27,513 nt of DNA from a virus. A model generated the notes under the pieces. The model was not told where the DNA came from. It worked only from the letters and a program-made list of their open reading frames with translations, and ran no database searches. A program made the translations under genes and the position numbers. Below, piece after piece: positions 1-27,513 of this stretch; positions within the stretch are counted from its first letter, which is position 1, and each line of letters opens with the position of its first letter. The stretch lies in IMG/VR virus record IMGVR_UViG_3300045912_000940, positions 1-27,513 of that record. One strand, given 5' to 3'.

Positions 1-741
1 ATGAGCGCCGATGTTCCGTACCTGACCAAGTCCGCCATCGAAGCCGAGGCCAACGCGTTGCTCGCCGAGTTCGCACGGGAGAAGTACCCGGTGATCGCGC
101 CACCCGTTCCCATCGACGAGATCGTCGAATTGCACCTCAAGCTCACCTTTGAGATCATGGACTTGCAGGCGCTCTTCGGGCACGGCGACATCCACGGCGC
201 GATTTGGTTCCACGAAAAGCGAATCGCCATCGATACGCAACTCGACCCCGAGAAAAACCCCGCCAAGCGTGGTCGGTACCACTACACGCTCGCACACGAA
301 ACAGGCCACTGGTGGCTGCACCGCAAGCACTTCCTCCTCCGCAATGATCAGAAGTCGCTGTTTGGTGAGGTTGCGCCAAAGCCGGACGTCGTCTGCCGTT
401 CCAGCGATAAGAAGCCGATTGAATGGCAGGCGGATTTCTTCGCTGCGCACTTACTGATGCCGCGAGCGATGGTCAAGGATGCATGGGAGCAGTGGCACTG
501 CGACGTGGGGCCAATCGCACTCAGCGACTTGAGCGGCGAAAAGCAGCAAGAAATCCTCACCGCTGAACTTCTCCGACGCGGCAGCATGACGATGGGGGCT
601 GACTCGCACGCTGATGCAATCTTGGAACACCTGAGCCGTCCGCTCGCGGAGCAATTCCAAGTATCTCCCGGCGCGATGCGGATACGCCTCGAAGACCTCG
701 GTTACCTCGCCCGCAAGAAGGAAGCGTCGTTGTTCGACTGA
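1..741 (+). CDS. ImmA/IrrE-family zinc metallopeptidase
   Basis: This 246-residue protein is a putative zinc endopeptidase. Relatives such as ImmA cleave phage or ICE repressors and so act as anti-repressors. The sequence shows the HExxH zinc site (HETGH, residues 99-103) inside the family pattern YTLAHETGHWWLH. About 40 residues later comes the third-ligand helix EWQADFFAAHLLMP (141-154), and the tail contains a short helical VSPGAMRIRLEDLGYL segment (about 222-237). The first base of the window is the A of its ATG, so its promoter and any partner repressor lie outside the view. It is followed after 63 bases by two unknown genes on the same strand. No N-terminal HTH is present, unlike the HTH-peptidase fusions. 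The family call is secure. Whether the target is a repressor or a toxin-system partner is inference. Confidence 0.88.
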   Translation: MSADVPYLTKSAIEAEANALLAEFAREKYPVIAPPVPIDEIVELHLKLTFEIMDLQALFGHGDIHGAIWFHEKRIAIDTQLDPEKNPAKRGRYHYTLAHETGHWWLHRKHFLLRNDQKSLFGEVAPKPDVVCRSSDKKPIEWQADFFAAHLLMPRAMVKDAWEQWHCDVGPIALSDLSGEKQQEILTAELLRRGSMTMGADSHADAILEHLSRPLAEQFQVSPGAMRIRLEDLGYLARKKEASLFD

Positions 742-804
742 CGGGCGTTGTTTTTTGATTCGGTGTTTACTGTTCAGGGAACGGGAAACACCATCGGAGG
801 GCCC

Positions 805-1992
805 ATGGCCAAAGCTTTCGACTTGAAGAAGCAACTCAGGTTGCTCGACAAATCGCTGTTGCGCCGACTCTTCAGCGAGCTCGGCGTTTTGGGTGAGGTG
901 CCGTGGGATTCCCTGAAACCCCACGACATCGCTCCGATCATTGACGGATGGAACGTTCTCGACGACGAGATTCGGCGACAACTGGAGGTCATACTTCAAG
1001 ACGTGAACGAACTGGCCGACGAGCGGAGCCAACGCGTTCTCGTCGAAGACATCGAGTGGCGCTGCCCGGAGAACCTGGCTGCTTTCGCAGCGTGGAGTGG
1101 GCTCCAGGACAAGGCGTTGTGGGCTTATCTCGACGCGCGCGATGCTTTCGACCAAGCCGCGATCTTCGCACGGGCGGAAGCGTTGCGCGGCGGGCAGTTC
1201 TCCAACCGATGGAATGGGTTGGAGAAGAAGCCGCTCGAAGTCACCAATGACCTCATCACGAAGTTGGAGGAGAGCGTCTGCGGCTATTATCGGGAGAAGG
1301 AACTGCGTGCCAATCATTGCCGCGTCAACCATTACCGGCGGGCGAACGGCGCGGACTACTTCTACGCCTACCTGCCGGAGTGGGCCGACAAGCGGTTGGG
1401 ATTCGACAAGCAAGGCGATCTGACGCCTCGCGAGTTGGAATACGCATTCCACGACGTATTCATCTTCGAGCCTGCCGATGGTGCGCTGGAAATCATCGCC
1501 AAAGGCGGCAAACAGGTAAAGTTGCCCCTGCGCCGCGCGTTCTGCAAGTCGGTGCTTGACGTGACGGTTGAAGACACCGACCCGATCCGCGCGAGCTACG
1601 AACTCGACCACTTGCTCGGTCCTTCCTTCGCGTTCACGACGGAACCCGATGACAAGATTTCCCAAGTGCGGTTGCGGCGCGTCAAGGTGGTTCCGAATTT
1701 CGATGATCCCGTCCTCGAAGGCTGTGAACTCCGGTTGAAAGAAAAGTCGAGTCTTGCCGACTTCCGCGTTGCGGTATCCAAGTTTTGCAGCGCCTTCGGG
1801 CTAACGCTATCTCAGTTGCATGTCGTGCAGGTCGGTATCCAAATCGAGTTCCTGAGTGACGGTCATCGCAAGGGGAAGACGATGACGTTCAACGTCGGCT
1901 ATCCCGATACCTGCGACCTCAAGAGCAAGCCCGATGAGGTTCGCGTTGTCGGGGAACGCTGCATTCGCCGCTGGGGGATTCTCCGTGCCTGA
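805..1992 (+). CDS. Unknown protein of the ImmA-associated cassette
   Basis: I do not recognise this 395-residue protein. The start chosen is ATG 805, which has GGAGG at 796-800. A TTG 19 codons upstream (748) is also open but has no ribosome site. The first ~60 residues are Leu/Lys/Arg-rich and probably helical (MAKAFDLKKQLRLLDKSLLR). A central Tyr-rich stretch (NHYRRANGADYFYAYLPEWAD, about residues 172-192) is followed by a mixed beta-rich C-terminal half. No signal peptide, membrane segment, Walker motif or obvious nuclease motif is seen. It overlaps the next gene by 8 bases, so the two are probably translated together and may act as a pair. It could be a sensor or effector of a defence or regulatory module, but nothing in the sequence proves this. 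Confidence 0.75.
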   Translation: MAKAFDLKKQLRLLDKSLLRRLFSELGVLGEVPWDSLKPHDIAPIIDGWNVLDDEIRRQLEVILQDVNELADERSQRVLVEDIEWRCPENLAAFAAWSGLQDKALWAYLDARDAFDQAAIFARAEALRGGQFSNRWNGLEKKPLEVTNDLITKLEESVCGYYREKELRANHCRVNHYRRANGADYFYAYLPEWADKRLGFDKQGDLTPRELEYAFHDVFIFEPADGALEIIAKGGKQVKLPLRRAFCKSVLDVTVEDTDPIRASYELDHLLGPSFAFTTEPDDKISQVRLRRVKVVPNFDDPVLEGCELRLKEKSSLADFRVAVSKFCSAFGLTLSQLHVVQVGIQIEFLSDGHRKGKTMTFNVGYPDTCDLKSKPDEVRVVGERCIRRWGILRA

Positions 1993-2956
1993 TCCGCTCG
2001 AATTATTCTGCCCGTTGGCAGACGCCGTCACGCCGATTGTGTCGGTTCACAACGTCTCGGCGTGGCCCGGCGGCGTGTTCGCCCGCCTGCTCGACCTTGG
2101 CCTGTTAATTCCGGGCGAGGAAGCCAACCGCGTTCTTTGTCCCGACTGCCACGAGCACTACGAGGAGGTACTTGCCTGCGAAGGACCGGGCCGGACTACC
2201 TACTACTTCATCACCTGCCCCCAAGGTCTTCGCGTCCGGGTGTCGCGTGACGCTCGCCGCCAGTGGGCGGTTAATTTCAGCGCATTGGTGCGATCACTCA
2301 CTGCTACGCTCAAGCTCACCGGCAAGGTGAGTGAATTGTCGCCCAATCGAATGTGGCGGCTCGGTCGAACGAACTGGCAGGGAACCTCGCGTGACGTGCT
2401 GCTGGCCCGCGGTTTGAACTGGGCCGACGCGACGAGTATTCGCGGTTCTATCACGCAAGCCCGCAAGCCGATTGTGTTCGTTCCCCATTTCAAGCCTGCT
2501 GCCGACTTCTGGAATGGACGAGTGCCGCCGGTGATCGCTCTCGATCAAGTGGCAACCATCGGCGAAACCGGTCTCGACATCGACCCGCTCGAAATCACGA
2601 CCGCCGTGCAGGAAGCGGATACCGCTCCACGCGATGTCGTTGCCGTCACCTCCGAGCAGCTCACACTCATGATTCGTCGCCAGATGAAAGCCGAGCACAA
2701 GTCGAACCTGACGGACGATGTGTTCTTGGCGGCCTACCGTCAGCACGGCTCAGTCCGCAAAGCGGCTGAATTCCTCTCACAGGAAACTTGTTCGACAATC
2801 TCGAAGGACCAAGTTCAGCGTGCCGTCACGCGGGCTGGCGGTGCGGGGGAAGTGCTCAATGCCGAAGACAGCGATTCCGTGGTCCGGCCTGTCGCGTCGC
2901 GGTCTCGCGACAGGAAGGGAAAAAACCTGATTCGTGCAAAACCCAAGGAGGAGTAG
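1985..2956 (+). CDS. Zinc-ribbon and HTH protein, unknown function
   Basis: This 323-residue protein begins at GTG 1985, inside the end of the preceding gene (GTGCCTGA junction), with a GGGGGA ribosome site 7-12 bases upstream. An earlier in-frame ATG (1934) lacks this context. Near the N-terminus it carries a metal-binding cluster: C52-P-D-C55, then C65 and C78-P, as in a zinc ribbon. A C-terminal segment (about residues 240-287) resembles a helix-turn-helix: a GSVRKAAEFLS helix, a turn, then ISKDQVQRAV. The end is basic (RSRDRKGKNLIRAKPKEE). Together these suggest a DNA- or RNA-binding regulator. Coupled translation with the upstream unknown gene argues for a shared function. I cannot name a family. 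It could be the transcriptional regulator of the cassette or the specificity component of a defence module. Confidence 0.72.
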   Translation: MPDPLELFCPLADAVTPIVSVHNVSAWPGGVFARLLDLGLLIPGEEANRVLCPDCHEHYEEVLACEGPGRTTYYFITCPQGLRVRVSRDARRQWAVNFSALVRSLTATLKLTGKVSELSPNRMWRLGRTNWQGTSRDVLLARGLNWADATSIRGSITQARKPIVFVPHFKPAADFWNGRVPPVIALDQVATIGETGLDIDPLEITTAVQEADTAPRDVVAVTSEQLTLMIRRQMKAEHKSNLTDDVFLAAYRQHGSVRKAAEFLSQETCSTISKDQVQRAVTRAGGAGEVLNAEDSDSVVRPVASRSRDRKGKNLIRAKPKEE

Positions 2957-3163
2957 GCATTTTCGCTTCGCGGTCGCGGCCCCGATCTCGTGCGGGGCTG
3001 TCGCAAACCGCGACACGCCGGGCGGCCGGTAAGGCCGTGAGGCGTTCATAACCCGGCAGTCAAAAGCGCTCGTGCGGTTTCGCGGTGAGGCACCGCGACG
3101 CGACGCTCCTGCTCCTCAAGAGCGGATGACCGTGGTTGACAGCTTCCGGCCCCGGAGGCTGTC
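2957..3163 (+). promoter_or_regulatory. Structured non-coding leader of the sigma-like gene
   Basis: This 207-base stretch has no credible gene and can form five successive hairpins. Hairpin 1 spans 2968-3013: TCGCGGT/ACCGCGA outer stem, GCG/CGC middle, GCCCCG/CGGGGC inner stem with an 8-base loop. Hairpin 2 spans 3015-3045: ACGCC/GGCGT and CGGCC/GGCCG with a GGTAA loop. Hairpin 3 spans 3065-3107: AGCG/CGCT, TCG/CGA, CG/CG, then TCGCGGTG/CACCGCGA with a 3-base loop. Hairpin 4 spans 3111-3123: GCTC/GAGC. The last hairpin (3138-3163) covers the downstream ribosome site. An alternative pairing, GCCGGG 3017-3022 with CCCGGC 3052-3057, competes with hairpin 2, so a switch is conceivable. The region is GC-rich, which raises the chance of fortuitous stems. 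It could instead be a small RNA or simply a transcription terminator region for the upstream cassette. Confidence 0.5.
3138..3163 (+). promoter_or_regulatory. Hairpin sequestering the ribosome binding site
   Basis: GACAGC (3138-3143) pairs with GCTGTC (3158-3163). A T-G wobble and TCCG/CGGA continue the stem to a four-base GCCC loop, giving 11 pairs. The only good Shine-Dalgarno sequence for the next gene, GGAGG at 3154-3158, lies in the 3' arm, and the GTG start (3164) immediately follows the stem. Translation of the sigma-like protein should therefore be low unless the stem is opened. The geometry is seen directly. The regulatory role is inference. Confidence 0.6.
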
Positions 3164-3748
3164 GTGGACAGTACGCACGGGAAAGATTTCGTTCTCACGG
3201 ATTACGCCAAGAAACTCATCAGGTTCAAGGCTCGCCAACTCTGCCGGCGTCGCGATTTCCTCACTTCCGATCAAGACGATCTTCAGCAGGAACTCTGGCT
3301 GATGGTTTGTGAACGCGCCGATGGGTTCAATCCGGCGAAGGCCTCCCTCAACACGTTCATCGACCGGGTCGTCAATTCGGCGGTCGCCCAGATCGTGCGG
3401 AATCGTGAACGGCTCAAACGCGGCAAAGGCGGGCACGTCGTTTCGCTCGACGGCGAAGACAGTCACCGCGCGCGGCCAAGTCCGATGTCCAGCGGGCTTT
3501 CTCCCGAACACCTCTACCGGCGTATCGGCGTTTATCCAGCGGACCCCATCACCGTTCGGGAAACCGCCGAAGCGGTCCAAGCCGTCCTCATGCGAATGCC
3601 GGAAGATCTGCGGGAGATTTGCCTTTGCTTGATGAACGGCACAGCGAACTCCGTCGCGTGCGACATGCACATTTCGCGTCGCGCGTTGCGAAAGGCCTGT
3701 CTCGTGATTCGGGAGTTTCTCGAACGAGCCGGACTCGAAAACGGCTGA
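3164..3748 (+). CDS. Sigma-70-family-like transcription factor encoded by the phage
   Basis: This 194-residue protein has the layout of a minimal (ECF-sized) sigma factor. Residues about 12-88 look like region 2: DDLQQELWLMVCERADGFNP, then SLNTFIDRVVNSAV and a basic RNRERLKRGK helix. A linker (about 90-130) follows. Residues about 132-190 look like a region 4 helix-turn-helix: MPEDLREICLCL, turn, HISRRALRKACLVIREFL. It would bind host core RNA polymerase and redirect it to phage promoters. The start is GTG 3164, with GGAGG 5 bases upstream but locked in a hairpin. The next in-frame Met falls inside region 2. It sits just before the replication operon and next to the first copy of a repeated 33-bp element that could be its promoter. 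Divergence from classical sigma factors is high, so a non-sigma HTH role remains possible. Confidence 0.72.
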   Translation: MDSTHGKDFVLTDYAKKLIRFKARQLCRRRDFLTSDQDDLQQELWLMVCERADGFNPAKASLNTFIDRVVNSAVAQIVRNRERLKRGKGGHVVSLDGEDSHRARPSPMSSGLSPEHLYRRIGVYPADPITVRETAEAVQAVLMRMPEDLREICLCLMNGTANSVACDMHISRRALRKACLVIREFLERAGLENG

Positions 3749-3750
3749 TC

Positions 3751-3783
3751 GCGGACAACTCGCTTGCAAACGGCGTAGGTAAC
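3751..3783 (+). repeat. 33-bp split intergenic element, copy 1
   Basis: The element consists of GCGGACAACTC, five variable bases, then CAAACGGCGTAGGTAAC. A second copy at 15165-15197 has the same blocks and spacing, with 27 of 33 positions identical and all five spacer bases different. This copy lies two bases after the stop codon of the sigma-like gene and 43 bases before the first gene of the replication block. Read as a promoter, CGGACA (3752-3757) and TAGGTA (3776-3781) are 18 bases apart, a normal -35/-10 spacing. The promoter function is inference. It could also be an operator or a processing site. Confidence 0.6.
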
Positions 3784-3807
3784 TGCCGTGGCTCCTGCAC
3801 GGCAGTT
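3781..3807 (+). promoter_or_regulatory. Perfect 10-bp hairpin in the replication-operon leader
   Basis: AACTGCCGTG (3781-3790) and CACGGCAGTT (3798-3807) are perfectly complementary around a 7-base loop. Only a short pyrimidine run (CTTCCC) follows, so it is a weak terminator at best. It overlaps the last three bases of the 33-bp element. It could end messages from the sigma-like gene, act as an attenuator, or be an operator dyad. Confidence 0.45.
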
Positions 3808-3826
3808 CTTCCCACGAGGACAACCG

Positions 3827-4132
3827 ATGAACAAAACCCTTCGATTTGAGTTTCGACCCAGCGTGCCGATTGCCGAAGCCGAGGCGACCTTGCACCTCGC
3901 CATGTACGCGGTTGAAGGTCTGGTCGGTCGCGTTCACGTCGAGTTGGATGCCGATTTCGACATCGGGAAACGCGTCATTCTCATCGACGAAAGCACCTTC
4001 ACCGGCTGGTTGATTGCCCGCGTCTTCGCTGGATTGATCGCCCGCGAATTCGGCGAAGGTGCATACGAGGTCTACCGACAAGCTTCTTGCGCGTTGTCCG
4101 GCCCCAACAAAACTCAGGAGGCTTGCGCGTGA
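3827..4132 (+). CDS. Small unknown protein, first gene of replication operon
   Basis: This 101-residue protein has no family I recognise. ATG 3827 is chosen because GAGGA lies at 3816-3820. An upstream in-frame GTG at 3788 would sit inside the hairpin. The protein is mixed alpha/beta, with an acidic centre (VELDADFDIGKRVILIDES) and a predicted helix rich in Ala/Leu before a Ser/Cys-containing tail. It has no signal peptide and no motif. Its stop overlaps the GTG start of the Sak4-like ATPase gene, so it belongs to the same coupled message. It may be an accessory early protein. Confidence 0.7.
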   Translation: MNKTLRFEFRPSVPIAEAEATLHLAMYAVEGLVGRVHVELDADFDIGKRVILIDESTFTGWLIARVFAGLIAREFGEGAYEVYRQASCALSGPNKTQEACA

Positions 4133-4914
4133 GCTTGCTTTCCAAGATTCAACACGGTCGCACACCGCGACCGCCCCGGCTGCTCGTTTACGGCACGCCT
4201 GGCATCGGCAAGTCCACCTTCGGCGCGCAGGCCCCGAATCCGGTGTTCGTGCCGACCGAGGACGGCCTCGACGAGATCGACTGCGCCAAGTTCCCGCTCG
4301 CGGCCACGCTTGACGAGGTGGCCGCCGCACTCGCGGAACTCCGCACGCAGCCACACGATTTCGAATCGGTCGTTCTCGATTCGCTCGACTGGCTGGAGCG
4401 GCTGATCTGGGACCGAGTGTGCGCCGACTTCAGCGTGAAGAACATCGAGAAGGCCGATGGCGGTTACGCTCGCGGCTACACCCACGCTCTCACCTACTGG
4501 CGCGATGTCATCGACCAACTCAACCTGTTGCGGAGTCAGCGCGGCATGGTGGTCGTGCTGATCGCCCACGCGAAGGTCGAGAAGTTCGAGGACCCCGAAG
4601 CACCGCCTTATGACCGCTACTCGCCCCGGCTGCACAAGCATGCTTCCGCGCTCGTGAGCGAATGGTGCGACGCGGTGCTGTTCGCGACGCGGAAGTTCCG
4701 CACGCAGAGCGACGACGCCGGGTTCGGCCGCAAGCGGACCATCGCCCACGCCATTGGCAAGGACGGCGGCGAGCGCGTCCTGCGCACCATCGGCGGCCCA
4801 GCGTGTGTCGCCAAGAACCGCTACGGACTGACCGAAGAACTGCCCCTGTCTTGGGCGGCGTTCATGGCTGCTCTTTCCACTCACCAACCCAACGAGGAAC
4901 CGACCCATGGCTAA
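4129..4914 (+). CDS. Sak4-like AAA ATPase (phage recombinase family)
   Basis: This 261-residue RecA-fold ATPase is of the AAA_24/Sak4 kind, which phages use for single-strand annealing and strand exchange together with an SSB. Walker A is GTPGIGKST (residues 22-30) and Walker B is VVLDSLDW (81-88). Further conserved-looking parts are the VVLIAHAKVEKFEDP stretch and the RYSPRLHKHASALVSEWCDAVLFA region typical of these proteins. The start is GTG 4129, overlapping the preceding stop (GTGA), with AGGAGG at 4116-4121. The gene is followed by the DUF669 gene with an 8-base overlap, a standard recombination pairing. Cytoplasmic. The fold is certain. Its exact recombination activity is inferred from family and context. 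Confidence 0.85.
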   Translation: MSLLSKIQHGRTPRPPRLLVYGTPGIGKSTFGAQAPNPVFVPTEDGLDEIDCAKFPLAATLDEVAAALAELRTQPHDFESVVLDSLDWLERLIWDRVCADFSVKNIEKADGGYARGYTHALTYWRDVIDQLNLLRSQRGMVVVLIAHAKVEKFEDPEAPPYDRYSPRLHKHASALVSEWCDAVLFATRKFRTQSDDAGFGRKRTIAHAIGKDGGERVLRTIGGPACVAKNRYGLTEELPLSWAAFMAALSTHQPNEEPTHG

Positions 4915-5374
4915 CCTGAACGGCTTCGATGCCAACACCGTGGAGCCGACCAGCGACTTCGAGCCGATCCCGGCCGGCAAGTACCTCGCCGTCATCACCG
5001 AGAGCGAGATGAAGTCGAACAAGGCCGGCACCGGCAGTTACTTGCAACTCACCTTCGAGGTGATCGAGGGGCCGTACAAGGGTCGCTACCTTTGGGCGCG
5101 ACTTAACCTCGACAACCCGAACGCGACGGCGGTCACCATCGCCCGCGCGGAACTGTCCGCGATCTGTCGCGCCGTCAGTGTGCTGGCCCCGAAGGACTCC
5201 GTCGAGTTGCACAACCTGCCCTTGGTGATCCACGTCAAGTGCAAGAAACGCGACGACACCGGCGAGGTTACCAACGAAGTGAAAGGCTACTCGTCCAAGT
5301 CTACTTCGGCCGAGCAGCCCGCAGCCAAGCCCGTGCCGACAACCAACGGCACCCCGCCGTGGAAGCGGTCGTAA
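4907..5374 (+). CDS. DUF669 family protein, probable single-strand DNA-binding partner
   Basis: This 155-residue protein matches the DUF669 pattern. An N-terminal region contains FEPIPAGKYLAVITESEMK and a LQLTFEVIEGPYKGRYLW core. Downstream comes a LNLDNPNATAV segment, then a Ser/Thr/Pro-rich tail ending PPWKRS. DUF669 proteins regularly sit next to Sak4-type ATPases in phages and are thought to be OB-fold, SSB-like or recombination-mediator proteins. The start is ATG 4907, inside the end of the ATPase gene, with GAGGA at 4894-4898. The C-terminus is not acidic, unlike bacterial SSB. DNA binding is a family-level inference. Confidence 0.82.
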   Translation: MANLNGFDANTVEPTSDFEPIPAGKYLAVITESEMKSNKAGTGSYLQLTFEVIEGPYKGRYLWARLNLDNPNATAVTIARAELSAICRAVSVLAPKDSVELHNLPLVIHVKCKKRDDTGEVTNEVKGYSSKSTSAEQPAAKPVPTTNGTPPWKRS

Positions 5375-5388
5375 CCGGAGACGCTGCC

Positions 5389-5733
5389 ATGCTCGAAGTG
5401 GAACTGCCGTACCCGCCGTCAATCAACCACTACTGGCGGCGGGTCGGCCACGCGACGCTCATCAGCCGCGAGGGGCGGCGGTTCCGCGCCAGCGTGGTGG
5501 CCATCCTCGCCGCTCTGCGGCCTGAACCACTGGCCGGCGACTTGGCTGTCGAAGTTGAGGTCTACCCGCCCGACAACCGCCGGCGCGACATCGACAACGT
5601 GCAGAAGGCCCTGCTCGATGCGCTTCAGCATGGCGGGGCCTACGCGGACGATAGCCAAGTCGTCCGCCTCACGATCACCAAGTGCTCGCCCGTCGCGGGT
5701 GGGAAAACCATTGTTCGCATCCGGTGTATCTGA
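5389..5733 (+). CDS. rusA: RusA-family Holliday junction resolvase
   Basis: This 114-residue endonuclease (E. coli RusA has 120) cuts Holliday junctions or branched replication intermediates before packaging. Family signatures are visible: an N-terminal PPSINHYW strand-loop, and the catalytic segment RRRDIDNVQKALLDAL giving D67, D69, N70 and K73. The second acidic pair is D87/D88 in AYADDSQV. These align with the Asp/Lys residues of RusA. ATG 5389 has CCGGAG 8 bases upstream, and a longer reading back to 5239 would cover the DUF669 gene and is not needed. The helicase gene starts directly after its stop. Confidence 0.92.
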   Translation: MLEVELPYPPSINHYWRRVGHATLISREGRRFRASVVAILAALRPEPLAGDLAVEVEVYPPDNRRRDIDNVQKALLDALQHGGAYADDSQVVRLTITKCSPVAGGKTIVRIRCI

Positions 5734-7428
5734 ATGTTGCAATTGCGGCCCTATCAACGGGAAGCCATCGACGCGGTGTACGCGCACCTGCGCACGCGCG
5801 ACGATAACCCGTGCGTGGTGATCCCCACCGCCGGCGGGAAAACGCCCGTCATCGCGTCGATCTGCAAGGACGCGGTCGGGCTGTGGGGCGGGCGAGTCCT
5901 CATCCTGGCGCACGTCAAGGAGTTGCTCGAACAAGCGGCGGACAAACTCCGAACGGTGTGCCCCGATGTGCCGTTCGGCGTTTACTCAGCGGGCCTCAAG
6001 CGGCGTGATCGGCGCGAGCCGGTGATCGTCGCCGGGATTCAGTCGGTCTGGAAGAAGGCGTGCGAGTTCGATCCGTTCGACTTGGTGATTGTGGACGAGG
6101 CGCACCTCATCCCACCGGAAGGCGACGGGATGTACCGGCAGTTCCTCGACGACGCCAAGACGGTGAACCCGAACCTGCGGATCATCGGCTGCACCGCGAC
6201 GCCGTACCGTCTGAAGTCGGGCACGATCTGCACGTCCGACGGCTTCTTGAACCACGTGTGTTACGAGGTGGGTGTTCGCGAATTGATCGTGCAGGGCTAC
6301 CTCTGCCCCCTCATCTCGAAGGCCGGACGCACGAAGGCGGACACCAGCGCGCTGCACGTTCGGGGTGGCGAGTTCATCGCCGGCGAGGTCGAAGAGCTGA
6401 TGGACGATGCCGCGCTGGTCGAAGCCGCCTGCGCCGAGATCGTCGAGCAGACGCGAACTCGCAACGCGGTATTGATGTTCGCCAGTGGTGTGAAACACGG
6501 CGAACACATCGTCTCGGTGTTGAAGGCGAAGCACGACGTTGAGTGCGGTTTCGTCACCGGCGATACGCCGACCAACGAACGCGATGCGATCTTGGCGAGT
6601 TTCAAGGCGGGCGACCTGAAGTTCCTGTGCAACGTCAACGTGCTGACGACTGGTTTCGACGCGCCGCACATCGATTGTGTGGCGCTGGTGCGGCCGACGC
6701 TCTCGCCCGGCCTCTACTACCAGATGGTCGGGCGTGGCTTCCGCCTGCACCCGTCAAAGACAAACTGCGTCGTCCTCGACTTCGGCGGTAACGTGCTGCG
6801 GCACGGTCCGGTCGATCAGATTCGCGTGAAAGAACGCGACGCGGGCAATGGCCAAGCTCCCGCGAAGGAGTGCCCCGAGTGCCACGCCGTCATCGCGGCC
6901 GGCTACGCCGTGTGCCCTGAATGCGGTTACGAGTTCCCGCCGCCCGAGCGTTCCAAGCATGATGCCAAGGCAAGCGAGGCCGGCATACTGTCGGGTCATG
7001 TGACAGTCGAAACGTTCGCGGTTCACGACGTGGTGTACAGCGTCCACACCAAGCGCGGCGCGGGCGACGACGCGCCGAAGTCGCTCCGTGTCGATTACAA
7101 GGTCGGCTGGCATCGCTGGAAATCGGAGTGGGTTTGCCTCGAACACACTGGTTACGCGCGAGGAAAGGCGGTCGCGTGGTGGAAGAAGCGGTCGCGGTTG
7201 CCGGTCCCGACGACTGCGGTCGAAGCGGTCGAGATTGCGAAAGCCGGTGGGTTGGCTGACACGAAGTCGATCACCGTGCGTTCAGTCACGGGTGAGGAAC
7301 ACGACCGCATCACCGATCACCAGTTTGGGCCGATCCCGGAAGCAATCGAGCGACCAGAACCGGAGGAAGAGGAACTCTTCCCGTTCGGCTACAACGTGGC
7401 GACCACGGAGGAGGAAATTCCGTGGTGA
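5734..7428 (+). CDS. SF2 DEAD/DEAH-type helicase with C-terminal zinc ribbon
   Basis: This 564-residue helicase drives phage DNA replication or recombination (RadD/UvsW-like). The motifs occur in order: Q-motif-like LRPYQREAI (4-12), Walker A PTAGGKT (31-37), DEAH box VDEAH (120-124), motif III CTATP (153-157), motif V TTGFDAPHID and motif VI QMVGRGFR (330-337). A four-cysteine zinc ribbon follows: C380-x2-C383 and C394-x2-C397, ending CGYEFPPPE. About 160 more residues of an uncharacterised C-terminal region include a WHRWKSEWVCLEHTGYARGK patch. ATG 5734 abuts the rusA stop codon with no spacer and no strong Shine-Dalgarno site, so it probably depends on translational coupling. The helicase assignment is firm. 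The pathway is inferred from neighbours. Confidence 0.92.
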   Translation: MLQLRPYQREAIDAVYAHLRTRDDNPCVVIPTAGGKTPVIASICKDAVGLWGGRVLILAHVKELLEQAADKLRTVCPDVPFGVYSAGLKRRDRREPVIVAGIQSVWKKACEFDPFDLVIVDEAHLIPPEGDGMYRQFLDDAKTVNPNLRIIGCTATPYRLKSGTICTSDGFLNHVCYEVGVRELIVQGYLCPLISKAGRTKADTSALHVRGGEFIAGEVEELMDDAALVEAACAEIVEQTRTRNAVLMFASGVKHGEHIVSVLKAKHDVECGFVTGDTPTNERDAILASFKAGDLKFLCNVNVLTTGFDAPHIDCVALVRPTLSPGLYYQMVGRGFRLHPSKTNCVVLDFGGNVLRHGPVDQIRVKERDAGNGQAPAKECPECHAVIAAGYAVCPECGYEFPPPERSKHDAKASEAGILSGHVTVETFAVHDVVYSVHTKRGAGDDAPKSLRVDYKVGWHRWKSEWVCLEHTGYARGKAVAWWKKRSRLPVPTTAVEAVEIAKAGGLADTKSITVRSVTGEEHDRITDHQFGPIPEAIERPEPEEEELFPFGYNVATTEEEIPW

Positions 7429-9572
7429 CACCGGGCGAACTGCTGACCGCTGCTCTGCGCTACGCCGAGATGGGCTACCGCGTGTTTCCCTGTTGGCCCG
7501 GCAGCAAGAAGCCGTTGACCGAACACGGATTCCACGATGCATCGACCGACACCGCTCAGATTGAAGAATGGTGGGGGAAGCACCCACGCGCCAACATCGG
7601 CATCGCGACCGAGGGGATGCTCGTCGTGGACATTGACGGCGCGAACAACCCTTGGCCCGGCGATCCCGAACGCGCCACCGATCTGGCGGGCGCGGGGGCA
7701 GTTGCGCAGACACCCCGCGGCGGCCGACATTTCCTGTTCCGGCGACTGGAAGGGAAAGCGTGGAAGTGCTCCACAGGCCAGTTCGCTCGCGGCGTTGATG
7801 TCCGCACTGACGGCGGTTACATCGTCGCGGCACCGTCCGAAATCAAAGAAGGACCATACCGCTGGGCCGAGACGCTCGAACTTGAAGACCGCCTCGCACA
7901 GTTGCCCGAACCGCCCGTGTGGTTGGTCGCGGAACTCGACCGGTTGGCGAACGGTTCGCCAAAGGTGGCCACAGGAACGCCCACGGTGGCCAACGTCGCG
8001 ACTTCTCCAGCCGACGCCAACGCGATCCCGTCGGGCCAACGCAACGCGACACTCGCGAAACTGGCGGGCGCGATGCGCCGCATTGGGATGGGGCAAGTGG
8101 AAATTGCCGCCGCGCTTCACCAGACGAACCGCGTCCGGTGCTGCCCTCCACTGGCTGAGCGCGAAGTGGACCGGATCGCGATCAGCGTCGCGCGGTACGC
8201 GCCGGACGAGATCGCGGTGGCGATGGCCGAAAACCACTTCGATCAGATGTACGCGGCAGCCGATGCCGTGTCGGACGAAGAGCCCGAACTGCCCGATCCC
8301 GGCCCGATCCCCGACGAGCTGCTCCGCGTGCCGGGCTTTATCGACGAGGTAATGCAGTACACGCTCGATACAGCGCCGTACCCGGAACCGGTGCTGGCCT
8401 TCGCTGGGGCGCTGACGCTGCAAGCATTGCTTGCCGGTCGGAAGGTTCGCGATGCGATGGACAACCGCACGAACCTCTACGTCCTCAGTCTCGCGAACTC
8501 CGGCGTCGGGAAAGACCACGCGCGCAAGGTCAACGCACGCATTCTCTACGAGGCTGGTCTCGCGGATTGCCTTGGAACATCGTTCGCCTCGGGTGAAGGG
8601 ATTGAAGACCGCTTGTTTGTGCAGCCAGCGACGCTCTTCCAGGTCGATGAGATCGACGGACTTCTGCTGCGGGTTGGTCAGGCACGCGACGCTCGGCACG
8701 AAGCCATCGTCTCCATGCTTTTGCAGATGTATTCGTCGGCATCCAGCATCTACGTCATGCGGGCGAAGGCGAATCAAGAGCGATCAGTGATCGACCAACC
8801 GTGTTTGTGCTTGTTTGGCACCGCCGTGCCCAAGCACTTTTACGAAGCGATCTCGGCACGGCTCATGACCAACGGCTTCTTGGCCCGCTTGCTCATTCTC
8901 GAATGCCGGGGTCGCGGGGTCGGTCGCGACGACACCGAAGGACCGATCCCGGCATCGATCCTTGAGGGCGCTCGCTGGTGGGCCGACTTCCGCCCCGGCG
9001 CATCGGGCAACCTCGCCGACTGGCATCCAACGCCGACCCGCGTGCCGCAAACCGACGAAGCGGCGGTCATATTCCGCGACATCCGCGAACGTGCCGACGC
9101 CGAGTATGCCCGCTGCGAACGTGTGAACGATCCCGCGGGCATGGCGATCTGGGCACGGGCTTACGAGAAGGCCCGACGGCTCGCCTTACTCCACGCGGTA
9201 AGCGCGTGTCGCGACAACCCGATCATCACACCCATCGCGGCGACTTGGGCTGGCTCATTCGTCGAACACCAGACCCGGCGGATGCTCTACATGGCGCGGC
9301 AGTACGCCAGCGAGAGCGAGTTCGACGGCAAACGGAAACGATTGCTCGATGTGTTGGATCAATGGCGACGGCAGCACGGTGACGAATGGATGCCCTTCTG
9401 GAAGGTGAACCGGAAGCTGCCGTGGTCGAACCGCGAACACGAGGAAGTCCGCGAGACTCTCCTGCAACAGCGGCTGATTGAATCGCAACTGCACACGACC
9501 GGCCGACGCGGACGTCCGGGCCTGTTCTACCGGCTCACGCCGACGGTCGGCACGACGGAGGGAAGCGCATGA
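7422..9572 (+). CDS. Bifunctional primase-polymerase / DUF3987 helicase-like replication protein
   Basis: This 716-residue protein combines priming and a P-loop ATPase. The N-terminal prim-pol domain (about 1-150) shows WPGSKKPLTEHGF, the catalytic D70-I-D72 in VVDIDG, TPRGGRHFLF (98-106) and VDVRTDGGYIVAAPS. A small helical domain (about 205-260) resembles a primase C-terminal module. Residues about 300-560 form a DUF3987-type ATPase: NSGVGKD (359-365) as Walker A, QVDEID with D409/E410 as Walker B, then the GTAVPKHFYEAIS segment. GTG 7422 overlaps the helicase stop, with GGAGGAGG at 7407-7414. No separate DNA polymerase gene lies in the window, so replication probably uses host polymerase loaded at primers made here. 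Confidence 0.88.
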   Translation: MVTPGELLTAALRYAEMGYRVFPCWPGSKKPLTEHGFHDASTDTAQIEEWWGKHPRANIGIATEGMLVVDIDGANNPWPGDPERATDLAGAGAVAQTPRGGRHFLFRRLEGKAWKCSTGQFARGVDVRTDGGYIVAAPSEIKEGPYRWAETLELEDRLAQLPEPPVWLVAELDRLANGSPKVATGTPTVANVATSPADANAIPSGQRNATLAKLAGAMRRIGMGQVEIAAALHQTNRVRCCPPLAEREVDRIAISVARYAPDEIAVAMAENHFDQMYAAADAVSDEEPELPDPGPIPDELLRVPGFIDEVMQYTLDTAPYPEPVLAFAGALTLQALLAGRKVRDAMDNRTNLYVLSLANSGVGKDHARKVNARILYEAGLADCLGTSFASGEGIEDRLFVQPATLFQVDEIDGLLLRVGQARDARHEAIVSMLLQMYSSASSIYVMRAKANQERSVIDQPCLCLFGTAVPKHFYEAISARLMTNGFLARLLILECRGRGVGRDDTEGPIPASILEGARWWADFRPGASGNLADWHPTPTRVPQTDEAAVIFRDIRERADAEYARCERVNDPAGMAIWARAYEKARRLALLHAVSACRDNPIITPIAATWAGSFVEHQTRRMLYMARQYASESEFDGKRKRLLDVLDQWRRQHGDEWMPFWKVNRKLPWSNREHEEVRETLLQQRLIESQLHTTGRRGRPGLFYRLTPTVGTTEGSA

Positions 9573-9748
9573 GCGAATTATTGCCTTTCTTGTTGTTATT
9601 GCAGCCACCCGCGATGGAGAGCGGAGAGGGAGAATCGAGAGGTAGCGCAAGAACAGCAAGAAATACAAGAAATCCTCTTCTCCCTCTTCTCTCTTCCTAC
9701 TTCGGCTCGACCGATGCTCGGTGGAGTATGAATCGTCATCCCCAATAG
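9569..9748 (+). CDS. Possible 59-residue hydrophobic-start peptide (doubtful)
   Basis: An ATG overlaps the preceding stop (ATGA) and opens a 59-codon frame. It has a hydrophobic start (MSELLPFLLLLQPP) and a low-complexity Ser/Gly/Arg middle. Its codons are unlike the neighbours: TTA and TTG runs are rare elsewhere here. Much of it is a purine-rich tract followed by a pyrimidine-rich tract, which may be the real reason for the composition. It could be a small membrane peptide or non-coding sequence. Confidence 0.25.
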   Translation: MSELLPFLLLLQPPAMESGEGESRGSARTARNTRNPLLPLLSSYFGSTDARWSMNRHPQ

Positions 9749-9849
9749 GTACTTCCGGCGCGATCTCGCTTTCGTGACGCCCGCGGGAACAGCCGCGCTA
9801 CAGGACACAGTTTGTTTTCGCTGTCCGAACTTCTGAGAGGCCACCCGCC
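9573..9849 (+). other. Leader region before the methyltransferase gene
   Basis: This stretch has a strand-asymmetric tract. GAGGGAGAA at 9626-9634 can pair with TTCTCCCTC at 9678-9686, and the intervening DNA goes from purine-rich to pyrimidine-rich. Downstream are two small hairpins: CGCGG/CCGCG around a 6-base loop (9782-9797) and GGACA/TGTCC (9803-9826). No T-tract terminator or clear promoter is seen. The doubtful short frame at 9569-9748 is the only coding candidate. A shift from replication to modification genes occurs here, so a promoter or processing site is plausible but not shown. Confidence 0.35.
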
Positions 9850-11160
9850 ATGAAAGTCGAACTGTGGAAGATCACCGACGTGAAGGCGTACCCCGGCAAC
9901 CCGCGTCAGAACGACGACGCGGTTGATGCGGTCGCGGCGTCGCTTCGCGAGTTCGGGTTCCGCCAGCCGATTGTCGTCGATACCGAAGGTGTCATCGTCT
10001 GCGGTCACACCCGGTACAAGGCCGCGCTCAAGCTCGGCTTGGAGAAAGTGCCGGTCCACGTTGCCAAAGACCTGACCGCTGAGCAGATCCGCGCCTACCG
10101 CATTGCGGACAACCAGACCGCGTCGCTCGCGACGTGGGACTACGACCTGCTGCCCATCGAACTCGCCGGGTTGAAGGAGGCCAACTATGACCTCGGCTTG
10201 CTCGGTTTCGACACCGACGAGTTGGCGAAGTTGCTCGACCCGACGCTGAAGGATGGTCTGACCGACCCGGACGAGATTCCTGCACCGCCTGACGAAGCGA
10301 TCACCCAACCCGGTGACCTGTGGCTGCTCGGCGATCATCGCTTGCTCTGCGGAGATTCGTCGAAGCCCGCCGATGTGGATCGCCTGTTGGGTGGCGCGAT
10401 GATCCACCTGGTGAACACGGACCCGCCGTACAACGTGAAGGTCGAGCCGCGTTCCAACAACGCTATCGCCGCCGGCCTGTCCTCGTTCGCCGGCACCACG
10501 CACCACCAGAAACTCGACGTCGAACGCCACCCTGAGAAGGCCAAACCCACGGGCAAGAAGCTGCGGGCGAAGGATCGTCCGCTGGCCAACGACTTCGTCT
10601 CCGACGCGGAGTTCGACCGGCTACTCGCGGCGTGGTTCGGCAACATCGCCCGCGTGCTGGAACCGGGTCGCGGGTTCTACATCTGGGGCGGTTACGCCAA
10701 CTGCGCCAACTACCCGCCGGTGCTGAAGGCGTGCGAACTCTACTTCTCGCAGGCGGTCATCTGGGTGAAGGAGCACCCGGTGCTGACCCGCAAGGACTTC
10801 ATGGGCAACCACGAGTGGTGCTTCTACGGCTGGCGCGAGGGCGCGGCCCACGTCTACCTCGGCCCGAACAACGCGACCGACGTGTGGAGCGTGAAGAAGG
10901 TGAACCCGCAGTCGATGGTCCACCTCACCGAGAAGCCCGTTGAACTCGCGGTGCGGGCGATGCAGTACTCGTCGCGTGAAGGCGAGCATGTTCTCGACCT
11001 CTTCGGCGGGAGCGGTTCGACGCTGATCGGCGCGCAGCAGACTGGGCGCAAAGCGTTCTTGATGGAACTCGATCCGCTCTATTGCGATGTGATCGTCCAG
11101 CGTTGGGAGAAGTTCACGGGCAAGAAAGCGGAACGCATCAGCGCGGAGGTGCCAGCATGA
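9850..11160 (+). CDS. ParB-like nuclease domain fused to beta-class DNA methyltransferase
   Basis: This 436-residue protein has two parts. Residues 1 to about 95 are a ParB/Srx-like domain with GHTRYKAA (52-59) and an IRAYRIADNQTA segment. The rest is an amino-group DNA methyltransferase: DPPYN (191-195, motif IV) precedes DLFGGSGST (383-391, motif I), the beta-class order. The call is N6-adenine or N4-cytosine specificity. TEKPVELA (about 358-365) precedes motif I as in many phage and plasmid enzymes. A 60-residue Lys/His-rich insertion follows DPPYN. The likely role is protection of phage DNA from host restriction or epigenetic timing. Recognition sequence unknown. ATG 9850 has GAGAGG about 9 bases upstream. 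The next gene overlaps by ATGA. No cognate restriction enzyme gene is nearby. Confidence 0.92.
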   Translation: MKVELWKITDVKAYPGNPRQNDDAVDAVAASLREFGFRQPIVVDTEGVIVCGHTRYKAALKLGLEKVPVHVAKDLTAEQIRAYRIADNQTASLATWDYDLLPIELAGLKEANYDLGLLGFDTDELAKLLDPTLKDGLTDPDEIPAPPDEAITQPGDLWLLGDHRLLCGDSSKPADVDRLLGGAMIHLVNTDPPYNVKVEPRSNNAIAAGLSSFAGTTHHQKLDVERHPEKAKPTGKKLRAKDRPLANDFVSDAEFDRLLAAWFGNIARVLEPGRGFYIWGGYANCANYPPVLKACELYFSQAVIWVKEHPVLTRKDFMGNHEWCFYGWREGAAHVYLGPNNATDVWSVKKVNPQSMVHLTEKPVELAVRAMQYSSREGEHVLDLFGGSGSTLIGAQQTGRKAFLMELDPLYCDVIVQRWEKFTGKKAERISAEVPA

Positions 11161-11528
11161 TCTACTTGGCAAGCCCGTACTCGCATCCCGACCCGATGGT
11201 CCGTGAACAACGCTTCCTCGCGGCGTGTCGGGCAACGGTCACGCTGATCCGGGCGGGCGAAGTCGTCTTCTCGCCGATCGTCCACAGCCACGCGCTGGTC
11301 GAGTTCGAGTTACCGACCGCATGGTCATTCTGGGAACGCATCGACCGCGCTCACATGGAACGGTGCGACGAGGTCGTGGTGTTGATGCTCGACGGGTGGG
11401 CGCAGAGCGTTGGCGTGCGGGAAGAGTTGCGGATCGCGCGGGAGTTGGGCAAACCAGTGCGGTTCCTCGAGGTGGACGCCACCGGTTCGCCCACGTTGGC
11501 GCGAGTTGCGTCGGAGGGCAACCGTTGA
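11157..11528 (+). CDS. DUF1937 protein, nucleoside deoxyribosyltransferase-like fold
   Basis: This 123-residue protein begins MIYLASPYSHPDP, the hallmark of DUF1937, a family related in fold to nucleoside 2-deoxyribosyltransferases. It also has the C-terminal half expected of that fold: CDEVVVLMLDGW (70-81), then SVGVREEL (84-91). The Glu pair there sits where deoxyribosyltransferases carry a catalytic Glu. Such proteins may process nucleotides or nucleosides during infection. ATG 11157 overlaps the methyltransferase stop, and GGAGG lies at 11145-11149. Tight coupling with a DNA methyltransferase makes a nucleotide or DNA modification role attractive, but no substrate is known. Confidence 0.8.
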   Translation: MIYLASPYSHPDPMVREQRFLAACRATVTLIRAGEVVFSPIVHSHALVEFELPTAWSFWERIDRAHMERCDEVVVLMLDGWAQSVGVREELRIARELGKPVRFLEVDATGSPTLARVASEGNR

Positions 11529-11547
11529 CAAAACCCCGACCAACGAG

Positions 11548-11569
11548 AAAACGCCGCGTGTCGCGGCGT
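11548..11569 (-). terminator. Intrinsic terminator of the minus-strand island
   Basis: Read on the minus strand, ACGCCGCG and CGCGGCGT form an 8-bp perfect stem around a 3-base loop, followed by TTTTC. It lies 27 bases past the stop of the HARE-HTH gene. On the plus strand the stem is followed by CGTGGG rather than a T run, so termination should be mainly for minus-strand transcripts. Confidence 0.75.
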
Positions 11570-11595
11570 CGTGGGCGAAAGGGTGGCCGGTTGCG

Positions 11596-12042
11596 TCAGG
11601 CGTTCTTCGTCGCGGCGAAGTGGCCCTTGCTCGCCTTGGTGAATCGGGCCTCTTTCCCCTTTGTGTTGATCTCGCGGAGGATCGCCGCGAAGAGCGTCGC
11701 GTGCGGGGTCTTGCCGCCGGGGCTGGTCCAGAGGCCCTTCTTGGCCATCGCCTCGATCAGGGCCTTGGCGTTCATCGGCTCGCCCGCGTCGGCAAGCACC
11801 TTCGCGGCCGCGTCGAGGGCGCTCATCTTCTTGGATTTGGCCTCCGCCTTCGCGTTCTTGGCAGTCTTCGCCTTGCCGGGTTTCTTGCTCGCCTTGGCGG
11901 GGGGCGGTGCGATCTCGACCAAGATTCCCCCACCCGCATCGATGATGTCCGGTGCGGGCGTTTGCTCCGGGGCCTTCGCGGTCTTCGTGGCCTTGGGGTT
12001 CTTGGTCGTCGCGGTCTTCTTGGTGGTCTTCTTCGCGCTCAT
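11596..12042 (-). CDS. HARE-HTH domain protein with Lys/Ala-rich tail
   Basis: This 148-residue protein has two regions. Residues 1-72 are basic, disordered and Lys/Ala/Thr/Pro-rich (MSAKKTTKKTATTK and several KAK-type motifs), resembling histone-tail or DNA-coating segments. Residues 73-143 match the winged-helix HARE-HTH domain (HB1, ASXL, restriction endonuclease): MSALDAAAKVLADAGEPMNA, then ALIEAMAKKGLW, TPHATLFAAILREI and a final FTKASKGHF. This domain occurs in restriction-linked and chromatin proteins and has been proposed to sense modified DNA. ATG 12042 has GAGGA 8 bases upstream; an in-frame ATG five codons earlier is possible. It is encoded opposite to everything else, next to a DNA methyltransferase gene. 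Confidence 0.82.
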   Translation of the reverse strand: MSAKKTTKKTATTKNPKATKTAKAPEQTPAPDIIDAGGGILVEIAPPPAKASKKPGKAKTAKNAKAEAKSKKMSALDAAAKVLADAGEPMNAKALIEAMAKKGLWTSPGGKTPHATLFAAILREINTKGKEARFTKASKGHFAATKNA

Positions 12043-12083
12043 GGTCTTCGTCCTCATTCGTGGTGTTTGGCTGCCATCTTCAG

Positions 12084-12121
12084 GCGGCGGGAGCCACCCG
12101 CCGCGACCCGCGAAAGCGGGT
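12084..12121 (-). other. Tandem hairpins between the two minus-strand genes
   Basis: Two stems lie back to back. GCGGCGGG (12084-12091) pairs with CCCGCCGC (12097-12104), and ACCCGC (12106-12111) pairs with GCGGGT (12116-12121) around a GAAA loop as read on the plus strand. On the minus strand they fall between the 73-residue gene and the HARE-HTH gene, where they could stabilise, process or attenuate the message. No T run follows on the minus strand. Confidence 0.45.
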
Positions 12122-12128
12122 TTCGGCT

Positions 12129-12350
12129 TCACTCTCCGCGTTGGCTCCGGTCGAGGAATGTTTCGATTTCCTTGAGCAGGTAGTTGACCCGCGCAAGGTC
12201 GCCGATGTGTCCGTAGTGGATCGGTTGGTCGGCGTTGCCCGGCGCGGGGAGGTCTTGGAGCAGGTTGCCGATCCGTTCCAGCAGGGCGATGGCCTTGGCG
12301 TGTTCGGCGGTGCACTCGCGTTCGATCTTGGCTCTCTTGGCGTCGGTCAT
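12129..12350 (-). CDS. Small helical unknown protein, first gene of minus-strand island
   Basis: This 73-residue protein is not recognised. It starts at ATG 12350 with GGAG 8 bases upstream. A longer in-frame reading to 12401 lacks a ribosome site. The sequence is largely helical and charged: MTDAKRAKIERECTAEHAKA, then LLERIGNLLQDL, a PAPGNADQPIHYGHIGDL loop, and NYLLKEIETFLDR. No metal or nucleotide motif is present. It is transcribed away from the packaging genes and upstream of the HARE-HTH gene on the same strand. Coiled or dimeric helical proteins of this size can be regulators or anti-restriction factors, but that is only a guess. Confidence 0.6.
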   Translation of the reverse strand: MTDAKRAKIERECTAEHAKAIALLERIGNLLQDLPAPGNADQPIHYGHIGDLARVNYLLKEIETFLDRSQRGE

Positions 12351-12473
12351 GGTCGAGTCTCCGGTTGATAATGTTCGCGTGTCCATTGCACGCGATGACA
12401 ACAGTTACAGCCGGTTCGCGGAACATGGAAGCGCAGTAAAACCCGAATTCCTGAGGTTTTTCGAGGATTCGAC
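12351..12473. promoter_or_regulatory. Divergent intergenic region with inverted repeats
   Basis: This 123-bp gap separates the minus-strand island from the plus-strand packaging genes and should hold promoters for both. It contains a 7-bp perfect dyad, TCGCGTG (12375-12381) and CACGCGA (12389-12395), with a 7-base spacer. A smaller dyad, GTTC-GCG-GAAC, lies at 12414-12424. TTCGCG is shared by both dyads, and CCGGTT occurs at 12361 and 12411. These look like operator sites. No convincing -35/-10 pair could be assigned by eye. Confidence 0.45.
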
Positions 12474-12686
12474 ATGCCGCCTGAAGGCGCCAAATCGACG
12501 CTCAATCCCACCGCGCTTTCAGTCGCGGACGCGGCCCGGATGCTGGCGCGTGTGAGTGGATTCGGTGTGACCGAAGCGATGATCCGTGCGGACATCGACG
12601 CGGGCGCGCCGACCAACACAGACGGAACGATCAACTTGGTTCACTACGCGGCGTGGTTGGTCGCGGAGGAAGGACATGGCGACTGA
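12474..12686 (+). CDS. Small HTH protein, terminase small-subunit candidate
   Basis: This 70-residue protein sits immediately before the terminase large-subunit gene and overlaps it by 11 bases. Residues about 15-66 (SVADAARMLARVSGF, a VTEAMIRADIDAG turn-helix, then INLVHYAAWLVAEE) resemble a MerR/excisionase-type or terminase-type winged helix. The same pattern recurs at the N-terminus of the downstream large terminase (LKPSELCRLLNS, then VDLIRYVAWLVSQ), so the two domains look related. Small terminases bind the packaging site on phage DNA, and position and size fit that role. ATG 12474 has GAGGA at 12463-12467. The function is inferred from context and this similarity. Confidence 0.6.
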   Translation: MPPEGAKSTLNPTALSVADAARMLARVSGFGVTEAMIRADIDAGAPTNTDGTINLVHYAAWLVAEEGHGD

Positions 12687-14943
12687 TCCGCGACGGCTGA
12701 AGCCTTCCGAACTCTGCCGCTTGCTGAACTCGACCCCGCGTGGCGAGGTCATCAGCGAACGGCAGCTCTATCGCCATCGCTCTCGCGCCGGGATGCGGAT
12801 CGGCGACGGGAAGCACGTCGATCTCATCCGCTACGTCGCGTGGCTGGTCTCCCAGCGCCACGCCCCGAAACCGGAACCAGCCGGCGATCCCTACGAGGAA
12901 TTGAAGACCCGCTCGCGGGCGCGGAACCTCGCGCTGTCTCTGGCTGGTCGGGATATTGGTGAATTGCCGGACGTGGTGGACCCCGAACGAAAGGCGCGGG
13001 CCGCGTCGGACTTTCGCTTCTTCTGCGACAGTTACTTCCCGCTGACGTTTTCACTGCCGTGGTCCGACGACCACCTCAAGGTGATCGGGCGAATCGAGCA
13101 GGCAGTGTTGCGCGGCGGACTCTTTGCGATGGCGATGCCGCGTGGGTCGGGAAAGAGCTCGATCTCGGAGTGCGCCTGTATCTGGGCGGTGCTGTACGGG
13201 CACCGCGAGTTCGTGTGCCTGATCGGGAGTGACGAAGGGCACGCGATGGACATGCTCGACGCCATCAAGATGGAACTCGATGGCAACGATTTGTTGCTCG
13301 AAGACTTCCCCGAGGTCGTTTACCCGATCCAGTGTCTCGACGGGATCGCTAACCGCTGCAACGGGCAGCTTTACAAGGGCGAGCGAACGCACATCGGCTG
13401 GACGGCGCGGGAAGTCGTGTTGCCAACGATTGAGGAGAGCAAGGCGTCCGGCGCGATCATCAAGGTTGCGGGCATCACCGGGCGGATTCGGGGCATGAAG
13501 TACAAGCGCGCCGACGGCAAGACTGTGCGACCGTCGCTCGTCGTACTCGACGACCCACAGACGGATGAATCGGCGCGGTCGCTGTCGCAGTGCGTCACTC
13601 GCGAGAGCATCCTCGCCGGGGCGGTGTTGGGGTTGGCCGGTCCAGGTCGGAAGATCAGCGGCATCATGCCCTGCACGGTCATCCGCCCCGGCGACATGGC
13701 CGACAACATCCTCTCGCGCGACAAACATCCGGAGTGGAACGGAGAACGGACCAAGATGGTCTACTCGTTCCCGACCGATGAAGCGTTGTGGAAAAAGTAC
13801 GCTGAACTCCGCGCGGCAAGTCTGCGTGAAGGGCGTGAGGGCGTTGAGGCGACCGAGTTCTACCGCGTCAACCAAGAAGCGATGGACGCGGGTTCGCGCG
13901 TGGCGTGGCCGGCGCGGTTCAACCACGACGAACTCTCCGGCATTCAGCACGCGATGAACCTGCGGCTCCAAGATGAGGCTGCGTTCTTCGCGGAGTACCA
14001 GAATGAACCGCTGCTCGAAGAAGTCGCCGGCGACGACGAACTGACCGCTGACCAGATCGCGGGGAAGTTTAACCGACGCGGTCGCGGGGAGGTGCCGCTG
14101 GCGTGCGGTCGCATCACGGCATTTATCGACGTGCAGGGAAGTTTGCTGTTCTGGGTCGTGTGCGGGTGGGAGGACGACTTCACCGGCTACGTTCTTGATT
14201 ACGGTGCGTGGCCGGACCAGCGCCGCGCGTACTTCACGCTCCGCGAGGCGAACCCGACGCTGGCGATTGCCACTGGCGCGGCAGGAATCGAAGGCGCAAT
14301 CTATCAGGGTCTTGAGAAGTTGACCGCCGCGATCCTCGGTCGCGACTGGCCGCGCGACGACGGCGCGGTTCTGCGGATCGAGCGCTGCTTGATCGATGCC
14401 AACTGGGGAACCTGCACGGATGTCGTTTACCAGTTCTGCCGCGAGTCGGCGCACGCTTCGGTGCTGATGCCGTCGCACGGTCGGTTCGTCGGGGCATCGA
14501 GCCAGCCGTTCAGCGAGTACAAGCGACGGCCCGGTGACCGCGTCGGCCACCACTGGCGCATCCCGAACGTGCAAGGGAAGCGCGCCGTCCGGCATGTTCT
14601 CTTCGACACCAACTTCTGGAAGTCATTCGTGCAGGCCCGGCTCGCAGTGCTTTTGGGCGACCGCGGCTGTCTGTCACTCTTTGGCGACCACGCCGAGACG
14701 CACCGGCTCTTCGCCGACCACCTGACCGCCGAGTACCGCGTGAAGACCGAGGGGCGTGGCCGCACGGTGGACGAGTGGAAGATTCGTCCCGAGCGCAGCG
14801 ACAACCACTGGCTCGACGGCGTGGTCGGCTGCGCCGTCGCCGCGTCAATGCAGGGCTGTTCTTTGCCCGGCACTGATGTGAAGCCCGCGCCGAAACGCGA
14901 GCGGGTGAGTTTCGCGGAACTTCAACGGAGTAAACGACGATGA
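12676..14943 (+). CDS. Terminase large subunit with N-terminal HTH domain
   Basis: This 755-residue packaging motor cuts and translocates phage DNA into proheads. It carries an N-terminal DNA-binding-like domain (about 8-64) similar to the preceding 70-residue protein. The ATPase follows, with Walker A PRGSGKSS (155-162) and Walker B VVLDD plus PQTDE (289-298). The RNase H-fold nuclease region begins near ITAFIDVQGS (D485), with a later acidic cluster around RSDNHWLDGVVGCA. At 755 residues it is longer than common phage terminases (about 400-650), partly because of the HTH extension. ATG 12676 has GGAGGAAGGA directly upstream. The next gene overlaps by ATGA. Confidence 0.9.
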   Translation: MATDPRRLKPSELCRLLNSTPRGEVISERQLYRHRSRAGMRIGDGKHVDLIRYVAWLVSQRHAPKPEPAGDPYEELKTRSRARNLALSLAGRDIGELPDVVDPERKARAASDFRFFCDSYFPLTFSLPWSDDHLKVIGRIEQAVLRGGLFAMAMPRGSGKSSISECACIWAVLYGHREFVCLIGSDEGHAMDMLDAIKMELDGNDLLLEDFPEVVYPIQCLDGIANRCNGQLYKGERTHIGWTAREVVLPTIEESKASGAIIKVAGITGRIRGMKYKRADGKTVRPSLVVLDDPQTDESARSLSQCVTRESILAGAVLGLAGPGRKISGIMPCTVIRPGDMADNILSRDKHPEWNGERTKMVYSFPTDEALWKKYAELRAASLREGREGVEATEFYRVNQEAMDAGSRVAWPARFNHDELSGIQHAMNLRLQDEAAFFAEYQNEPLLEEVAGDDELTADQIAGKFNRRGRGEVPLACGRITAFIDVQGSLLFWVVCGWEDDFTGYVLDYGAWPDQRRAYFTLREANPTLAIATGAAGIEGAIYQGLEKLTAAILGRDWPRDDGAVLRIERCLIDANWGTCTDVVYQFCRESAHASVLMPSHGRFVGASSQPFSEYKRRPGDRVGHHWRIPNVQGKRAVRHVLFDTNFWKSFVQARLAVLLGDRGCLSLFGDHAETHRLFADHLTAEYRVKTEGRGRTVDEWKIRPERSDNHWLDGVVGCAVAASMQGCSLPGTDVKPAPKRERVSFAELQRSKRR

Positions 14944-15137
14944 GGGAGACCCAATCGAAGCGATCCGAACGCGGCATCCGCTGCCCATGCTGTGGTTGTC
15001 GCCGGTTCAAGACAACCCACACAGAACCGCTTCCAGATGGTCGGATTCGTCGACGTAAGGAATGCTTGGATTGCCACCGGAAGGTGGTCACGTTTGAGTC
15101 CGTTTTCACTTCGACATCTTCGGATCGCCATATGTAG
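14940..15137 (+). CDS. NrdR-type zinc-ribbon mini-protein
   Basis: This 65-residue protein is essentially one zinc ribbon: CPCCGC near residue 15, a TTHTEPLPDGRIRRRKECLDC stretch, then HRKVVTFE. The spacing and the IRRRKEC-x2-C ... TFE pattern closely follow the N-terminal ribbon of NrdR, the repressor of ribonucleotide reductase genes. The ATP-cone domain of NrdR is absent, and the tail is a short Ser/Thr-rich end. It could bind DNA or RNA polymerase, or act as a late-gene regulator like small phage zinc-finger activators. ATG 14940 overlaps the terminase stop (ATGA), so it is translated with the packaging genes. Confidence 0.68.
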   Translation: MRETQSKRSERGIRCPCCGCRRFKTTHTEPLPDGRIRRRKECLDCHRKVVTFESVFTSTSSDRHM

Positions 15138-15164
15138 CAGTCATTTCGCGGAAATCCTCGGCTT

Positions 15165-15197
15165 GCGGACAACTCAAAAACAGACGGCGTAGGTAAC
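15165..15197 (+). repeat. 33-bp split intergenic element, copy 2
   Basis: The same GCGGACAACTC block, a five-base spacer (here AAAAA) and CAGACGGCGTAGGTAAC are found 27 bases after the zinc-ribbon gene and 66 bases before the pre-portal gene. It precedes the long structural gene block, as copy 1 at 3751-3783 precedes the replication block. CGGACA (15166-15171) and TAGGTA (15190-15195) are again 18 bases apart. No further copy was found in the other gaps of the window by reading. Confidence 0.6.
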
Positions 15198-15202
15198 GAG
15201 CG

Positions 15203-15248
15203 AGGCCCATGCACTGGAATCAGCATTCGGTTCCGAAGTGGCCTTTTT
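15203..15248 (+). terminator. Terminator-like hairpin in the structural-operon leader
   Basis: AGGCC (15203-15207) pairs with GGCCT (15240-15244). The stem continues through ACT/AGT and GGAA/TTCC with small internal loops and is followed by five Ts (15244-15248). It resembles an imperfect intrinsic terminator. It lies just downstream of the second 33-bp element and upstream of the first structural start at 15264. It may end the packaging transcript or attenuate the structural one. Confidence 0.5.
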
Positions 15249-15263
15249 CGTGGACTTACGCCA

Positions 15264-15461
15264 ATGCCCGACGATCTCGACGAAACCATCGAGCAGAACG
15301 CGAAGGGACCGGCGAAGGCATCGGGCGACGCCGGCTCGGTCGAGCAACACTCCCTCCCGGACCAGATTGAGGCCGACCGCTACCTCGCGTCCAAGGAAGC
15401 CGCCAAGCAGCCGCAACGCGGATTGCGCTTCAACAAACTCGTTCCGCCGGGGGCCGACTGA
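15264..15461 (+). CDS. Small pre-portal protein
   Basis: This 65-residue protein lies between terminase and portal genes, where many siphophages carry a short head-assembly protein. The C-terminal half, DRYLASKEAAKQPQRGLRFN plus KLVPPGAD, is the recognisable part and is common in this position in other phages. The N-terminal half is acidic and disordered. No strong Shine-Dalgarno sequence precedes ATG 15264. The portal gene starts directly after its stop. A head-tail joining or gpW-like role is possible but not shown. Confidence 0.68.
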   Translation: MPDDLDETIEQNAKGPAKASGDAGSVEQHSLPDQIEADRYLASKEAAKQPQRGLRFNKLVPPGAD

Positions 15462-16919
15462 GTGTTCCGCTGGCTCGCCAACCTCTGGAGCGCCAAGCCT
15501 TCGCGTCCCGGTCGCGGGCGGATCGTTCGCGTCGTTCGCGGTCGCTACGACGCGGCGGTGACGACCGACGACAACCGCCGGCACTGGGCGAACGCCGACG
15601 GGCTGTCCGCAAACGCGGCCAACAGCGCCGAGGTGCGGCGGGTGCTGCGGAACCGCGCCCGCTACGAGGTCGCCAACAACAGCTACGCCCGCGGGATCGT
15701 GTTGACGCTCGCCAACGACGTAGTGGGCACCGGCCCGCGGTTGCAGTTGCTCACCGAGGACGGTGAGGCCAACACGCGGATCGAGCGCGAGTTCGCGGCG
15801 TGGGCCAAGGCCACCGCCCTGCCGGAGAAGCTCCGCACGCTGCGGATGGCGCGGGCTGAATCGGGCGAAGGCTTCGCCGTCCTGACCAACAACCCGCGGC
15901 TGCCCACGCCGGTGCAACTCGACCTCAAGCTCGTCGAGGCCGACCGCGTTTGCACCCCGGACCTGAGCGCTGTGAGTGCAAACGGTGTGGACGGAATCGT
16001 CTTCGACGCGGCGGGCAATCCGGTCGAGTACCACGTTCTCAAGGACCATCCCGGCGACAGCGCGTCGCGACTGTTCCTCGAATACGACCGGCTGTCAGCA
16101 TCGTCGGTGATCCACTGGTTCCGGGCCGACCGCCCGGGGCAAGCCCGCGGCATCCCGGACATCACTCCCGCTCTGCCGCTCTTCGCCCAACTGCGCCGGT
16201 TCACGCTGGCCGTGATTGCGGCTGCCGAGACCGCGGCTGACTTCGCGGGCATCCTCTATACGGATGCGCCGGCCAGCGGCGAGGCGGACGCCGCAGAGCC
16301 GTTCGAGCCGATCGAGTTGGAGAAGCGGGCGCTCGTGACCATGCCCGGCGGCTGGAAGATGAGCCAGTTGCAAGCGGAACAACCGGCCACCACGTACCGG
16401 GAGTTCAAACACGAGATTCTGAATGAAATCGCTCGCTGCTTGAACATGCCGTTCAACGTCGCGGCGGGGAATTCGTCGGGCTACAACTACGCCTCCGGTC
16501 GGCTCGACCACCAGACGTACTTCAAGGCAATCCGCGTCGAGCAGACGCATCTCGAGGCCGTCGTCCTCGACCGCATCCTCGCGGCGTGGTTCGACGAGGC
16601 CACGCTGATCCCCGGCCTGCTCCCGACCGACCTCGGTCCGTTCGCCGACTGGCCGCACCAGTGGTTCTGGGACGGCCACGAGCACGTCGATCCCGCCAAG
16701 GAAGCCAGCGCCCAGGCCACCCGTCTGGCGAACCTGACCACCACGCTCGCAGACGAGTACGCACGCCGGGGCCTCGACTGGGAGGCCCAGCTGCGGCAGC
16801 GCGCCAAGGAAGTCGCGCTCGTGACCGAGCTCGGGCTGACTCCGGCTCAAGCCCAACCGACCACGCCTTCCGAGGAACCCGACGATGCCGAAGACGCTGT
16901 CGCCACACCGGCCGCTTGA
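15462..16919 (+). CDS. Phage portal protein, lambda family
   Basis: This 485-residue protein forms the dodecameric portal ring at the capsid vertex through which DNA is packaged. Typical features are an Arg-rich start, an N-terminal RYDAAVTTDDNRRHW segment and LRNRARYEVANNSYARGIV. It also has NDVVGTGPRLQ, the GIPDITPAL motif, KHEILNEIARCLNMPFN and the SGYNYASGRLDHQTYFK stretch that follows it. The C-terminus is Ala/Pro/Glu-rich. GTG 15462 is the base after the pre-portal stop, so initiation is probably coupled. The last 35 bases overlap the capsid gene. The length is within the usual 480-530 of the family. Confidence 0.93.
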   Translation: MFRWLANLWSAKPSRPGRGRIVRVVRGRYDAAVTTDDNRRHWANADGLSANAANSAEVRRVLRNRARYEVANNSYARGIVLTLANDVVGTGPRLQLLTEDGEANTRIEREFAAWAKATALPEKLRTLRMARAESGEGFAVLTNNPRLPTPVQLDLKLVEADRVCTPDLSAVSANGVDGIVFDAAGNPVEYHVLKDHPGDSASRLFLEYDRLSASSVIHWFRADRPGQARGIPDITPALPLFAQLRRFTLAVIAAAETAADFAGILYTDAPASGEADAAEPFEPIELEKRALVTMPGGWKMSQLQAEQPATTYREFKHEILNEIARCLNMPFNVAAGNSSGYNYASGRLDHQTYFKAIRVEQTHLEAVVLDRILAAWFDEATLIPGLLPTDLGPFADWPHQWFWDGHEHVDPAKEASAQATRLANLTTTLADEYARRGLDWEAQLRQRAKEVALVTELGLTPAQAQPTTPSEEPDDAEDAVATPAA

Positions 16920-18816
16920 GCAACCAAGCTCGCCCCGAACGCTCAACCTCGAAGCCACTGCGACCATTCATCTGGAAGCGGGCGGATCGGGCGATGCCCC
17001 GCCGCTGCCCCGGTTCCGGATGGTGGCCTACACCGGCGCGCCGATGCGAGTCGCCGGCTGGCGGCACCCGGTCGTCCTCGACCTCGCGGGGATCGCCATC
17101 CCGTCGCAATCGCGGCCGATCCGGTTCGGGCACGACCCGCTTGCCGGCGTCGGCCACACCGACGCGGTGCGCGTCGAGGACGGCCAGCTCGTCGCGACTG
17201 GGATCGTCTCCCGCGACACGCCCGCCGCCCGCGAGGTGGTGACCTCGGCGAAGAACGGCTTCCCGTGGCAAGCATCGGTTGGGGCGTCGGTCGAGGAGTT
17301 CGAGTTCGTCAAGGAGAACCAGCAAGTGTTGGTCAACGGCCAGACCTTGAGCGGCCCGCTGAACGTCGTCCGCAAAGCCACGCTCGGGGAGATCAGCTTC
17401 GTTGATCTCGGGGCCGACGGGCGAACCTCGGCCAGCGTTGCCGCCAACCAGAACACCGGAGATCCACCCGTGCCGAACGATACCGACAGCGAACTGACCG
17501 CCGAGGAGGTGCGAGCACGGGCCGTTGCGGAGACCAACCGGATCGCCGCCATCCGCCGCATCTGCGCCGGGCGGTGCCCCGAGATCGAAGCGGACGCGAT
17601 CCGCGACAACTGGGACCAGACCCGCACGGAACTCGAAGTGCTGCGGCGCACGCGACCGGCTTCACCGATCCCACACGGCGGCAGCCACGCGCCCGTCAAC
17701 GCGCGAATGCTGGAAGCCGCGTGCCTCTTGACCGCGAAGCTCGACAATGTCGAGCGGTTGGTCGATGCCCAGACCCTCGAACTGGCCTCTCAGCGGTTCC
17801 GGGGTGGCATCGGCTTGCAGGAACTGTTGCTCGAAGCGGCCTGGGCAAACGGCTACACCGGCCGCAACTTCCGAGACTCGCGGGCGGTGCTGCGCTACGC
17901 CTTCGGTCGGGGGGTCGAGGCCGGGTTCTCGACGGTGGACATTGGGGGCATCCTGTCGAATGTCGCCAACAAGTTCCTGCTCGACGGCTTCTTCTCCGTC
18001 GAGCGGACGTGGCGGAACGTCTGTGCTGTCCGCAACGTTAGCGACTTCAAGACGGTGACGAGCTACCGGCTGGTCGGCAAGGACCAGTACGAGCAAGTTC
18101 CCGCTGGCGGTGAACTCAAGCACGGCACGCTCGGCAACGAGACGTACTCGAATAAGGCCGACACCTACGGCCTCATGCTTTCGATTGATCGCCGCGACAT
18201 CATCAACGATGACTTGGGCGCGATCACGACCGTGCCGCAGAAACTCGGTCGCGGGTCGGGCCTGAAGATCAACGACGTGTTCTGGACCATCTTCCTGAAC
18301 AACGCGGCGTTCTTCGTCGCCGGCAACAACAACTACATCTCCGGCGCGGGGACGGCCCTCGGTATCGACGGGCTCACCGCCGGCGAGGTCGCGTTCCTCG
18401 ATCAGGTCGATGGCGACGGCAAACCAATCGGCATCATGCCGGCGATCCTGCTCGTGCCGACCGCGCTATCGGCCATCGGCTCGCAGCTCTTCAAGTCGAT
18501 GGAACTGCGCGACAACACATCGACCGCGAAGTACCCGATCACCAACCCGCACCAAGGGAAGTTCCGGGTCGAAGTGAGCCGGTATCTCGGCAACGCGAAG
18601 TATCCCGGCTTCTCCGCGAAGGCGTGGTATCTGTTGGCCGAGCCAACGGACCTGCCGGTGATCGAGGTCGCGTTCTTGAACGGCCAAGAGTCGCCCACCA
18701 TCGAGACCGCCGAGGCGGACTTCAACGTTCTGGGCGTGCAGATGCGCGGCTACCACGACTTCGGCGTCGCTCTGCAAGACCCGCGCGGCGGCGTGAAGGC
18801 CAAGGGCGAAGCGTAA
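16885..18816 (+). CDS. Prohead protease-scaffold-major capsid fusion protein
   Basis: This 643-residue polyprotein has three parts. Residues about 40-185 look like an S78-type prohead protease: H83 in FGHDPL, H91, and S131 in WQASVGA are candidate catalytic residues, followed by ATLGEISFVDLGADG. Residues about 195-300 are Glu/Arg-rich and helical, like a scaffold delta domain. Residues about 300-643 match Mu gpT/HK97-fold capsid proteins: YSNKADTYGLMLSIDRRDI, LNNAAFFVAGNNNYISG, and GYHDFGVALQDPRGGVK at the end. Self-cleavage would release mature capsid subunits. ATG 16885 has CGAGGAA 7 bases upstream and overlaps the portal gene. No separate protease or scaffold gene exists between portal and capsid, supporting the fusion. 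Confidence 0.9.
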   Translation: MPKTLSPHRPLEQPSSPRTLNLEATATIHLEAGGSGDAPPLPRFRMVAYTGAPMRVAGWRHPVVLDLAGIAIPSQSRPIRFGHDPLAGVGHTDAVRVEDGQLVATGIVSRDTPAAREVVTSAKNGFPWQASVGASVEEFEFVKENQQVLVNGQTLSGPLNVVRKATLGEISFVDLGADGRTSASVAANQNTGDPPVPNDTDSELTAEEVRARAVAETNRIAAIRRICAGRCPEIEADAIRDNWDQTRTELEVLRRTRPASPIPHGGSHAPVNARMLEAACLLTAKLDNVERLVDAQTLELASQRFRGGIGLQELLLEAAWANGYTGRNFRDSRAVLRYAFGRGVEAGFSTVDIGGILSNVANKFLLDGFFSVERTWRNVCAVRNVSDFKTVTSYRLVGKDQYEQVPAGGELKHGTLGNETYSNKADTYGLMLSIDRRDIINDDLGAITTVPQKLGRGSGLKINDVFWTIFLNNAAFFVAGNNNYISGAGTALGIDGLTAGEVAFLDQVDGDGKPIGIMPAILLVPTALSAIGSQLFKSMELRDNTSTAKYPITNPHQGKFRVEVSRYLGNAKYPGFSAKAWYLLAEPTDLPVIEVAFLNGQESPTIETAEADFNVLGVQMRGYHDFGVALQDPRGGVKAKGEA

Positions 18817-18850
18817 TCCTCACGATGCGTCATCCCACGGAGTTTCAACG

Positions 18851-19186
18851 ATGGCACAGGCAGTGTTCGTTCAAGACGGATGCTCCATCGACTACACGCC
18901 CGTTGCGGCAGTCGCCGCAGGTGAGGTGGTTGTGCAAGGCGACTTGATCGGCGTCGCCAAGCAACCGATCCCCGCGAACGTCCCCGGCGCGCTGGCGGTC
19001 GAGGGGGTCTTCGATTTCGCCAAGGCGACCGGAGGGGGGACGGGGTTGGCCGCTGGCGCGCTCGCGTACTGGGACAACGTGGCGAAGGTCGCCACGGCCA
19101 CGGCCGCCGGCAACAAACTGCTCGGCAAGGTTGTGAAGGCGGCTGCGGATGCCGACGCCACGGTTCGCATCCGCATGAGCCAGTGA
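18851..19186 (+). CDS. DUF2190 capsid-associated protein
   Basis: This 111-residue protein follows the capsid gene by 34 bases. It is Ala/Gly/Val-rich, with the DUF2190 pattern: GEVVVQGDLIGVAKQPIPA, then VEGVFDFAKA, LAAGALAYWDN and a terminal beta strand. Members decorate or cement phage capsids (head fibre or stabilisation proteins). GGAG lies about 9 bases before ATG 18851. The position right after the capsid gene supports the assignment. The exact structural role is inferred. Confidence 0.82.
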   Translation: MAQAVFVQDGCSIDYTPVAAVAAGEVVVQGDLIGVAKQPIPANVPGALAVEGVFDFAKATGGGTGLAAGALAYWDNVAKVATATAAGNKLLGKVVKAAADADATVRIRMSQ

Positions 19187-19193
19187 GGAAGTC

Positions 19194-19574
19194 ATGCCCG
19201 ATCTGCTCCGCACCGGCTCCGACTGGCTGGCCGACATGCTCAAGGAACACGCCTCGCGACCGGTTGTGTACCGACGCGGGGCGGTCGAAGTCACGATGCA
19301 GGCGACCATCGGTCGGACGCTGCTGAAGCTTGACGACGGCTACGGGGGCGTGCGGATGGAGTGGACCGACCGCGATTTCCTCATCCACGCGGCGGACCTG
19401 GTGTTGGGTACTGCGACCGTGTTACCCGAGCGAGGTGACACGATTCGAGAAACGCAGGGCGAGAAGACGTTCGTGTACGAGGTGATGGCACCCGGCAAGG
19501 AACCGCCGTGGCGCTGGTCGGATGTGTACAGGAAGGTGCTTCGGATTCACACCAAACAAGTGGGGGTGGAGTGA
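19194..19574 (+). CDS. Head-tail connector candidate
   Basis: This 126-residue protein lies at the head-tail boundary. It starts MPDLLRTGSDWLADMLKEHA, a pattern seen in Gifsy-2/FII-like head-closure proteins. Beta-rich segments (VVYRRGAVEVTMQATIG, FVYEVMAPGKEPPWRW) and a WSDVYRKVLRIHTK end follow. Such proteins close the capsid and link the portal to the tail. The stop overlaps the next gene by one base. Family membership is suggested by order and general features only. Confidence 0.65.
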   Translation: MPDLLRTGSDWLADMLKEHASRPVVYRRGAVEVTMQATIGRTLLKLDDGYGGVRMEWTDRDFLIHAADLVLGTATVLPERGDTIRETQGEKTFVYEVMAPGKEPPWRWSDVYRKVLRIHTKQVGVE

Positions 19575-19762
19575 TGCTCGATTTCTTACGGCAACTGATC
19601 AGTTTGCGCGGCAGCGGGGCCAACACCGGCGAGGCCGCTCCGATCCTCCGGGCCATCGTTCACAGCGAGGTGCTTACCGAGATCGTGCGGGCAACGGGCA
19701 CGTCGCTCGACGACCTGATCCTCCAGATCGTGCGGGCGCTCGTGCCGAAGGAACCCGCCTGA
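19574..19762 (+). CDS. Small helical protein in neck cluster
   Basis: This 62-residue protein is predicted to be mostly helical: MLDFLRQLISLRGSG, then a LRAIVHSEVLTEIVRATG and DDLILQIVRALVP pair. There is no known motif. An in-frame GTG one codon upstream is an alternative start. It is embedded with one-base overlaps on both sides (TGATG), so it belongs to the same translational chain. It may be an assembly factor or a neck-associated peptide. Confidence 0.6.
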   Translation: MLDFLRQLISLRGSGANTGEAAPILRAIVHSEVLTEIVRATGTSLDDLILQIVRALVPKEPA

Positions 19763-20190
19763 TGCCCGCGACGATTGTGCAGATCGCCGACGCCGTGGTC
19801 GCCCAGTTGAACGCGACCACATTCAGTCAAACGCTGACGGCGGAGCGGCACTACCTCCCGCGGTTCGAGCTGTCGGAGATGACCGAACTGCGCGTCAGCG
19901 TGGTGCCGCGGTCGGTGGTGAGCAAGGGACTCGACCGCAACCGCGACAGCTTCGATTACCAGATCGACGTGGCGGTGCAGCAGAAGCTCGACCCGACGTC
20001 GGGGAACCTCGATGCGCTCATGGCACTGGTGGAGGAAATCGCCGACCACTTCCGGTCGCACCCGCTGGCGGGTTACCCGCAGGCCCGTTGCACCGAAGTC
20101 GAAAATGTCCCGGTGTACGCGCCGGAACACCTGGACGAGTTCCGCCAGTTCACGAGCCTGCTGACCCTGACCTTCCGCGTGTGGCGGTGA
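19762..20190 (+). CDS. Tail terminator candidate
   Basis: This 142-residue protein begins MPATIVQIADAVVAQLNATT and contains TFSQTLTAERHYLPRFELSE, a MTELRVSVVPRSVVSK strand, SFDYQIDVAVQQKLD and LMALVEEIADHFRSHPLAG. This order of helices and strands is like small tail-completion or terminator proteins that stop tail-tube growth and join it to the neck. The start is ATG 19762 in a TGATG overlap. The next gene, HK97 gp10-like, supports the position. The name is inferred from synteny. Confidence 0.6.
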   Translation: MPATIVQIADAVVAQLNATTFSQTLTAERHYLPRFELSEMTELRVSVVPRSVVSKGLDRNRDSFDYQIDVAVQQKLDPTSGNLDALMALVEEIADHFRSHPLAGYPQARCTEVENVPVYAPEHLDEFRQFTSLLTLTFRVWR

Positions 20191-20193
20191 CGC

Positions 20194-20625
20194 ATGATCG
20201 GGCTGAGCTTCCAGGCCGCGAAGCAGGGCTTCTTCGACCGGGCAGCGGTGCAACAGAAGGTGGACAAGGCCACGCGAAAAGTGCTGTCGCGGTTCGGGGC
20301 GTTCGTGCGGCAGCGGGCCAAGACCTCGATCAAGAAGCGGAAGGGGACGAGTCCGCCGGGGCAGCCGCCATATTCGCACGTTGGCCTCCTGCGGAAGTTC
20401 ATCCTCTTCGCCTACGACGCGGATCGGCAATCGGTCGTGATCGGGCCGACGTTGATCCGCGAAGGCTCGGCAGCGCCGCGCCTGTTGGAACACGGTGGCG
20501 ACACGGTTCTGGAAACGCGGAAGGGTCGGAAGCGAGCGCGTTATCGCTCGCGCCCGTTCATGGGTCCGGCATTCGAGGCCGAGAAGCCGCAACTGTCGGC
20601 CTTGTGGAAGAACTCGGTTCGCTGA
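20194..20625 (+). CDS. HK97 gp10-like neck/tail-completion protein
   Basis: This 143-residue basic protein has the gp10-family feel: ATRKVLSRFGAFVRQRAKTS near the N-terminus, a SPPGQPPYSHVGLLRKFILF stretch, and a C-terminal RSRPFMGPAFEAEKPQLSAL motif. The pattern GxPPxxxxGxLxxxI followed by RPFMxPA is typical of such neck proteins. It starts three bases after the previous stop with only a weak GGCGGTGA site. Its likely role is at the head-tail joint of the siphovirus tail. Confidence 0.75.
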   Translation: MIGLSFQAAKQGFFDRAAVQQKVDKATRKVLSRFGAFVRQRAKTSIKKRKGTSPPGQPPYSHVGLLRKFILFAYDADRQSVVIGPTLIREGSAAPRLLEHGGDTVLETRKGRKRARYRSRPFMGPAFEAEKPQLSALWKNSVR

Positions 20626-20635
20626 GGAGACACCG

Positions 20636-21091
20636 ATGAGCGTGAGGCTCGGACTTGACGCCAAGCTCTACCGCAACACCGGCACGCACCCCGCGCCGGC
20701 GTGGAACGAGATCGAGAACGTCAAGGACGTGACGCTCAACCTCGAAGCGGGCGAGGCCGACGTGACGACACGCGGCAACGCCGGTTGGCGAGCAACCGTG
20801 GCGACGCTCAAGGACGGCTCCATCGAGTTCATGATGGTGTGGGACACCGAGGACGACGATTTCACGGCCCTCCGCGATGCGTTCCTCAACCACACCTCCA
20901 TCGAGTTCGCGGTCATGGACGGCGACATCGAAACGGCTGGTTCGCAGGGGTTGCGCGCCGCCTGCGCCGTCACCAATTTCAGCCGCAACGAGCCGCTGGA
21001 AGAGGCGATCACGGTCAGCGTGACCGTGAAGCCGACGTACTCGGAGAACCCGCCGGAGTGGATGACGGTTCCGCCGCCGCCACCACCGTGA
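20636..21091 (+). CDS. Major tail tube protein candidate
   Basis: This 151-residue protein begins MSVRLGLDAKLYRNTGT and shows features of tail-tube subunits: WNEIENVKDVTLNLEAGEAD, DVTTRGNAGWRATVATLKDG, SIEFMMVWDTEDDDF and a beta-rich FSRNEPLEEAITVSVTVKPT strand pair. It ends in a six-proline run, perhaps a flexible or host-specific tail. ATG 20636 has GAGGAG at 20624-20629. The position after the neck genes and before the chaperones and tape measure fits. Alternative: another tail structural protein. Confidence 0.72.
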   Translation: MSVRLGLDAKLYRNTGTHPAPAWNEIENVKDVTLNLEAGEADVTTRGNAGWRATVATLKDGSIEFMMVWDTEDDDFTALRDAFLNHTSIEFAVMDGDIETAGSQGLRAACAVTNFSRNEPLEEAITVSVTVKPTYSENPPEWMTVPPPPPP

Positions 21092-21173
21092 TCAGAGGGC
21101 AGAGGACAGCAGTGCATTCACCGACCTCTGTCTTCTGACCTCCATCTCCTGACCTTTGAACCCAAGGAGCATC
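21092..21173 (+). other. Gap with a 10-bp hairpin before the protease gene
   Basis: CAGAGGACAG (21100-21109) pairs with CTGTCTTCTG (21128-21137) with one G-T wobble across an 18-base loop, just after the tail-tube stop. No T run follows. Two similar runs, TCTGACCTCC and TCCTGACCTT, are close together (about 21135-21157). The gap ends with AAGGAG (21164-21169), the ribosome site of the protease gene. A promoter for an independently expressed moron is possible. Confidence 0.4.
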
Positions 21174-22187
21174 ATGCGTACTGCCTGCATTGGGATTCTG
21201 TTGTTCGTGGCCGCGTCGGTTGGCGCGGCGGACACAAACCAGCCCGTTCGCATCACGGGGGAGACGAAGTACAAGCCACACTCGCTGGTGCGATTGCGCG
21301 CCGAGGGTGTCGATCCGAAGGCCGCGATCCTCTGGCGCGTTCACCCGGCGAAGGACGTGCAGCGGGCAACCACGCCGCGCGGCGTGTTGGAGTTCGCGGC
21401 ACATCCCGGCACCTACGAGATCGAGTTGCTGGTCATCCGACAGACCGACGACGGGCTGGTCGTCGAGGAGAGCCAGGTCACGGTCACTATCGAAGGCTGC
21501 GGGCAGGTGCCACCCGCACCCGAACCGAAGCCGCCGGGGAAGGCCAACGCCGAGCAAGCCATCGGCAAGCTGCGGTTCGGTAACGCGGGTTGCACCGCGA
21601 CCGTGATCGGTCCCAAGCGGAGCGACGGGAAGTGGGACATCCTCACTGCCGCGCACTGCACTGGTGGGGTCGGCAGTCGAGGCACGTTCACGCTGAAAGA
21701 CGGTCGCACGCTCGCGGTCACCGTTGCGGCGCGGAACACGGACGCGGACCTCACTTGGCTCGTGACCGACGCGGCGGTGGACGACCTGCCGTTCGCCAAC
21801 CTCGCGGCGAAGAACCCGCCCGTGGGAACGGAAGTCTGGCACATGGGCTACGGCATCGACAAGCCGGGCAATCGGGAGAACGGGAAGACTACCGGTGCGG
21901 AGACGCCTGACGGGCAGTTGCCGATGGAGTTGAGCGTCTCCTCCGGTGATTCGGGCGGCGGCATCTTCCGAGCCGACACGAACGAACTGATCGCGGTGGT
22001 CTGTTGCACCACCGAGCGCGGCCGAAAGGTGCTGATGTTCGGCGGCAGCGCCGAGCGGGCAGCGCGGCTGCGGCCGGTGGCGAAAACCGACACGGACACT
22101 TGGGAACCGCTCGCGATTCCCGTCTGCATCGCCAAGAAGACCGATGCCGACTGGCAGCCGATCGACATCCCCGTCCTGCGGAAGTGA
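21174..22187 (+). CDS. Secreted trypsin-like serine protease (moron in tail operon)
   Basis: This 337-residue protein has an N-terminal signal-peptide-like segment (MRTACIGILLFVAASVGAAD). A beta-rich, Ig-like domain (about 22-108) and a Pro-rich linker (about 111-122) follow. The chymotrypsin-fold domain shows TAAHC with His161, NTDADLTWL with Asp192 as the likely acid, and GDSGGG with Ser260. C140 and C162 flank the catalytic His and could form a disulfide. The protein would be exported and fold outside the cytoplasm. ATG 21174 has AAGGAG at 21164-21169; an in-frame TTG at 21156 is less likely. It interrupts the tail gene order, so it may be a moron helping release, host-surface digestion or superinfection exclusion. 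It could also be a virion protein. Confidence 0.88.
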   Translation: MRTACIGILLFVAASVGAADTNQPVRITGETKYKPHSLVRLRAEGVDPKAAILWRVHPAKDVQRATTPRGVLEFAAHPGTYEIELLVIRQTDDGLVVEESQVTVTIEGCGQVPPAPEPKPPGKANAEQAIGKLRFGNAGCTATVIGPKRSDGKWDILTAAHCTGGVGSRGTFTLKDGRTLAVTVAARNTDADLTWLVTDAAVDDLPFANLAAKNPPVGTEVWHMGYGIDKPGNRENGKTTGAETPDGQLPMELSVSSGDSGGGIFRADTNELIAVVCCTTERGRKVLMFGGSAERAARLRPVAKTDTDTWEPLAIPVCIAKKTDADWQPIDIPVLRK

Positions 22188-22192
22188 CCAGA

Positions 22193-22250
22193 GCGCCATT
22201 CAAACAGGTAGGGATTTGGCCCGCGTGCCGGGTTGCGCCATTCATACTGG
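22193..22250 (+). repeat. Imperfect 16-bp direct repeat flanking the chaperone leader
   Basis: GCGCCATTCAAACAGG (22193-22208) and GCGCCATTCATACTGG (22235-22250) match at 14 of 16 positions, with start points 42 bases apart (four helical turns). They lie between the protease stop and the tail-chaperone ribosome site. They could be binding sites for a dimeric regulator or a trace of an insertion event. Confidence 0.55.
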
Positions 22251-22262
22251 AGGGTTTGTCGG

Positions 22263-22760
22263 ATGCACAGCTTCCGCGACAACGCCGGGCGGGTCTGGAC
22301 CGTGACGATCAACGTGGCCGCGATCAAGCGCGTCCGCGGGTTGGTCGGCGTCGACCTCTACAAGCTCATCGACGATGGCTTCAAACCACTCGGCGCGCTC
22401 GTGGGCGATCCGGTCCAACTGGCCGACGTGCTCTACTGCCTGTGCAAGGACGAGGCGGACGCGAGGAGCGTCTCGGACGAGGACTTCGGCCGGGCGCTGG
22501 CGGGCGACGCGATCACGCTCGCTGCCGATGCGTTCGTCGAGGAGTTGATCGATTTTTTCCCCGACGCCCGGACGCGGGCCAGCCTGACGAAGGTGCTCTC
22601 GGCCGGGCGGAAGGTGCGGGACAAGCTCCTGATTCACGCCGAGACGGTCATCGAGACGTTCGACGCGGACAAGGCAGCGAGCAAGTTGATCGCCTCGTTT
22701 GGGAACTCGCCGGCGTCCTCGGCCTCGACCCTGGCCCCTTCACCCTCCGCGAACTCCTGA
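22263..22760 (+). CDS. Tail assembly chaperone, upstream frame
   Basis: This 165-residue protein sits immediately before the tape-measure region where siphophages encode the gpG/gpGT-type chaperones. The body (MHSFRDNAGRVWTVTINVAA, then IKRVRGLVGVDLYKLID, DVLYCLCKDEADARSVSDED and FVEELIDFFPDARTRASL) looks like a folded mainly helical domain. The last ~24 residues turn into a Ser/Ala/Pro-rich low-complexity string. This suggests the real message switches into the -1 frame, which continues with a better protein (see the next entry). ATG 22263 has GGAGGG at 22249-22254. In-frame upstream ATG 22233 is less likely. The chaperone role is inferred from order and length. Confidence 0.72.
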   Translation: MHSFRDNAGRVWTVTINVAAIKRVRGLVGVDLYKLIDDGFKPLGALVGDPVQLADVLYCLCKDEADARSVSDEDFGRALAGDAITLAADAFVEELIDFFPDARTRASLTKVLSAGRKVRDKLLIHAETVIETFDADKAASKLIASFGNSPASSASTLAPSPSANS

Positions 22761-22762
22761 CG

Positions 22763-22969
22763 ATGGCCGAGGCCGACAGCCGACAGCGGTGGGCGCACAC
22801 GTCCGCCGTGCTCGCGCTCCTCGCCAACGCGCACCGCGACCCGAAGAAGACCCGCCCGTTCCAACCGGCTGACTTCAACCCGCACCTACGGCGTAAGGAA
22901 CCGGTTGCGGCGAAGGTCGGCATCGCGGTCCTGAAGCAAGTGTTCGTGGACAGACCGAAGGGAGGGTAA
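22763..22969 (+). CDS. Tail assembly chaperone, downstream frame (possible -1 frameshift product)
   Basis: From ATG 22763 this frame encodes 68 residues (WAHTSAVLALLANAHRDPKK, then TRPFQPADFNPH) with a planctomycete-phage-like feel. Immediately before the ATG the same frame reads WELAGVLGLDPGPFTLRELL, which looks like genuine folded protein and has no start codon of its own. The upstream gene is in the +1-related frame, so a -1 frameshift between about 22660 and 22700 would join the two as in lambda gpG-gpGT. I see no canonical X-XXY-YYZ slippery heptamer in the right phase. Independent initiation at 22763 is possible but lacks a Shine-Dalgarno site. The tape-measure gene follows after 3 bases. 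Confidence 0.6.
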   Translation: MAEADSRQRWAHTSAVLALLANAHRDPKKTRPFQPADFNPHLRRKEPVAAKVGIAVLKQVFVDRPKGG

Positions 22970-22972
22970 GCA

Positions 22973-24808
22973 ATGGCGGTGTCGGCGGGCGGCATTCGTG
23001 CGGGCGCGGCCTACGTCGAGTTGTTCATCAAGGACAACCGGCTGACGCGCGGACTCGCCGCCGCATCCGCCAAGCTGAAGGCCTTCGGTGCGGGGATCAC
23101 GAGCCTCGGCACGCAGTTCCTCGGTCTTGGTACGGCGCTCGCTACACCCCTCGTCTTGGCTGTCAAGTCCTTCGCCGACACCGGCGACCAGATCGCCAAG
23201 ATGAGTGCACGCACGGGGATTGCCGTCGAATCACTCTCGGAACTCGCCTTCGCGGTCAGCCAGTCGGGGTCCGACCTCGAGACGTTCGAGACGGCCATCC
23301 GGCGGATGCAACAAGTCCTCGTCGATGCCGCGGGCGGCTCAAAGACAGCCGCCGACACGCTCGCCCGGCTCGGACTGACGATAGCGGACCTCAAGGCCCT
23401 CGGCCCGGAGGAACAGTTCAAGCTCTTGGCCGAGAAGCTGAGCCGGATCGAGAACCCGGCCCTGCGCGCGGCACTGGCGATGGACCTGTTCGGCAAATCG
23501 GGCACCCGACTCTTACCCCTCGTGGCGGGCGGTGCCAAGGGCATCGAGGAGTTGCAGGAGAAGGCCCGCGCACTCGGTCTGACCATCTCCACGGAGGACG
23601 CGCGGGCAGCCGAGGAGTTCGGCGACGCGCTCGACATCCTCTGGGCCGTTCTCAAACGCGGGGTTTTCGCGGTCGGTGCGGCGCTCGTGCCGTCGCTCAT
23701 GGACTTGGCCAACTGGATCATCACGACCTCGCGGAATGTTGCTGCATGGATCGACCGCAATCGCGGGCTGGTCGTGTCCATCGCCAAGATCACGGCCATC
23801 GTACTCGGGGTCGGCGCTGCGCTCGTCGCGCTCGGTGTAACCGTCAGTCTGGTGGGCTTCGCCATCAGTGGGTTGATCACCATCTTCTCGGCGCTCGGCA
23901 CGGTCATCAGCTTTATCGGTTCCGCAATCGCGGCGCTGGCGTCACCGATCGGCATCGTCGCCGCTGTGTTGGTTGGACTCGGTTACCTGTTCGTCACGCA
24001 GACCGAAGCCGGGCAGAAGATGGTCGATGAGTTGAGCGCGGGGTTCCAGAGCTTCGCGGAGACGGCGAAGACCGCGTGGGGCGGAATCGTCGCGGCGATC
24101 CAGGCCGGCGACCTCGAACTGGCCGCGAAGGTCGCGCTGGCCGCAGTCAATCTCGAATGGGCGAAAGCGGTGTTGTGGTGGACCGAGAAGTGGAATGCCT
24201 TCAAGGGCGTTTTCGTGGACGGTTGGCACGATGTCGTGGCCGGGTTGAAGCTCATGTTCTGGGACTTCACGGCGTGGATCGCCCGCACGTTCGCGTTCGC
24301 CATCGAGAAGCTGTTCAAGGCCGCCGCATGGGTCGCGGACAAGCTCGGTTTTGAGACGTTTGCCCGCAACTTGCGCGAGAACTTCGACTTCTCCGACCAG
24401 AACATCAATCGCAACCGCGACCGGATCAAGAACCAGATCCTCGACGAGCGGGCGCGCCGGCAGCGCGAAGCCAACGACGCTCGCCGGGCGGATGCCGCCG
24501 AAGCGATGGACGACGTGAAGAAGGCGGCTGACGAACTCCGCGACGCGGTGAAGGAAGCGGAACGCAAACGCGACGAGGCGGGCAACCGTGTGCCGCCGAA
24601 GGCGAAATCCGGGTCGATGTCCTCGCTCGACGAAGTGATTGACCTGTCCAAGAAGGTCGATGTGCAGGGGACGTTCAACGCGCTGGCGGTCCGCGGGCTG
24701 GGCGGCGAATCGCTCAACGAGCGCACCGCCAAGGCGGTCGATCAGATCAACGACAACGTCAAGAAGATCGCGGTCGCGGCGGTCCACGGCGGGCTGGTCT
24801 TCGCGTGA
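22973..24808 (+). CDS. Tail tape-measure protein
   Basis: This 611-residue protein sets tail length and is ejected during infection. It starts with ATG 22973 and GGAGGG 6 bases upstream. Residues about 1-110 are Ala/Gly-rich (RAGAAYVELFIKDNRLTRGL, GTALATPLVLAVKSFADTGD) with the SARTGIAVESLSELAFAVSQ segment typical of tape measures. The segment FGKSGTRLLPLVAGGAKGIE (about 170-190) is another hallmark. Residues about 265-345 hold several hydrophobic, possibly membrane-crossing stretches. The C-terminal third is coiled-coil-like and charged (DERARRQREANDARRADAAE, then VKKAADELRDAVKEAERKRD). At 611 residues it predicts a fairly short tail. Confidence 0.92.
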   Translation: MAVSAGGIRAGAAYVELFIKDNRLTRGLAAASAKLKAFGAGITSLGTQFLGLGTALATPLVLAVKSFADTGDQIAKMSARTGIAVESLSELAFAVSQSGSDLETFETAIRRMQQVLVDAAGGSKTAADTLARLGLTIADLKALGPEEQFKLLAEKLSRIENPALRAALAMDLFGKSGTRLLPLVAGGAKGIEELQEKARALGLTISTEDARAAEEFGDALDILWAVLKRGVFAVGAALVPSLMDLANWIITTSRNVAAWIDRNRGLVVSIAKITAIVLGVGAALVALGVTVSLVGFAISGLITIFSALGTVISFIGSAIAALASPIGIVAAVLVGLGYLFVTQTEAGQKMVDELSAGFQSFAETAKTAWGGIVAAIQAGDLELAAKVALAAVNLEWAKAVLWWTEKWNAFKGVFVDGWHDVVAGLKLMFWDFTAWIARTFAFAIEKLFKAAAWVADKLGFETFARNLRENFDFSDQNINRNRDRIKNQILDERARRQREANDARRADAAEAMDDVKKAADELRDAVKEAERKRDEAGNRVPPKAKSGSMSSLDEVIDLSKKVDVQGTFNALAVRGLGGESLNERTAKAVDQINDNVKKIAVAAVHGGLVFA

Positions 24809-24816
24809 GGTGAGGC

Positions 24817-25653
24817 GTGGCGATCATCATCGAGAAGTTCGACAGCGGCGGGGCGACAGTCGGGCCGGATAGCCCGTCGGTCGATCTCTTGTTCGCGGTG
24901 CTGGGCACGGAGAGCGACCTCGACGTGCGGGCGCTGGTCGAGGCGACGATCCCGGCCATCTTCCGGGGGATGATCTTCCAAAACTATCACATTGACCACA
25001 AGGGCGGCGGGGTCTGGGACGTATCGGTGCGGTACGGGCGAGAGGAACCACTTGCAGGTGAAGCTCCGCCCGGTGGCGGCGACCCAGTCACACCCGAAAC
25101 CCCGCTCGGACCGAGTTACACGTTCGAGACGTCGGGCGGCACCCAGCACATCACACAATCGCTCCAGACGGTGGCCAAGCACGCCAAGCCGGGCAAGATC
25201 GCGCCTGATCTCAAGGGCGCGATCGGCTTCAACAACGACTCGGTTGAGGGGACCGACATTACCTTGCCGGTGTTCCGTTTCTCCGAAGCATATTCGATCC
25301 CGGTGGCGCTGGTCACGCACGGCTACAAACTGACGGTCTTCAGCCTGACGGGCAAGGTCAACAACGCGCCGTTCAAGGGGTTCGCGGCCGGCGAGGTGCT
25401 GTTCCTCGGCGCGTCCGGTTCGCGGCGCGGACTGGAGAAATGGGAAATCACTTACCAGTTCGCGGCCAGCCCGAACGCAGTCAACCTTCAGGTCGGCGAC
25501 ATCCAGAACATCAACAAGAAGGGGTGGGAATACCTCTGGGTGCGCTATGGCGATGTCGAAGACCAGAAGGTACTCGTGAAGCAGCCGGAGTCGGTCTACA
25601 TCGAGCGAGTTTACGAACCGGGCAACTTCGCGCTCCTCGGGATCGGAGGCTGA
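24817..25653 (+). CDS. Distal tail/baseplate protein, unknown family
   Basis: This 278-residue protein follows the tape measure, where distal tail proteins lie. The N-terminal part (MAIIIEKFDSGGATVGPDSP, then SVDLLFAVLGTESDLDVRAL) leads into a beta-rich region. A Pro/Gly linker (about 80-102) separates it from a C-terminal beta domain with ITQSLQTVAKHAKPGKIAPD, KLTVFSLTGKVNNAPFKGFA and YEPGNFALLGIGG. No enzymatic motif is visible. GTG 24817 follows a GGTGAGG site. Function inferred from position; it may form the tail tip hub. Confidence 0.68.
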   Translation: MAIIIEKFDSGGATVGPDSPSVDLLFAVLGTESDLDVRALVEATIPAIFRGMIFQNYHIDHKGGGVWDVSVRYGREEPLAGEAPPGGGDPVTPETPLGPSYTFETSGGTQHITQSLQTVAKHAKPGKIAPDLKGAIGFNNDSVEGTDITLPVFRFSEAYSIPVALVTHGYKLTVFSLTGKVNNAPFKGFAAGEVLFLGASGSRRGLEKWEITYQFAASPNAVNLQVGDIQNINKKGWEYLWVRYGDVEDQKVLVKQPESVYIERVYEPGNFALLGIGG

Positions 25654-25654
25654 C

Positions 25655-26338
25655 GTGCCCGGTGATCCGTTCAAGAACGTCACGCCCGGTCAGCGGCTGG
25701 AGATTCCAGCAGCGGCCTACAACGCGTTCCTCGACGCGGCGAAGTTCGCGCGCGGACGCTTGCACGAAACCGACCGCGACGCAGACGCCGCGTTCCGGCA
25801 AGCCGACATCGTCAAGGTTCGGAACGCCACCGGCGCGGACCTCAATCGGTTCGCGGTCGTCGCGCTCAATGCCCCAATCATCACGCCGACGGACAACCTG
25901 CAAGAGTTCCAGAACCGAACCACGTTCGACGCCGTGACACCGAGCAACCCCACGAACTGCGAACGCTTCGCGATCTTGCTCGAACCGCTCGCGGCGAACG
26001 CGGTCGGACGTGGGGTTGTTGCCGGCGTGACGCCGGTGAAACTGCGGGTCGATCCGGCCCAACTCTACGACTTCGCGGCGGTGGAGATTGGTGAAACCAG
26101 TTGGTTGCGGAATGTGCCGCACGGTTCGGCGCGGGTGCTGTGGGTCGAACCGAGCGGCTCCATCGAACGCTGGGCTGTCGTGCGGCTCGATGATGGCGAC
26201 TTCCAAGCGCACGTGCTCATCACCAGCAACGTGCCCGACGCCGATGGCTACTACCCCGGCGAAGTGCAGCGCTACGACATTGCGACGAAGACGTGGCAGA
26301 CGCTGTTCGCGTGCAAGGTGGTGGACATCAACCAGTGA
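25655..26338 (+). CDS. Tail-tip structural protein, unknown family
   Basis: This 227-residue protein starts at GTG 25655, one base after the previous stop. N-terminal NVTPGQRLEIPAAAYNAFLD and FARGRLHETDRDADAAFRQA segments are followed by beta-rich repeats, for example VVAGVTPVKLRVDPAQLYDF and RVLWVEPSGSIERWAVVRLD. It ends with a GYYPGEVQRYDIATKTWQTL stretch. It resembles planctomycete-phage virion proteins that I cannot name. Its stop overlaps the next gene's GTG. Role inferred from synteny with other tail genes. Confidence 0.65.
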   Translation: MPGDPFKNVTPGQRLEIPAAAYNAFLDAAKFARGRLHETDRDADAAFRQADIVKVRNATGADLNRFAVVALNAPIITPTDNLQEFQNRTTFDAVTPSNPTNCERFAILLEPLAANAVGRGVVAGVTPVKLRVDPAQLYDFAAVEIGETSWLRNVPHGSARVLWVEPSGSIERWAVVRLDDGDFQAHVLITSNVPDADGYYPGEVQRYDIATKTWQTLFACKVVDINQ

Positions 26339-27513
26339 TTCAATCGCAGCGTTACCTGGCGCGCTTCGTGGGGCGAACCGGCGACGCGCCGCTGTTCGCG
26401 CTCGGGTGCCCCGGTTCGGGTTCAGGACCGGTTGCGTTCGAGGACAAAGTGCCGCGGGTGTTGGCGCGATTCCTCGGTTTGGCCGGCGGCGTGCCGCTCT
26501 ACGGCTACTCGACCTGCGAGTTCCCGCGCATCGGGCGTTATCTAATGCGTTTCGTCGAGATGGCGAACAGCGTGCCCGTGTATGCGCTGGGCTGTTGCCA
26601 AGAGGGTTCGAGCGGGTCGTCCGGCGAAAGTGGATCGTCGGGGGGAAGTTCGGGGTTCAGTGGCTCTTCGGGGGAGAGTGGGTCATCCGGCGGCAGCTTC
26701 GGTTCAAGCGGGTTGTCGGGGGACAGTGGCTCCTCGGGCAGCGTGACGGGGTCAACTGGTTCCTCCGGCGTGGGATCGAGTGGAATCGGTTCCAGCGGCT
26801 CGACTCCCGGCTCGGTCAGCGGTGGATCAAGCGGGCCGGGCTCGGGCGTCAGTGGGTCGCAAAGCGGAAGCGGATCACAGAGTGGCAGCGGGTCCGGCTC
26901 GACTTCCAGTTCAGGCATGCAATCCGGTGTCGGTTCCGGTTCCGTGCCCGGCGCGAGCGGTTCGATTCCGGGGTCGGGAGGCGTCAGCGGCTCCATGTCG
27001 GGCGATTCCGGTTCGGGCAGCGATGGCTCGGTGTCCGGCGACAGTGGCTCCACAGGCTCCGGATCGGGAAGCGGCTCGTGCGCGTGCCCCGAATACCCGT
27101 GGCAAACCGAAGCGTTCGGCGGGACGGTCTGGACCGGCGAGGGTTGGTTGCTCCGCATCGCCTTCGAGGACTCGGCCAACTGCGGCGGGCCGAATCCCAA
27201 CACGCAGTTCGGAACCGCCTCGCGCCGAGTGTGCCTCTGCGTTCCGATGCGGTTGACCATCAACATGGTCGGCGTCGTGGAACGTCAGGACACGGGCTAC
27301 GAGCAAGCGGAAACTCGCGTCAACGGCGTTGTGATCGCGTCGGGTGCTTCCGTTGGCGAACAACTCGGTTGCGCGATGGCACCGGCTTTTGCCGTCGGCA
27401 GCATCGACTTGCCGCCGGGCGAACACCTGATCGAACTATTCGCCAGCACCATTGATCCGCAGTACCACGTCGGCGCGTACTGGGAGTTCAACTTCACATG
27501 GGAGCCGTTATGA
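26335..27513 (+). CDS. Ser/Gly-rich fibre-like protein with triplicated N-terminus
   Basis: This 392-residue protein begins at GTG 26335, overlapping the upstream stop (GTGA). Residues 6-87 contain three copies of a 20-21-residue unit: RYLARFVGRTGDAPLFALGC (6-25), RVLARFLGLAGGVPLYGYST plus C (41-61), and RYLMRFVEMANSVPVYALGC (68-87). Residues 91-248 are almost purely Ser and Gly with scattered Asp/Glu/Thr/Pro (GSSGESGSSGGSS-type), forming a flexible or fibrous shaft. Residues 249-392 form a Cys-containing globular end (CACPEYPWQTEAFGG, then PPGEHLIELFASTIDPQYH). It is likely a tail fibre or receptor-binding protein. The window ends exactly at its stop (TGA), and ATG overlapping at 27510 may start the next gene. 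Confidence 0.72.
   Translation: MIQSQRYLARFVGRTGDAPLFALGCPGSGSGPVAFEDKVPRVLARFLGLAGGVPLYGYSTCEFPRIGRYLMRFVEMANSVPVYALGCCQEGSSGSSGESGSSGGSSGFSGSSGESGSSGGSFGSSGLSGDSGSSGSVTGSTGSSGVGSSGIGSSGSTPGSVSGGSSGPGSGVSGSQSGSGSQSGSGSGSTSSSGMQSGVGSGSVPGASGSIPGSGGVSGSMSGDSGSGSDGSVSGDSGSTGSGSGSGSCACPEYPWQTEAFGGTVWTGEGWLLRIAFEDSANCGGPNPNTQFGTASRRVCLCVPMRLTINMVGVVERQDTGYEQAETRVNGVVIASGASVGEQLGCAMAPAFAVGSIDLPPGEHLIELFASTIDPQYHVGAYWEFNFTWEPL

Follow-up and report, generated by a model that had tools for sequence, protein, structure and literature searches.

The leader of a sigma-factor gene carried by a virus is likely to be a two-state, riboswitch-like translational switch that is closed by default, as judged from comparison with its relatives. 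The window, which is the whole stretch of DNA analysed here, is a 27.5-kb virus fragment with the gene order of a tailed phage, and positions 3010–3163 of its + strand are almost certainly a conserved cis-acting RNA. The conservation of this element, its position, its helices and the partner-specific complementarity of both of its competing pairings are directly supported. The mechanism is held with distinctly less confidence than the existence of the RNA because the open state carries an energy penalty, needs a helper and, in some relatives, leaves the ribosome-binding strand paired with another strand of the leader.

From left to right, the window encodes a regulator/protease-like protein and two proteins of unknown function, and then has a gap of 207 nt (2957–3163). 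On the 3' side of the gap follow a sigma-like factor, a 114-aa protein, a Sak4-like ATPase, a DUF669 protein, a helicase and a primase, and then a DNA methyltransferase, terminase, portal and a capsid/protease protein. The gene of the sigma-70/ECF-like factor (3164–3748, + strand) lies directly 3' of the leader. Its product matches Sigma70_r2 (6e-5) and ECF (2.4e-4) in Pfam and the sigma factor family 1740 in PHROG (1.1e-5), its profile matches in the PDB include RpoE/RpoS, and nearly all the best structural matches of its fold model, which is of moderate quality (pLDDT 75, pTM 0.41), are sigma factors. These matches agree with one another and with the preliminary description of the gene as sigma-like, and the product is predicted, from a sequence signal that is weak and evidence that is concordant throughout, to have the region 2 and region 4 homology of the sigma-70 family. 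In the relative L049, the sigma gene (2382–2960 of that locus) has one in-frame stop codon within the aligned stretch. Elsewhere in the window, the minus strand carries a type II hammerhead ribozyme at 12065–12128 (48.2 bits, E = 3.4e-7), which lies antisense to a gene whose function is unknown.

The whole gap had been regarded as a structured leader, which holds for 3010–3163 and not for 2957–3009, the two parts being 91.6% and 50.9% identical, respectively, to the nearest relative, L012. Of the genes nearby, the sigma gene is 73.0% identical to that of L012 and the upstream 340-aa gene 69.5%, with 54% for the tail of the 414-aa gene. On the basis of this profile, the conserved unit extends from about 3010 to the sigma start codon, and the covariance-model match spans 3010–3166, start codon included, with 155 bits for model R1 and 129 bits for model R3. 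A hairpin described at 2968–3013 lies almost wholly outside this unit, and its 5' arm is not conserved. The palindrome TGTCGC..GCGACA occurs exactly twice in the window (2890–2912 and 2999–3015), one towards each end of the gap's 5' part, and two copies are reached in 2 of 100 shuffles; type-B relatives have tandem TGCCACA..TGTGGCA palindromes at the corresponding place, and these palindromes may be operators. A conserved upstream reading frame was considered and rejected, as the ATG at 3126 is not kept among the relatives.

Folding of the whole gap on the + strand gives −110.1 kcal/mol compared with −92.4 kcal/mol for dinucleotide shuffles (z = −3.77; 0/200), and thus the shuffling control proposed at the outset comes out in favour of structure. 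The minus strand of the gap also folds well relative to shuffles (z = −3.13), and therefore folding energy alone decides little and comparison with relatives is needed. The 5' part (2957–3009) is weakly better than its shuffles (z = −1.63). When counted on the + strand, the helices contain 80 G–U pairs and 35 A–C mismatches, and this excess favours an RNA transcribed as the + strand.

Relatives of the element were gathered through three routes, namely the neighbouring ATPase, the sigma protein and a 15-base motif of the RNA itself. The family comprises at least 38 viral or prophage loci, many of them in viruses of planctomycete bacteria, and at all the loci checked, those found by the RNA alone among them, the RNA abuts the sigma start codon. 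The final model, R3, recovers 38 loci at E ≤ 0.01 and weak members besides, of which L191 lies in the named isolate Thalassoglobus neptunius, a planctomycete. The genuine motif matches (L085, L090 and L096) have a sigma gene directly downstream. Among 392 genomes from the phylum of the Isosphaeraceae record, six carry the RNA according to model R1, including six places new to the set, all with a sigma gene next, and two further loci, again both followed by a sigma gene, are found in a genome titled 'Nevskiales bacterium PRO7'. No copy turned up in 241 genomes sampled from the phylum of the Verrucomicrobia record, a search that had no positive control. Rfam 15 gives only a chance match (E = 9) for positions 2900–3250 and none at the gathering threshold for eight relatives. 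Known ribozymes and other Rfam RNAs are therefore rejected as the identity of the element, which belongs to no catalogued RNA family tested here, and a literature search of incomplete coverage found no report of it.

Several other database matches with the CATAACCCGGCAGTC 15-mer resemble integron attC sites, and the pairing gives no support to a likeness of CATAACCCGGCAGTC to tRNA-Met anticodon arms or attC sites. The 15-mer CATAACCCGGCRGTC also occurs in the attC-like integron sites of L093, L100, L102, L106 and L117, which is taken as coincidence. A different conserved leader, with a GTCGTTGTGGGTGTCGCC core, is seen about 200 nt before more distant sigma relatives (L186, L188, L195, L196 and L197), and the leader with this GTCGTTGTGGGTGTCGCC core ends in a similar hairpin over the ribosome-binding site.

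The covariance analysis of homologous leaders, which had been suggested as a second check, reveals strong covariation that is repeated in held-out loci. In the first structure, built on 28 aligned sequences, 81.9% of the alignment cells are paired compared with 30–47% when the partners are slid by 1–3 columns, and 27 of the 40 pairs have double changes, in which both sides differ (0/500 shuffles equal this). The paired fraction is 77.4% (31–43% when slid) in 11 held-out loci, which were absent from model building, and 80.3% (32–46% when slid) in 12 held-out loci scored with the final structure. The five hairpins of the preliminary description match the minimum-energy fold of the single sequence, and the comparative data alter this picture. 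Its hairpin at 3065–3107 is real and corresponds to P4 (3066–3106), a long hairpin with a lower stem (3066–3074/3099–3106) and an upper stem (3081–3087/3091–3097) separated by an asymmetric internal loop of 6 nt and 1 nt, which is kept while the sequence changes. The two stems have 81–95% of cells paired with many double changes, and 84–92% in held-out loci. P5 (3109–3125) and P6 (3138–3163) are likewise confirmed as hairpins. P5 is small and variable in sequence with its pairing mostly retained (about 70% of cells; double changes in 6 of 6 pairs), and P6 is placed directly before the start codon (85.8% of cells paired; double changes in 8 of 11 pairs). The 3' arm of P6 contains the Shine-Dalgarno sequence GGAGG (3154–3158), 5 nt before the GTG at 3164. 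The view that there is more structure here than a simple leader needs is thus borne out, since the structure is conserved and covarying, adjoins the sigma start codon and holds the Shine-Dalgarno sequence in a hairpin. Two further candidates were discarded. P3, a small hairpin with a GNRA-like loop, has just 28% of cells paired, and P8 with a 1-nt bulge explains its bases better. A pseudoknot between a segment upstream of strand 2 and the 5' strand or internal loop of P4 is conspicuous in some type-B loci (e.g. L045 and L049) and scores z = +0.85 against shuffles in the window.

The leader is laid out as four strands: strand 1 (about 3012–3032), strand 2 (3033–3061), strand 3 (3127–3151) and strand 4 (3153–3163), which contains the Shine-Dalgarno sequence. 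Strand 1 can pair with strand 2 while strands 3 and 4 form a hairpin, or strand 2 can pair with strand 3 through P7 and P8 with strand 4 freed, and the 1:2 pairing (P2/P3) precludes the 2:3 pairing. Strand 1 overlaps hairpin 2 of the preliminary description and pairs with strand 2 at 3012–3014/3059–3061 and 3017–3022/3052–3057; the latter helix, which had been noted as an alternative pairing, therefore belongs to a real helix set. Part X of strand 2, AACCCGGCAGTC (3050–3061), is the most conserved stretch, with P2 as its pairing upstream and P7 downstream. In the first model, R1, P2 was the sole pairing of AACCCGGCAGTC, a view that was given up. The covariation of P2 by itself is weak (185/5000), and so the search was led to P7.

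P7 and P8 had been missed in the first reading. Part Y of strand 3, TGACCGTGGTT (3127–3137), is the 3' strand of P7 and pairs with 3050–3058 with single-nt bulges to close a three-way junction with P4 and P5. P7 occurs in the minimum-energy fold of the window and is 82.7% paired when the alignment has not been fitted to this helix, with compensated changes in L135 (AACT/AGTT) and L222 (CCCGC/GCGGG). The 5' strand of P8 is part Z of strand 2, GGCCG-u-GAGGC (3033–3043), and its 3' strand is part V of strand 3, GCTTCCGGCC (3142–3151), which is also the 5' arm and loop of P6. The outer helix of P8 is 80.6% paired with 20 double changes, and compensated changes are seen in L177 (GGGTCG/CGACCC), L085 (TGCCG/CGGCA), L083 (GCTG/CAGC) and L045 (GACCG/CGGTC). 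The GAGG motif of part Z is nearly invariant (28/28; L052 has GGGG), and the invariant GAGG/CCTC core of P8 gives covariation nothing to score. Conserved unpaired bases are few, namely ACAT between P8 and P7. Since P7 and P8 are collinear, all of strand 2 can pair with all of strand 3, leaving the Shine-Dalgarno strand without a partner.

Permutation tests, in which the duplex energy with the own partner is compared with that for partners drawn from other sequences, show that each of these pairings is partner-specific. None of 5000 permutations is as good as the own partners for P7, for P8 or, in 34 sequences, for the 1:2 pairing, and 4 of 5000 are for P7 in held-out loci, whereas the negative control 1:3 gives no signal (4961/5000). 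The result is similar among 21 representatives below 72% identity (P7, 0/5000; P8, 1/5000) and for the 1:2 pairing in 19 such sequences (1/5000), while four control strand pairs in the diverged set show no signal (3464–4646/5000). Some shared ancestry is left in by these tests; the control strand pairs nonetheless behave as expected. A wider 2:3 window that omits the outer P8 bases is not significant (932/5000), and so the P7 and P8 windows are needed for the 2:3 signal. As the 1:2 and 2:3 pairings are both partner-specific and yet exclusive, both helix sets seem to be kept by selection. Two exclusive helix sets that both appear to be under selection are the signature expected of a two-state RNA.

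Natural recombinants bear on the same pairings. L180 and L181, two loci in one Gemmatales genome assembly, are 98–100% identical downstream of about −100 (numbered from the sigma gene) and 14–32% identical upstream of −150, and the same break is found in L179/L049. Both pairs share strands 2–4 and have unrelated 5' modules, each of which supplies its own strand 1: GCCGGGT against the AACCCGGC part of strand 2, or GCCTCTC against its GAGAGGC part. In L180 and L181 (around 3850) and in L179 and L049, unrelated 5' gene modules are joined to near-identical RNA and sigma sequence, a pattern that reads as an exchange of modules at the RNA's 5' border.

The same evidence bears on a static leader, which is unlikely but is the strongest alternative. 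The leader would simply hide the ribosome-binding site and be opened or clamped by an antisense RNA or by a protein of the phage or the host, with P4/P5/P7 as a binding platform and internal strand exchange irrelevant. The strength and conservation of P6 in most loci agree with this explanation, phage leaders bound by the phage's own proteins are known from T4 gp32 or gp43 (PMC3014915), and a compact P7/P4/P5 junction stacked on P6 could act as a protein operator. A static leader, however, leaves unexplained the partner-specific 1:2 pairing and P8, which exclude P7 and P6, as well as the blocking of strand 2 by two unrelated 5' modules.

A plausible working model for the two-state switch is as follows. 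Positions 3010–3163 would form the 5' leader of the sigma-factor mRNA. In the closed state, strand 1 would hold strand 2, and P6, formed by strands 3 and 4, would hide GGAGG. In the open state, strands 2 and 3 would pair as the collinear helices P7 (3050–3058/3127–3137) and P8 (3033–3043/3142–3151), which would close the three-way junction over P4 and P5, deprive P6 of its 5' arm and set the Shine-Dalgarno sequence free. The sigma factor would then be made and drive phage genes, probably those of the downstream replication module, and the leader is thus probably an on/off switch of the sigma gene. Strand exchange in the cell, action on translation and the closed state as the default are each deduced rather than observed, as is the driver of the exchange, which may be a signal such as a ligand, a phage or host protein, or folding kinetics.

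The median energy difference between P2-type and P7-type folds is only 1 kcal/mol. Nearest-neighbour energies put the open state, in which the Shine-Dalgarno sequence is free, at a median of 8.7 kcal/mol above the closed state (range −3 to +25), and therefore the open state needs help or is short-lived and the closed state is the likely default. A ligand or a protein could provide this help, as could co-transcriptional folding or tertiary contacts within the P4/P5/P7 junction. In L135, L175 and L215, the best fold has strand 4 on strand 1 while the 2:3 pairing forms, and so the 2:3 pairing need not always free the ribosome-binding site. The earlier suggestion of a riboswitch-like element holds in form, because two exclusive helix sets both covary, and its ligand part, ligand binding being what defines a riboswitch, is putative. 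At the level of sequence, the leader has the exclusive conserved helices at the ribosome-binding site that characterise a riboswitch expression platform, through which it may control access to that site. It is a tentative suggestion that P7/P4/P5 is a putative small-molecule aptamer, perhaps for a host-state signal, and that the leader represents a new riboswitch class timing the sigma factor and the replication module in Planctomycetota phages. If the switch model is true, a conserved RNA switch heads the replication module of little-studied planctomycete phages and prophages and controls a phage-encoded sigma factor. In hosts about whose phage gene control hardly anything is known, the leader would be a decision point open to direct testing and might come with an orphan ligand, and nature's swapping of a single switch strand among unrelated 5' modules would be an unusual evolutionary experiment on switch wiring.

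Timing by transcript start, which appears quite improbable, would have the ribosome-binding site hidden in long read-through transcripts, and a promoter within the leader would give others without the blocking strands. The T4 genes e, soc, 49 and I-TevI do have hairpins that sequester the ribosome-binding site together with internal late promoters (PMC3014915), and in the relative L220 an intrinsic terminator (1467–1485 of L220) immediately precedes the RNA. A similar hairpin with a T-run, missed by the scan, is seen by eye in L218. For such timing, however, P6 alone would suffice and 100 nt of conserved, covarying structure upstream would be superfluous, and a scan of the leader for sigma-70-like promoters, the one type covered, found none. 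An RNA thermometer, in which P6 or the two-state balance melts with temperature, is more improbable still. Sigma-factor (rpoH) and phage (lambda cIII) leaders include thermosensors, that of cIII with two exclusive conformations (PMC4166951), but here the strand architecture is conserved rather than the stability. The hairpin P6 is G+C-rich, with energies between about −7 and −24 kcal/mol among the relatives, and there is therefore no common melting point, which disfavours the thermosensing role considered in the preliminary description. The idea of a DNA element (an operator or recombination site), an independent small RNA or a ribozyme has very little left to recommend it: TGTCGC..GCGACA palindromes flank the 5' end, tandem palindromes occur in type-B relatives and gene modules are exchanged at the 5' end of the block, but the G–U excess belongs to the + strand, no ribozyme or Rfam match was obtained, and a small RNA, marked by its own transcription unit and no tie to one gene, is unlikely and unsupported because the element abuts the sigma gene at every checked locus and contains its ribosome-binding site.

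The proposed switch shares with translational riboswitches the exclusive helices of the 5' leader, which keep the Shine-Dalgarno sequence paired in one state and leave it free in the other; it differs in having no known aptamer, ligand or Rfam family and in that the gene encodes a phage sigma factor and is not metabolic. We know of no report that the leader of rpoH or of rpoS has the present four-strand layout. The E. coli rpoS mRNA encodes a sigma factor and is under translational control by leader structure, as would be the case here, but it is a host gene whose leader is opened by small RNAs. The same kind of control operates on the sigma-factor mRNA of E. coli rpoH, also a host gene, whose structure extends into the coding region and senses heat (PMC4166951). 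The T4 gene 32/43 and gene e/I-TevI leaders are phage leaders that block translation initiation, but they are a protein-bound pseudoknot or hairpin, or a simple ribosome-binding-site hairpin with a late promoter, and no competing strand set is described there (PMC3014915). In the phage lambda cIII leader, two exclusive conformations set ribosome access (PMC4166951), as proposed here for another phage leader; no relation in sequence or structure between the two is shown, and the present element differs in having a three-way junction and an architecture kept over deep divergence.

Follow-up and report, generated by a model that had tools for sequence, protein, structure and literature searches.

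A phage-encoded sigma factor and its two very probable start signals have changed together among related viruses of Planctomycetota

Introduction

The closest described systems are two phages that encode a sigma factor of their own. SaPh711_gp47 of Salmonella phage 7-11 possesses region 4 and works with the host core RNA polymerase, and the eight late-gene promoters of this phage are bipartite (GTAAtg-16-aCTA), with start sites that were measured (PMC8948821). Coliphage phiEco32 has the phage sigma factor gp36 for its middle and late promoters (PMC8948821, PMC4281155, PMC4331800); here the promoter is a single element and the sigma factor is without homology to region 4 (PMC8948821). The two phages have their promoters at common places but with different motifs, their sigma genes were judged to have been acquired independently, and for 7-11 it was proposed that a stem-loop next to the sigma gene assists expression (PMC8948821). 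The same publication predicted the discovery of further phages with different sigma/promoter pairs or with hybrids. Among bacterial ECF (group IV) sigma factors with cognate promoters, specificity differs from member to member (PMC3817407).

Here we analysed a stretch of viral DNA (the window, an IMG/VR record of 27,513 nt, shown as the plus strand) in which a 33-bp element occurs twice, the first copy next to a gene for a sigma factor of ECF build. ECF sigma factors consist of sigma2 and sigma4 without sigma3 and are usually regulators of the cell. The sigma factors of the planctomycete phages share the sigma2 plus sigma4 build with the bacterial ones, but they are phage genes and phage operons lie behind the elements. 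As in 7-11, a phage-encoded sigma factor with region 4 is accompanied by bipartite, promoter-like elements ahead of operons, whereas host and motif are different and starts have been measured only in 7-11. In contrast to phiEco32 and 7-11, one sigma family has diversified in the planctomycete phages. The first-pass annotation of the window had suggested an unreported promoter class. Phages that pair a sigma factor with promoters of its own are known from phiEco32 and 7-11. As to the planctomycete series, among the matches listed in the open-access literature (subscription papers and preprints were outside the scope) there was no account of planctomycete-phage sigma factors or promoters, and no phage transcription study in Planctomycetota.

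Results

A split element occurs twice in the window

The features of the window that are referred to below are the following, all on the plus strand.

3164..3748, +, phage sigma factor gene, 194 aa, GTG start; sigma2 and sigma4, no sigma3 (ECF build)
3751..3783, +, element A (promoter-like); -35 GCGGACA at 3751-3757, -10 region ACGGCGTAGGTAAC at 3770-3783
3784..3804, +, stem TGCCGTG-loop-CACGGCA directly 3' of element A; would be the 5' end of a transcript
3827..4132, +, first gene 3' of element A, 101 aa, no Pfam match
from 4129 on, +, replication genes, following the 3827-4132 gene
15165..15197, +, element B (promoter-like); -35 GCGGACA at 15165-15171, -10 region ACGGCGTAGGTAAC at 15184-15197
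15196..15251, +, hairpin region 3' of element B; its 3' arm contains GGCCTTTTTCG
15264..15461, +, small gene ahead of the portal gene and first after element B, 65 aa, no Pfam match
15462..16919, +, portal protein, then capsid, cement and head-tail genes

The pattern GCGGACAACTC-N5-CARACGGCGTAGGTAAC has two perfect matches in the window, elements A and B, and no third copy with up to 3 mismatches is present in the 27,513 bases. As 100 dinucleotide shuffles of the window gave 0 matches to the pattern, none is expected by chance, which confirms the two copies at identical spacing that had been noticed at first inspection. The five spacer bases are wholly unlike in the two copies (GCTTG in A, AAAAA in B). 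The block starts had been placed 24 bases apart; this needs correction, since the blocks as originally drawn start 16 bases apart and the figure of 24 applies to GCGGACA and GTAGGT. A promoter should comprise two blocks at promoter spacing on the strand of the downstream operon, and the element satisfies this.

Element A begins 2 bases past the stop codon of the sigma gene, and the genes behind it, from 3827 on, include those for an AAA ATPase, DUF669, RusA, a helicase, a primase-polymerase and a methylase. Element B has a small gene on either side, a zinc-ribbon gene at 14940-15137 and the one that begins at 15264. It is thus a fair statement that each copy heads a large operon, with replication genes after the first site and portal and capsid genes after the second. 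The stem directly 3' of element A is also present in two relatives (L091, L094).

The gene next to element A encodes a sigma factor of ECF build

In single-sequence searches the product of the 3164-3748 gene gives only borderline scores. Pfam Sigma70_r2 is matched just below its cutoff (E 6e-5, 23.1 bits against 24) and Sigma70_ECF barely above (E 2e-4, 21.5 bits against 21.1), while the NCBIfam model sigma70-ECF TIGR02937 reaches E 1e-8 with 35.0 bits, below its cutoff of 42.9; in PHROGs a distant sigma family is matched (E 1e-5), and against solved structures the best hit is weak (SigW, E 0.43). At E≤0.01, Sigma70_r2 is found in 33 of 40 family members and Sigma70_ECF in 8 of 40. An alignment of these 40 relatives served as input for an AlphaFold2 model (pLDDT 84, pTM 0.46), in which two confident helical domains (13-87 and 128-188) are joined by a low-confidence linker. 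Together with the domain matches this meets the definition of an ECF sigma factor, namely sigma2, a linker and sigma4 without sigma3. The titles among the 50 Foldseek matches listed for the model were mostly sigma factors or transcription initiation complexes, with no PDB match at E≤0.001 (best 2e-3). VIA-align superimposed the sigma4 domain on region 4 of sigmaE bound to -35 DNA (2h27, Z 8.7, 67 residues, 3.5 A) and on SigD region 4 (3vfz, Z 8.8, 60 residues, 2.3 A), and the N-terminal part on the N-terminal domain of SigE (8b3z, Z 8.7, 76 residues, 2.2 A). A Z of about 9 for small helical domains is modest evidence on its own, but since a profile of the 40 members also matched ECF SigE chains among the sequences of solved structures (best E 1e-7), the assignment as a sigma factor of ECF build, which rests on sequence profile and predicted structure, is firm. 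The earlier description of the neighbouring gene as sigma-like is thereby backed from both sides.

The element is kept at two places in diverged relatives

An exact scan of IMG/VR for the element returned five contigs. Relatives were collected by portal (best 80 of at least 598 loci) and AAA-ATPase (best 80 of 325) searches and, from GTDB genomes, by terminase (best 80 of 294). In the terminase set 76 of 80 sequences are titled as Planctomycetota (Gemmataceae, Pirellulaceae, Phycisphaerae and others, including named isolates); the remaining four are MAG contigs assigned to Bacteroidales, Fimbriimonadales, Acidobacteria and Leptolyngbya. Several of the terminase relatives lie deep inside isolate chromosomes and are therefore prophages.

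A pattern search in related phages with variable spacer had been proposed as a check, and a loose scan permitting spacers of 2-9 found the element in diverged relatives at the two corresponding places, with a spacer of 5 in 19/19 matches (some loci are near copies); the scan was later extended with the spacer fixed. The relatives carry a sigma gene of ECF build together with a -35/-10-like element after this gene and before the portal operon, in a few cases (e.g. L136, L110, L160) overlapping the 3' end of the sigma gene. Strict patterns for the individual element classes, run over 2.84 Mb of relatives' loci, had 109 of 114 matches at A or B (27/27, 15/16, 7/7, 37/38 and 23/26 per class), compared with 0, 0, 0, 0 and 3 matches for the backwards controls. 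Copies within genes, which would have spoken against a promoter, are thus not the rule. The 114 matches are not independent, as the loci overlap and were chosen around the genes concerned.

In one locus (L224) a likely third copy, in the phage's own letters, was observed upstream of a gene.

The two sites of a genome resemble each other

Contigs with both gaps, the A gap after the sigma gene and the B gap before the portal block, have a common two-block element in them. Its letters vary between genomes; position, strand and two-block build are kept at both places. We scored A/B similarity in 42 genomes as the best masked match (11 + 5 free + 17, maximum 28) and obtained a mean of 22.5 within genomes and 17.3 for mixed pairs; the observed total was reached by 0 of 20,000 label permutations. 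Such permutations do not fully remove common ancestry. A sites were set by hand in 36 of the 42 genomes (not in G025, AM2014, BIN18, G004, G034 and G043), and 33 of these 36 have a B site that shares 16-21 of 21 letters with A, compared with 10-15 in the reversed-gap controls of all 36. When 11-14 nt were permitted between the -35 7-mer and the -10 14-mer of the B sites, the distance was 12 or 13 in 29/33. Adding G004, G034 and G043, which match by masked score, A and B are matched in 36/42 genomes, a count that includes near copies (G034 of G033, Rrub_b of G045). No matched pair was seen in the remaining six (G019, G025, OFTM264, AM2014, Rrub_a, BIN18); in G019 only GACA is common to A and B, and in OFTM264 a terminator sits in the B gap. 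Across the related viruses of Planctomycetota, the sequence comparison shows the phage sigma factor and both of its very probable start signals to have changed together.

Element letters follow the sigma factor rather than the portal

If the element is read by the phage's own sigma factor, its sequence should co-vary with that factor, and this is the case with the exception of the six unmatched genomes. For 35 dereplicated genomes, the own B site was set against that of the genome closest by portal, and it was the better match in 28 comparisons, with 4 ties and 3 losses. Given portal identity, element B correlates with the identity of sigma4 (partial r 0.58) and sigma2 (partial r 0.61; n=34, 0/5000 for both); for this test G034 and BIN18 were removed, and near copies were collapsed, which brought the number from 39 down to 34. 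Where portals are ≥90% identical and sigmas below 50%, the mean element score is 17.5 (16 pairs), close to the 16.8 of pairs far in both proteins (485 pairs), and pairs near in both reach 27.4 (7 pairs). In the converse case, with sigmas ≥60% identical and portals below 85%, the average is 23.4 (5 pairs); one of these five scores 17, and a terminator is found in one of its B gaps. That the element letters follow the phage sigma rather than the portal is therefore supported, at the level of such comparisons.

The -10 block tracks sigma2; the -35 block tracks sigma4 clearly only in the larger set of A sites

In the A sites of 44 sigmas, the -35 block is associated with sigma4 given sigma2 (r 0.50, 0/3000) and far less with sigma2 given sigma4 (r 0.12, 50/3000), and the -10 block with sigma2 given sigma4 (r 0.37, 0/3000), with no association of -10 and sigma4 given sigma2 (r -0.11). 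Because site A adjoins the sigma gene, the test was repeated at site B, about 11 kb away in the window. With automatically placed B sites (n=21) the -10 again goes with sigma2 (r 0.66, 0/3000), but an association of -35 with sigma4 given sigma2 was not shown (r 0.085, 514/3000; with sigma2 0.47). At least two of these sites (TBK1r_a, K23_9) were misplaced, as the registers set by hand reveal. Hand-set B sites (n=28) gave r 0.56 for -10 with sigma2 and r 0.24 for -35 with sigma4 given sigma2 (3/3000), the -35 being correlated with sigma2 as well (r 0.39); the A sites of the same 28 genomes gave 0.28 and 0.34 for -35 with sigma4 and sigma2, respectively. The -10 block thus tracks sigma2 in every set, a solid result, and the evidence that the -35 block tracks sigma4 is clear in the 44-sigma A set, modest in the smaller sets and weak at B. 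A clean split of the -35, with sigma4 and not with sigma2, is confined to the 44-sigma set.

The sigma4 recognition helices were compared with the -35 in 90 A gaps, of which 3 had no -10 match and 22 of the remaining 87 were left out for want of CA at the -35 end; removal of redundancy from the other 65 left 54 distinct helix/-35 pairs, or 44 sigmas. Of the 26 distinct cases in which the helix has R[TS][TS], 24 have GTCA (listed as CGTCA). The 23 helices with RR are found with GGACA (13), GCGCA (5), GTACA/GTGCA (4) and GTCA (1), so that 22/23 have GGACA, GCGCA or GTRCA, and the five other helices go with GACA (4) and ATCA (1). The window itself has the helix SRRALRK and the -35 GCGGACA. Helix class and -35 class are associated at 1e-10 (Fisher, uncorrected for kinship); only sites ending the -35 in CA entered this test.

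Alternative explanations

The element could also be bound by a different phage regulator that moves together with the sigma factor, the latter then being a bystander; the products of 748-1992 and 1934-2956 are examples, as both genes precede sigma within one module and are likewise divergent, and the C-terminal part of the 1934-2956 product looks HTH-like by eye. An iterated profile search in the 36 loci that extend over 3.3 kb beyond sigma on its upstream side recovered 748-1992 in only 21 and 1934-2956 in 16 (misses may reflect divergence), and the -35/-10 build and the block-to-domain pattern suit a sigma factor. This explanation is improbable.

Still less credible is a promoter read by a host sigma factor, one that would vary from host to host, even though Gemmataceae are described as having many young ECF sigma paralogs (PMC8567305). 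Four strains (Rubripirellula obstinata, Aporhodopirellula aestuarii, SV_7m_r and TBK1r) each harbour a pair of prophages whose elements differ, and within each prophage, with halves paired by coordinates, A and B agree in 17-21 of 21 letters. The two R. obstinata prophages have portals that align at 1.00 identity (rounded) and sigmas at 0.31. Two differently coded, internally matched prophages per strain are not easily explained by a host sigma, and a host-specific sigma was considered unlikely on this ground. In Rhodopirellula rubra one A/B pair matches (18 of 21) and the other does not (12 of 21). One class pattern has 8 matches in three whole host genomes (~23 Mb; control 0), 5 of which fall in the two prophages (two at A, two at B and one on the opposite strand), with 2 preceding serine-recombinase cassettes; the last one is G053:C32:643. 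An ordinary host sigma70 promoter was rejected as well, since a consensus scan (TTGACA / TATAAT, 16-18 spacing) of positions 1-16000 gave two sites, none at either element.

A structured leader RNA (riboswitch or ribozyme) can practically be dismissed: hairpins do follow both copies, and one of two stretches at site 2 (z -2.95) and one at site 1 (z -2.08) fold better than shuffles, but the other two are unremarkable (z -1.04, -0.21), the conserved blocks have no common pairing with each other, the hairpins of the two copies differ, Rfam up to E 1 gave only a hammerhead elsewhere in the window, so that folding and Rfam yielded nothing common to the two copies, and co-variation with sigma would remain unexplained.

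Discussion

We consider it highly likely that the 33-bp element is a promoter used by the host core RNA polymerase when it is joined by the ECF-like sigma factor that the phage encodes; binding, transcription and timing are inferred, without transcript data. The original proposal of a sigma-type promoter is supported by the conserved places and by letters that vary with the phage's own sigma, the polymerase start remaining an inference. GCGGACA would be the -35 element, read by sigma4, and CGGCGTAGGTAAC would contain the -10 element, read by sigma2, leaving the free spacer unread. As element A is downstream of the sigma gene, the factor would be made early from another, unidentified promoter; it would then activate element A, and with it the replication operon, as well as element B for the portal/structural operon. 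Transcription is presumed to start about 10 bases or less after 3783 and 15197, and the hairpins directly 3' of both elements would open the transcripts. They may be likened to the 7-11 stem-loop only by analogy.

Beyond the window, we think it moderately probable that these phages and prophages form a widespread planctomycete lineage with an exchangeable sigma/promoter module, in which each sigma has its own code, codes coexist as prophages in one cell, and module-swapping recombination keeps sigma and both promoters matched. The lineage would then offer a natural series for residues of the sigma4 helix and base choice in the -35: R[TS][TS] with CGTCA, RR[AQK] with GGACA, RR[KRG][YL] with GCGCA and RRRF with GTRCA.

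Where further phages with other sigma/promoter pairs or hybrids were predicted (PMC8948821), the planctomycete-phage sigma family supplies dozens of members. It represents a natural data set on how sigma domains read promoter bases, contains candidate orthogonal sigma/promoter pairs, and provides a testable model of gene timing in phages of Planctomycetota.

Further copies of the two-block element

Promoter-like two-block sites of the kind represented by element A (after the phage sigma gene) and element B (before the portal operon) were also found elsewhere. In two planctomycete genomes such a site (L304:6448-6481 and L305:8812-8844, both on the plus strand) is located upstream of homologous cassettes. 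Each cassette contains a large serine recombinase, 63% identical between the two, together with short reading frames and a small gene. The cassettes could be what is left of such phages, or elements that respond to them. At L224:4852-4885 (plus strand), upstream of a gene whose ATG is at 4934, the letters CGTCA..GCGGGTAAGTATCC probably mark a third occurrence of the element specific to that phage. Within a prophage, a minus-strand copy at L303:6888 lies upstream of a minus-strand reading frame and is the same site as the minus-strand copy in L238.

In one genome, G019, element A (locus L142) and element B (locus L066) have only GACA in common and otherwise differ. The recognition helix of its sigma factor is SRRQV, the type that goes with GGACA, so G019 is possibly a recent recombinant.

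Hairpins and inverted repeats in the pre-portal gap

The pre-portal gaps of ten loci (L028, L036, L046, L064, L085, L029, L196, L199, L206 and L251) carry a strong terminator-like hairpin of the AAGGCCATGCGGGGCCGCATCCCCGCGTGGCCTTTTTT type at the place of element B in other phages. A GCTAGATGTAGC-like inverted repeat recurs in many pre-portal gaps (e.g. L195, L211, L049), at about the point where the zinc-ribbon gene ends and upstream of element B.

Other features of the window

Three further features were identified in the window:

12065-12128, minus strand: Type II hammerhead ribozyme (48.2 bits, gathering threshold 37; E 3e-7)
21156-22187, plus strand: trypsin-like peptidase domain
1-741, plus strand: IrrE/ImmA-like peptidase (Peptidase_M78, E 3e-11)

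The ribozyme is antisense relative to the genes and lies on the upstream side of the terminase gene, and the trypsin-like domain sits among the structural genes. The IrrE/ImmA-like peptidase is in keeping with a temperate phage.
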